A stretch of DNA of 44,163 bases from Candidatus Woesearchaeota archaeon (lineage in GTDB: Archaea > Nanobdellota > Nanobdellia > SCGC-AAA011-G17 > GW2011-AR20). Position 1 is the stretch's first letter. Each line of letters opens with the position of its first letter. Of this stretch, positions 1 to 44,163 are shown piece after piece. The DNA lies in contig JAGVZQ010000016.1 in the NCBI GenBank assembly GCA_018302465.1, positions 1 through 44,163 on the forward strand, given 5' to 3'. The position numbers and the translations under genes were made by a program. The notes under the pieces were generated by a model, which saw only the letters and a list, made by a program, of their open reading frames with translations, had not been told where the DNA came from and searched no databases.

Positions 1-128
1 GGGTAGATAAAGCATAAATCCTTAAGATAAAGCCAAGAGCAGTTAAAACTAATAAAGATAATAAAAATTTATTTTTTGGAAGTTTCATTTAAAACAATTC
101 AAAATTAAGATTTATAAAATGGATTATT
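1..128. repeat. Dispersed repeat A, copy 1
   Basis: This non-coding stretch matches 6538-6656 closely and 3924-4000 partly. The shared core contains AGCAGTTAAAACTAATAAAG, followed in copies 1 and 2 by a T-rich run and AAGATTTATAAAATG. In the other two places the repeat lies directly behind the 5' end of a RelE-like toxin gene on the minus strand. Copy 1 starts at the window edge, so a further toxin module may lie just to the left. The repeat has no ORF of its own. Confidence 0.75.
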
Positions 129-178
129 TGGAAGGTTAAATGTTAAATTTTACGTCGTACTAGAAAGCTTTAAATATT

Positions 179-195
179 ACTTAGTATTACTAAGT
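179..195. promoter_or_regulatory. Palindromic operator candidate before the RHH antitoxin
   Basis: ACTTAGTA-T-TACTAAGT is a perfect 8-bp inverted repeat around one central base. It ends 6 nt before the ATG at 202 and sits just behind an AT-rich TATA-like stretch (TTTAAATATTA). Ribbon-helix-helix antitoxins commonly bind such palindromes to repress themselves; that role here is inferred. Confidence 0.6.
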
Positions 196-201
196 CTTAC
201 C

Positions 202-477
202 ATGAAAACTATAAGCTTAAAATTGGAAAGTACATTTTTGCAGTCTATAGAAAAAACAATGAAAAAAAGCAATTATACAACCAAAACTGAGTTTATCAGA
301 GAAGCTATAAGAGATAAAATGCAAGATTTAGAAAAAAAAGAGGCTTTAATGAGGCTAGAAAGAGTTTATGGAGCTGGTAAAAAAAAGCATGGACATATTA
401 CAGATGAAGATGTGCACAAAGCTGGAGAAGAAGCGGTAAGAGAATTAGCTAAAGAATTAGGAGTTAGGCTAGATTAG
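202..477 (+). CDS. Ribbon-helix-helix (CopG-like) antitoxin
   Basis: This 91-aa protein has a ribbon-helix-helix N-terminus. A short beta strand (KTISLKLES) is followed by two helices ending in the typical TEFIREAIRDKM signature at residues 28-39. The charged C-terminal half (residues 45-91) would be the toxin-binding part. The likely role is DNA-binding antitoxin that neutralises the PIN-domain toxin encoded on the opposite strand at 469-876; the two genes converge and overlap by 9 nt. A perfect palindrome just upstream fits autoregulation. The start at 202 is supported by the TATA-like sequence close upstream, which would give a nearly leaderless mRNA. The RHH fold is fairly sure; the pairing with the PIN protein is inferred from position. 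Confidence 0.82.
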   Translation: MKTISLKLESTFLQSIEKTMKKSNYTTKTEFIREAIRDKMQDLEKKEALMRLERVYGAGKKKHGHITDEDVHKAGEEAVRELAKELGVRLD

Positions 478-876
478 TTCTTCGGGTCTTTTAGGAATTG
501 TTATATCCTTTAACTTTTCAAAATGTTTGTCCCTTGAGACTAATTGAGATTCATGATCTCTGGAAAGAATAGAGTGAAGAGCGTCATTTTTCGGGAGTTC
601 TCTCTGCCTTGCTAGTTTATTCATTTCTATAATCTGTTCTTTTGTTATATGAACTCTTTGGATATTCTTTGGTTTCAATATTCTTAAAATTTCATTAATC
701 TCAGATTCATGCAATCCTAATCTTTTGAATTCCATCAAAATATTGTCCGAGTAAATTATAATTTTATTTTTTTCAATTATCTTACTTATTAGTTTTTTAG
801 CTATTTCTCCATTTTTCCCTCTTTTTAGATAAAAATCAAGCCATACAGAAGTGTCAAGGTAAAACCTATCTGTCAT
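469..876 (-). CDS. PIN-domain ribonuclease toxin (VapC-like)
   Basis: This 135-aa protein has the layout of a PIN nuclease. It opens with FYLDTSVWLDF (catalytic Asp at residue 8), carries a central Glu in ILMEF (about residue 49) and has later acidic residues in KNDALHSILSRD near residues 97-106. PIN toxins cut RNA with a metal ion held by these acidic residues. Its gene faces the RHH antitoxin gene tail to tail, overlapping its last 9 nt, whereas vapBC genes normally form one operon with the antitoxin first. The toxin therefore has its own promoter to the right of 876. The PIN fold is well supported; the cognate antitoxin is inferred. Confidence 0.8.
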   Translation of the reverse strand: MTDRFYLDTSVWLDFYLKRGKNGEIAKKLISKIIEKNKIIIYSDNILMEFKRLGLHESEINEILRILKPKNIQRVHITKEQIIEMNKLARQRELPKNDALHSILSRDHESQLVSRDKHFEKLKDITIPKRPEELI

Positions 877-928
877 TTGTTGTTATTTATTGCAATTAAT
901 TTAAAAGTATTAGTATAATCAAATTATA

Positions 929-1132
929 TTGTTTGAATATAATGTCTGGAATCAGGAACAATGGAAAGAGTTCTGGAGTTCAGATGCAGAAAAAGCAAAA
1001 GAAATGCTAAAAGACTATGAAAGACCTTTATATATTCATGTTGGAGATACTAAAGGAAAGATGAATACTACAAAATTTGATGATAGTTGTTTTGAAAGGT
1101 TTAATGAGAAGGTTTGGAAAGTTAAATGCTGA
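929..1132 (+). CDS. Small hypothetical protein, source of a dispersed repeat
   Basis: This 67-aa ORF is rich in Trp and Lys (NVWNQEQWKEFW near the N-terminus, VWKVKC at the end). It resembles no family I recognise. The only start in reach is TTG at 929 after an in-frame TAG at 911, so it may itself be truncated at the 5' end. Its C-terminal half (HVGDTKGKMNTTKF through VWKVKC) recurs as start-less fragments at 3276-3374 and 5137-5248, and only the last ten or so codons recur at 2176-2212 and 4052-4088. This is the longest copy in the window and may be the intact form or simply the least decayed one. Confidence 0.5.
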   Translation: MFEYNVWNQEQWKEFWSSDAEKAKEMLKDYERPLYIHVGDTKGKMNTTKFDDSCFERFNEKVWKVKC

Positions 1133-1281
1133 TGGCCAATCCCAAATTCCCATAAAACAACAGTGTTCTACCTCTAGAAGCGAAAACGCTATAACTTTCA
1201 TCCAATATCCTGCATAAAAGCATTAATTTACTTAAGTACAATAATAATTAAATACTTAGGAGACTAATAAGAGATTAAAAT
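1133..1281. promoter_or_regulatory. Intergenic spacer with BRO-gene promoter
   Basis: No ORF is visible here. An AT-rich TATA-like stretch (AATTAAATACTTA, about 1246-1258) lies about 25 nt before the ATG at 1282, a typical archaeal spacing for a short leader. A small inverted repeat, AGCG-AAAA-CGCT, lies near 1179-1190; its role is unknown. Confidence 0.4.
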
Positions 1282-1986
1282 ATGAAAAACGCAATAAAAC
1301 TCTTTCAAGACAAGAAAATCCGTGTTAAATGGGATTCTGATAAAGAGGAATGGTATTTTTCAATAGTGGATGTTGTTGTAGTATTAACGGATAATGATTT
1401 TCAAACGGCAAGAAAGTACTGGAATAAACTTGCCCAAAGATTACGGGAAGAAGGAAATGAGTCGGTGACAAATTGTCACCAACTGAAAATGCTGGCTTCT
1501 GATGGTAAATATTACAAGACTGATGTTGCAGATACAGAGCAATTGCTTCGTTTAATACAGTCAGTCCCTTCTAAAAAAGCAGAGCCATTCAAGATGTGGC
1601 TTGCAAGAGTTGGAAGGGAAAGAATTGATGAAACTCAAGATCCTGAGCTTGCTATTGACAGAGCTATGCAGACATATCTGCAGAAAGGCTATTCTAAGGA
1701 CTGGATTAATCAGAGATTAAAGACTATTGAGGTTAGAAAAGAACTGACTGATGAATGGAACAGAGTTGGTATTGAGAAACAAGAGGATTTTGCTATTTTA
1801 ACCAATGAGATTACAAAAGCTTGGTCTGGGAAGTCAGTTAAAGAATATAAGCAGTTTAAAGGAATTAAAAAAGAAAATTTAAGAGATAATATGACTAATC
1901 TGGAATTAATTTTGAATATGCTTGCAGATATAGAGTCTGATGAAGAAAAATTTGAAATGCCAATGCTAACAAAAATATTTTTATAA
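1282..1986 (+). CDS. BRO-N family (phage antirepressor-like) protein, probably C-truncated
   Basis: This 234-aa protein begins with a BRO-N-like domain: KLFQDKKIRVKWDSDKEEWYF and VVDVV-type strands, then a conserved EQLLRLIQSVPSKKAEPFK segment (about residues 87-105) and RERIDETQDPELAIDRA. Proteins of this family are common in prophages and archaeal mobile regions; some bind DNA. Family members I recall continue after MTNLELILNMLA with an EISK-type lysine-rich tail. Here that point is followed by an unrelated end (residues 217-234), so the C-terminus looks replaced. The stop overlaps by 6 nt the end of a HicA remnant on the opposite strand. Family assignment is good; function is unknown. Confidence 0.75.
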   Translation: MKNAIKLFQDKKIRVKWDSDKEEWYFSIVDVVVVLTDNDFQTARKYWNKLAQRLREEGNESVTNCHQLKMLASDGKYYKTDVADTEQLLRLIQSVPSKKAEPFKMWLARVGRERIDETQDPELAIDRAMQTYLQKGYSKDWINQRLKTIEVRKELTDEWNRVGIEKQEDFAILTNEITKAWSGKSVKEYKQFKGIKKENLRDNMTNLELILNMLADIESDEEKFEMPMLTKIFL

Positions 1987-2178
1987 GAATTCTTCAATAG
2001 GTATTCCTGTTTTTTTAGAAATTTTTCTATAAACTCCAATTGTTGTTAAAGGGAGAACAACAGTGATATTAATTTCTTCTTTGGAGAGAGAAACATGACT
2101 TCCTTTCTGTCTCTTAATTTCATAACCATTTTTAACAAGCACCCTAAGGATCTCTTTACCTCTAATAACTTTTGGAAG
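1981..2178 (-). pseudogene. HicA-like mRNA interferase remnant without start codon
   Basis: Reading the minus strand from 2178 to 1981 gives about 65 codons that look like HicA/YcfA. The order is PKVIRGKEILRVLVKNGYE, then the hallmark RQKGSHVSL with the catalytic His, then TVVLPL, and a C-terminal SKKTGIPIEEFL before TAA. The reading frame is otherwise intact. HicA normally starts a residue or two before PK, but here a CTT codon stands at that point and the DNA upstream is the tail of the dispersed 67-aa-ORF repeat (2176-2212). No ATG, GTG or TTG in frame lies nearby. The gene therefore seems to have lost its start at a repeat junction. No HicB partner is seen. Confidence 0.7.
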
Positions 2179-2212
2179 TTTTAATGAGAAGGTTTGGAAA
2201 GTTAATTGCTGG
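2176..2212 (+). repeat. Repeat B tail fragment
   Basis: TTTTAATGAGAAGGTTTGG and AAAGTTAATTGCTGG match the final codons (FNEKVWKVKC) of the 929-1132 ORF. The fragment abuts the broken 5' end of the HicA remnant. The following 60 bp also resemble the sequence after the copy at 5137-5248. Confidence 0.7.
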
Positions 2213-2230
2213 AATTTATTGGTTTTTTGA

Positions 2231-2287
2231 AAGTTTATATGGTTCTATAAGATACCAAATGGTAACCAAAAAGTTTATATAGTTCTA
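2231..2287. promoter_or_regulatory. Direct-repeat operator/promoter of the MNT-HEPN pair
   Basis: AAGTTTATAT(G/A)GTTCTA occurs at 2231-2247 and again at 2271-2287, exactly 40 bp apart, which is about four helical turns. The second copy contains the TATA-like TTTATAT about 25 nt before the ATG at 2303. Between them lie the dyads TACCA-AA-TGGTA (2253-2264) and TGGT-A-ACCA (2260-2268). The downstream gene starts with a helix-turn-helix, so autoregulation is a reasonable inference. Confidence 0.55.
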
Positions 2288-2302
2288 AATGAAACCAATT
2301 TT

Positions 2303-2872
2303 ATGCCCAAAACAAAAAAAACAATATTTGAAGAATCTGAAGCATTTTTAAAAACATTATACTTTTTTTTTGCGTTTCCTACAAAAGAGATGAGTCTTAA
2401 TGACCTAACAGAAGAAATAGGGATTTCAAAGACTACAGCAAATAGAGTGGTAACTATTTTAGAAGAAGAGGGGTTCTTAAAAAAACAAGTATTGGGAAAA
2501 ACCTGGAGGATATCCTGCAACCAGAATCATCCCTACAACACTACTGTTAAAATCCCCTATAATCTATGGATAATATATGAAACAGAGATTATAACAAAGA
2601 TTCATAAATTAATTGGGTCGTCAAGATCAATAATCCTTTTTGGAAGCTATAGAAAAGGAGATGATACAGAAGAATCAGACATAGATATTGCCGTTGAGGT
2701 ATTGGATAACAAAGAAATTGAAATATATGAAATTGGAAAAATGACTATTGGATACAGGAAGAATGTCCCGGTGAATGTTCATGTATTCTCAAGAAACAAA
2801 ATTGATTTAAACTTATTTGTAAATATAGCAAATGGAATTATATTGGAAGGATTTTTAGAGGTTAGACCATGA
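2303..2872 (+). CDS. HTH-fused minimal nucleotidyltransferase (MNT) protein
   Basis: This is a 189-aa two-domain protein. Residues 15-75 form a winged HTH (MSLNDLTEEIGISKTTANRVVTILEEEGFLKK). Residues 105-180 carry the nucleotidyltransferase motif IILFGSYRKGDD followed by ESDIDIAV, giving the GS and DxD residues that hold metal and nucleotide. MNT proteins paired with HEPN proteins act as antitoxins, in studied cases by AMPylating the HEPN toxin. The next gene, HEPN-like, starts inside its stop codon (ATGA overlap at 2869-2872), so the two are translationally coupled. The fused HTH suggests the antitoxin also represses the operon through the repeats at 2231-2287. Confidence 0.85.
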   Translation: MPKTKKTIFEESEAFLKTLYFFFAFPTKEMSLNDLTEEIGISKTTANRVVTILEEEGFLKKQVLGKTWRISCNQNHPYNTTVKIPYNLWIIYETEIITKIHKLIGSSRSIILFGSYRKGDDTEESDIDIAVEVLDNKEIEIYEIGKMTIGYRKNVPVNVHVFSRNKIDLNLFVNIANGIILEGFLEVRP

Positions 2873-3267
2873 GATATAAAAGACCAGATAAAAAAAATGC
2901 ATTAAGTCTGTTAGAAGCAGCAAGAAAGGATTTAAAGTTTACATTTACGATAAAGGTTTCAGAGGATTCAGGGTCAACAATAATAAGGAATATCCATAAC
3001 TCATTTAGAATGCTGGGAGATTCTCTGTTAGTATCAAAAGGTATTGAACCAACAGATCACATTACACCAATAAAAGAACTTTTAAAATTAAATATAAATA
3101 CGTCAAGACCAATAAATTTAATTGATAGTATAAGAAGACTGAGGAATAATATAAATTATTATGGTTACAGGCCGAAATTAAATGAAGTGGAAGATGTAGT
3201 GTCTATAGCAAAAACGTGTTTTGAACCTTTGTATAAAGAGGTGAAGAAAATAGTTTCTAAAATTTAA
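2869..3267 (+). CDS. HEPN-like protein, probable toxin partner of the MNT protein
   Basis: This 132-aa all-helical protein is placed directly after the MNT gene with a 4-nt overlap. HEPN ribonucleases carry an R-x4-6-H motif in a helix such as RNRLVHGY. The matching place here reads RRLRNNINYYGY (about residues 88-99), where Asn or Tyr stands in place of the usual His. That may mean a divergent active site or a lost nuclease activity. The layout (nucleotidyltransferase then HEPN) is the standard toxin-antitoxin order. The assignment rests on context plus the motif resemblance. Confidence 0.68.
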   Translation: MRYKRPDKKNALSLLEAARKDLKFTFTIKVSEDSGSTIIRNIHNSFRMLGDSLLVSKGIEPTDHITPIKELLKLNINTSRPINLIDSIRRLRNNINYYGYRPKLNEVEDVVSIAKTCFEPLYKEVKKIVSKI

Positions 3268-3275
3268 TGATCTAG

Positions 3276-3374
3276 CATGTTGGAGATACTAAAGGAAAGA
3301 TGAATACTACAAAGTTTGAGGATGAATGTTATGAAGAATATGTAGAAGGGAAGGTTTGGAAAGTTAAGTGTTAA
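3276..3374 (+). pseudogene. Repeat B copy: C-terminal fragment of the 67-aa ORF
   Basis: Thirty-two codons plus stop read HVGDTKGKMNTTKFEDE and end GKVWKVKC. They match the second half of the 929-1132 ORF with a few substitutions and a small length change. No start codon precedes the fragment in frame. Because changes keep the frame open, the copy may have been under selection for some time, or it may be young. Confidence 0.75.
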
Positions 3375-3410
3375 AGAAAGTTTTAAAAAGGATATAGATA
3401 TAGTATAATT

Positions 3411-3560
3411 ATGGAAACTATAACAATCCCAAAAGTTCAGTTTGAAAGAATGAAAGAGCAAATTGAGCTATTTAGCAATATAAAGATTTACAAGAGATTA
3501 TTACAATTTGAGCAAAATATATCAAAGAAAAAGTATACAAGAAAAGACTTAGGATTCTGA
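3411..3560 (+). CDS. Small antitoxin, module 1 (49 aa)
   Basis: This 49-aa ORF reads METITIPKVQFERMKEQIEL and ends KKYTRKDLGF. It has the shape of archaeal RelB-like antitoxins: an N-terminal beta strand, a helix and a C-terminal TR(K/E)DLG tail. A paralogue with about 85% identity lies at 6023-6172. Both are preceded by GGATAT(A/G)GATAT(A/G)GTATAA, a conserved promoter or operator. The ORF converges on the toxin gene (3549-3860) and overlaps its last 12 nt. It was found by reading the frame; conservation between two copies and the shared upstream site show it is a real gene. Confidence 0.78.
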   Translation: METITIPKVQFERMKEQIELFSNIKIYKRLLQFEQNISKKKYTRKDLGF

Positions 3561-3860
3561 TTTTCTTTTTAGCCTTAGAATTGTTTCTTTTTGTTTTTTT
3601 GTTGAAGTTTTCATTTCATATTCAAAAATGTAAATTTCTTCAGTAGTTAGATTATGTTTAAAATAAAGCCTTATTGGAGGGCTTTTCCTTTTTATTTCAT
3701 AGATATGTAATTTTGAATCAAGAAGATTTCCTGCATTAGGTCCCAACTCTTCAATTTTATCTAAAATTTTTGAAATTATCTCTTTTAGACCTTTGTTTTT
3801 GCTTAGATCTTTTAATTGTTTTAAAATTATTTCATCAAATACTAAATTATACCTTGCCAT
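3549..3860 (-). CDS. RelE/ParE-superfamily toxin, module 1
   Basis: This 103-aa protein reads MARYNLVFDEIILKQLKDL, then DKIEELGPNAG, then IYEIKRKSPPIRLYFKH, and ends YEMKTSTKKQKETILRLKRK. The pattern of an N-terminal strand and helix, a central Arg-rich strand (PPIRLYF) and a Lys-rich C-terminal helix fits RelE/ParE-type ribosome-dependent nucleases or gyrase poisons; which one cannot be told. The start at 3860 is chosen over an upstream ATG at 3881 because the paralogue at 6161-6472 begins at the same residue. The gene runs tail to tail into its antitoxin, so it needs its own promoter; a conserved palindrome at 3908-3923 is in the right place. Confidence 0.78.
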   Translation of the reverse strand: MARYNLVFDEIILKQLKDLSKNKGLKEIISKILDKIEELGPNAGNLLDSKLHIYEIKRKSPPIRLYFKHNLTTEEIYIFEYEMKTSTKKQKETILRLKRKSES

Positions 3861-3907
3861 AAATAAAGAATAGAGATACAAACTTAAATCTCTTTCGAAA
3901 AACTTTC

Positions 3908-3923
3908 ATCCATCCAGATGGAT
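3908..3923. promoter_or_regulatory. Palindrome upstream of the module-1 toxin
   Basis: ATCCATC-CA-GATGGAT is a perfect 7-bp inverted repeat 48 nt upstream of the toxin start. The other toxin module has the same palindrome at 6520-6535, where one C-G pair has become T-A on both arms. This compensating change suggests the dyad itself is kept, as an operator or an RNA hairpin. Confidence 0.55.
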
Positions 3924-4000
3924 TGAGTAGATAAGGAATAGATTCTTAATATTAAACCCAGAACAGTTAAAACTAATAAAGAAATTAGATATTTGTTATA
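3924..4000. repeat. Dispersed repeat A, copy 3 (partial)
   Basis: This copy follows the toxin palindrome and contains GAGTAGATAAGGAATAGATT and AGAACAGTTAAAACTAATAA, as in 6535-6600 and 1-60. The match fades after about position 4000. The 3861-4187 stretch, about 330 bases without a gene, holds this copy, a repeat B tail and the Fic promoter. Confidence 0.65.
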
Positions 4001-4051
4001 TTTCACGATTTAAAAAGGAAAGAAAAGGTTATAAAAATTATATGTTTTAAA

Positions 4052-4088
4052 AAGTTTAATGAAAATGTTTGGAAAGTTGAGTGTTAAG
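4052..4088 (+). repeat. Repeat B tail fragment
   Basis: AGTTTAATGAAAATGTTTGG then AAAGTTGAGTGTTAAG matches the last codons of the 929-1132 ORF and the tails at 1111-1132, 2176-2212 and 3351-3374. Only the tail is present. Confidence 0.6.
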
Positions 4089-4121
4089 TTACAAACCAAT
4101 CTAAAATAACAAATTCTTTAA

Positions 4122-4157
4122 ATATCGGATAACCTATTTTTTAGCCGATACCGATAT
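4122..4157. promoter_or_regulatory. Operator-like sites upstream of fic
   Basis: ATATCGG (4122-4128) is followed by CCGATA (4145-4150) and CCGATAT (4151-4157), giving inverted and direct half-sites. The last one runs into the TATA-like ATATATTTATATACT, and the chosen ATG is at 4188. The same half-sites flank the stop codon of the gene (5095-5130). The Fic protein has a C-terminal HTH and could be the binder. Confidence 0.55.
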
Positions 4158-4187
4158 ATTTATATACTTTTGAAATTTAAGAATATT

Positions 4188-5117
4188 ATGATTATTGACA
4201 ATGAGTTATATGAAATTATTCTAAAAAAGAAGAAGAAGTTAGTTTCACTTAGACCGTTGAATAAAGAGCAATTAAAATTAATAAGAGATCAAATAGAGAT
4301 AGAATATGTCTACAATTCTACAGCTATAGAAGGCAATACCTTAAGCTTAAATGAGACAAGGTTGATTTTAGAAGAGGGAATAACAATCTCAGGAAAGTCA
4401 TTGAGAGAGCACTTAGATGTTGTTAATCAAAAAGAAGCTATCTCGTGGATTGAAGATTTTATTAAAAATAAAGCTAAAATAAAAGAAGTTGATATCATAG
4501 AATTACATAGACTAACCTTAAAGGGGATTTCTAATTATTGGACTGGAAAATATAAGACTTCTCAAAATAGGATTCTTGGGTCAAAATTAAAAACAACTCC
4601 TCCTTATAAAGTGCATTCTGAAATGGATAAATTAATTTATGAAATTAGTGAGAATAAAGGCTTTAATGCAATAGAATTGGCTGCATATGCACACCATGAA
4701 TTAGTAAGAATCCATCCGTTTGTTGATGGGAATGGAAGAACTGCAAGGCTGCTGATGAACTTGATTTTAATGCGTGAAGGTTATCCTCCTGTTGTTATTA
4801 TAAAGAAAGAAAGAAAGAAATATTTTGATACTTTGGAAAAGGCGCATTTTGGCAATTTTAAAGATTTTTTTAACTTTATCGGGAGAGCTGTTGAAAGGTC
4901 ATTAAACTTATACTTGAATGCGTTAACTCCTACTACAAAAGAAAATGAATTAATACCATTAAAAGAATTGGCGAAAGAAACGAAGTATTCCCAGGAGTAT
5001 TTAAGTTTAAGAGCAAGACAGGGGAAATTGAATGCTACTAAAATTAATGGAATTTGGCATGTAGCGAGAAAAGATTTAAAGGACTATGTTAAATATATCG
5101 GTAATATGAATATTTAG
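4188..5117 (+). CDS. Fic-domain AMPylase with C-terminal HTH
   Basis: This 309-aa protein carries the Fic motif HPFVDGNGRTAR at residues 176-187, complete with the catalytic His and the phosphate-binding GNGR. The N-terminal inhibitory helix has S-TAI-EGN at residues 44-50, as in class II Fic proteins that restrain themselves. Residues about 255-309 (IPLKELAKETKYSQEYLSLRARQGKL and on) look like a MerR/excisionase-type HTH. Fic enzymes transfer AMP from ATP to target proteins. An in-frame TTG at 4170 would extend the protein by six residues but would overlap the TATA-like element, so the ATG at 4188 is preferred. The gene stands alone between repeat B fragments. Repeated inverted half-sites before the gene and across its stop suggest self-regulation. 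Confidence 0.88.
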   Translation: MIIDNELYEIILKKKKKLVSLRPLNKEQLKLIRDQIEIEYVYNSTAIEGNTLSLNETRLILEEGITISGKSLREHLDVVNQKEAISWIEDFIKNKAKIKEVDIIELHRLTLKGISNYWTGKYKTSQNRILGSKLKTTPPYKVHSEMDKLIYEISENKGFNAIELAAYAHHELVRIHPFVDGNGRTARLLMNLILMREGYPPVVIIKKERKKYFDTLEKAHFGNFKDFFNFIGRAVERSLNLYLNALTPTTKENELIPLKELAKETKYSQEYLSLRARQGKLNATKINGIWHVARKDLKDYVKYIGNMNI

Positions 5118-5130
5118 TAAATACCGATAT
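5095..5130. promoter_or_regulatory. Inverted repeat spanning the fic stop codon
   Basis: ATATCGGTA (5095-5103) and TACCGATAT (5122-5130) are perfect 9-bp arms around an 18-nt loop that contains the TAG stop (5115-5117). The half-site is the same as in the fic promoter. It could act as a hairpin at the mRNA end or as a second operator. Confidence 0.6.
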
Positions 5131-5136
5131 TTATAA

Positions 5137-5248
5137 AAGATCTCTTTATATTCATGTTGGAGATACTAAAGGAAAGATGAATACTACAAAATTTGATGAT
5201 AGTTGTTTTGAAAGGTTTAATGAAAAAGTTTGGAAAGTTGAATGCTGA
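5137..5248 (+). pseudogene. Repeat B copy: C-terminal fragment of the 67-aa ORF
   Basis: Beginning near AAAGATCTCTTTATATTCATG, this copy is almost identical over about 100 nt to 1030-1132. It encodes HVGDTKGKMNTTKFDDSCFE and ends VWKVEC before TGA. It has no start. The sequence that follows (TGCTGAAATTTACTGGT and further) also matches that after the tail at 2176-2212, so the repeat unit extends beyond the ORF. Confidence 0.78.
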
Positions 5249-5293
5249 AATTTACTGGTCTTATAAGATGCTGGCAATCAAAAAGCTTATAAA

Positions 5294-5307
5294 GTAGAAT
5301 ATTCTAC
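5294..5307. promoter_or_regulatory. Palindromic operator candidate before vapBC
   Basis: GTAGAAT-ATTCTAC is a perfect 14-bp palindrome, followed by a further half-site TAGTAGAA. It lies just downstream of a TATA-like CTTATAAAG and 19 nt before the antitoxin ATG at 5327. VapB antitoxins typically bind such sites. Confidence 0.5.
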
Positions 5308-5326
5308 TAGTAGAAAGGTGGTTAAA

Positions 5327-5594
5327 ATGGATGTATCAATAAAAATTCCTAAAAAGGGGATGTTGTTAATAAATAACTTAAAGAATAAGGAAGGATATAA
5401 CTGTAAATAATAAGGAGCTACTTTTTAGAGCTGTAGAGTTTAGTGCCAATAGAAAAGTTGATTTTATGAGAGAGTACATTAAAAGTGGGAAATTGGAGCA
5501 TGATAATACCAAGCAGATGACTACAAAATTCTTAATAGGAGAAAAGATAAAACTTGGAAAAAATTGGTTAAAGGAAATTGATTCTACATTATGA
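5327..5594 (+). pseudogene. VapB-type antitoxin gene interrupted by a +1 frameshift
   Basis: The ATG at 5327 opens a 27-codon frame (MDVSIKIPKKGMLLINNLK and on) that stops at 5410. From about 5398 the +1 frame is open to the TGA at 5592-5594. It reads VNNKELLFRAVEFSANRK, continues through REYIKSGKLEH and ends WLKEIDSTL. Together the two parts would make an antitoxin of about 88 residues, and the second part ends with an ATGA overlap on the VapC start. One extra base near GGATATAACTG would explain the break. It may be a true mutation, a sequencing error or recoding. The antitoxin function is inferred from position before an intact VapC. Confidence 0.65.
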
Positions 5595-5998
5595 TAAAAG
5601 AAGCTATTGTTGATTCTGGAGTTTGGATAGCCTCAAAAACAGAAGGTGAAGAAGGAGATAAAGCAAGAATAATTCTTGAAACTTTTTCAAATGGTGAGAT
5701 TAATACAATTTACATTACAAATTATATATTATTGGAAACTGTAAATTTTTTGTTAAGAAAAAAACATTTTAAGATTGCATTGGGGGTATATGATTACCTA
5801 ACAAAAACAGACAGAATAAAATTGATCCATATTGATGAGAGTATGTCTATGATTATAAGAGATCTCTTTGAGAAATATGAATCATTATCAATAACTGATT
5901 GTTCTATGGTTGCTTTGGCTGAAGATTTTGGCATAAAAACCGTATTTTCCTTTGATTCTGATCTGGACAGGGTTAAAAAAATAATAAGAAAGTTTTAA
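5591..5998 (+). CDS. VapC-family PIN-domain toxin
   Basis: This 135-aa PIN protein has all the expected acidic residues: IVDSGVW (Asp 8), LLETVNF (Glu about 49), SITDCSMVALAEDFG (Asp about 102) and TVFSFDSDLD near residue 120. VapC toxins are metal-dependent endoribonucleases acting on tRNA or rRNA. The start overlaps the stop of the frameshifted antitoxin (ATGA). An intact toxin behind a broken antitoxin is unusual unless the antitoxin is still made or is supplied elsewhere. The stop is followed within 25 nt by the start of the second small antitoxin (6023). Confidence 0.85.
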   Translation: MIKEAIVDSGVWIASKTEGEEGDKARIILETFSNGEINTIYITNYILLETVNFLLRKKHFKIALGVYDYLTKTDRIKLIHIDESMSMIIRDLFEKYESLSITDCSMVALAEDFGIKTVFSFDSDLDRVKKIIRKF

Positions 5999-6022
5999 AT
6001 AGGATATGGATATGGTATAAAT

Positions 6023-6172
6023 ATGGAAACAGTTACAATACCCAAAGTTCAGTTTGATAGAATGAAAGGGCAAATTGAGCTATTTAGCAATACTAAGCTT
6101 TACCAGAGGTTACTACAATTTGAACAGAATATTTCTAAGAAAAAATACACAAGAAAAGATTTAGGTTTCTGA
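6023..6172 (+). CDS. Small antitoxin, module 2 (49 aa)
   Basis: This is the paralogue of 3411-3560 with the same length and the same end. It reads METVTIPKVQFDRMKGQIEL and ends KKYTRKDLGF. The upstream GGATATGGATATGGTATAA matches the module-1 promoter. The ORF converges on the toxin at 6161-6472 and overlaps it by 12 nt, exactly as in module 1. Retention of length and overlap in two diverged copies supports a functional pair. Confidence 0.78.
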   Translation: METVTIPKVQFDRMKGQIELFSNTKLYQRLLQFEQNISKKKYTRKDLGF

Positions 6173-6472
6173 TTTTCTTTTTAATTTTGAAATTGTTTCT
6201 TTTTGCTTTTTGGAGGATGTTTTCATTTCATATTCAAAGATATATACTTCTCCAGTTAATAGGTCATGTTTAAAATAAAGCCTTATCGGAGGACTTTTTC
6301 TTTTTACTTCATAAATGTGCAATCTTGAATCAATAAGATACCCTGCGTAAGGACCTAGCTCTTCTATTTTATCCAATATTTTAGATATTAAATCTCTTAA
6401 GTTTTTATCTTTACCTAGACTTCTTAACTGTTTTAGAATTACTTCATCAAATACTAAGTTATACCTCTTCAT
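6161..6472 (-). CDS. RelE/ParE-superfamily toxin, module 2
   Basis: This 103-aa protein is roughly 80% identical to the module-1 toxin: MKRYNLVFDEVILKQLRSL, DKIEELGPYAG, YEVKRKSPPIRLYFKHD and a Lys-rich end KKQKETISKLKRK. Differences are conservative, so both copies look functional and diverged under selection. Like its paralogue it is tail to tail with its antitoxin and preceded by the conserved palindrome (6520-6535) and repeat A. Whether the two antitoxins can cross-neutralise the toxins is open. Confidence 0.78.
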   Translation of the reverse strand: MKRYNLVFDEVILKQLRSLGKDKNLRDLISKILDKIEELGPYAGYLIDSRLHIYEVKRKSPPIRLYFKHDLLTGEVYIFEYEMKTSSKKQKETISKLKRKSET

Positions 6473-6519
6473 ATATATGAAATATAAATATAACCTTAAA
6501 TTCTTTTCGAAAAATTTTC

Positions 6520-6535
6520 ACCTATCCAGATAGAT
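6520..6535. promoter_or_regulatory. Palindrome upstream of the module-2 toxin
   Basis: CTATC-CA-GATAG forms a 5-bp perfect core (6522-6526 with 6529-6533) about 50 nt upstream of the toxin start. It corresponds to the module-1 palindrome with a paired C-G to T-A change. Confidence 0.5.
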
Positions 6536-6537
6536 TG

Positions 6538-6656
6538 AGTAGGTAAGGCATAGATTCTTAAGATAAAGCCAAGAGCAGTTAAAACTAATAAAGACAATAA
6601 AAATTTATTTTTTGGAAGTTTTAATTAAAAATTAAGATTTATAAAATGAATTATTC
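6538..6656. repeat. Dispersed repeat A, copy 2
   Basis: TTGAGTAGGTAAGGCATAGA, then AGCCAAGAGCAGTTAAAACT, then TTTTTTGGAAGTTTTAATTA correspond to 1-100 with few changes. The copy ends inside the last codons of the protease gene (stop at 6651), so the repeat marks the right border of the accessory island. Confidence 0.75.
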
Positions 6657-7589
6657 ACAAGCTTTAATATAGCTTTCTATAATTTCTCTTATTCTTCCAG
6701 AACCAGTATAGATTCCTAATTTAACTTCCTGACCTGCAGGAAGATCCCCCCTAACGACACTTATCTCATCCCTTGTTGTTAAAATTCCAGCTAGGTTATT
6801 TCTAAAGTCAAAAACTGGAGAACCAGAATTACCTTGTATTACTCCTGCTATGAAAGCAGATTGTCCTTCAGCACATAATTTTCTTCCATTCCCTAATGTT
6901 ACATCTATAACTCTTCCTATCTCTATTTTTGCACCTAAACCATTTTCCCCATTTCTAACGAGCAACTCTGTCTGGGAAAAAGATAATTGTGAATCTTCAT
7001 TATACCTAATATTTCCATTTTGAATTAGGTCTGCAAATGTGGATTTAATCCTAAGTCTATCTGTGTAGGATGGAAAATATACCATTTCTAAGGGCGGATT
7101 ATTTGAACTAGATATTCTTGTTGTTGGTGTTGAAAAATGAGGAGGTAAATCAATCTTTCCTAAAAAGATATCATCTTTTGTAGAATGTACTAGTGGTCTT
7201 GCAGGCAGAGCATATCCTTTTATAGGATCATAAACAAGCATAATTTTTCCTTCTTCGTATGCATGATCCGCTGTTAAGAAGAACCCTTGGTCATTCAATA
7301 CAAATGCACTTCCAGTAGATGTTAGTTCTCCCTTAATTCCAATATTTTCAGGATTTAAAGAGAAGTTATAAATTATTGCAGGCCATCTATCAGCGTTTAG
7401 ATGAACTGCTCCTGTATTTTCATCAGTCTGAATTTCTGATTCATCAACTTCAAGAACTTCCCTTAATGAAGCTAATTCTTCTCTAGAAACTTCATTTAGA
7501 ATATTAAAATCAGAAGCTTCCAGTCTAAATGGGGACATAGCTAGTATAGCTGCTAATGATGTTTTTCTTAAAAAGTCTCTTCTTTCCAT
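6651..7589 (-). CDS. Tat-exported trypsin-like serine protease
   Basis: This 312-aa protein begins with a twin-arginine signal (MERRDFLRKTSLAAILAM), so it is probably exported folded. The protease core shows the catalytic triad. His is in FLTADHA (residue 109), Asp in TKDDIFLGKI (139 or 140) and Ser in IQGNSGSPVF (255). The first strand GSAFVLNDQGFFLTADH is typical of HtrA/trypsin-type enzymes, but no PDZ domain follows; the last 50 residues are short and partly helical. The substrate is unknown; degradation of surface or host proteins is possible. The stop lies in repeat A. A TATA-like stretch is present in 7600-7650. Confidence 0.85.
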   Translation of the reverse strand: MERRDFLRKTSLAAILAMSPFRLEASDFNILNEVSREELASLREVLEVDESEIQTDENTGAVHLNADRWPAIIYNFSLNPENIGIKGELTSTGSAFVLNDQGFFLTADHAYEEGKIMLVYDPIKGYALPARPLVHSTKDDIFLGKIDLPPHFSTPTTRISSSNNPPLEMVYFPSYTDRLRIKSTFADLIQNGNIRYNEDSQLSFSQTELLVRNGENGLGAKIEIGRVIDVTLGNGRKLCAEGQSAFIAGVIQGNSGSPVFDFRNNLAGILTTRDEISVVRGDLPAGQEVKLGIYTGSGRIREIIESYIKACE

Positions 7590-7765
7590 TTATTTAAAAT
7601 GTAATTTACTCTTTATATACCTTTCTTTTTTATACCACTTATAAGTAATAATTAAAATGCTAAAAGTTAAATGTTAGGAGTTAAGTATATTCAGTTTGAA
7701 AAGCGGGGATTGAGCACTACATTGTTTAAAAAAAAGTTTTTAAGCTTATTTATAATCTGTTTTGA
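7590..7765. promoter_or_regulatory. Divergent promoter region between protease and sigma gene
   Basis: There is no ORF here. TATA-like sequences lie on both sides: ACTCTTTATATACC for the minus-strand protease and AAGCTTATTTATAATC (about 7741-7756) for the sigma gene at 7766. The sigma gene thus appears to be read from an archaeal promoter. Confidence 0.45.
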
Positions 7766-8644
7766 ATGGTTAGATATCATACATTAAGCGCAAAAAGAAC
7801 TTACAATAGTGAGAGGATTCCTGATCCTACGGATGTTCTTGCTGTTTATCTAAGGGAAGTTAGATTTGTTAGTGATGTGTTGACTGATGAAGAACAAAGG
7901 AGTCTTGCTCGTAGAATGAGGCAGGGAGATGAAGATGCCAGGAATAGATTGGTAGAGGCTAATCTAAAATTTGTTTTGTTCATGGCAAAATTTTTCATGA
8001 ATAAAGGCGTTCCAATGGAAGAGTTAATTCAGGCCGGCAACTATGGTTTATTAAAGGCGACTGAAAGATTTGATGATACAAAAGGGTTTAAATTTATTAC
8101 TTATGCTTCTAAATATGTAAGAAACGAGATGCACCTTGCTGCGGCAAGAGAGAGAAGAAACGTCAGGATTTCTCATGAAATGGATGATTATTCTTATAAA
8201 GTTAAAAGAGTTTTTCGTGAGTTAGAGCAAGAAGGGAAGGATCCTTTAGCACATCTGGATTATGTGGCTGAAAGGCTTGATGTTGATGAAGAGTATGTAT
8301 TGAGTATATTAGCTGTATCTTTTCCTGAGAGGTCATTAGATAAAAATGTTAACAATGATGATAGAGCATTATCTGAGTTTATACCTGATGGATCCCAAGA
8401 GCTAGCAGATCAATTCGTTATCGATCAGGACTTAAGACATACATTATATAAGGCATTATCAGGATTAGAAGAAAGGGAGGCTACAGTTTTAAAATTATTT
8501 TTTGGTTTTGGTGATAACGAACCATTAACCTTAAAACAAATTGGAGATGTTATCGGAGTAACAAGAGAAAGAGTAAGGCAGATTAAAGAGGAAGCATTAG
8601 CAAGGCTAAGACGCCGTTCAAGGGGATTAGAACAACTTATTTAA
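7766..8644 (+). CDS. Bacterial-type sigma-70 family RNA polymerase sigma factor
   Basis: This 292-aa protein has every region of a group 2/3 sigma-70 factor. Region 1.2 is DPTDVLAVYLREV (residues 21-33). Region 2 runs about 60-135, with RLVEANLKFVLFMAKFF, MEELIQAGNYGLLKATERF and FKFITYASKYVRNEM. Region 3 lies around 145-200 and region 4 around 225-285, with LTLKQIGDVIGVTRERVRQI. In bacteria region 2 melts the -10 element and region 4 binds the -35 element. The WW pair in the usual YATWWIRQ segment is replaced (YASKYVRN), so promoter melting may differ. Archaea use TBP and TFB instead. A 2013 single-cell survey of uncultured lineages did report complete sigma factors in archaea, so this is rare but not unprecedented. 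The last 8 nt overlap the FKBP gene on the other strand. Confidence 0.93.
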   Translation: MVRYHTLSAKRTYNSERIPDPTDVLAVYLREVRFVSDVLTDEEQRSLARRMRQGDEDARNRLVEANLKFVLFMAKFFMNKGVPMEELIQAGNYGLLKATERFDDTKGFKFITYASKYVRNEMHLAAARERRNVRISHEMDDYSYKVKRVFRELEQEGKDPLAHLDYVAERLDVDEEYVLSILAVSFPERSLDKNVNNDDRALSEFIPDGSQELADQFVIDQDLRHTLYKALSGLEEREATVLKLFFGFGDNEPLTLKQIGDVIGVTRERVRQIKEEALARLRRRSRGLEQLI

Positions 8645-9110
8645 TTTCAACTAATTCAATATTAAAATTAAGAATTTTTCCTGCTAATGGATGATTTGCA
8701 TCAACTTTAATTGAATCAGAATTAACTTCAAGAACTTTTGCTTTTACCTGATTTTTATCTGGAGTTTGTAAAAGAGCTGTGTCTCCCACCAAAGGAGGGG
8801 TATCATCGTATTTTATTGGTATTTCCATTATTAATTCGGGATTTACAAGGCCATAAGCTTCTTCTGGCTGTATTTTAATATCTTTTTTATCTCCAATTTT
8901 CATTCCAAGAACTGCATTTTCAAAACCAGGGATTACTTCATGGTCTCCTACAGTGAAGGTTAACAGCTCTCCGTTAGACTGATCAAATATTTCTCCATCA
9001 TCAAAAGAGCCAATATAATTAACAGAAATTAAATCTCCTGGCTTAACCTCAGAATTAGAGCATCCTGACAATATAATCAAAAATAATGCAAATAGCAACT
9101 TAAACTTCAT
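8637..9110 (-). CDS. FKBP-type peptidyl-prolyl isomerase, lipoprotein
   Basis: This 157-aa protein has a lipoprotein signal (hydrophobic LLFALFLIILSGC, lipobox Cys at residue 17). It is followed by an FKBP domain: GDLISVNYIGSFDDGEIFD, VIPGFENAVLGMKIGDKK and PEEAYGL. The insert between the last two blocks is of the long archaeal/SlyD type. It would catalyse proline cis-trans isomerisation and act as a chaperone for secreted proteins, anchored on the outer face of the membrane. It converges on the sigma gene with an 8-nt overlap and has its own promoter beyond 9110. Confidence 0.9.
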   Translation of the reverse strand: MKFKLLFALFLIILSGCSNSEVKPGDLISVNYIGSFDDGEIFDQSNGELLTFTVGDHEVIPGFENAVLGMKIGDKKDIKIQPEEAYGLVNPELIMEIPIKYDDTPPLVGDTALLQTPDKNQVKAKVLEVNSDSIKVDANHPLAGKILNFNIELVEIK

Positions 9111-9213
9111 TTTAGTTAATTTAAATCAATGTTTTAAAAAGATAGTTATTTTGGAGTGTATATTTAACCAGAAGCTTTCTTAAAAAATGAAGAAAATTTA
9201 CTAACTGTATTAA

Positions 9214-9239
9214 CTCCTTCCATGTAATTAAGGAAGGAG
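9214..9239. promoter_or_regulatory. Perfect 8-bp inverted repeat in the 9111-9276 spacer
   Basis: CTCCTTCC (9214-9221) and GGAAGGAG (9232-9239) flank a 10-nt loop. The dyad sits just before the TATA-like AGTTTATATATATG that serves the gene at 9277. It has no T-tract on the plus strand, so an operator is more likely than a terminator. Confidence 0.5.
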
Positions 9240-9276
9240 AATAAGTTTATATATATGTTCTTTAAGACATGGCGCT

Positions 9277-9579
9277 ATGTTTATAATTCCTGATGGATTA
9301 AGAGTAGGGTTAGAAAAATTAACTGGCAGACTTTCAGAGGAGGAAGTTGATATTTATGATTCTATTAAAGCATTGGAGGAGGTATTAAGACGCCCTGCTA
9401 GTTTAGAAGTTCTTCGGATGTACAGACAAAGGGAAATACCAAGAGTTTATGAGAATTATTTTCGATGTGAGGATAATACACGCAAAGTTTACTTCCACCA
9501 AAGAATTCATGGTATTAGGGAAGAATTTGACAGGAGAATTGAAGATATCACTAATGAACCAAGTGTGGTATATAACTAA
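9277..9579 (+). CDS. Hypothetical protein, 100 aa
   Basis: This is a charged protein with no signal peptide or membrane segment, probably helical (LSEEEVDIYDSIKALEEVL). It is rich in Arg (RMYRQREIPRVYENYFR). I recognise no family. The start at 9277 follows a TATA-like element by about 27 nt; an ATG at 9269 is closed by a stop after five codons. Arginine codons include several CGN, unlike nearby conserved genes, which use AGA/AGG. It stands alone before the giant surface protein. Confidence 0.6.
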   Translation: MFIIPDGLRVGLEKLTGRLSEEEVDIYDSIKALEEVLRRPASLEVLRMYRQREIPRVYENYFRCEDNTRKVYFHQRIHGIREEFDRRIEDITNEPSVVYN

Positions 9580-9644
9580 TAGTCTTCTAAATATATTCTA
9601 AAAGAAAGAAATGTTTATAAAAAGCAGATACTCTATTTATTTCA

Positions 9645-12600
9645 ATGTTAAAAAGAGGATTGAAAAAACATTTATTTAGTGGAGTATTTACAGTTATAGT
9701 TATTGCATTATTAATTCTGGCTACGCCTGCAAATGCTATAGATGTTGCCTTAAACACACCAGATATTAATGCAGAAACTGATTTATTTAAAACATTAACA
9801 ATTGAAGTTGATATTCATAATGGAGAGTTCTTACCTTTAGCTTTTACACAAATTGATTTTGACAATAATGCAGGGGATTTGAGAACTTGTACGATTGATG
9901 ATACAAATGCTGTTCTTGGCTGTGATTTTTTAAGTGTTTTATCTAAAGATACTACAGGATTATTATCTGGGAATGGGTTTGGTTACGGTTACGGTTATGG
10001 TTACGGTTATGGTTACGGTTATGGCAGTGGAATTCTAGGATATTCAACAGATTTTGGTTTTGACACAGGAACAATAGTTTATACTTTAGAAGTTGATGTT
10101 TCAAAGTTACCTACCACATTTTTACAAAAAACAATAAATGCAGAAGCAAGAGTTTATGGTGCTGATGCTTCATTTTACACAGGACAAAGTGTATTTTCAG
10201 TATTAGGGTTGACTAATGGAGTTGCAGTTAACAAGTCTTTGGGGGAATTAACTTTTGATACAATAAAGAAAGAGAATACTGCAGTTAATGAGATAAAGAC
10301 AAACTTAAACTTAGTTCAATTAACTCCAGACAATGTTGTTGTTACATGGGGTTCTTCAAATATTAATGTAATAAATCCATTTAGTGGGCAGGTAAAGAGG
10401 CCTGTTTATACTGATACAGACAAAGCAGTTACATTAACAGCCACTTTAACAAAAGGAACTTCAGTTAATACAAAATCCTTCAGTTTAACTGTATTAAAAG
10501 AGCAAAAATCAGACACTCAATCAGTTGATGATGCCTTAACTATTTTAGTCATAAATGATTTATTAGGAAGCAATGTTGTTTCAACAAGCATTACAAGCGA
10601 TCTAGTATTACCAAGTATAGGGATAGATGGAACTTTAATAGCATGGAGTTCTTCAAATAAGAGTGTAATAGAAACTAGCGGAAGTGTAATAAGGCCTGGA
10701 TTTGATACTTCTGTTACATTAACTGCTAATGCAAAGAAAGGAGTAATAAGTAAGACTAAACAATTTACATTTATTGCTAAGGGAACAACTGATTTAAATG
10801 AATTGACTGTTAATACTGCTAAATTAGCCTTAACTAGTTCATCTGTGTTAAATGGAAATCCTGCAAAAGACAATATATTAGGAGATGTGGTTCTTAGAAC
10901 AAGCTTAACAGGATATCCAGGAGTTGCAATCAGTTGGGGTTCAAGCAATACAAGCATTGTTGCCTTAAACGGAAGTGTATTCAGAGATAATATAGAAGAT
11001 AAGCAGGTTACATTAACTGCTACATTAAGCAAATCTGGAAAGACTGCAACAAAGACTTTTGAATTAACGATTAAAAAGAAAATACCTCCTGCTGTAGCTG
11101 TGGCTGGTAAAGTAGAGATGAATGAGGGGGAAGAAGAGGTAGTAATTGATACTACAAATACAAATAGTATAAGTGAAGTTCAAATTCCTAATACTGTGAA
11201 TGAAACACAGTCAATTACATTAAATGTACAGAAATTGGTTGATCAATCCACAAAGCAGTTACAATTAGCTTCAAATCAGAGTTTGACTCTAACTAGAAAG
11301 TCAAGTAGTGCTGGAAATGACATAAAAGTTGAAATACCCCAGGGAACAAAGATACAGGGAGAAGCTAACTGGAATGGATTAATTATTGCTCCAACTATAA
11401 AGACCACAACAGACGTTACTGTTACATCTGGAACTACAAAGAAGGTTGTTGAAGTTGGACTTTCAAGCGGTAAATTAACATTTGATAAGGCTACTAAATT
11501 AACTATACCTGGAGAAGCAGGAGAGAGTGCAGGATTTGTAAGAGATGGTGTGTTTACTGTAATACCTGCTTGTACAGCTGGACAAATAGCTGATCCTAAT
11601 ACATTACCTGCAGAAGGAGATTGCTTCACAACTTCAGGAGCTGATTTAATTATCTGGACAAAGCACTTCACACAGTTTGTTTCATTTACTCCAAATCCAG
11701 AGGTATGTGATGGAACAGACAATGATGGAGATACTTTAGTTGATGAAGGAGTTACAACAACATTCTACAGAGATAGTGATGGAGATGGGTATGGGGATAA
11801 TAACTTCCCAACACAAGCATGTGGCGTTCCAACAAATTATGTAAGTAATAATCAGGACTGTAATGATGGAAGCGTTTCTGTAAAACCTGGAGCTACAGAG
11901 GTTTGTAATGGTGTAAATGATAATTGTGCAAATGGAATAGATGAAGGGGGAGTATGCAGTGTTCCAGGTGTTGAAATATGTAATAATATAGATGATGATA
12001 CAGATGGACAAACAGATGAAGGATTAACAAGAAGCATAACTTGTGGAACAGGAGTATGTGGTGCTTCAGCTACACAGACATGTAATGCAGGAAATTGGGT
12101 TGGAACATGCAGTCCTAATAGCGGAAATGCAAGACAGGAAGTAGCAGATAGTGCTGATAATGATTGTGATGGACAAGTAGATAATGGATTTTCATCATTT
12201 ACTTTCTACTTAGATACAGATGGAGATGATTTTGGACAGGGAGATGCAAGGATACAATCATCAATTCCTCAAGGTCAATATAGCGCTTTAGTTGCTGGAG
12301 ATTGCAGACCTGGAGATAAATCTTCATATCCTGGAGCTACAGAATTGTGTGATGGTAATGATAATAACTGTAATAATTTACCAGATGATGTGGAAAATAT
12401 AAAGACTCAATGTTATGATGTTGCTGATAGGAAATATGCTGGGGTTGGAGCATGCAGTTATGGTTATTACACATGTTTGGGAGATAAATTCTCAGACTCA
12501 TGTACAGGAGATGTAGCTCCAATTGCTGAAATATGTGATGGATTAGATAATGATTGTAATGGTCAGACTGATGAAATATTTGATGGAGATGGAGATGGCT

Positions 12601-14372
12601 ATACAACTTGTGGTACTAAGACTGATGGAACAGACAAAATAGTGGATGCAAGAGTTGACTGTAGAGATAATGATTCTACAATAAGTCCAGGCACACAGGA
12701 AATGTGTAATGGAGTAGATGATGACTGTTCTGGAACAGAGGATGATAATTTAGTATATCCTAATGCAGATAATCAAAATGGAGTATGTGCAGGTGTAGTT
12801 AAAGTATGTCAAGGTGTGTTAGGATGGGAAGAGCCAGAATATAGTTTAGTAGAAGATTATGAGGAAGGACAAGAATTAACTTGTGATGGCAGAGATAATA
12901 ACTGTGATGGCAGGACAGATGAAGGACATCCTAATTTAGATGGAGATAGACTTGCTGATTGTGTTGATCCAGATGCAGATAATGATAGAATAGTCGATAA
13001 TAGGGATGCAATAATTGGAACTCCTGTAGATTCAAATTCAAATGCTGCCTATAAATTTATTATAGCAGGAGACGAGTTTACAGGCAGAGGGGTACGGGAA
13101 ATAGATGGAAGAAGACAAATTTCAATAGAAGAAGATGGAAGGACTTTAGCATGGTTGAGTTATATATTTGACCCTACTAATTTACTAGACTTCAGGGATG
13201 TTATATTGAATTCAATATCACAGCCAGTTGATGAAACAGGAAGAGGATCTTCATTATTAATTTCAGGAGTTAACTCTCCATCAGATGTAAGGAAATCATA
13301 CTTGATAAAGAGATTTGATAATCCGTCAAATAATATGGTATGTGTAAAGACCTCCCAGATAAATTCAATTGAGCAGATGAGTGCTGGATGTACAATGTCA
13401 GATGAATTGTTAATACCATGTAATGGGAGAAATGTATTAGGATTTAGATGTACACAAACTGTTAAGGATGGAGTTGATATTTATAGAGTAGATGGTGTTG
13501 GCTATTATGCAATTAGTGAAGTAAGTATAACTCCAAGTGATTTTAGCAGGGATAATAAGGTAGACTTTGATGACTTCTTTGCATTTGCAGATCACTTTGG
13601 AACAGACTCATCAAATCCAGGATGGAATAGGGTATTTGATATAACATATGATAATAAGGTAGACTTTGATGACTTCTTTGCATTTGCAGATCACTTTGGA
13701 GAAGGACTTCCAGCATCACAACAAGCAAGAATGAAGACAGTTTCAACTGAAACATTCCTTGCTTTATTAAGCTCTCCTGAGGTGTGTGATAGTAGGGATA
13801 ATAATGGAGATGGAAGTGTAGATGAAGATCTTACACAATTAACCGGAGATACTGATGAAGGAACTTGCGATTATGGTTTAGATAAATGTATGAATGGAGA
13901 ATGGGTTGTAATAGCTGAGCCCGATAATAGTTGTGAAGAAGTGAGTAGTTCATCTGATAGAGGAAGTAGAAGTTCAAGCAGGCATGTTTCAACTTGTGAA
14001 GGTTCAGTAAGCTGTTCATGGTCTGAGTTAAATGAGGCTTCAAATGGATGCGGAGAATTAAGATGCAGCAATTCATGCGGAGAATTATGGGTGGAGGAAA
14101 CATTAAGCTGCCAACCATCAACAGAGACACCTACACAAACAGTACCTACAACAAATACACAGCCAGCTAAGAAACCAGCAGCTGTACAACAACCTGAAGC
14201 ATGTGAGTTAAAAGGAGACTTTGATGACAATGGAAGAGTTGATTATGAGGATTTCTATCCATTTGCAGATAACTTTGGAAGTAATGTTGAAGAGTATGAT
14301 ATAACTGGCGATGGAAGAGTAGATTATGAAGACTTCTACCTACTTGCAGATGACTTCGGAAAGAGCTGCTAA
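9645..14372 (+). CDS. Giant secreted protein with Ig-like, MopE-like metal-binding and dockerin-like repeats
   Basis: This 1,575-aa protein starts with a signal peptide (about residues 1-31, ending TPANAI). A first beta-rich domain contains a Gly-Tyr run at residues 110-128. Three or four Ig-like repeats (about 195-480) share the pattern VxxWGSSNxxVI and VTLTATL, as in atrophied bacterial Ig domains. After a beta domain (500-680) come about nine MopE-like motifs of the form CDGxDNDCDGxxDEG, between residues 687 and 1090 plus one near 1381; these Asp-rich loops probably bind calcium or another metal. Two EF-hand/dockerin-like pairs (DNKVDFDDFFAFADHFG) lie near 1297-1352 and 1521-1575. A Ser-rich and a Pro/Thr linker separate the ends. 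No C-terminal membrane anchor is present, so it is either released or held by a cohesin-like partner. A role in adhesion to a host cell is inferred. Confidence 0.85.
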   Translation: MLKRGLKKHLFSGVFTVIVIALLILATPANAIDVALNTPDINAETDLFKTLTIEVDIHNGEFLPLAFTQIDFDNNAGDLRTCTIDDTNAVLGCDFLSVLSKDTTGLLSGNGFGYGYGYGYGYGYGYGSGILGYSTDFGFDTGTIVYTLEVDVSKLPTTFLQKTINAEARVYGADASFYTGQSVFSVLGLTNGVAVNKSLGELTFDTIKKENTAVNEIKTNLNLVQLTPDNVVVTWGSSNINVINPFSGQVKRPVYTDTDKAVTLTATLTKGTSVNTKSFSLTVLKEQKSDTQSVDDALTILVINDLLGSNVVSTSITSDLVLPSIGIDGTLIAWSSSNKSVIETSGSVIRPGFDTSVTLTANAKKGVISKTKQFTFIAKGTTDLNELTVNTAKLALTSSSVLNGNPAKDNILGDVVLRTSLTGYPGVAISWGSSNTSIVALNGSVFRDNIEDKQVTLTATLSKSGKTATKTFELTIKKKIPPAVAVAGKVEMNEGEEEVVIDTTNTNSISEVQIPNTVNETQSITLNVQKLVDQSTKQLQLASNQSLTLTRKSSSAGNDIKVEIPQGTKIQGEANWNGLIIAPTIKTTTDVTVTSGTTKKVVEVGLSSGKLTFDKATKLTIPGEAGESAGFVRDGVFTVIPACTAGQIADPNTLPAEGDCFTTSGADLIIWTKHFTQFVSFTPNPEVCDGTDNDGDTLVDEGVTTTFYRDSDGDGYGDNNFPTQACGVPTNYVSNNQDCNDGSVSVKPGATEVCNGVNDNCANGIDEGGVCSVPGVEICNNIDDDTDGQTDEGLTRSITCGTGVCGASATQTCNAGNWVGTCSPNSGNARQEVADSADNDCDGQVDNGFSSFTFYLDTDGDDFGQGDARIQSSIPQGQYSALVAGDCRPGDKSSYPGATELCDGNDNNCNNLPDDVENIKTQCYDVADRKYAGVGACSYGYYTCLGDKFSDSCTGDVAPIAEICDGLDNDCNGQTDEIFDGDGDGYTTCGTKTDGTDKIVDARVDCRDNDSTISPGTQEMCNGVDDDCSGTEDDNLVYPNADNQNGVCAGVVKVCQGVLGWEEPEYSLVEDYEEGQELTCDGRDNNCDGRTDEGHPNLDGDRLADCVDPDADNDRIVDNRDAIIGTPVDSNSNAAYKFIIAGDEFTGRGVREIDGRRQISIEEDGRTLAWLSYIFDPTNLLDFRDVILNSISQPVDETGRGSSLLISGVNSPSDVRKSYLIKRFDNPSNNMVCVKTSQINSIEQMSAGCTMSDELLIPCNGRNVLGFRCTQTVKDGVDIYRVDGVGYYAISEVSITPSDFSRDNKVDFDDFFAFADHFGTDSSNPGWNRVFDITYDNKVDFDDFFAFADHFGEGLPASQQARMKTVSTETFLALLSSPEVCDSRDNNGDGSVDEDLTQLTGDTDEGTCDYGLDKCMNGEWVVIAEPDNSCEEVSSSSDRGSRSSSRHVSTCEGSVSCSWSELNEASNGCGELRCSNSCGELWVEETLSCQPSTETPTQTVPTTNTQPAKKPAAVQQPEACELKGDFDDNGRVDYEDFYPFADNFGSNVEEYDITGDGRVDYEDFYLLADDFGKSC
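9981..10022 (+). repeat. Hexanucleotide tandem repeat encoding Gly-Tyr
   Basis: Seven units of GGTTAC or GGTTAT in a row encode (GY)7 within the giant secreted protein, with a less regular GY at each side. Unit length is a multiple of three, so slippage would change length without a frameshift. Confidence 0.85.
13551..13700 (+). repeat. Perfect 51-bp direct repeat in the dockerin-like pair
   Basis: The 51 bp from 13551 to 13601 are repeated exactly at 13650-13700, including all third codon positions. They encode DNKVDFDDFFAFADHFG twice. Identity at silent sites means a recent duplication or gene conversion. Confidence 0.85.
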
Positions 14373-14383
14373 TTTTTTCTTTT

Positions 14384-14605
14384 TTATTTAATTAAAATTC
14401 TATATAAGAAAAAAATGAGAGTTAATAATAAACTAAGGATTATAGATGTTGTTAGAGGAAAGTAAGCCTTGAAGTTTCCTTTGTCTATAACAAAATCTCC
14501 AGGAAGCCTGCCTAAAGGGACATATTTGCCTCCAAACTGCCATAATAATCCTAGTGCTAATAAGATTATACCTGCAATAATCAGTGTTTGCGGTAGAGAG
14601 TTCAT
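14384..14605 (-). CDS. DUF2905-family small membrane protein
   Basis: This 73-aa protein has two membrane segments (residues 5-24 and 50-70) flanking the conserved GRLPGDFVIDKGNFKAYFPL stretch. That pattern matches the DUF2905 family of short bacterial and archaeal membrane proteins; the function is unknown. It stands convergent to the giant secreted protein with an 11-nt gap and has its own promoter near 14620-14640. Confidence 0.85.
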   Translation of the reverse strand: MNSLPQTLIIAGIILLALGLLWQFGGKYVPLGRLPGDFVIDKGNFKAYFPLTTSIILSLLLTLIFFLYRILIK

Positions 14606-14688
14606 GGGAATTATAATGATTAGTATGATTTAAGTAGTTTTAGTTTATTACACAATAAAAATTATAAATTAAAAATTTAGAAGATTAT

Positions 14689-15354
14689 ATGACAACCACT
14701 TTAACAGATAGATTTTCTAATGGTCGTAATTGGCCACTTAGTTATGAATGCACTAATGAGAGCATTTATGGGATAGTTGCTGGTTTAGATTTAAAGGAAG
14801 GAGACAGAATTCTTGCTATATGTGGGAGTGGGGATCAGGCATTTGCCATGTTAGAATATGCTGATTTTGTTCAGGCTGTGGATATTAATCCGCGACAAGT
14901 GGCCTATGCCCAATACAGGGCAAAACAGATTAATGATGGGGATTTTGAAGGATTTCATAAGGTAGGTTATATGTGGGATGGTACACGTTTTGCATTTGAA
15001 AGGAGAGATTATTTTACAGAAGAAAGGTTAAAGAGAATTAGAAATAGATTAGATTCTTTGGTTATAAAAGAAACAAATATCTTTGATATTCGTCCTCGAG
15101 AAGGAGAATTTAACAAAATTTATTTTTCAAATGTATTTTCTAAAATAGAAACTCCCTTCAGAAACCTTGTTACATCTCAGCCAATTGGTGGATTGATCTA
15201 CACTATTTTTGTAGTTGGTCTTACTTTTCATATTTCGGAGTTTATAGTGGATTCCTTACTTACAGATAGAGTCCGTGAAATTGAATCTTCAAGAAAACAT
15301 AACTGGAGACCTACAATTCTTAGAAGGGTAGCAGAAGAAACAATGCAAAATTAG
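14689..15354 (+). CDS. SAM-dependent transferase, BtaA/DUF3419-like
   Basis: This 221-aa protein has a Rossmann methyltransferase core. The glycine-rich motif is RILAICGSGDQAFAMLEY (residues 40-57) and the acidic ribose-binding loop VQAVDINPRQVAYAQYRAKQ follows. The combination of GSGDQAF and DINPRQ resembles DUF3419/BtaA, which moves the 3-amino-3-carboxypropyl group of SAM onto diacylglycerol to make betaine lipids. The protein is shorter than BtaA (about 400 aa), so the substrate here is uncertain. TATA-like ATTATAAATT lies about 25 nt before the ATG. Arginine codons include several CGN. Confidence 0.6.
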   Translation: MTTTLTDRFSNGRNWPLSYECTNESIYGIVAGLDLKEGDRILAICGSGDQAFAMLEYADFVQAVDINPRQVAYAQYRAKQINDGDFEGFHKVGYMWDGTRFAFERRDYFTEERLKRIRNRLDSLVIKETNIFDIRPREGEFNKIYFSNVFSKIETPFRNLVTSQPIGGLIYTIFVVGLTFHISEFIVDSLLTDRVREIESSRKHNWRPTILRRVAEETMQN

Positions 15355-15402
15355 CAATAGCAATCTTTTTAAACTCAAATTTTCAGTTTTTAAAGGAATA
15401 AA

Positions 15403-15765
15403 ATGGTAAAAAGAACAGGACCTACTACTTTAGCTTTACAGGAACTTATAAGGGATTTAAAGATATTAAGTATTAAGGAAAAGATTAATTTATGGTCTAG
15501 GATTGCAAAGGATTTAGAAAGGCCTACAAGAATAAGAAGATCTGTTAATATAACAAGAATAAATAGGTATACAAAAAATAATGAAACAGCTTTAGTTCCT
15601 GGAAAAGTATTATCAGACGGGGAGTTAAATAAGAAGTTAACAATTGCTGCTTACCAATTTTCTGAGAAAGCAAGAGAGAAAATAAACAAATCAGGAAAGG
15701 CAATTTCTATTACTGAATTAATGAAGGAAAATCCAAAGGGAAGCAAAGTGAGGATAATAGGTTAA
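15403..15765 (+). CDS. rpl18e: Ribosomal protein L18e (eL18)
   Basis: This 120-aa archaeal/eukaryal large-subunit protein shows VKRTGPTTLALQELIRDLK at the start. The core has KVLSDGELNKKLTIAAYQFSEKA and a basic KGSKVRIIG end. It opens the usual archaeal operon L18e-L13-S9-RpoN; the L13 start follows its stop by one base. The leader carries AAAGGAATAAA before the ATG, a weak Shine-Dalgarno. Confidence 0.92.
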   Translation: MVKRTGPTTLALQELIRDLKILSIKEKINLWSRIAKDLERPTRIRRSVNITRINRYTKNNETALVPGKVLSDGELNKKLTIAAYQFSEKAREKINKSGKAISITELMKENPKGSKVRIIG

Positions 15766-15766
15766 A

Positions 15767-16183
15767 ATGATAATTAATGGCGAGAATTTGGTTTTGGGAA
15801 GATTAGCAAGTTATGTATCTAAACAAGTAATGAGAGGAGAGAAAGTAGATGTTGTTAATTGTGAGAAGGTTATTATAACAGGGAATAAAGAGTCAATATT
15901 AAAAGATTACAGAGAAAGAGATGAAATAGGGAGTGTTAGCAAAGGTCCTTTTTACCCAAGAATGCCTGATAGATTTGTTAGAAGAGTTATAAGAGGAATG
16001 CTTGCTTATAAACAGCCGAGAGGAAGAGAGGCTTTTGACAAGACTATGTGCTATATTGGCGTGCCTAATGAGTTTAAAGATAAAAAATTAGAATCAATAA
16101 AAGAAGCACATTTAGATACTAAAAGAACAACATTTATAACTGTTGGTGAATTATGCAAAATAAGATGGGGTAAGAAATCATAA
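15767..16183 (+). CDS. rpl13: Ribosomal protein L13 (uL13)
   Basis: This 138-aa protein shows MIINGENLVLGRLASYVSKQ, VDVVNCEKVIITGNK and VRRVIRGMLAYKQPRGREAF, the expected order for archaeal L13. It binds 23S rRNA early in large-subunit assembly. Its stop overlaps the S9 start (TAATG at 16183), so translation is coupled. Confidence 0.95.
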   Translation: MIINGENLVLGRLASYVSKQVMRGEKVDVVNCEKVIITGNKESILKDYRERDEIGSVSKGPFYPRMPDRFVRRVIRGMLAYKQPRGREAFDKTMCYIGVPNEFKDKKLESIKEAHLDTKRTTFITVGELCKIRWGKKS

Positions 16184-16590
16184 TGGCAAAGAAATCATTT
16201 CATGCTTCAGGAAAGAGAAAATCTGCTATAGCAAGAGCAACAGTAGAAGAAGGGAAAGGACAGATAAGAATTAATAGTATTTTATTAACTAATTACTCTA
16301 ATCTAATAGCAAGAGAGAAAATAAAAGAGCCTTTAGCTATTGCTGGGGATGAAGTTTCTAAGAAAGTTAAAATAGATGTTGATGTTGCTGGAGGAGGATG
16401 GCTAGGACAGGCAGAGGCCTCAAGATTAGCTATTGCAAGAGCCTTAGTTGGATACACAGCAAGCAAGAAATTAGAAAAATCATTCTTAGATTATGACAGA
16501 AGCTTATTAGTTGCGGATGTAAGATTTAAAGAAGCTTACAAACCTAATGATTCTAAGGCTCGTGCTAAACGAATGAAGTCGTATCGTTAA
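16183..16590 (+). CDS. rps9: Ribosomal protein S9 (uS9)
   Basis: This 135-aa protein shows FHASGKRKSAIARATVEEG at the N-terminus, then GGGWLGQAEASRLAIARAL. The C-terminal tail KARAKRMKSYR ends in the invariant Tyr-Arg that reaches the P-site tRNA. The start overlaps the L13 stop. Length and layout are normal. Confidence 0.95.
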   Translation: MAKKSFHASGKRKSAIARATVEEGKGQIRINSILLTNYSNLIAREKIKEPLAIAGDEVSKKVKIDVDVAGGGWLGQAEASRLAIARALVGYTASKKLEKSFLDYDRSLLVADVRFKEAYKPNDSKARAKRMKSYR

Positions 16591-16608
16591 ATGGAGATGT
16601 GATAAAAA

Positions 16609-16809
16609 ATGATAATACCAGTTAGATGCTATTCATGTGGAAAGCCAATTGCACAATTTTGGAGCAAGTTCCTAGAGATGACTGATGATAGAAAGAAAAA
16701 TATAAAGGAATCCTTAGATGAACTAGGATTAAAGAGATACTGCTGCAGATCACACTTCATGGGTCATGTTGACTTATTACCTGAGGTTAGCAAGTTTAAG
16801 AAAGATTAA
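16609..16809 (+). CDS. rpoN: DNA-directed RNA polymerase subunit N (Rpb10 homologue)
   Basis: This 66-aa protein has the zinc site CYSC at residues 7-10 and the Cys pair RYCCR near residues 44-45, and it begins MIIPVRC as in other archaeal RpoN. The segment HVDLLPEV closes the domain. It helps hold the polymerase assembly platform (Rpo3/11). It follows S9 in the standard operon, with GGAGATGTGAT as Shine-Dalgarno. Confidence 0.95.
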   Translation: MIIPVRCYSCGKPIAQFWSKFLEMTDDRKKNIKESLDELGLKRYCCRSHFMGHVDLLPEVSKFKKD

Positions 16810-16810
16810 A

Positions 16811-16987
16811 ATGTATAGCGAATACATTCGTTCTTTTTTTCTTAGTCTTTTTAGAAGTCCTATGGATTATTTAGAGTTATATGCAGGTCCATTGGAACGT
16901 AGAGAAATCCTGTTAGAAGATATTCTATATCCATTAGTAAGGATTGAAGAGAGGAATGAACCAGATGGGTCAGAAAGAGTTAGATAA
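16811..16987 (+). CDS. Small hypothetical protein, 58 aa
   Basis: An ATG at 16811, one base after the rpoN stop, opens a 58-codon frame: MYSEYIRSFFLSLFRSPMDY, then GPLERREILLEDILYP. It overlaps the start of the YbaK-like gene. I recognise no family. The tight spacing suggests it belongs to the operon; the short length keeps confidence low. Confidence 0.45.
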   Translation: MYSEYIRSFFLSLFRSPMDYLELYAGPLERREILLEDILYPLVRIEERNEPDGSERVR

Positions 16988-17447
16988 AATAAAAGAATTC
17001 TTAGATAAAAATAAGGTTAAATATAAATTAGTTAGCCATAAAAAAGTTCATACTTCTGAGGAAGCTTCAAAAGAGAGAAATGTTCCTTTATCGCAGGGAG
17101 TTAAATCTTTGTTATTAATCACACATGAAAAAGAATATGTCTTATGCTTGGTTTCTGGTGATAAAAAGATTAAACTAAAGGAATTGAGGGGGATATTGAA
17201 TACAAAGGATATTAAATTAGCTGACCATGAAGAAGTTTTAAGGATTACAGGCTGTGAAGTAGGGAGTGTTCATCCTTTTGGAAATTTATACTATAAAGAA
17301 GTCAAGATATTAATGGATAAGGAAGTTTTGAGGAATGAAACAATTGATTTTAGTGTGGGAACTTTTGTCAATTCAGTTGAGATGAAACTTAAAGACTTTA
17401 TTAAGATTTTAAAGCCTTCAATAAAAGAGTTTACAGTTGAAAAGTAA
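16965..17447 (+). CDS. YbaK/ProX-type aminoacyl-tRNA deacylase-like protein
   Basis: This 160-aa protein resembles the YbaK/INS editing fold: FLDKNKVKYKLVSHKKVHTS near the N-terminus, GVKSLLLITHEKEYVLCLVSG in the centre with the usual Lys, and GCEVGSVHPFG (about residues 98-108). Such proteins hydrolyse mischarged Cys-, Ala- or Ser-tRNAs. Starts at 16944 (TTG), 16956 and 16965 (ATG) are possible; 16965 is chosen because GAGAGGAATG lies about 10 nt upstream. A tRNA-Ser gene follows directly. Confidence 0.85.
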   Translation: MGQKELDKIKEFLDKNKVKYKLVSHKKVHTSEEASKERNVPLSQGVKSLLLITHEKEYVLCLVSGDKKIKLKELRGILNTKDIKLADHEEVLRITGCEVGSVHPFGNLYYKEVKILMDKEVLRNETIDFSVGTFVNSVEMKLKDFIKILKPSIKEFTVEK

Positions 17448-17482
17448 ACATTTTTAAACATAATTAATAAGTTTTTAGATAT

Positions 17483-17575
17483 GCCGCGATCGCATAACCT
17501 GGTATTGCACAAGCCTGGAATATGCAAGCAAGCTTGGCCCTCCGGGGCATCCCGGTTCAAATCCGGGTCGCGGCG
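17483..17575 (+). tRNA. tRNA-Ser(GGA) with a predicted 10-nt intron
   Basis: The acceptor stem GCCGCGA (17483-17489) pairs with TCGCGGC (17568-17574); the discriminator is G at 17575. The T arm CCCGG-TTCAAAT-CCGGG occupies 17551-17567. A long variable arm GCCC-TCCG-GGGC (17537-17548) is as expected for Ser. The anticodon stem CAAGC (17510-17514) pairs with GCTTG (17532-17536), leaving 17 nt between them. Removing 10 nt (about 17521-17530) leaves the loop CTGGAAA with T33 and anticodon GGA. The intron sits at the usual archaeal position 37/38 but is very short. No CCA is encoded. Confidence 0.88.
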
Positions 17576-17581
17576 GTTATT

Positions 17582-18469
17582 TTAAAACAGAATAAATAAT
17601 AATAGATATAATAAAGGAACTATAATGAACATAGAGTATTCGGTCATTCTATGAATCTTCTCAACAAGTTCAGTTTTTTTCTTCTCTTGTAATTCCATTA
17701 AAGTAATGTTAAGTATAAATGATATAAGCAGGATAAAATAAGTTAATACCATAAACTTGTCTGCAAAGGTTAAATATCCGACAGGCGGGATCTGATTAGA
17801 GATGGATATATGGAACATTACTGCAGCTACCAAACTTGAGCCAGCCATTGCTAATCTATTTGTTATTTTATCAGGATCTAATAAAAAGCTGAATAATACA
17901 ACTAAAAGGATAAAGAAGACGGGAAGGAATGTCTTAATGAAAGCATTTAATGCAATTCTTGAAATATTTATATCAAATACAAACTGTGAATAAGTAGAGT
18001 CATAAACTTTGTAATAATGATCTTTAACTTCAGCATCCCATCCATCTATATCCCATCCGGTAAAAGCAATTGATTCTTCAATGCCTGAAGTTTCTTTTTT
18101 AGCAACATATTGCATCTCATCTGTTGTATATTTCTTATCTTCAATAATTATCTGCATTTTTTGCTTGTCAAATGGAAATTTTCTGAGATCAACAGGGCTG
18201 TTCAAACTAGCCTGGATTCTGTAGAACTTCTGGTTAGGTTCGTTAGTTATTTTATCTATACTTGTTGCTCTGCCATTCATAAACTCAAAATCACCAGTAT
18301 CACATCCATCTTCACAATACATATCCAGATAAAAATCAGCTGTAAAGGCTCCTGTGGCTACATCAAACTTCCCAAGATTTAAGACGTATAACTCAACATT
18401 AATGTCATTGGCAGCATATACAGGAGTAATTGAAAATAACAAAAGCATTAATAGTAATAGTTTTTTCAT
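17582..18469 (-). CDS. Pentameric ligand-gated ion channel homologue (pLGIC)
   Basis: This 295-aa protein has a signal peptide (residues 1-19, cut near VYAA) and an extracellular beta domain with INVELYVLNLGKFD and FTADFYLDMYC. The pLGIC hallmark LRKFPFDKQKMQI is at residues 95-107. Four membrane helices lie at about 176-196, 206-224, 238-258 and 278-295. The M1 start carries the expected Arg and Pro (ISRIALNAFIKTFLPVFF) and the M2-M3 loop is QIPPVGYLTFADKFM. The two-Cys loop of animal receptors is absent (only C52 and C56), as in other prokaryotic members. It should form a cation or anion channel opened by an extracellular ligand or protons; the ligand is unknown. Confidence 0.87.
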   Translation of the reverse strand: MKKLLLLMLLLFSITPVYAANDINVELYVLNLGKFDVATGAFTADFYLDMYCEDGCDTGDFEFMNGRATSIDKITNEPNQKFYRIQASLNSPVDLRKFPFDKQKMQIIIEDKKYTTDEMQYVAKKETSGIEESIAFTGWDIDGWDAEVKDHYYKVYDSTYSQFVFDINISRIALNAFIKTFLPVFFILLVVLFSFLLDPDKITNRLAMAGSSLVAAVMFHISISNQIPPVGYLTFADKFMVLTYFILLISFILNITLMELQEKKKTELVEKIHRMTEYSMFIIVPLLYLLLFILF

Positions 18470-18561
18470 GACGGTTATTCGATTATTTTAGAATTTAAAA
18501 ACTTTATCCTTAAGCTTTTATAATTAAATAAACTTAAAACTGTTTTTCTTTTTATATTGTC

Positions 18562-19530
18562 ATGGAATTAAGCTTAGCGCTTCAATTAATATCTGAAAGA
18601 GCGACACCCTTGCAGTTAGATGACCTTGTTATAGAAGGGTTAGAGGATTTCAAGACCATTGGTCAATTTGATGAGATAGAAAGTACTATTGCTTTTGTTT
18701 CACATCCAGCTTGGGAAACTCATCTTCGTATAAATGATAGAAGGTTCAGATTTTTATATAGAAAATATAGAGAAAGAACGAATGATAAACCTGAAAATTG
18801 CATTGGTGGTTTTCGTGCCCGCCTTATCGGATTTGCTACTTCCAGAACTCCCGAGGATTTTTTAATAGGGAGACATGCGTTTTATGAGCAGGAGCTATTT
18901 GATTTTTTAGCATACAGAAATGTACCTACTATTGTTACTGTTCAGGTTTCTGATGTTAATGATGAAGGTTTAGTGTTAAAACTAGGCAAATCCGTTTCTA
19001 ACCACTTTGTTGATTATTTAAGAGACATGAGGGGAGATAGAGATAATTTTTATTTACTTCCCACTTATTCTAAAGATTCTGATAATTTAAGAGAGGCAAC
19101 AGGGTATATTTTTAGTGATCTTAGCCAAATGTTTTTAGATAGTCCGTTTGTTTTTAAATTTTTAGAGGTGATTAATGGAAGAAGAGTATTGGTTGCAGGT
19201 TCTAATTTATCCGAATGTGTCAAAGCTTCGCTGGGTTATTTTATGTTTGTTGACTGTGAAGTTAGATTGTTAGTGAATTACTTTGGTCTTTCAAGAGAAG
19301 ATAAAAAGTTTGTGGGCGAGGTTGAATATGTTTACAACGAAGAGTTTAGTACTTTACATAACATCAGAGCAAATCCGAGAGAGGTGGACATAACACATAG
19401 AGTAAAAGAAATTACTGAAAGAGTTTTAGCTAAAGTTTCTGCAGAAGCAAGAAAAAATTCAATGTATCCTGTTTCAAAGTATTCATCAATGACACCATTT
19501 GACGGTTATGTTTATGATTTAAAAATTTAA
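18562..19530 (+). CDS. Hypothetical protein, 322 aa
   Basis: This is a soluble protein of mixed alpha/beta type with no signal peptide or membrane segment. Segments such as TIAFVSHPAWETHLRIND and VPTIVTVQVSDVNDEG are readable but match no family I know. TATA-like TTTATATTG lies close to the ATG at 18562. It uses CGT/CGC arginine codons (CTT CGT ATA; TTT CGT GCC CGC) more than its conserved neighbours, a trait shared with several orphan genes in the window. Confidence 0.6.
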   Translation: MELSLALQLISERATPLQLDDLVIEGLEDFKTIGQFDEIESTIAFVSHPAWETHLRINDRRFRFLYRKYRERTNDKPENCIGGFRARLIGFATSRTPEDFLIGRHAFYEQELFDFLAYRNVPTIVTVQVSDVNDEGLVLKLGKSVSNHFVDYLRDMRGDRDNFYLLPTYSKDSDNLREATGYIFSDLSQMFLDSPFVFKFLEVINGRRVLVAGSNLSECVKASLGYFMFVDCEVRLLVNYFGLSREDKKFVGEVEYVYNEEFSTLHNIRANPREVDITHRVKEITERVLAKVSAEARKNSMYPVSKYSSMTPFDGYVYDLKI

Positions 19531-19536
19531 TTCACT

Positions 19537-19758
19537 GACGGTAAATATAATTTATTTCTTAAATGATTTTAATTTTGTTTTTTCCGACGGTAAATTAGAT
19601 GTTGCAAAAATTTGAAATAGAAACTTTTAAATACATATAAATCACTACAAATAGTAACAAAAATAAAATGTTAACGTCATCATTACGAGAGGTGGTGTTT
19701 GTTCTTTGAAACTTTTGTTGATAAGAACAAAATGTTAGCATAAATATGGAGGAATAAA
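19537..19758 (+). promoter_or_regulatory. Promoter and structured leader of the basic miniprotein
   Basis: GACGGTAAAT occurs at 19537-19546 and 19586-19595, a direct repeat 49 bp apart. A TATA-like CTTTTAAATACATATAA follows near 19623-19640, which would start transcription about 95 nt before the ATG at 19759. That leader is unusually long here and contains TTGTTCTT (19699-19706) and AAGAACAA (19723-19730), a perfect 8-bp hairpin, then a strong GGAGG Shine-Dalgarno (19748-19752). Confidence 0.5.
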
Positions 19759-19872
19759 ATGGTAGCAAGAAGAAAATCTGCAAGAAAGACAGCAAGAAAA
19801 TCTGCAAGAAAGACTGGTTCAAGAAGAAAAGCAGGAGCAAGAAAAACAACAAGAAGAAAGTCTAAGAGATAA
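19759..19872 (+). CDS. Very basic 37-aa protein, probable nucleic-acid binder
   Basis: ATG at 19759 opens a 37-codon frame made almost only of Arg, Lys, Ala, Ser and Thr: MVARRKSARKTARKSARKTG, then SRRKAGARKTTRRKSKR. SARKTARK and SARKTGSRRK are internal repeats. A GGAGG ribosome binding site lies 7 nt upstream and a hairpin terminator overlaps the stop, so this is a well-formed transcription unit. The composition resembles histone H1 tails and bacterial Hc1/KfrA-like basic proteins. It could condense DNA or bind RNA; this is inference from composition alone. Confidence 0.75.
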   Translation: MVARRKSARKTARKSARKTGSRRKAGARKTTRRKSKR

Positions 19873-19887
19873 GGCAAAACCTTATCT
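19867..19887. terminator. Hairpin terminator after the basic miniprotein
   Basis: AGATAAGG (19867-19874) and CCTTATCT (19880-19887) form a perfect 8-bp stem with a 5-nt loop CAAAA, followed by TTT. The stem includes the stop codon of the miniprotein. It could serve both this gene and the convergent RHH gene. Confidence 0.65.
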
Positions 19888-19889
19888 TT

Positions 19890-20039
19890 TCATATTTCTT
19901 TATATTTTCTTATTTCTTTTATTATTGCTTGGCTGATAAAATCCTTTTCATCTGCAAATATCTTGGTTTTGTCCACTATTACTTTTATAGATCTTATTAA
20001 ATCTTTTGGCAGTTCTATTTTTTCATATTCCATTTTCAT
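19890..20039 (-). CDS. Small ribbon-helix-helix-like protein, 49 aa
   Basis: Reading the minus strand from 20039 gives MKMEYEKIELPKDLIRSIK, then ADEKDFISQAIIKEIRKYKEI. The strand YEKIELP followed by two helices fits a CopG/Arc-like ribbon-helix-helix DNA-binding protein. The start overlaps the stop of the Dph2 fragment (ATGA), so the two are translated together. A second Met two codons later (20033) is possible. No toxin partner is visible. Confidence 0.6.
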   Translation of the reverse strand: MKMEYEKIELPKDLIRSIKVIVDKTKIFADEKDFISQAIIKEIRKYKEI

Positions 20040-20314
20040 ACCTCTATTATTTTATTTTTCCAGAACGGCCATTTATTATGACCAAACTGCAGGAGCAAGT
20101 CTATTTTCAGATTTTTTAATTCAGTTGGAATGTCACAGGCTCCAAAACAGGAATCAAGCCAGATGAATATCTTGGCATCAGTTCTTTTTTCAAGCTCATC
20201 AGCTATTTTTGTTGCTTCTGTTTTCAATCCATCAGGCAGCTGAATACATACAAGCTTAGCTTTCCCACTTTGTATCAATTCTACAGCTGATTCAAGTTCA
20301 TAATTATATTTCAT
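20036..20314 (-). CDS. Dph2-like N-terminal domain fragment (diphthamide synthesis)
   Basis: This 92-aa protein matches only the first domain of archaeal Dph2. YNYELESAVELIQSGKAK is followed by CIQLPDGLKTEATKIADEL, DSCFGACDIP and LLLQFGHNKWP. Dph2 normally has about 330 residues in three similar domains, each giving one Cys to a [4Fe-4S] cluster that makes the aminocarboxypropyl radical for elongation factor 2. Here only the first cluster Cys (in FGACD, residue 60) is left, and the frame ends cleanly in an ATGA overlap with a small RHH gene. It cannot be a complete enzyme. It may be a degraded gene or a domain put to a new use. Confidence 0.75.
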   Translation of the reverse strand: MKYNYELESAVELIQSGKAKLVCIQLPDGLKTEATKIADELEKRTDAKIFIWLDSCFGACDIPTELKNLKIDLLLQFGHNKWPFWKNKIIEV

Positions 20315-20364
20315 GATTTAACCAAATAATAAACTTTTTTAAATATGTTTGGTATTTAATATTC

Positions 20365-20676
20365 ATGGATTTTAATGAGAAAGTTTATGAGTTAACCAGG
20401 AAGATACCTAAAGGAAAGGTTTCTACTTACAAAAGTATAGCAGATGCTTTGGGAGTTAAAGCTTATAGGGCAGTTGGAAATGCATTGAGGAGAAATCCAA
20501 ATCCGGCAAATACACCTTGTTTTAAGGTAGTTAAAAGTAGTGGTGAAATTGGGGGTTATTGTGGTCCTAACCCTAGGAAAATAAAAGAAAAAATCAGAAA
20601 ATTAGAATCTGAAGGCATAACAGTAGAAAAAGGCAAAATAGACCTCTCTAAGTATCTTCATAAATTCGATAGCTAG
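20365..20676 (+). CDS. MGMT/Ada-type alkyltransferase-like DNA-binding protein
   Basis: This 103-aa protein matches the C-terminal domain of O6-alkylguanine-DNA alkyltransferases. KIPKGKVSTYKSIADALG is followed by YRAVGNALRRNPNP and then the active-site region TPCFKVVKSSGEIGGY. The acceptor Cys (residue 52) is present, but the usual PCHRV reads PCFKV, so the His that helps activate Cys is replaced by Phe. It may be a weak methyltransferase or an alkyltransferase-like damage sensor. The 50-nt spacer to the Dph2 fragment is a divergent promoter with ACCAAA and TTTGGT half-sites. Its end overlaps the LAGLIDADG gene by 29 nt. Confidence 0.85.
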   Translation: MDFNEKVYELTRKIPKGKVSTYKSIADALGVKAYRAVGNALRRNPNPANTPCFKVVKSSGEIGGYCGPNPRKIKEKIRKLESEGITVEKGKIDLSKYLHKFDS

Positions 20677-22051
20677 GCAATCTCCATTTTCTAACATCTT
20701 TGTTTAACCCATACAGTTTATATCTTTCCTTAAAATTGCCTTTTTTATTTCTTGAAACTACATGTTTACCAGTTACTATTTGCATTCTCTCTAAAATTCT
20801 TAATTTAGTATAAAATGCAGTTGTTTTATCAAATTCTTTTACTTTATTTGTTTCAATACTTCTATTTTTTTGTAAATAAGATACTAAGTCATTGAAGCTA
20901 ACTGATACTCTGTTGTATTTATCGTAGGTCTCATAAAGTATTTTTTTTGCTTCTTCTGCACTCTTAACTCTTAAACTGAACCCATTGAAGAAGTCTTTAA
21001 TTCTGAACCATTTTTTAGTATAAGGTATTATGAAATTTATTAAATCTTTATTATTTTTGTCTAAACTTATTTCGTAGCCCCCTTCCCTTTTAGAGATTAC
21101 ACTTTTAATATTTGAAAGCTTCATTATCTCGTGAATATCTTCAATAAGATCTTTACTTTTTAAGGTTATAGCGACATTGCCAGCGTATGCAACACTTCCA
21201 TCAAAGGTAATTACTCCTCTAGCAAAAGATTGTCTCGATTCTAGATTACCTCTTCTAATAATTTGTGGCTCTTTTATTGTTTCGGTCTTTCTTCCATACT
21301 TTAACCCCCATAATCTAAAATACCTAATAAAAACTTTGTTGTATATTCTTAGAGACCATGCTCCTTTTTTCTTCTGAATTTTTCCTTTAATTTCAAACAT
21401 TTTTTCTATGCTTTTTGCGATAGATTCTACTGCTATTTTGTCAGAGTCGACCAGTTCAAATAAATATGTTAGAGAATATGTGATATTGAATCTTTTCTTA
21501 ATCTTTTCTAATTGAGCAAGAGAAATCTTGGAAGTTCTTATGAAAAATTTACCTCCATCTTCTTGTATTTTTAAATTTAGACTAATCATTTTTATTATAC
21601 TATTTAAAATATCTTCTTCTTCACTGTATATTCTAACTAAGACGGTGATATTTCCATCTGCAGCATAAGCCCCAATAATCTCGGATATATCTGGCCCTAC
21701 TTTTTTAACCGCTTTAACTTTTTCTTGTCTAGATGTAAAAACATGCACTACATTTCTCTTAAAATATTCTTTATGTTTTGACTTTATATCGGAGTACTCT
21801 AATAAATTGTTCAATATTTGGATGGGTATTTTATCTTCTTTACTCCATATGCTCCTATTCGGAGGACCAATGCTACAGTTAAGGTTTTTTGCAATTTTTT
21901 CAATTATTTCCGTTTTTTTGATATTTTTCTTTTCAATTATTTCTCTTAAGATTTCATTAATCTTATTTCTAAATCCCTTTCCTGATATCCAAATCCAGGT
22001 ATTTGGGGAGCTATCTTCTTTTTCAGAACTTAGTTTTAATAGATTTATCAT
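20648..22051 (-). CDS. Free-standing LAGLIDADG homing endonuclease-like protein
   Basis: This 467-aa protein has two LAGLIDADG-type helices, EIIGAYAADG (residues 124-133) and SFARGVITFDGSV (275-287). Their acidic ends (Asp 132 and Asp 284) would hold the catalytic metals. The N-terminal 90 residues form an HTH-like region (EILREIIEKKNIKKTEIIEKIA); the C-terminal 90 residues look like a second DNA-binding part. A two-motif monomer would cut a long asymmetric site. No intein splice junctions or intron borders are seen, so it is not embedded in a host gene. Alternatively it may be a domesticated DNA-binding regulator. Confidence 0.8.
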   Translation of the reverse strand: MINLLKLSSEKEDSSPNTWIWISGKGFRNKINEILREIIEKKNIKKTEIIEKIAKNLNCSIGPPNRSIWSKEDKIPIQILNNLLEYSDIKSKHKEYFKRNVVHVFTSRQEKVKAVKKVGPDISEIIGAYAADGNITVLVRIYSEEEDILNSIIKMISLNLKIQEDGGKFFIRTSKISLAQLEKIKKRFNITYSLTYLFELVDSDKIAVESIAKSIEKMFEIKGKIQKKKGAWSLRIYNKVFIRYFRLWGLKYGRKTETIKEPQIIRRGNLESRQSFARGVITFDGSVAYAGNVAITLKSKDLIEDIHEIMKLSNIKSVISKREGGYEISLDKNNKDLINFIIPYTKKWFRIKDFFNGFSLRVKSAEEAKKILYETYDKYNRVSVSFNDLVSYLQKNRSIETNKVKEFDKTTAFYTKLRILERMQIVTGKHVVSRNKKGNFKERYKLYGLNKDVRKWRLPSYRIYEDT

Positions 22052-22118
22052 TAATCTTTAACTATTTCCATATATTTAAATATTTCCATGCCATAGAGTG
22101 TTAAATTCTAAATGATAA

Positions 22119-22250
22119 TTACATGGCTTTCAGGAAAAGAAGACTAAAACAGCCTTAGATAATAAAAAGAGGCTTTTAGAGCAGGAAGGGATAGAGTTTA
22201 GAGGAAATTCAGTAGTTAATTTTAAAAAGGTATTCTATAAATCGAGATAA
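22119..22250 (+). pseudogene. Start-less ORF remnant in the spacer before the AAA ATPase
   Basis: The 250-nt spacer 22052-22301 holds an open frame without a start codon: GFQEKKTKTALDNKKRLLEQ, then EGIEFRGNSVVNFKKVFYKSR, then TAA. It looks like the tail of a lost small gene; I do not recognise the family. The remainder of the spacer holds promoters for both flanks, including GGTTTATATATTTT (about 22251-22264) for the ATPase. Confidence 0.35.
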
Positions 22251-22301
22251 GGTTTATATATTTTTTAGATTTTTATCTTAAAAAGACGTGTTTTTTGGAA
22301 A

Positions 22302-23285
22302 ATGGCAAGAACTAAAAAATCTTTGGAAAGAGAAGTTGTAACGCTTAGAAAGCAGGTCAGGCTTCTTAATGATAAATTCAGGACCAGATTTGACTTTTTA
22401 TTAGATGAGATGAGGGAATTAGGGTATAGAAATAAGCTTAGCCCAGAGAAAAATGAAGCTAATTACAGCAATTTGGTCTCTGTTATTGAGCCAAAAAAAG
22501 AGTTTTCTGATCTGGTATTAAAAAAAGATGTTGAGAAGCAGGTGAGAATGGCTGTAAAACAGATCAAGAACTATAATAAAATGGTTAAGGGATATGGGTT
22601 AAAGAGAATTTTAAAATCAAATTCAATTGCTCTTAATTTTATAGGACAGCCGGGGACTGGAAAAACATTAACTGCTGAAGTAATTGCAAGAACAATAGGC
22701 AAGAAATTATTTGTTGCAAGGTATTCTGATTTAGTTGACAGCTATATCGGAGAGACAAGCAAGAACATAACAAAAGTGTTTGAATATGCAAAAAAGAAGA
22801 ATGCAATATTATTCTTTGATGAAGCAGACTCTATTGCATCTAACAGGACTACAGTGATGAATGCAACTGATTCTGAAAATAATTTAACAAGAAATGTTTT
22901 ATTAAAAGAATTAGAGAATTTTGATGGTGTTGTGATATTTGCCACTAATTTAGCTGAAAATATTGACAAGGCATTTGAAAGAAGGATTCATATGCATATC
23001 ATGTTCAATGTTCCTGATGATCATGAAAGAGAAAATATATGGAAGACTTTGTGCAGAGGATTAAAAATAGAGAGAGATGTGGATTACAGAGTGTTAGGAA
23101 GGAGATATAATTTTTCCGGAGGCAATATAAGAAATGCTATATTAAATGCTGCAAGAATTGCCTTGAATGAAAATAAGAAAAAAATTTCAATGGATGATTT
23201 TGTTAAAGGAAGCGAGCTAGTTGAGAAAGGCAGCTTGTTTATGAATGGAACAAATTATAATAAAGAATTAAGATATATTGGCTAA
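22302..23285 (+). CDS. AAA-family ATPase with N-terminal coiled coil
   Basis: This 327-aa protein has a coiled coil (residues 3-40) followed by one AAA module. Walker A GQPGTGKT is at 115-122 and Walker B AILFFDEADSI at 168-178. The sensor-1 Asn is in IFATNLAEN (216), with an Arg pair FERRIH (227-228). The sensor-2/lid region FSGGNIRNAILNAA is typical of the proteasome-ATPase/Cdc48/Vps4 group. It lacks the OB domain of proteasome-activating nucleotidase and the double ring of Cdc48. It probably forms a hexameric remodelling ring. It converges on the DHH gene with an 18-nt overlap. Confidence 0.85.
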   Translation: MARTKKSLEREVVTLRKQVRLLNDKFRTRFDFLLDEMRELGYRNKLSPEKNEANYSNLVSVIEPKKEFSDLVLKKDVEKQVRMAVKQIKNYNKMVKGYGLKRILKSNSIALNFIGQPGTGKTLTAEVIARTIGKKLFVARYSDLVDSYIGETSKNITKVFEYAKKKNAILFFDEADSIASNRTTVMNATDSENNLTRNVLLKELENFDGVVIFATNLAENIDKAFERRIHMHIMFNVPDDHERENIWKTLCRGLKIERDVDYRVLGRRYNFSGGNIRNAILNAARIALNENKKKISMDDFVKGSELVEKGSLFMNGTNYNKELRYIG

Positions 23286-24311
23286 AGTTTCTTCTAGTTT
23301 GCTTTTAATTCTTTTGGTTACTTCTTCTTGAGGTTCAGTCATCCACTCATTTGGAATAAACCCTCCAGACCCTAACTCTCTTCCACCACCACCAAAGGCT
23401 CTTCCAAAGCGAGACATATCTACCTCTCCTGTTCCTCTAGAGAAGGTTATACTTCCATTACTATAAACACATGCATAAATTGGAAAATCCGGATGAACTT
23501 CTTTTAAGACTTCTACACCATCTTTCATGTATAATATTCTGTCTGCAAATCCTATAACTGCAACTGTAATTCCTATAGGAACTTGTATTCCTACGATTTG
23601 TGCGCTTCTTTTAGTTTCTTCTTTTGCATATATTGCTCTTACTGTGTACTCTTCTGCTGAATCTAAAAATGGTTGAGGCCACCAGAGTTCTTCTGATTCA
23701 AAAAGTTTATTTCCTGATTGTAATGGTACATCCTCCGGAAACTGTTTAAACCATTGAATCATGTCTAATGGACTTAAGTTAGTTACTCCATTATTTGCAC
23801 CTCTTAATGCTACTTCTAATTGCTTTGTGTAATCAGTTAAACTTTTGTAAACAGAGTCATCTCCAAAATCACTAGCATTTGCTATATAAGATAGCATTTC
23901 AGAAACATTGTCTCTCATTCCAAAAAACCAATATAATATTTGAGTTGTACATTTTTTGCTTAAGTCATCCCAATCTCGGGGGACAACAACTCTTCTTGCG
24001 AATTGATATACTTCACTTTCTCTTGGCCAGCCTTTATGATGATCATAAATTTCTAAATCCCCTTGGGAAGCAATTCTCTTAAATTCTCCTAATGCTTCCG
24101 GAGTTTCCAGTACTGGACCATAACCAAAATCAAAAAATCTTACTATTTCTCCTTGTTCTGGTGTTGCTTGTCTTAATGCAGCTATAGGGTCTCTATAAGT
24201 AATATCAATATGTACTGTTTCTATTCCCCTTCTAGCGTTAGACCTTCCTAAAACTGCTTGAGAGGAAATACCATCTACATCAATAAAATGGCCGATTGAA
24301 TAACTTTTCAT
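23268..24311 (-). CDS. DHH-family phosphoesterase
   Basis: This 347-aa protein has the DHH order of motifs: FIDVDGISS (Asp 11 and 13), FFDFG (Asp 61), IYDHHKG (residues 89-94) and a C-terminal DHHA1-like RAFGGGGRELGSGGF. In the last, Arg replaces the usual His of GGGGH. DHH enzymes are manganese-dependent phosphoesterases acting on short RNAs, cyclic dinucleotides or single-stranded DNA. The size fits nanoRNase/oligoribonuclease-type members rather than RecJ. The exact substrate is unknown. Confidence 0.8.
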   Translation of the reverse strand: MKSYSIGHFIDVDGISSQAVLGRSNARRGIETVHIDITYRDPIAALRQATPEQGEIVRFFDFGYGPVLETPEALGEFKRIASQGDLEIYDHHKGWPRESEVYQFARRVVVPRDWDDLSKKCTTQILYWFFGMRDNVSEMLSYIANASDFGDDSVYKSLTDYTKQLEVALRGANNGVTNLSPLDMIQWFKQFPEDVPLQSGNKLFESEELWWPQPFLDSAEEYTVRAIYAKEETKRSAQIVGIQVPIGITVAVIGFADRILYMKDGVEVLKEVHPDFPIYACVYSNGSITFSRGTGEVDMSRFGRAFGGGGRELGSGGFIPNEWMTEPQEEVTKRIKSKLEETLANIS

Positions 24312-24341
24312 GATAATATAGATAAAGAAAAATTTAAAAGG

Positions 24342-25352
24342 CTATAGTATCAATGCATATTGTTCAGATAATTCGAAATATTCTCTAGCTTCTTTTACTG
24401 CTTCTTGTCTTTCTTCTTCTGAGATATTTTTATCTTCTGATTTGAAGCAAGCTATTTCTCCCCTGATAGAAGCTCTAAAACATTTGTAGAAATTGAGTAA
24501 ATGTTTAATTTCCCTGTCTTGTGTTTCTTTTATATACTCTTCAATAAAATGATTTGATAGTTCTTGTTGGTTATGGAAATCAAGGTCCATTGCTAAAAAT
24601 GCAACCTCTGCTGCCGTGTCTGAGCATGGAAACTTCATATTAAACACTATTCTGTCAAAAATGTGGACATCATCAGCAAGGCAGATGTTAGCAGAATGAA
24701 AATCCCCATGATTATATCTTATTCTTCCTTCTTCAGCCCTTCTATTAAATACTTCTTTGTTTTCTTCTAGAAATTTATTTATTTTATCTTTTATTAAATT
24801 AAATTGGAAACTATTAACTGTTAAGTCAACAAAACTTTCAGTGCTTGTAAATATTTCTTCCCATAATTCTTTAATGGCTTCAAAGGAGCCATACTGTTTT
24901 ATTTCTTCTGAGTTTGGTGTCTGTTCATGGAAGTTTGCTATTTTTTTTGCAACTTTTGCTAAATCCTCTTTTGTTACTTTATTTTTTTTCAGTAAATTTG
25001 ATAAAATCCCTTCTTGAGGGAATTCTTTCATCTTTAATGCATATTCTATTACTTCCCCATTTCCTGCTAATTTTACTTCTCCTTTATTTTCTGTTATAGG
25101 GAGAACTTCTTTATATAAACCAGGACATAGAATGCTGTTTAATTCTAATTCTTTATACAAAATTTCTTTTCTTTTTTCTAAAGAAGAATAATCTAAGAAT
25201 CCTAAGTTTAATGGTTTATTTATTTTGTAGGCATGACTGCCTGTTAAAAATATACAAGACACTGCTGTATGTATAACATCTACACTTTTTACTTCTTCAG
25301 GATATGCCTCTTTATTAGATAGAGCTGTAACAACCTTCTTTACATGATCCAT
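24342..25352 (-). CDS. Aminoglycoside phosphotransferase-like kinase (COG2187-like)
   Basis: This 336-aa protein has an APH/choline-kinase fold. HTAVSCIFLTGSHAYKINKPLN provides the N-lobe Lys. NHGDFHSANIC (about residues 214-224) is the catalytic loop HGDxHxxN, and IFDRIVFN (231-238) contains the metal-binding Asp. The opening matches the COG2187 type; bacterial members often add a P-loop kinase domain, which is absent here. The real substrate is unknown; drug resistance should not be assumed. It follows pheT after 24 nt and could be the last gene of that operon. Confidence 0.8.
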   Translation of the reverse strand: MDHVKKVVTALSNKEAYPEEVKSVDVIHTAVSCIFLTGSHAYKINKPLNLGFLDYSSLEKRKEILYKELELNSILCPGLYKEVLPITENKGEVKLAGNGEVIEYALKMKEFPQEGILSNLLKKNKVTKEDLAKVAKKIANFHEQTPNSEEIKQYGSFEAIKELWEEIFTSTESFVDLTVNSFQFNLIKDKINKFLEENKEVFNRRAEEGRIRYNHGDFHSANICLADDVHIFDRIVFNMKFPCSDTAAEVAFLAMDLDFHNQQELSNHFIEEYIKETQDREIKHLLNFYKCFRASIRGEIACFKSEDKNISEEERQEAVKEAREYFELSEQYALIL

Positions 25353-25376
25353 ATCTCTTAGATAAGTTAAAGTTTT

Positions 25377-27011
25377 TTAAGCATTATTGTGCTCAATTAA
25401 CATATTAATATTTAACTCCAAAACAGAAGCAGGCATTTCTAAGTTCCAGTTTATTAAGACTTCAGGGTTAAGTTCGCCTAACATGCCGATTTTTTTATTA
25501 TTGACTATGATTTCTCCAGCTCTTCCTTCAATGAACCATGGATAGGATAATTCTTCTATTTCATAAGGGATGTCAAGAGAACTCATTAATACATCTAATA
25601 CTTGTTTTATTTTTGTGAAATTAACATCTTTTTCAGATTTTACTATACATAAACTTTCATGTTCCTTAATATTTTCATCAAAGACAGTGCCCATTTCAAA
25701 AATATTCTGAGGATATTCATATCTTTTGTTCCTGCTTAAGATTTCAAGCAGATTAGGCAGTAAGAAATTTCTTAAGGTGTCATAATCTGCATTAACCGCA
25801 CTCTCAACCATTGTTAGTTTGTTTTTAGTTCTCATTTTTTCATTTAAAGTAGTTTTGTTTGATAAGTGGAAAGAAGAGCATTCTATTAATTCTAAGCCAA
25901 TCAAAGCTTCAGCTATTTTTCTTTTGAATTTTGTTAAATAGGATTCTTCGCCTATTGTAGAAACATTTGGTATTTCTTCTTTAAAGTTTTCATAGCCATA
26001 AGCTATTGCTATGTCTTCTATCAAATCTATTTCATGAAGAATATCAGACCTGTAAGCAGGGATTTTTACTTTTTTATTTCTGTATTCATGACCCATTCTT
26101 TCTAATAATTCTTTTATTTCCGATTCTTTCAGATTTAAACCAAGCATTTTATTTACATAGTCTAAGTTTAATTCCATCTCTTCAGGCGTTAAATTAGGTG
26201 TCGTTTCTGTATTTTTTTCATATTCCAAATTTAGAGAATAAATTTCTCCATTCATGTCTGCTAAAGCTGTAACTATAATGTTAAGGCATTTATTTAAGAT
26301 ATTAAAATCAAATCCAGAGCATTCAATGAAGACTTCTGTTGTTTCATCTGTAATCCTTCCAACAGTTTCTGAGTTTATAATTGGGGGCATACTTAGAATG
26401 TTTTTATTAGCATCTATGAATAATGGATATTTATCATTTTTATTTAATAAATGAGCATATTCTTTGCCTGTAGGATGCTTTTCCAAGATTTCTTTTCCAT
26501 TCATTTCTTCTAGAGATTCTAGAGGAATGAATTTTATTTCTTCGGGAGGAAGAGCTATGAATCTTACAGGGAATTTTATTTTCTCTAGAGGATAGATGCC
26601 AATTGCAGCTTTTCTTCTATTTCTTCCGAAACCTATATGCAATTTCTCCTGAATCTGGATTATACTTTTTATATTTTCTTCATCAAATTTTAAATTTTTA
26701 ACAATTGCACAGGCTGTAAAAGGCCTTACTTCTCTTACAGAGTTTTCTATAATCACTTTATCATTTGATTTTTTTACTTTGTAATCTCTTAAACCTGGTT
26801 TTATACCAATAAAAGAAGATAAGGCTCTTGAGAAACCTTGTTCTGAAAGCATGTCGGGCCTATTAGGAAAAATTTCTACTATTATTTCATCATCTGTTAT
26901 GTCATCTAAGTCTGTTCCTAACATTGAAACTCTATCTTTTAATTTAGCTAAATCTAGCTTCTTTCCTACTAAATTCTCTACTTCTTTTCTGTTTAGGTTT
27001 ACGGTTGGCAT
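25377..27011 (-). CDS. pheT: Phenylalanyl-tRNA synthetase beta subunit, archaeal type
   Basis: This 544-aa protein follows archaeal PheT length and order. It opens MPTVNLNRKEVENLVGKKLD, has IVEIFPNRPDMLSEQGFSRAL, the B3/B4 editing region in the first half, and the later helix-rich catalytic-like core with ILHEIDLIEDIAIAYGYENF and NIFEMGTVF. With PheS it forms the alpha2-beta2 enzyme that charges tRNA-Phe, and the beta subunit clears Tyr-tRNA-Phe. It is the fourth gene of a minus-strand operon starting with pheS. Confidence 0.93.
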   Translation of the reverse strand: MPTVNLNRKEVENLVGKKLDLAKLKDRVSMLGTDLDDITDDEIIVEIFPNRPDMLSEQGFSRALSSFIGIKPGLRDYKVKKSNDKVIIENSVREVRPFTACAIVKNLKFDEENIKSIIQIQEKLHIGFGRNRRKAAIGIYPLEKIKFPVRFIALPPEEIKFIPLESLEEMNGKEILEKHPTGKEYAHLLNKNDKYPLFIDANKNILSMPPIINSETVGRITDETTEVFIECSGFDFNILNKCLNIIVTALADMNGEIYSLNLEYEKNTETTPNLTPEEMELNLDYVNKMLGLNLKESEIKELLERMGHEYRNKKVKIPAYRSDILHEIDLIEDIAIAYGYENFKEEIPNVSTIGEESYLTKFKRKIAEALIGLELIECSSFHLSNKTTLNEKMRTKNKLTMVESAVNADYDTLRNFLLPNLLEILSRNKRYEYPQNIFEMGTVFDENIKEHESLCIVKSEKDVNFTKIKQVLDVLMSSLDIPYEIEELSYPWFIEGRAGEIIVNNKKIGMLGELNPEVLINWNLEMPASVLELNINMLIEHNNA

Positions 27012-27026
27012 TTTATTTTTTCTTTA

Positions 27027-27167
27027 TCACCTTTTTAATTTTCTGGAATTATGTATGATATTGTTTACATCAGATTCTTTTATCTTTGATTTCTCTGCTT
27101 CTTTTTTTAATGGTTTAGTTATTTGGGCAAAAGTTCCCATAGAATGGATTAAATATACTTTTTTCAT
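27027..27167 (-). CDS. Small hypothetical protein between pheS and pheT, 46 aa
   Basis: ATG at 27167 overlaps the stop of the DUF1599-like gene (ATGA) and opens MKKVYLIHSMGTFAQITKPL, ending NIIHNSRKLKR. The coupled start makes it more believable than a chance ORF; a longer reading from 27227 would lie mostly inside the upstream gene. I recognise no family. It ends 15 nt before pheT. Confidence 0.5.
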   Translation of the reverse strand: MKKVYLIHSMGTFAQITKPLKKEAEKSKIKESDVNNIIHNSRKLKR

Positions 27168-27424
27168 TTCCACTTTTTTCTCCTTACCATTAATCCAATT
27201 ATACCATAACCAATTATATCTTTCCAAGTATCTTCAATAGTTTCTTCTGGAGGATTTATGTTTTTTTCTAATAAATTTTTTAATCTTATAATTTTGTCAT
27301 TTAATCTAAACATAATTCCCTCTTCTCCCATTTGGTCTATGTTTCCATCTCCGTACATTTCATTTTTCTTTTCTAACAAAATCCTTGTTTCATCTAATAT
27401 CTTTTGCATTTCTTTAAAATTCAT
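27164..27424 (-). CDS. DUF1599-like protein (nucleotide-modification-associated type)
   Basis: This 86-aa protein has LLEKKNEMYGDGN near residues 17-29, then MFRLNDKIIRLKNLL and ETIEDTWKDIIGYGIIGLM. These blocks (K-N-x-x-YG, then KI-RL, then EDT-x-x-DI-x-Y) match the DUF1599/Nmad-type family, all-helical proteins related to MazG-like nucleotide enzymes and common in phages. It lies 12 nt after pheS and is coupled to a 46-aa ORF. Its presence inside a synthetase operon is unexpected. Confidence 0.68.
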   Translation of the reverse strand: MNFKEMQKILDETRILLEKKNEMYGDGNIDQMGEEGIMFRLNDKIIRLKNLLEKNINPPEETIEDTWKDIIGYGIIGLMVRRKKWK

Positions 27425-27436
27425 TTTTTATACCCC

Positions 27437-29089
27437 CTATTTTAGCCATACTTTCATCTCTCTTAACACTTTTAGATCGTTTTTATAAAGTTCCCTAATG
27501 TCATTAATTTTGTAATAATCCATTATTATTCTATCAAATCCGGGACCCCATGCAAGAACAGGAATATCTTCTCCTAGTAATGGAATAACAACTTCTGGTC
27601 TGAAAATCCCTGCTCCTCCTAGTTCAATCCATTTTTTATGGATAGGATGATAAACATCCATTTCACAAGAAATTTCGGTGTATGGAAAATAGGCGGGGCG
27701 AAACCTAATTTCTGGAAATCCCATCTTTTTAAAGAATTCTTTCAGATATCCAAGTAAATGCCTGAAGTTTGCATTTGGATCTATAACAATGCCTTCTGTC
27801 TGGTTGAATTCAAAGCCATGAGACCAGTCAACAGTTTCATTTCTGAAATTTTTACCAATTGCAAAGAATTTAGCAGGCAAATCTGTTTTTTTTAGTTCAG
27901 ATAAAGTTAAAGCAGATAATACAGTAGTATGAGTTCTCATTACTAATTTTTTAGCAGTTTCTTCATCCCAGGAATACTGCCAGCCCTTGCTTTTTTCATA
28001 GCCAAGTTCATGCATATCTTTTACTTTATCTTTGAAAAATTTTGGAAGTTCTCCTTTCTCGTTTAGGAAAATACTATCCTGCAAATCACGAGCAGGATGA
28101 TCCTGAGGTTGAAAAAGAGCATCAAAGTTCCAGAATGATGTATTTATTATAGGGCCAGACATTTCTTTAAAACCGAGATCAGTCCAGACTCTTCTTGCAT
28201 AATCTATGGCCTGGTTAACAAAATGCCTTCTCCCATTATATATTCTTGGAACGTTTATTTTGATATCATATCTTCTGAATTTTTTCCCTGCAAAAGATTT
28301 TTCTCTCAACATTTCAGGAGTTAATGATTCAAGCAAATTAATTTTTAGATTTTCTTTTAATAATTCCTTACCTAGAGATGTTAATGAAACTTCTCTTTCT
28401 TTTTCTATGTCTTCTTTTATTATTTCTTTTCTGGATTTTAATTCAGTTATTATTCCCCAGTCTAAATCTTTTAAAGGAGATGGTAATGATTTAAGAAATT
28501 CTTCTTTTTTTCTTATTGAAGAATCTTCTTTTAATTTTTTAATTTCTTTTCCAATCTCAATTAAATTTTTTCTTTTTAATATTCCTAAAGAAACAGTTAA
28601 CTCATTTTTGTCAAGATTAGCAATGTCCATTATTTCCTGCATTGTTCTTGGTTTATCTAATGCAGAGAGAAATCTTTTTTCTGGAAGGCCTTTCTTTAAA
28701 TATAATTCTCCGTTTTTATCCAGTTTAACAACTTCTCTTGTTATTTTTTTTATTTTTATAATTTCTTTATTTGAAAGCCACTGCAATGACCTCATAACTT
28801 CAATCTCTTTTAATCCTGTTTCTTTTACTAATGAAGATAGTTTAGTATGTTTAGATAATAATGGAAGGACTTTTCTTTCTAAAGGCGTTAAAGATTCAAT
28901 TAATTTAGAATGTTTTGAAGAAGGTTCTCTTATTCCAGTTAAGAATTCTTTCTTTATTTCTTCTATGTTTTTAGGTAATTCTTTCCCTAAGTATTTTGAT
29001 TTTTTTAAGTATTTGTTTCCTTCTCTTACTGTATGGAATAAATACCAGTACTCTTTACCCTTTATTTTGACCTTTTTCACATAAGGCAT
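27437..29089 (-). CDS. pheS: Phenylalanyl-tRNA synthetase alpha subunit, archaeal type
   Basis: This 550-aa protein has an N-terminal winged-helix series (residues 60-250). The class II catalytic core follows: INVPRIYNGRRHFVNQAIDY, motif 2 region FRNETVDWSHGFEFNQTEG, and motif 3 in ILVAWGPGFDR-type sequence (PVLAWGPGFDRIIMDYY). The first 40 residues form an extra start (KIKGKEYWYLFHTVREGNKY) that resembles a short domain often found in archaeal DNA-binding or transposon proteins. The promoter carries repeated GTTAATTACCAC motifs (29097-29183). Confidence 0.93.
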   Translation of the reverse strand: MPYVKKVKIKGKEYWYLFHTVREGNKYLKKSKYLGKELPKNIEEIKKEFLTGIREPSSKHSKLIESLTPLERKVLPLLSKHTKLSSLVKETGLKEIEVMRSLQWLSNKEIIKIKKITREVVKLDKNGELYLKKGLPEKRFLSALDKPRTMQEIMDIANLDKNELTVSLGILKRKNLIEIGKEIKKLKEDSSIRKKEEFLKSLPSPLKDLDWGIITELKSRKEIIKEDIEKEREVSLTSLGKELLKENLKINLLESLTPEMLREKSFAGKKFRRYDIKINVPRIYNGRRHFVNQAIDYARRVWTDLGFKEMSGPIINTSFWNFDALFQPQDHPARDLQDSIFLNEKGELPKFFKDKVKDMHELGYEKSKGWQYSWDEETAKKLVMRTHTTVLSALTLSELKKTDLPAKFFAIGKNFRNETVDWSHGFEFNQTEGIVIDPNANFRHLLGYLKEFFKKMGFPEIRFRPAYFPYTEISCEMDVYHPIHKKWIELGGAGIFRPEVVIPLLGEDIPVLAWGPGFDRIIMDYYKINDIRELYKNDLKVLREMKVWLK

Positions 29090-29096
29090 GGAAATT

Positions 29097-29183
29097 GTTA
29101 ATTACCACATATTTATAAATGTTTCTATTATTACCACATATGTTAATTACCACTTTTAAGAATTATTGATAGTTAATTACCAC
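29097..29183. promoter_or_regulatory. Four-copy GTTAATTACCAC motif array at the pheS promoter
   Basis: GTTAATTACCAC occurs exactly at 29097-29108, 29142-29153 and 29172-29183, and with three changes (TATTATTACCAC) at 29126-29137. Reading toward pheS the motif is GTGGTAATTAAC. One copy lies between the TATA-like element (about 29109-29121) and the ATG at 29089; the others lie behind it. The last copy also encodes the end of the upstream gene. This looks like an operator array for a repressor. Confidence 0.65.
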
Positions 29184-29523
29184 TATCTTGGGTTTCCTTA
29201 CAGGTTCTTGATCTTGTGGTTTGGTTTATTAATCTGATTGCTCTATCTAAGAAATCTGTAGATTCTGTTAACTTTTTTGGTATGTAGTGTCTTTCAGTAG
29301 ATTCTCTAAGGTTTCTTACCACTTCTACAAGCAATTGAAGGTTAAATTCTGGGCTTTCTAGAAGTCTATATGCTCCACCAATATTAATCCTTTCCTGGGG
29401 TCTCAACCCTGTTATTCCTTTGGATTCTTCAACTAATTGTCTTAGGTCTCTGAGGCATGGTTCATATTGTGCTGCAAGCCTGTCTATTGTTTCTTGAAAT
29501 CTTTGACTGTTTCTGTATCTCAT
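29173..29523 (-). CDS. Hypothetical protein, 116 aa
   Basis: This is an Arg-rich, helical, soluble protein: RNSQRFQETIDRLAAQYEP, LRDLRQLVEESKGITGLRP, then LLVEVVRNLRESTERHYIP. No family is recognised. Its final codons, DSGN and stop, fall inside the pheS promoter motif array, so its 3' end is shared with a regulatory site. It starts 32 nt after the end of the broken TrmB frame. Confidence 0.55.
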   Translation of the reverse strand: MRYRNSQRFQETIDRLAAQYEPCLRDLRQLVEESKGITGLRPQERINIGGAYRLLESPEFNLQLLVEVVRNLRESTERHYIPKKLTESTDFLDRAIRLINQTTRSRTCKETQDSGN

Positions 29524-29555
29524 TATTTAAACTCCATGCTTTTCATTTAAAAGAG

Positions 29556-30285
29556 TTATGCTTTCTTCATTGAATTCCAGCTTAAGTTAAACATGTTTTC
29601 TAGAGCTGAAGTGAAGAAAGGTGAGTCAACCCAGATTGCAGTATCATTGCTTTCATGAACTTCATTATCATTCATAACCATGAATAATGCTTCTTTTCCG
29701 TCTATTAAACAGAATCTTGCATTTCGCTGCAATTTTTACTTTTATTTTTTTAGCTTTTAATTTTCTTTCTGCATTTTTTAGGATGTCTCTTTTTCTTATA
29801 AGACCTTTTTCACTTGTCATTATAACTACTGAGCTCTTTGCTTTTCCAAGCATTGCAGATAATTGTGAGTAAACTGATTGTCTGTCTCTCATTGCTCCAG
29901 AGAGTTCAGTAATGTCTACATTAGCTATTCCTTGAGTATATAATTGAGTTAATTCTTCATAAGTCTCTGTAGCTCTTACCTTATCAATCATCCCTAATCT
30001 TTCTTCTGTTTTCTCATTTATCCTGTCTTTAACTCTTTTGATTATTTCTTCAGGTTTTATAGCCATATATCTTATTGGCTTTCCTATTTTAACCATAATG
30101 AATCCTTTCTTCTCTAAAGATTCAAGAACATCATAAGACCTTGATCTTGGGACATTAGACATATCTGACAATTCTCCAGCAGTTGCTACTCCTTTGGATA
30201 ATAAAGCTGCCCAAATTTTTACTTCGTATATATTTAAATCAAATGCTGATCTTAATTTCTTTATGAATTCTTCTTTAATTATCAT
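29556..30285 (-). pseudogene. TrmB-family transcription regulator with +1 frameshift
   Basis: The first frame (30285 to 29668) encodes a TrmB-type winged HTH (FDLNIYEVKIWAALLSKGVA, SNVPRSRSYDVLESLEKKGF). A PLD-like half follows (SAMLGKAKSSVVIMTSEKGL), then it derails into KCKILFNRRKRSIIHGYE. In the +1 frame from about 29720 to the TAA at 29556-29558 the expected C-terminus continues: ARFCLIDGKEALFMVMNDNE, then AIWVDSPFFTSALENMFNLS. The segment normally lying between KIKVKIAA and ARF in relatives seems missing, so the break may be an out-of-frame deletion rather than a single-base change. TrmB proteins usually control sugar uptake or metabolism. The gene overlaps the upstream gene by 11 nt. 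Confidence 0.75.
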
Positions 30286-30898
30286 TTTGTGGAGTTTCTT
30301 TTAATGCTTCTACTAAATTAGAAACTTGCCTTCTTACTTTTCTTTTTGTAATATTTACCATTTCAAAGTCTAGTATACTCTTTATCCCTACTCCAATAGC
30401 AGCTCCTGAAATACCATAAAATAAACTCTGAATATCAGTAACTTCATTGGTTGCTATGTAATCTATAACTTTTTCTATCTCGAATATAGAATAACCTGCA
30501 AACACACCTAAACCTGTTGTAATGAAGCTAACCACTCTTGGCCTCCATAAAGGATTTACTCTTAGATCAGAAGCTGATGGTGCAACTTGAGCCATTAACT
30601 CTAATTGTCTATTATAAGCATATCTTTTTTTCTTATCAAATCTTAAACCAACCATTCTTTCTGATAGGGCTTCTTCAACTCTGTCACTTACATCACCAGG
30701 TTTTGTTCCTTTAACAAACCAATTGTCACTATAATCTGGGGTTATATCCCTTAATCCTGCTGCTTGTTCCCTTACAGAAGGTAATCCATGTCTAGGTTCT
30801 TCAACTTTAAATCCTTGCATTATTAAATATTCTCTAGATCTGTCTATTTCATCTTTACTTGCTTTGAGTGCCATAACATCATTATAAAAATTTACCAT
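30275..30898 (-). CDS. Hypothetical membrane protein, 207 aa
   Basis: A charged N-terminal 120 residues is followed by two hydrophobic segments (about 122-140, VVSFITTGLGVFAGYSIF, and 158-175, SLFYGISGAAIGVGIKSIL) and a short basic tail. No family is recognised. It overlaps the TrmB start by 11 nt and follows the 123-aa gene by one base, so the three form one transcription unit. Confidence 0.6.
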   Translation of the reverse strand: MVNFYNDVMALKASKDEIDRSREYLIMQGFKVEEPRHGLPSVREQAAGLRDITPDYSDNWFVKGTKPGDVSDRVEEALSERMVGLRFDKKKRYAYNRQLELMAQVAPSASDLRVNPLWRPRVVSFITTGLGVFAGYSIFEIEKVIDYIATNEVTDIQSLFYGISGAAIGVGIKSILDFEMVNITKRKVRRQVSNLVEALKETPQNDN

Positions 30899-30899
30899 T

Positions 30900-31271
30900 T
30901 TATTTTCCTCTAGCCTCTATCATTCTTCTAGCTAGGTCTATACCTTCATCTCTTGTTAATGTTCTACGAAAAACTCCAGTAAATGTTTCATTAGCCCTAA
31001 CTGTTAAACTACCTCTGTCTACAGGACTAACTTTTCCAGCTTCACAGTTTATACTTCTTACAATAGAGTCATTTGGACTTTTAGCACTTTTAACAATAAC
31101 TCCTGCAACTTCTTCTAAACTATCATAACTGACTCTGTTGCCGGGAAGGTTTTCCCATGCGGAATTATTTAAACCATACACATAGTAAGTAATTTCTACT
31201 CTTCTAACAACAATACCATGATCTTGAACTTGGTCTTGTGCATTTACGTTAAATTCTGTGTATTTTGCCAT
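30900..31271 (-). CDS. Hypothetical protein, 123 aa
   Basis: This protein is largely beta strand by appearance (HGIVVRRVEITYYVYGLNN, GSLTVRANETFTGVFRRTL) and ends in a helix (DEGIDLARRMIEARGK). It has no signal or membrane segment. No family is recognised. It is the first gene of the unit leading to the TrmB regulator; TATA-like sequence lies near 31290-31310. Confidence 0.6.
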   Translation of the reverse strand: MAKYTEFNVNAQDQVQDHGIVVRRVEITYYVYGLNNSAWENLPGNRVSYDSLEEVAGVIVKSAKSPNDSIVRSINCEAGKVSPVDRGSLTVRANETFTGVFRRTLTRDEGIDLARRMIEARGK

Positions 31272-31377
31272 TACATTAAAGACTAAAAATATTAGATTTA
31301 TAAATCTTTCTATTTTGTTATTACTTTGTAATGGTTAAAAGATAAGGGTTATAAATAACAAATTTAGGGTTTTGCGA

Positions 31378-31674
31378 ATGAATGGATTAACTGAATATTC
31401 TAAGAGACAAGAACAAGCTTCTGAATTATTTAATTTGATTTCGGGTTCTTCCTATACTAATGCTGCAGAATGGGCCAGTCCTCCTTTGGTTTGCTATTAT
31501 AATAAAAGAGGAAGACCTGTTTTATTAGTTTACCAAGAGAAAGGAGATGTAAGAAGATTTAAGGTTGAAGATGATATAACAAGAAGGACCGTAGAAAGAT
31601 TAGTAAGAGAAAAAAGAATAAGAAGGATTGGAACTCATAGTTTTGTAGACCTTGAAGGTGCAATTCCTATCTAG
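31378..31674 (+). CDS. Hypothetical protein, 98 aa
   Basis: ATG at 31378 is preferred to a TTG two codons upstream because of the TATA-like TTATAAATAAC about 27 nt ahead. The protein has LTEYSKRQEQASELFNLISG, then PPLVCYYNKRGRPVLLVYQ and a basic DITRRTVERLVREKRIRRIG. It could be a small winged helix; no family is recognised. Its stop overlaps the convergent lipoprotein gene by 4 nt. Confidence 0.55.
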   Translation: MNGLTEYSKRQEQASELFNLISGSSYTNAAEWASPPLVCYYNKRGRPVLLVYQEKGDVRRFKVEDDITRRTVERLVREKRIRRIGTHSFVDLEGAIPI

Positions 31675-31868
31675 ATTAATCCAATGTCTTCATCTAATGA
31701 ATCTATGTCAGATAAGCCTAAGTCATTAACCTCATCTGTTGCAGACTCAAGAGTTTCATCTGTCTTTTCTATAGTATCTCCAGAATCTTCTATAGTTTCA
31801 GATTTTGCGCATCCTGCAACTAAAAGCAAAGAAGCTGCAAGGAAAATAAACAATATTTTCTTGTACAT
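31671..31868 (-). CDS. Small acidic lipoprotein, 65 aa
   Basis: A lipoprotein signal, KKILFIFLAASLLLVAGC with lipobox Cys at about residue 19, is followed by 46 residues rich in Asp, Glu, Ser and Thr (SETIEDSGDTIEKTDETLES). It would be anchored outside the membrane. It follows the secreted coiled-coil gene by one base and is probably co-transcribed. Confidence 0.7.
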   Translation of the reverse strand: MYKKILFIFLAASLLLVAGCAKSETIEDSGDTIEKTDETLESATDEVNDLGLSDIDSLDEDIGLI

Positions 31869-31869
31869 T

Positions 31870-33180
31870 TTAATTATCCTCCTCTATTGTTATTTCAGTT
31901 ACTTCCTGTTCGTCTAAGTTAATGCTTAACTTGCCGACGATTTCTCTTATTTCTTTTACTACAGAACCAGCTTCTTTTACTGTCTCATAGGCCTGCTTTG
32001 TTGATTCTATAAACTTCTTTGTAAGCTCTTTCTTTTCTTCAATGTTGTCTATGTTTTTAGCAGAATCAAACGCAGATTTCGCATCTGAGCATTTAGACCT
32101 AGCTGTTTCCAATAAGGCGTTTAATTTTTCAATTCTTGAATCAAGCTCTGTTGTATCTGCTCCTGATTCTTCAGCTTTTGACAGCGCTAATTCTGCTTTT
32201 CTTTCCAGTAATTCAGACCTTAATAATACTCCATGGCAGATATTTGCTGCTACTGCTCTTGTCTTGAAAATGTGCTTTACCAATGCGTATTTCTTTATTT
32301 CATTACCGAGGCTTCTTAATTGCTCTACTGAAGTTGCATCTGCTATTTTTGTTTTTAATAACTCTAATGAGGCTATTGCGTTATCAACTCTTTCTGTTGA
32401 GTCTGAAGATTCTTCTGAATTTATATCCTGGTTATTCTGGATCCTTTCCTTTAATGCATTTAATTCTGCTAGTTCAGAATCTATAATCTTTGTAAGGTGC
32501 TCTTTTCCGGTTGCAAGTTTTTCTTCATTTGTCTGAGCTTTCTTTAATTCTTCTCTTGTACCATTTAATTCATTTCTTATCTCTTCTCTTTTTTCTCTAA
32601 CCTCTTTAAAGTTTTCAACAGCATTTTTTACTCTTTCTTTTGTTATCTCTCTAGCCTTGAACTCTCCATCTTTTACTTCCATTACTTTTGCCATCTCTAA
32701 TCTTCTACGTGATTTTTCCTTAACAATTTCTATCTGTTTAGTCCTTGTCAATAATGCAAACTTCTTTGCTTCTTCAGGCGATAAACCACCAACAAATGAT
32801 TCAACACCTTCTACTTTTTCATTTATTTTTAGAATTCTGTTTCTTTCTTCTGCAGGTGTATCTTTTAATTTTTCTTCAATTAATATTCTTAATTTTTCTC
32901 TATCTCCTTTTATTTCTCTTTTAATTTCTGTCCTTACTTCATTTCCTAAATTGTCCCGAACTCTTTCTTTTCTCTCTTCTCTTGCTAAAGTAGGGGGTAT
33001 TTCTTTTTCCATGCTATCAGAGGAACCACTGCTTCCACTTTCTGTGCTTGAACCACTTTTTGAACTGTCTGATGAACCAGATCCACTAGAATCACTTCCA
33101 GATTTATCATCTTCTGCAATCACATTTAATGCTCCAAAGACAAATAAAATTATAACAATTGTAAAAAATGTTTTTTTCAT
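31870..33180 (-). CDS. Secreted coiled-coil protein, 436 aa
   Basis: This protein has a signal peptide (residues 1-22, ending NVIAE), then a low-complexity Ser/Gly/Asp stretch (25-58). About 350 highly charged helical residues follow, with heptad-like repeats (KERVKNAVENFKEVREKREE and similar). There is no membrane anchor. A similar architecture occurs in archaeal surface stalk or filament-like proteins, but no family is recognised. The Shine-Dalgarno GAGGTG lies before the ATG. The next gene is a small lipoprotein, which may tether it. Confidence 0.65.
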   Translation of the reverse strand: MKKTFFTIVIILFVFGALNVIAEDDKSGSDSSGSGSSDSSKSGSSTESGSSGSSDSMEKEIPPTLAREERKERVRDNLGNEVRTEIKREIKGDREKLRILIEEKLKDTPAEERNRILKINEKVEGVESFVGGLSPEEAKKFALLTRTKQIEIVKEKSRRRLEMAKVMEVKDGEFKAREITKERVKNAVENFKEVREKREEIRNELNGTREELKKAQTNEEKLATGKEHLTKIIDSELAELNALKERIQNNQDINSEESSDSTERVDNAIASLELLKTKIADATSVEQLRSLGNEIKKYALVKHIFKTRAVAANICHGVLLRSELLERKAELALSKAEESGADTTELDSRIEKLNALLETARSKCSDAKSAFDSAKNIDNIEEKKELTKKFIESTKQAYETVKEAGSVVKEIREIVGKLSINLDEQEVTEITIEEDN

Positions 33181-33291
33181 TTAATTCACCTCTTAAAATG
33201 CTAAAAACCAGTTGCTATATAAACATTTCTAAATCATACCCAAAACGTTTATAAAGAGAACTTTTTTAGTCTCTCTTGGAGGATAATCAAA

Positions 33292-33636
33292 ATGGCTGAA
33301 GTCTCAAAAGAAATACAAGATAAGGCTTATGAAGCTGTGGAAATAGCTAGAAAGTCTGGTAAATTAAAGAAAGGAACTAATGAAGTTACTAAAGTAATAG
33401 AAAAAGGAGTTGCGAAATTAGTTTTGATTGCAAGTGATGTTAACCCTATAGAAGTTATAATGCATATCCCAGTATTATGTGAGGAAAAGAAAGTTCCTTG
33501 TGTAAGTGTTGGAAGCAGAAGTGATTTAGGTGCAGCAGCAGGATTACAAGTTTCAACTGCAAGCGTTGCAATTGTGCAGGAAGGAGATTCTGCAGAATTA
33601 ATAAAAGATATTGCAAACAAACTAAAGTCTTCTTAA
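33292..33636 (+). CDS. rpl7ae: Ribosomal protein L7Ae (eL8)
   Basis: This 114-aa protein shows [39 protein letters not shown] and [13 protein letters not shown], the kink-turn RNA-binding core. In archaea L7Ae serves the ribosome, C/D and H/ACA guide RNPs and RNase P. GGAGGATAATCAAA before the ATG is a strong Shine-Dalgarno, and TATA-like GTTTATAAAG lies near 33249. It heads the operon L7Ae-S28e-L24e-NDK. Confidence 0.95.
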
Positions 33637-33637
33637 A

Positions 33638-33937
33638 ATGGCTAATAAAGAGTTTAATAAGAATAAAGGGAATAGACCTAGTACTACAGAGGAGAAGAGA
33701 AGAGAAGAGAAAGTTGCTGGTTTATTTTCAACTGCTTCTCCTGCAACAGTAGAGGAAATAGTTGGAAAGACAGGAACTAGAGGAGAGGTTACTCAGGTTA
33801 GAGTTAATGTGCAAGAAGGAAAGGATAAAGGAAAAATTTTAAGAAGAAATGTTAAGGGTCCTGTAAGGATCGGGGATGTTTTAATGCTCAGAGAAACTGA
33901 AATTGAAGCAAGAAAATTAAATCAAGGAAGAAAATAA
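33638..33937 (+). CDS. rps28e: Ribosomal protein S28e (eS28)
   Basis: Residues about 30-99 match S28e: [40 protein letters not shown] and [11 protein letters not shown] lysine-rich N-terminal extension of about 30 residues precedes it, making the protein 99 aa against about 70 in most archaea. It starts one base after the L7Ae stop. Confidence 0.93.
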
Positions 33938-33938
33938 A

Positions 33939-34115
33939 ATGCCTACATGCTCATTTTGCGGAAATAATTATGGTGTTGGGACTGGGATGACTTTTGTGCA
34001 AAAGTCTGGGAAGATTTTAAGATTTTGCAGTGCGAAATGTGAAAAAAATATGCTTAAACTTGGCAGGAAGGCGAGAAACCTTAAATGGACAAAGCACTAT
34101 GTTAAAGGTGAGTAG
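33939..34115 (+). CDS. rpl24e: Ribosomal protein L24e (eL24)
   Basis: ATG at 33939, one base after the S28e stop, opens a 58-aa protein. It starts MPTCSFCGNNYGVGTGMTFV, then RFCSAKCEKNMLKLGRKARN and LKWTKHYVKGE. The zinc ligands CSFC and CSAKC mark L24e. It is an ordinary archaeal length and lies in the expected operon place. Confidence 0.93.
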   Translation: MPTCSFCGNNYGVGTGMTFVQKSGKILRFCSAKCEKNMLKLGRKARNLKWTKHYVKGE

Positions 34116-34120
34116 TTCTA

Positions 34121-34612
34121 ATGATTGAAAAAACTTTTGTAGCAATAAAACCGGATGGAGTGCAGAGAGGTTTGGTTGGAGAGGTTATTAAGAGATTTGA
34201 AAATTCTGGTTTAAAATTAATTGGTATGAAGATGCAATGGCTTGATAAAGAGTTTGCATTGAAACATTATACAGAAGATATTTCTAGAAGAAGAGGAGAG
34301 AAAGTAAGAGAATTACTTGTCGATTATATTGCAGAAGGGCCTGTAGTTGCTATGGTTATAGAGGGAATACACGCTATTGAAATTGTAAGAAAGATAGTTG
34401 GGTCTACTGAGCCAAGAACTGCGCTTCCCGGAACTATAAGAGGAGATTTTTGCCATGTAAGTTATGATCATGCTGATAAATTTGAGAAAGCTATCAGGAA
34501 TATTATCCATGCGTCTGGAAATAAAGAAGATGCTGAATATGAGATTAAATTATGGTTTAAAGATAAAGAATTACATTCTTATGAAAATTCTAATGAACAG
34601 CATATAAGATAG
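34121..34612 (+). CDS. ndk: Nucleoside diphosphate kinase
   Basis: This 163-aa protein shows EKTFVAIKPDGVQRGLVGEV at the start and TALPGTIRGDFC near residues 100-111. The phosphohistidine is in RNIIHASGN (His 130), where most relatives have NIIHGSD. It exchanges phosphate among nucleoside di- and triphosphates. It follows L24e by 5 nt, the typical archaeal order. Confidence 0.93.
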   Translation: MIEKTFVAIKPDGVQRGLVGEVIKRFENSGLKLIGMKMQWLDKEFALKHYTEDISRRRGEKVRELLVDYIAEGPVVAMVIEGIHAIEIVRKIVGSTEPRTALPGTIRGDFCHVSYDHADKFEKAIRNIIHASGNKEDAEYEIKLWFKDKELHSYENSNEQHIR

Positions 34613-34648
34613 AAAATTTTAAAGCATTTTCGCAACTAGGTGTGGCAG

Positions 34649-35236
34649 ATGACAAATTATCCTTTTTTAAGATTAGCAGGAGTTAATGTAGATTGCTCTG
34701 GAAGAGGTATGATATCAGGGTATGTTTTAGATATTTTAAGATTTCATTATACATTAAATTTGAGACATTACCTTAGCAACAACATTTGTGGTATAAGTGG
34801 ATCGCTCCAGCTTAGACAACAAGATACAGAGTTTAGGGTAAGTCCAGATGAGAAAGAATGCAGTAAAAGTTTAACTGATTTGTTCGCTTATGTCTGTGAT
34901 TTATCTGAAAAAACTACAGAAGCAGTCAAGAGACCTTCTAAATTTTTTGATTTAAGATATGATCCAGTAGAACGAATACTTGCTGAGGGATACAGGAGAT
35001 TTGTAGAATACCATAGTTTTTTTGAGATTGCTGAGCAAGTTAATGTAGAACTAGCAAGAATTTATGGATTAAATCAAAAAGATTCACATCTTGCAGATGC
35101 TGTTAGAAATTCTAGAATAATGTTGCATAATATTCGTTATCTAGGGACTCTTATAGACTTTGAATTTGAGGAAGGTTCTTTAGCTCCTAGCGGAAATCCT
35201 GTGCCGCATATAAAGATTCCAAGGTTACAAGTTTAG
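34649..35236 (+). CDS. Hypothetical protein, 195 aa
   Basis: This protein starts MTNYPFLRLAGVNVDCSGRG and is mostly helical later (ILAEGYRRFVEYHSFFEIAE). A GTG at 34640 would add three residues. No signal or membrane segment is present and no family is recognised. It follows ndk by 36 nt and may be co-transcribed. Its last 12 nt overlap the winged-HTH gene on the minus strand. Confidence 0.55.
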   Translation: MTNYPFLRLAGVNVDCSGRGMISGYVLDILRFHYTLNLRHYLSNNICGISGSLQLRQQDTEFRVSPDEKECSKSLTDLFAYVCDLSEKTTEAVKRPSKFFDLRYDPVERILAEGYRRFVEYHSFFEIAEQVNVELARIYGLNQKDSHLADAVRNSRIMLHNIRYLGTLIDFEFEEGSLAPSGNPVPHIKIPRLQV

Positions 35237-35623
35237 GTCTTTATCAATTTCTTTAGCTGTTTTCTTGATTTCTTTTATCACGGAATTAATTTCTAATTCC
35301 AAATTTGAAACTAAAGATTCAACGTTTTTAGAGTTTAACGCATATCTTTGCTTATATGAAATAACAAACCCTTTCTCTGTTAGACTGTTTAGATGATGTA
35401 TTACTGTTCCTCTTGAGAGATGAGAATTAAATGCTATTTCATCTGAGGAAATTAATTTGTCTTCTTTTTTAGCTTTGATTAGTTCTAAGAATATTCTAAA
35501 ACAAGACTTTTCTTTATCTCTCAAATTAAATAAACCTAAAGAATCAGATAACCATTGGATATCTTTATTAAAATCGTTATTTTCTTTTTTTTCAATATTT
35601 CTTATATTTATCTCTTTAAACAT
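35225..35623 (-). CDS. Winged-HTH regulator divergent from the chaperone operon
   Basis: This 132-aa protein has an ArsR/MarR-like winged helix at about residues 45-100 (FRIFLELIKAKKEDKLISSD, SRGTVIHHLNSLTEKGFVI) and a C-terminal coiled coil (LVSNLELEINSVIKEIKKTA), probably for dimerisation. It is transcribed away from DUF3467-grpE-dnaK-X-dnaJ and shares their 90-bp promoter region. By position it is a good candidate for a heat-shock repressor or activator of that operon; this is inference. Confidence 0.75.
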   Translation of the reverse strand: MFKEINIRNIEKKENNDFNKDIQWLSDSLGLFNLRDKEKSCFRIFLELIKAKKEDKLISSDEIAFNSHLSRGTVIHHLNSLTEKGFVISYKQRYALNSKNVESLVSNLELEINSVIKEIKKTAKEIDKDLNL

Positions 35624-35656
35624 TTTAACGAAACCTTTAAATATATGTTATTTGTT

Positions 35657-35689
35657 TACTTTAAATCAACGAAGTTTAAGTATATAAAC
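35657..35689. promoter_or_regulatory. Dyad and TATA box in the divergent chaperone promoter
   Basis: TACTTTAAA (35657-35665) and TTTAAGTA (35675-35682) form an imperfect inverted repeat. It runs into the TATA-like AGTATATAAAC about 27 nt before the ATG at 35713. A regulator bound here would block TBP/TFB. A GGGGG Shine-Dalgarno lies at 35701-35705. Confidence 0.5.
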
Positions 35690-35712
35690 TTTTTGTAAAG
35701 GGGGATAAAAAT

Positions 35713-36054
35713 ATGGCTGAAAAACAAAATATAAATTTAAACTTAGATCACTCTAATGCAGCGTTTTTCTCAGATGGGATATCTTTGTTTAACAGGAAGG
35801 ACAAATTTTTCATAGACTTTAGACAGACAAGCCCTAGAATAGATATGGTAGGAGAGAAGCAGCATTATAGTCATGCTGTAAAACACAGCACTATTGTTGT
35901 TGATCCAGTAATGGCAAAGGCTTTGTTTCAGTTATTAAAAGACAGCATTTCAAAGTATGAAAAGCAATTTGGAAAAATAAGTCTGCCCAAAGAAAAGAAA
36001 ACAAAGAAACAAGAAGTAGAGCAGGTTACAACAGACAGAAACTATATTGGGTAA
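35713..36054 (+). CDS. DUF3467-family protein
   Basis: This 113-aa protein has SNAAFFSDGISLFNRKDKFF, then FRQTSPRIDMVGEKQHYSHA and HSTIVVDPVMAKALFQLLKD, then SISKYEKQFGKI. The order (no-space, phenylalanine-rich strands, then a helix with KALFQLL and YEKQFG) fits DUF3467, a small family of unknown function. It opens the chaperone operon and ends 2 nt before grpE. Confidence 0.75.
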   Translation: MAEKQNINLNLDHSNAAFFSDGISLFNRKDKFFIDFRQTSPRIDMVGEKQHYSHAVKHSTIVVDPVMAKALFQLLKDSISKYEKQFGKISLPKEKKTKKQEVEQVTTDRNYIG

Positions 36055-36055
36055 A

Positions 36056-36545
36056 ATGAAAAAGGAATTGAAGAGAATAGAGCAAGAAATAAAAAAAGAA
36101 TTAGAGAAAGAAAAACAGCTCTCAAAAGAATATTTAGAAACGCTGCAGAGAGTTCAGGCAGAATTTGAAAACTACATTAAGAGGATTGAGAAAGAGAAAG
36201 AAGAATTCAAAAAATATGCCAGGCATGATTTGATATTAAAAATATTAAACATAGCTGATGACTTCGAAAGAGCATTGAAAGCAGAAGGGAGCAAAGAAGA
36301 GATTACAAAAGGAGTTGAAATGATTTTCAAGGAATTAAGTGATAACAGAAGAGGGAGTTAGAGAGATAAAAGCTATTGGGGAAAAATTTGATGCTTATAT
36401 ACATGACATTGTCGGGAAAGTAGAGGGAGAGAAAGATAATGTTATTGTTGAGGAAGTAAGGAAGGGTTATATGTTGAAAGATAAAGTTTTGAGACCCAGC
36501 ATGGTTAAAGTCAGCAAAGTCAAGGAGGCTAGAGAAAATGAGTAA
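36056..36545 (+). pseudogene. grpE: GrpE nucleotide exchange factor, split by a +1 frameshift
   Basis: Frame one (36056-36361) gives the long coiled coil: ELKRIEQEIKKELEKEKQLS, then VQAEFENYIKRIEKEKEEF and ILKILNIADDFERAL. It stops after KELSDNRRGS. The +1 frame, open from a GTG at 36339 to the stop at 36545, gives the rest: EEGVREIKAIGEKFDAYIHD, then [20 protein letters not shown]. The second half is the beta domain that opens DnaK. Both halves keep normal sequence, so the break is recent, a sequencing error or a working two-part protein (GTG at 36339 could restart translation). The end overlaps dnaK by 8 nt. Confidence 0.85.
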
Positions 36546-38394
36546 AATATTAGGAATAGATTTGGGGACCAGCAACTCCGCTGCATCAGTATTACAGGGA
36601 GGAAGACCAAGTATAGTGCCGAGTTCAGAAGGCGCTTCATTATATGGAAAAGCTTTTCCATCTGTAGTTGCATTTACAAAAGAGGGAGAAGTATTTGTTG
36701 GTGAGCCAGCAAGAAGACAAGCAGTCAGCAATCCAGAGGGAACAGTTATGGCTGCCAAGAGAAAGATGGGCAAGAATTTCAAATATGAAATTTATAATAA
36801 AATTTATACGCCACAGCAAATTTCTGCTTTTATATTACAAAAAATAAAGAAAGATGCAGAGACATTTTTAGGGGAAAAAGTTGAGAAAGCTGTTATTACG
36901 GTCCCAGCTTATTTTGATGATGATCAGAGACAAGCTACAAAAGATGCAGGGACAATTGCAGGATTGGAAGTTGTTAGAATTGTCAATGAGCCAACTGCAG
37001 CATCATTAGCTTATGGCTTAGATAAAAAAGACAAAGAAGCTAAAATTCTAGTATTTGATTTAGGTGGAGGAACTTTAGATGTTACAATAATGGAATTTGG
37101 AGATGGAATTTTTGAAGTTAAATCTACATCAGGAGATACCACGTTAGGTGGAACTGATATGGATGAGGTTGTAATGAATTTTGTAATAAAGGAATTTGAA
37201 AAACAAACTGGTGTTGATCTAAGTGATGATTTGACTGCATTGCAGAGAGTAAGAGAAGCTGCAGAGAAAGCAAAAATAGAATTGTCAACAACGATGGAAA
37301 CAGAGATTAATTTGCCTTTTATCACAGCGACAGATAAGGGACCTAAGCATCTTAATTTAAAATTATCAAGGAGTCAATTAGAAAAGTTAATTGATCCTTT
37401 AGTACAGAGGTGCAAGAAACCTGTTGAGCAGGCATTGAAAGATGCTAAGGTAACTAAAGATAATATAGATAAAGTTATTTTAGTTGGCGGACCAACAAGA
37501 ATGCCAGCAGTGAAGAAACTTATTGAATCTTTGCTAGGAAAGAAAGCTGAAGGTGGAATTGATCCTATGGAATGTGTAGCTATGGGAGCAGCAATTCAGG
37601 GTGGTGTGTTATCAGGAGATGTTAAGGATGTTTTGTTATTAGATGTTACACCTTTGACATTAGGCATTGAAACTTTAGGAGGAGTCAGGACTCCATTGAT
37701 AACTAGAAATACTACGATTCCGAGCAAGAAGACACAGATATTTTCAACTGCAGCAGATAACCAGCCAAGCGTAGATATTAATGTTTTACAGGGTGAAAGA
37801 GAAATGGCTACTGATAATAAGGCTTTAGGCAAGTTTTTACTTGATGGAATTCCACCCGCACCAAGAGGTATTCCGCAGATTGAAGTTACATTTGATATTG
37901 ATGCAAATGGAATATTAAGTGTAAGTGCTAAGGACTTGGGGACAGGAAAGCGGCAGAGCATAAAAATTACTGCAACTCAGAAATTAAGCGATAAGGAAGT
38001 AGAGAAAATGAGGAAAGAAGCTGAGGAATATGCAGAGCAGGATAAAAAAAGAAAAGAATTAGTTGAACTGAGAAACCAGGCAGATTCTGTTGTGTATTCT
38101 ACTGAGAAGATGTTAAGTGAGTATGGAGACAAAGTAGATAAAGATACTAAAGAAAAAGTGCAGAAAGAAATGAATGAGATAAAAGAAGTTATGAAAGAGG
38201 AAGATGCAGCTAAAATAAAAAATAAATTAGAAGAAGCTAATAAAGTGATACAGGAAATTGGAATGAAGATGTACCAGGAAGCTGCTAAAAAACAAACAGA
38301 TAATAAAAAAGATGACAACACTGTTGATGCAGAGGTTGTTGAAGAGGATAAAGAAGATGTTCAAAGATCAGATGATAAAAGATCTAGTGTCTGA
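36538..38394 (+). CDS. dnaK: Hsp70 chaperone DnaK
   Basis: This 618-aa protein has the complete Hsp70 layout. The ATPase domain has [33 protein letters not shown] and [12 protein letters not shown]. The substrate domain has [18 protein letters not shown]. An acidic helical tail ends [13 protein letters not shown]. It binds exposed hydrophobic peptides in an ATP cycle driven by DnaJ and GrpE. Archaeal DnaK is of bacterial origin and scattered across lineages. AAGGAGG is the Shine-Dalgarno. The next gene starts inside its end. Confidence 0.95.
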
Positions 38395-38842
38395 GCTAGC
38401 TTTTTATGGTGTACATCAAACTAAGACTGACGATGGCGGGAGGATATGGATTCCTAAATCTATGTTACATGGGGTGGATGAACCTAGAATTGAAGAAGGG
38501 TTACATTTAGGCGATAAAATATATATGAGGAAAGAAACTACAGGAATATACGCTATGCTTCTTACATCTCAACTTCATACATATTTTTATAATCTACCTA
38601 ATGATAATTCTGAAAGGCGAGACTTTTTTCTTATGGGTAGGTTAGCTGTGGTAAGAGGTAATGATTCTCATGGGAATGGAAGTAGGAGGATAAGGTTAGG
38701 TGTTTCATTAAAGGGATTAGCTGTAACATTATCAGGACAGGGCCATTTTTTTAATATCTATTTTGATGAAAATTCTCTTTTGGAAAGAGGTTTAAACTGG
38801 AACTCTATTGATTTTGGAAGATTTTTAAAAGAGGATGAATAA
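38357..38842 (+). CDS. Unknown protein encoded between dnaK and dnaJ, 161 aa
   Basis: ATG at 38357, ten bases after GAGGATAAAG, is chosen as start; the gene begins inside dnaK and ends on the dnaJ start (TAATG). The first third, [20 protein letters not shown], then WIPKSML and [13 protein letters not shown], has an AbrB/MraZ-like run (GRIWIPKS then GDKIY), but the match is weak. The rest is beta-rich ([20 protein letters not shown]). No family is recognised. Tight coupling on both sides suggests a chaperone-related or regulatory job. Confidence 0.6.
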
Positions 38843-39945
38843 TGACAAAAAGAGATTATTATGAAATTTTAAATGTAAACAAAAATGCTAGTAAGGAAGA
38901 AATTAAAAAAGTATACAAAAGATTAGCACTGCAGCATCATCCAGACAAGGGAGGGGATGCTGAAAAATTCAAAGAGATTTCTGAAGCTTATGCTGTTTTA
39001 ACAGATGATACAAAGAGACAGCAATATGATCAGTTCGGACATGCAGGATTTGATCAAAGGTACAGCCAGGAAGATATTTTCAGAAATGTTAACTTTGATG
39101 ATATTTTTTCAGAAGTTTTTGGGAGATCTGGAAATAATATCTTTGATATGTTTTTTGGAGAGAGAAGTAGAGAGAGAAGAGGGAATGATTTAAGATATGA
39201 TCTAGAAATCAGTTTTGAAGAAGCTGCTTTTGGCGTTGAGAAAAAAATTAAAATTCCAAGATTAGTTGAATGTGATGAATGTGGGGGAACAGGAGCTGAA
39301 AATAAAAAGATGGTAAAATGCAGCAACTGCAATGGAACTGGGCAGATTAGAAAGACAACAAGAACTCCTTTTGGAATGTTTTCACAAGTTGGAGTCTGTA
39401 AGGAATGTGATGGGTCTGGAGAAACAGCTAAAGCAAATTGCAAATCATGCAGAGGCTCTGGATTAAGAGAGGATACAAGAGAGGTCAACATCAAAATTCC
39501 TGCTGGTGTTGATAATGGCAATAGATTAAGGATTAATGGAAAAGGTGAGGCTATAAAAAACGGGAAATCTGGAGATCTTTATATTTTTTTAACAGTAAGA
39601 CCTCATGAGATTTTTGAAAGAGAAGAAAAAGATATACATCTAAATATTCCAATAAGCTTTAGCCAGGCTGCATTAGGAGATGAGATTACTATTCCAACTT
39701 TAAAAGAGAAAATAAAAATTAAAATTCCCGCAGGCATCCAAAGCGGAACAATACTTAGATTAAAAGATAAAGGCATAGAAAACTCTTATAGCAATGGAGA
39801 TCAATATATACATATTATTGTAAAGACTCCTCTTAAAGTAAGTTCTAAACAAAAGAAGCTATTAACTGAACTTGCAAAAGAAAATAAGGAAAAATTAAAA
39901 ATAGAGAAAGGGTTTTTTGATAAGATTAAGGATATTGGATTTTAG
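38842..39945 (+). CDS. dnaJ: Hsp40 co-chaperone DnaJ
   Basis: This is a 367-aa class A DnaJ. The J domain at 3-67 contains HHPDKGG (HPD about residues 33-35). A short Phe-rich linker ([13 protein letters not shown]) replaces a long G/F region. Four CxxCxGxG zinc motifs follow ([32 protein letters not shown]) and then two beta-rich substrate domains. It delivers clients to DnaK and stimulates its ATPase. The start overlaps the stop of the unknown gene. The stop overlaps a small acidic protein gene on the other strand. Confidence 0.95.
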
Positions 39946-40088
39946 TTTTCTTCATAACCTTCCATAAATCCAGCTTCCCAGTCATTAATTTCATCATCTT
40001 CCAACTGAGCTTCTCTGCCTTCATCTGTATAAATATCTTCTTCCTCTTCTAATATCTTCTCTTCTTCATAAGATTTTTTTCTTTTCAT
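39942..40088 (-). CDS. Acidic miniprotein, paralogue 1 (48 aa)
   Basis: The frame from 40088 reads [20 protein letters not shown], then [20 protein letters not shown] and FMEGYEEN. The core shared with the neighbour at 40174-40308 is EDIYT(D/N)EGREAQLE, then DEINDWE and FMEGYE. More than 20 of 44 positions are strongly negative, with a short basic start. No family name is known to me. The stop overlaps the dnaJ stop. Two conserved copies in a row show it is a real gene family. Confidence 0.75.
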
Positions 40089-40173
40089 AGTTTTTCCTTT
40101 CTGAATTTACTATTTATAATTAATCTATATAATGTATATATTGTATATGTTTATATGAAAAATAAAGGAAGAA

Positions 40174-40308
40174 TTATTCTTCTCTTCCTTCATAACCTTC
40201 CATGAAAGCTTCCTCCCAGTCGTTGATCTCATCACTTTCTAATTGAGCTTCTCTGCCTTCATTAGTGTATATATCTTCTAATTCCAAATCTTTCTTCTTT
40301 CTTGACAT
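40174..40308 (-). CDS. Acidic miniprotein, paralogue 2 (44 aa)
   Basis: The frame from 40308 reads MSRKKKDLELEDIYTNEGRE, then AQLESDEINDWEEAFMEGYE and GREE. It differs from paralogue 1 mainly in the N-terminal linker and tail, while the core is kept. GGGGGTAATGTAA before the ATG is its Shine-Dalgarno. It may bind a basic partner or RNA polymerase or ribosome; no evidence in the sequence decides this. An AT-rich 85-nt spacer with its own TATA-like runs separates the paralogues. Confidence 0.75.
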   Translation of the reverse strand: MSRKKKDLELEDIYTNEGREAQLESDEINDWEEAFMEGYEGREE

Positions 40309-40400
40309 TTACATTACCCCCAACATAAAAGAAACTTTTAAATATATATAAGTAGCCTATATATTTTATATTTAGTATATTCCATATATGGGGGTTAGAC
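40309..40400. promoter_or_regulatory. Divergent promoter between acidic miniprotein and phoU
   Basis: ACCCCCA (about 40315-40321) and TGGGGGT (about 40389-40395) mirror each other; each is the Shine-Dalgarno of the gene on its side. Between them lie AT-rich TATA-like runs (TTTTAAATATATATAAG and CTATATATTTTATATTT). Confidence 0.5.
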
Positions 40401-41390
40401 ATGGAAGAAAATAGTTTAGATGTAAGGAAACTAATAAAGTTTGGAAACTCTTCATTTGTTGTATCTTTACCTTCTAATTGGATAAGAAACCATGAGTTAA
40501 AGAAAGGAGATAGTATTTATCTTAATGAAAATGAAAAAAAAGAATTGATTCTTGCTGCTTCAAATGCCAGAAAATTAAAAGAAACTAAGAAGGCTACGAT
40601 AGATGTCAATAACAAACCTATTGACAGGATAAAAAGAGAAATAATATCTGCTTATGTTTCTGGTCATGGTTATTTTGTTTTAAATGGGAATCTTAAAGAT
40701 TATACAGAAGAAATTGAAAGAACATTACATAACCTTATGGGATTAGAGATTGTTGAGCAAACTTCAAATAAAACTATTGTAAGAGATTTTCTAAATACAG
40801 AGGAAGTTTTAGTTGGAGATATATTTAGAAGAATTGATTTAATCATAAGATCTATGATTGGAGATTCTAAAAATTGCTTCAGCAATCAGCTTTACAAGCA
40901 AGTAAACCATAGAGATATCACTGTTAATAAACTCCGATTTTTACTATTAAGGATGATAAATGAATCTAGACATTCTCCAAATGTAATGAATGCAATTGAG
41001 AATTCAGGAATGAACGCTTATGAAGCATGGCTTTTATTAATCAACTTAGAGGATATTGCTGATTCATCCAGAAGAATTGCACGTTTGCTTAAGGATAAAA
41101 AATTTGAGGATAAGGAACTGGAAGGAATAATTACTATTTATAACCAAATTGAAAGCTCTTATCTTCAAGTTATGAAAGCTTTATACAAGAAAGATAAAGA
41201 ACTTGCACATAACATAGCGGACAATAAATTTTCCATTATTGATGATTGTGATAAGTTATTTAAAAAAACGAAAAATAAGTGGACAGTGGCTATAATTGAA
41301 AAACTTAAAGAGATGGAGAGTTATGTAAGAAACATCTCTAGAATAGTTATAGACCAAGAAATGCGATCTTTGTCAAATAATAAACCTTAA
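40401..41390 (+). CDS. phoU: PhoU-domain regulator with N-terminal AbrB/SpoVT domain
   Basis: This 329-aa protein opens with a swapped-hairpin AbrB domain (VRKLIKFGNSSFVVSLPSNW, then ELKKGDSIYL, residues 8-45). Two PhoU-like three-helix bundles follow, with RTLHNLMGLEIVEQTSNKTI and acidic metal-binding helices (LINLEDIADSSRRIARLLKD). This is the usual archaeal phosphate-response regulator; it may both bind DNA and sense the phosphate transporter. No pst genes are nearby. The next gene starts 24 nt later. Confidence 0.88.
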   Translation: MEENSLDVRKLIKFGNSSFVVSLPSNWIRNHELKKGDSIYLNENEKKELILAASNARKLKETKKATIDVNNKPIDRIKREIISAYVSGHGYFVLNGNLKDYTEEIERTLHNLMGLEIVEQTSNKTIVRDFLNTEEVLVGDIFRRIDLIIRSMIGDSKNCFSNQLYKQVNHRDITVNKLRFLLLRMINESRHSPNVMNAIENSGMNAYEAWLLLINLEDIADSSRRIARLLKDKKFEDKELEGIITIYNQIESSYLQVMKALYKKDKELAHNIADNKFSIIDDCDKLFKKTKNKWTVAIIEKLKEMESYVRNISRIVIDQEMRSLSNNKP

Positions 41391-41414
41391 ATAACTTACT
41401 AGAAGAATACAAAT

Positions 41415-42764
41415 ATGGAATATACTCCTCCTTGTTCAGTTAAGAGGGAATTAAAGAGCTTTCTTGCTCACGATTTAGGGGCAATTTTAGGTTCCCATGT
41501 AGTTACTAAGAGGAATTTAGCCAGATATCCTACTGGAATAGACAAAATTGAAGGAGAACCAGAGATTATAGTACCCCCCCAGACAAGCTCCAGATCTTGG
41601 TTATTTGATATAAATGTTAGATATGTAGATAGAAATGGAAGTGAGAAGGTTCTTGGTTTATTTTCAAAAGAGCCAAGAAAAGAAGGGAAGGGAGAAGGTT
41701 TTGATGGGCAACAAGATAAAAGAGCTGATCAAGCTGCATATGAAGCAGACAGATTAGAACATTCTTCTGAACTAGGATGCAATACTCCTGTTTTTGTACA
41801 CAGAGATAGGGGAAGAATAATAATGGAGCGTGTACTTGGAGAGAAACTTTTATCTTTGCTTTATGGTTCTAGATCTGATGTGGAGGCTCAAATATCTTAT
41901 TTGTTTAGCGTGGCAGAAGCTCTGGCTCATACACATAATGTATGGAAAAAAAATTATACTAGGTTTTCTGGATTTCTCTCTAAAAGAAGTTGGGATTACT
42001 CATATGATATAGCAAGAGCAATTTCTATTCTTACAGATAATGAATTGTCCCGTGGTGAAAAGGGAGTACTAAGCGCGGCTTTAGGAAAAGAATTTGAGGT
42101 GGTTTTGGGAGCTTATGATGTAGGGTTAATTCATGGAGATTTACATCCTGGCCAGATTTTTTTGGACAAAGTAACAGGAAATGTATGTTTTGTTGATCTT
42201 GGAGACCTTGGTCAAGGACCTCATTCTTTTGATTTAGTCGATGTAGTAAGTTCACCTCTTGTAAGATTAAGAATGAGGGATACTGTTGCAAGAGTTACAG
42301 AGCGTTATGATTTATCTAGAGATTCTGTAATAGATAAATCAATGTTTATCCCCTCTTTATATGGTGCGGAATTTTTTAGAAGTATGATTGCTGCTTCACA
42401 TACACATTCATTAGTCAACAATGTTCCGATACTTAGGGGGTATCAAACAGAGTATGGAGCATTTGCTCACTTAATAGGCGCATTTCCTGAATGGTATGAG
42501 TGGAATGCACTACAAGCACTTAGAAGGTTTAGAGATTTAAACTTAGAAATTAAAGGTTTAGCTGATTTAGAAAACTTGCTTGTAGAAAAACTTCAATCTA
42601 CGCAAGGGTTACCTCTGCTAGAAAGATTAAATGGGAGTGATCATGGTTCTGTTAGAATTGGGAATGGGGAAGGTTCTGGGAATGGGTGTGGGGGGGTTGT
42701 TGTAGACAGTAGTTTAGGTGGTTCTTTGACTACTACCCTAATAGCGGCTTCTCAGAGAGTCTAA
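41415..42764 (+). CDS. APH/protein-kinase-fold phosphotransferase-like protein, 449 aa
   Basis: Residues about 80-270 carry a kinase-like fold. The N-lobe region is RADQAAYEADRLEHSSELG, the hinge is RGRIIMERVLGEKLL, the catalytic loop GLIHGDLHPGQIF lies near 236-248, and the metal-binding FVDLGDLGQGP near 257-267. The HGD-x-H pattern matches aminoglycoside/choline kinases and Rio/ABC1-like enzymes. The tail (about 405-440) is Gly/Ser rich and may be disordered. The substrate is unknown. CGT arginine codons are present, as in other orphan genes here. Confidence 0.65.
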   Translation: MEYTPPCSVKRELKSFLAHDLGAILGSHVVTKRNLARYPTGIDKIEGEPEIIVPPQTSSRSWLFDINVRYVDRNGSEKVLGLFSKEPRKEGKGEGFDGQQDKRADQAAYEADRLEHSSELGCNTPVFVHRDRGRIIMERVLGEKLLSLLYGSRSDVEAQISYLFSVAEALAHTHNVWKKNYTRFSGFLSKRSWDYSYDIARAISILTDNELSRGEKGVLSAALGKEFEVVLGAYDVGLIHGDLHPGQIFLDKVTGNVCFVDLGDLGQGPHSFDLVDVVSSPLVRLRMRDTVARVTERYDLSRDSVIDKSMFIPSLYGAEFFRSMIAASHTHSLVNNVPILRGYQTEYGAFAHLIGAFPEWYEWNALQALRRFRDLNLEIKGLADLENLLVEKLQSTQGLPLLERLNGSDHGSVRIGNGEGSGNGCGGVVVDSSLGGSLTTTLIAASQRV

Positions 42765-42852
42765 TTTTACTACCTGTAAATAGTTACTTTTATATATTAT
42801 AAATTCTTTAGTTTTTTAGAGGAATCCTTAAAAATAAAGAAAATGGAAGTCT

Positions 42853-44163
42853 ATGAATATGGCACAAACAAGAGCTCTAATCTGTCTTTTAACGGGGCAT
42901 GTAGATCATGGAAAGTCCCAGATAATCGAGACTATATCAAGGAGGAAGATTATAGAAAAAGAAGCTGGAAGGATTACCCAGAAAATTAGTGCTGTAAAAG
43001 TAGACATCAAAGATATTTCTTCTATTGCAGGAGAGTTATTAAAAAATTCACAGTTAAAAGTTAAAATTCCAGGTTTCTTATTTATTGATAGTCCAGGGCA
43101 TGCTGCTTTTACTAACTTGAGGAAAAGAGGGGGGAGTTTAGCAGATATAGCTATTTTAGTGGTTGATGCTAATGAGGGAGTATTGGCTCAGACTAAAGAA
43201 GCTGTTGAAATTCTTAAACAATGCAAGACTCCTTTTATTGTTGCATTAAATAAAGTTGATTTAATAACAGGATGGAGGAGCAATAAAAATAGTTTAATTA
43301 AGAATATAAACTCACAGGCCGAGAATACCAGGAATAGATTAGACTCTAAGCTTTATGAAGTTGTTGGCAAATTATATGAGATAGGTTTTAACGCTGAGAG
43401 ATTTGACAGAGTTAGTGATTACACAAAACAGATTGCCATAGTTCCAATTTCTGCAAAAACCGGAGAAGGATTGCAGGAATTATTATTTGTTCTTATTGGA
43501 TTAGCGCAAAAATATTTAGAGAAGAATTTAGAAGTGGAGCTAGGAAAGGGAGGGAAAGGAGTTGTATTAGAGGTAAGGGAAGATAAAGGACTGGGAACTG
43601 TACTGGATATTGTTTTATATGATGGAAGAATAAAAGTAAATGATGATTTTGTTATTGGTGGGATAGACGAGCCTATTGTCAGCAAAGTAAGAAATATGTT
43701 TGAGTTAAAAAAACCTGTCAATAAAGCGGAGGCTGCTGCAAATATAACTTTGATTGCTCCTAACTTAGAGAATGTTTATTCCGGAATGCCTTTATTTATT
43801 GCTGAAAAAATTTCAGATATTGAAAGATTAAAGAAAGAAGCACAGGAGCAGGTTGAGGAAGTATTAATTGAAACTGATAAAGATGGAATAATTGTAAAAG
43901 CAGATAGTTTAGGAAGCTTGGAAGCTTTGGTTGGATTGTTAAAAGAAAGTGATATTCCTATAAAGAAAGCTAATGTTGGTGAGATAAATAAAAAAGATGT
44001 AGCAGAGGCGCAATCACAAAAAGATGAGTTAAATAAAGTGATAGTTGGATTTAATATTAAGAATTTAAAAGAGGAAGTAAGCGTAATTACAAGCAATGTG
44101 ATTTATGAGATAATTGAAAAATTAGTGAAATGGAGGGAAGGAAAAAGAAGAGAAGAGGAGGAA
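42853..44163 (+). CDS. infB: Translation initiation factor aIF5B (5' part; continues past window)
   Basis: ATG at 42853 (or 42859) opens a frame that stays open to the window edge, 437 codons. The GTPase motifs are G1 LLTGHVDHGKS, G3 FIDSPGHAAF, G4 ALNKVD and G5 PISAKTGEG. A domain II beta barrel (GKGVVLEVREDKGLGTVLD) and domain III start (DGIIVKADSLGSLEALVGLL) follow. aIF5B joins ribosomal subunits and places initiator tRNA. Length to the edge fits a protein of about 590 aa. No intein is seen in the visible part. Confidence 0.93.
   Translation, partial: MNMAQTRALICLLTGHVDHGKSQIIETISRRKIIEKEAGRITQKISAVKVDIKDISSIAGELLKNSQLKVKIPGFLFIDSPGHAAFTNLRKRGGSLADIAILVVDANEGVLAQTKEAVEILKQCKTPFIVALNKVDLITGWRSNKNSLIKNINSQAENTRNRLDSKLYEVVGKLYEIGFNAERFDRVSDYTKQIAIVPISAKTGEGLQELLFVLIGLAQKYLEKNLEVELGKGGKGVVLEVREDKGLGTVLDIVLYDGRIKVNDDFVIGGIDEPIVSKVRNMFELKKPVNKAEAAANITLIAPNLENVYSGMPLFIAEKISDIERLKKEAQEQVEEVLIETDKDGIIVKADSLGSLEALVGLLKESDIPIKKANVGEINKKDVAEAQSQKDELNKVIVGFNIKNLKEEVSVITSNVIYEIIEKLVKWREGKRREEEE

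Follow-up and report, generated by a model that had tools for sequence, protein, structure and literature searches.

A divergent sigma-70 protein of bacterial descent encoded in a woesearchaeotal genome with TBP and TFB

Sigma factors in bacteria and TFB in archaea are usually viewed as separate solutions to transcription start. The gene analysed here, P0001, raises the question of what a sigma-70 protein may do in an archaeon that also has TBP and TFB. It lies on a stretch of 44,163 nucleotides (the window), which is contig C14 of the 748,631-base genome of a Candidatus Woesearchaeota archaeon, 97.7% complete with 0.18% contamination and of a small size that suits DPANN archaea. This genome encodes TBP, a normal TFB (on contig C20, separate from the sigma gene) and one Rpb1-type clamp gene, an archaeal Rpo1N, and P0001 accordingly belongs with the archaeal (DPANN) sigma-70 genes. 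The features discussed below, along with a second sigma-70 gene on contig C23 of the same genome, are listed in Table 1.

Table 1. Positions of P0001, its conserved regions and its neighbours in the window, and of the second sigma-70 gene of the genome
Feature	Position	Strand	Basis or remark
Sigma-70 gene P0001	7766..8644	+	ATG start, 292 aa; ORF, Pfam, PDB relatives, fold match
Region 1.2, residues 23-56	7832..7933	+	Sigma70_r1_2, Pfam-A, 2.9e-7
Region 2, residues 62-131	7949..8158	+	Pfam-A r2, 5.1e-14
Region 3, residues 144-213	8195..8404	+	Pfam-A r3, 3e-7
Region 4, residues 230-282	8453..8611	+	Pfam-A r4, 2.3e-17
Rewritten melting / -10-reading segment FITYASKYVRNEMH, residues 110-123	8093..8134	+	Residue alignment
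-35 recognition helix core TRERVRQ, residues 266-272	8561..8581	+	Counterparts of R584, E585, R588, Q589
Archaeal BRE/TATA-like element AAAAAAGTTTTTAAG	7730..7744	+	Same spacing as TATA peak of other window genes
Trypsin-like protein P0002, twin-arginine (Tat)-like start MERRDFLRK	6651..7589	-	Divergent neighbour of P0001
FKBP-type peptidyl-prolyl isomerase	8637..9110	-	Convergent neighbour of P0001
Second sigma-70 gene, 283 aa, -10 reader WWVRQ	L064 11926-12777 (contig C23)		Archaeal TATA box

An earlier note on the window had described P0001 as a complete sigma-70 factor, and this was borne out: regions 1.2, 2, 3 and 4 were all matched above the curated Pfam-A cut-offs, that is, the core regions 2 and 4 of the family plus 1.2 and 3. 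Region 1.1 is absent, as it is from the ~285-aa RpoD proteins of FCB bacteria, and a Pfam search at 0.001 found sigma-70 families alone, with no TFIIB-type repeats. Matches in the PDB were to primary sigma factors, with SigA at 9e-49; the RpoD equivalog cut-offs were missed, the best RpoD and RpoS models scoring 187 of 572 and 193 of 379 bits. It can be seen from the AlphaFold model (mean pLDDT 81, pTM 0.45, low at residues 1-15 and in the linker 188-209) that P0001 matches SigA/RpoD chains from solved initiation complexes over nearly its full length, at low TM-scores of ~0.46, which we read as the domains of the free protein being predicted in a different arrangement.

A trivial explanation for the gene would be an assembly chimera or bacterial binning contamination, since the best named relatives of P0001 by sequence are bacterial RpoD proteins. 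The identity to these is only ~40%, however, and the same contig codes for L18e, L13, S9, the PheRS subunits and an IF-2-like GTPase. In addition, an archaeal promoter precedes P0001, and a P0001-like protein (E <= 1e-10) occurs in 82 of 371 genomes sampled across the phylum; several of these carry two to four copies, and some are assemblies of only 1 to 3 contigs. The sole Rpb1-type clamp gene is archaeal in sequence, which indicates that the genome has no bacterial beta'. We therefore rejected contamination as the source of P0001, in line with the earlier note, which had seen no obvious sign of it, on the grounds of the archaeal contig, the promoter, the genome quality and the recurrence across the phylum, and we regard such an artefact as scarcely credible. 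The statement that the gene lies between archaeal genes is correct for the contig as a whole but not for its immediate flanks, which are a trypsin-like gene lacking family orthologues and an FKBP gene, near a toxin-antitoxin-like island.

The presence of sigma-70 in an archaeon is not exceptional. Archaeal sigma factors were reportedly found in a 2013 survey by Rinke et al. Among the window's genome and 60 relatives, 27 of the 61 gave a Sigma70_r2 match, and the window's genome itself has a second sigma with the Trp pair intact. Sigma-70 genes have been described as prevalent in Woesearchaeota, with mis-binning excluded and no anti-sigma factors in DPANN (PMC8204110, 2021). Sigma-70 in these archaea is thus an already known phenomenon and P0001 is not a first. 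No anti-sigma gene was named among the P0001 neighbours that we scanned, and a DPANN metaproteome paper makes no mention of sigma.

The ancestry of P0001 points to bacteria. Nearly all of its best 80 loci were RpoD-like and from FCB bacteria (Gemmatimonadota, Latescibacterota, KSB1, Bacteroidota and others), and a careful tree placed it within the FCB-type RpoD lineage (Gemmatimonadota, Bacteroidota), with a branch at 99/97 separating this lineage from the RpoD of E. coli and Firmicutes, a placement that is new here and from which bacterial ancestry follows. P0001 sits on a long branch in both the careful and a quick tree, and its placement is given at the level of the FCB-type group. This group also takes in several archaeal sigmas from its family and order, among them the C23 copy; the careful tree requires 7 label changes for archaeal sigmas, and entry into archaea by one or by several transfers would both be compatible with these sequences. 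We found no relative of P0001 above ~40% identity in its order, in the phylum sample or in phages or plasmids, and a DNA-pattern search of genome_contigs and viral_contigs for close relatives found none. A phage or plasmid origin was rejected, as the matches there were RpoD-like, at most ~40% identical and no nearer than bacterial RpoD. We conclude that P0001 is a genuine sigma-70 protein, encoded by an archaeon and of bacterial descent. What follows on its expression, DNA binding, polymerase contact and targets is predicted from sequence.

TATA elements of the genes in the window peak between -30 and -26 relative to the start codon, a leaderless pattern. Upstream of P0001 the TATA part TTTTTAAG lies at 7737-7744 behind AAAAAAG and spans -29 to -22 relative to the ATG, the spacing of a leaderless gene, and the archaeal TATA promoter noted previously thus fits the peak of the other genes. 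The C23 sigma gene has a promoter box, AAAAGTTTTAAAG, at about -34 to -22, and a similar AT box near -30 was seen by eye in most of 13 archaeal sigma genes. That both sigma genes of one genome are preceded by archaeal BRE/TATA boxes near -30 is a new observation, and the boxes before these genes suggest that the host TBP/TFB system transcribes them. Paired -35/-10 sites were not in excess over positions 1-20000 (101 sites against 93.5 +/- 10.9 in shuffles), in keeping with the earlier remark that none were evident.

We then consider the residues with which P0001 would read DNA, given here in E. coli numbering and compared with 49 archaeal sigmas. In sigma-70, residues 433, 434, 437 and 440 act in -10 recognition and melting, and residues 584, 585, 588 and 589 in reading the -35 element. 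K116, Y117, N120 and H123 of P0001 occupy the sites of E. coli W433, W434, Q437 and T440; the Trp pair is therefore missing, as had been stated, and P0001 lacks both this pair and the Q437 of group 1 primary sigmas (RpoD/SigA). Among the archaeal sigmas, W433 is kept in 40/49, W434 in 44/49 and Q437 in 44/49, and these positions read W, W and Q in the C23 sigma, so that a single genome has one sigma whose -10 reader is intact and another in which it is rewritten. E. coli RpoH also deviates here, with H, W and A at the three sites, which makes a change of this kind compatible with altered specificity. In region 4.2, by contrast, R584, E585, R588 and Q589 are all present in P0001 and almost invariant among archaeal sigmas, which suggests that DNA reading is under selection. 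Also new here is that the -35-reading helix is retained alongside changes in the -10 reader (W433K, W434Y, Q437N), in a genome whose C23 sigma keeps all three residues.

One reading of these data is that P0001 is a working alternative sigma that forms a holoenzyme with archaeal RNA polymerase through the clamp coiled coil and directs it to non-TATA starts without TBP and TFB. All sigma regions are present, the clamp coiled coils of E. coli beta' and archaeal Rpo1N are homologous, and several sigma copies per genome would be expected of alternative factors. Region 2.2 contacts the clamp in bacteria, and it is fairly well retained in the archaeal sigmas (N409 in 44/49, E407 in 37/49), as are most of the DNA-reading residues; with the whole -10 reader kept in most archaeal sigmas, this would favour a real sigma role, and it would be premature to suppose that every contact with the polymerase has gone. 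P0001 itself, however, has an A at the E407 site and has lost the Trp pair, the sigma genes are themselves behind TATA promoters, and -35/-10 pairs are not enriched in the 20 kb tested.

The polymerase argues further against this reading. In E. coli beta', the clamp residues R275, E295 and A302 contact sigma; the host clamp has I, L and H in their place, and the 46 sigma-bearing and sigma-free genomes compared were alike at these sites, giving no sign of clamp co-adaptation. Two separate genes encode Rpo2 in the window's genome (L250, G000:C16), and pairwise alignment of a host Rpo2 part with E. coli beta left the flap-tip helix opposite a gap. Clamp binding of the bacterial kind, to which the earlier note had pointed, finds no support in the host polymerase, and a polymerase with neither the beta flap-tip helix nor the known clamp-coil sigma-contact residues, a further new finding, is probably not one on which a bacterial-type holoenzyme assembles. 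We thus consider a working alternative sigma unlikely, if still worth attention. The same doubtful standing applies to the wider proposal that two initiation systems share one archaeal RNA polymerase, TBP/TFB serving most genes and a re-adapted sigma-70, with a second specialised sigma, serving a few genes without TBP/TFB.

Archaeal sigmas are also poorly conserved. In five independent syntenic genome pairs, where orthology rests on position, sigma ranked lowest in conservation four times and second lowest in the fifth pair, with identities of 47, 35, 47, 47 and 41% against mostly 55-88% for the neighbours (the single lower neighbour had 44%); this marked difference between syntenic sigmas and their surroundings is likewise new. 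Within the window's family, sigma identities are 31-47% against 69-91% for the first part of Rpo1N, while RpoD proteins of different FCB phyla share 55-85%. An orthologue of P0001 was found in none of twelve family genomes, nor was one of its divergent protease neighbour P0002. Taken together, the missing orthologues and the low identity relative to Rpo1N indicate that P0001 is not a housekeeping gene. The low conservation could reflect decay, or repeated replacement by other sigmas at one place, instead of fast divergence.

This bears on the possibility that P0001 was acquired recently or is decaying and does little or nothing for the cell, for which its long branch, the lack of family orthologues and its accessory surroundings could be cited. 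A sigma of a relative, G011 (L067 742-1788), has an in-frame TAG ahead of region 4.2, which may mark a pseudogene or a truncated protein, or be an error in the sequence. Yet the P0001 frame is intact with all regions and a promoter at the normal place, its -35 readers are kept despite ~60% divergence, and other genomes of the family retain their sigma genes within stable neighbourhoods. A relic therefore seems to us rather improbable.

The region of P0001 looks accessory, being near an island (469-5998) with two PIN domain genes, BRO-N, a winged-helix nucleotidyltransferase and Fic. Fic genes also lie less than 5 kb from sigma genes in L074 and L077, which may be chance. With such neighbours (BRO-N, Fic, PIN), and with fast sigma divergence and the affinity of sigma for bacterial polymerase, P0001 might be thought to act on a foreign polymerase, either exported into a bacterial partner or aimed at a mobile element. 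This we judge quite improbable, given that no signal peptide is apparent by eye, that no bacterial partner is known, that the promoter is archaeal and that viral contigs hold no relative.

Elsewhere in the window, 9645-14372 (+) codes for a protein of 1575 aa that contains aBig_2 and several MopE-type metal-binding motifs and is probably located at the cell surface, and 17582-18469 (-), adjoining tRNA-Pro, for a homologue of pentameric ligand-gated ion channels (Neur_chan_LBD, 1.5e-8). At 36538-39945 (+), DnaK and DnaJ of bacterial type score above their NCBIfam cut-offs and flank a 176-aa gene to which no library gave a name, and weak NCBIfam matches suggest that 40401-41390 (+) fuses an antidote-like DNA-binding start to a PhoU-like part.

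The gene cluster around the C23 sigma has the order DRG, 122-aa protein, Ogg, sigma, glutaredoxin, 149-aa protein, O-methyltransferase (OMT), Lgt, 139-aa protein and PTH2, and is partly retained in sister genomes. In G008 and G011, sigma adjoins PTH2 at the opposite end of the cluster. In G003, G005, G009 and G012, which are free of sigma, Ogg and PTH2 share a region that has no sigma and no recognisable glutaredoxin, OMT or Lgt between the two genes. Lgt is a bacterial lipoprotein-modifying enzyme. The cassette of glutaredoxin, the 149-aa protein (with a HELMH motif), OMT and Lgt (L064 12804-14780) is present in sigma-bearing family members and was not recognised in sigma-free ones, and it is a candidate sigma target. 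In G001, of the same genus, an archaeal 8-oxoguanine glycosylase gene with an in-frame intein (Intein_splicing, 1.4e-27, and LAGLIDADG_3) stands directly before sigma (L065 3009-5138); the glycosylase gene of the window's genome has no intein. Three sigmas (L066 8482-9687, L067 742-1788 and L068 7926-9416) carry N-terminal extensions of ~120-220 aa, in which no known domain scored above the Pfam cut-off and stretches such as YSISESMRILNTSARYIESLTRDGVIKL resemble MerR-type helix-turn-helix.

The reading that we prefer, and to which we give roughly an even chance, is that P0001 is a lineage-specific, rapidly diverging accessory DNA-binding factor whose polymerase contact has either re-evolved or been lost, and not a housekeeping sigma. 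We favour it because of the combination of a sigma fold, a genome with TBP and TFB, BRE/TATA boxes, FCB affinity and altered docking sites; against it, too, is that the -35/-10 search of positions 1-20000 found no target motif. Its ancestor would have been the RpoD of an FCB-type bacterium (on the Gemmatimonadota/Bacteroidota/Latescibacterota side) that passed into small-genome archaea, where the host TBP/TFB would transcribe it from its own TATA promoter. The product would most likely serve as an accessory transcription factor that recognises specific sequences and has few targets. Its region 4, with the intact TRERxRQ helix, and its altered region 2 would read promoter-proximal DNA, and P0001 might then help archaeal RNA polymerase to select or open such promoters through a re-evolved contact, or block TBP/TFB there; it would probably not assemble a bacterial-style holoenzyme. 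Any weight beyond the five readings weighed here falls to cases that we have not thought of.

The nearest described counterpart is fam00359 (PMC8204110), which likewise comprises sigma-70 genes in small archaeal genomes with TBP and TFB and for which no anti-sigma is reported; P0001, which is likened and not assigned to it, differs in its rewritten -10 reader and the lack of a close relative. FCB RpoD proteins (Gemmatimonadota, Bacteroidota, Latescibacterota) resemble P0001 in length, best matches and tree position as well as in lacking region 1.1, but share only ~40% identity with it and are conserved housekeeping factors, while P0001 has lost the Trp pair, Q437 and E407 and is not. E. coli RpoH also departs at W433 and Q437, yet P0001 has lost W434 as well and does not group with RpoH in the tree. 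Archaeal TFB is, like sigma, an initiation factor built of helix-turn-helix units, and homology of the two has been proposed (PMC8131849), although P0001 has no TFIIB-type repeat and the TFB of its genome is a separate gene.

The rapid divergence of sigma within conserved neighbourhoods suggests that these genes are more than imported housekeeping factors. Archaea with both sigma and TFB offer a natural test of whether sigma can adapt to an archaeal-type polymerase, and matched material for it is at hand in the two sigmas of this genome, whose -10 readers are intact in one case and rewritten in the other, and in sigma-bearing and sigma-free sisters with the same clamp.
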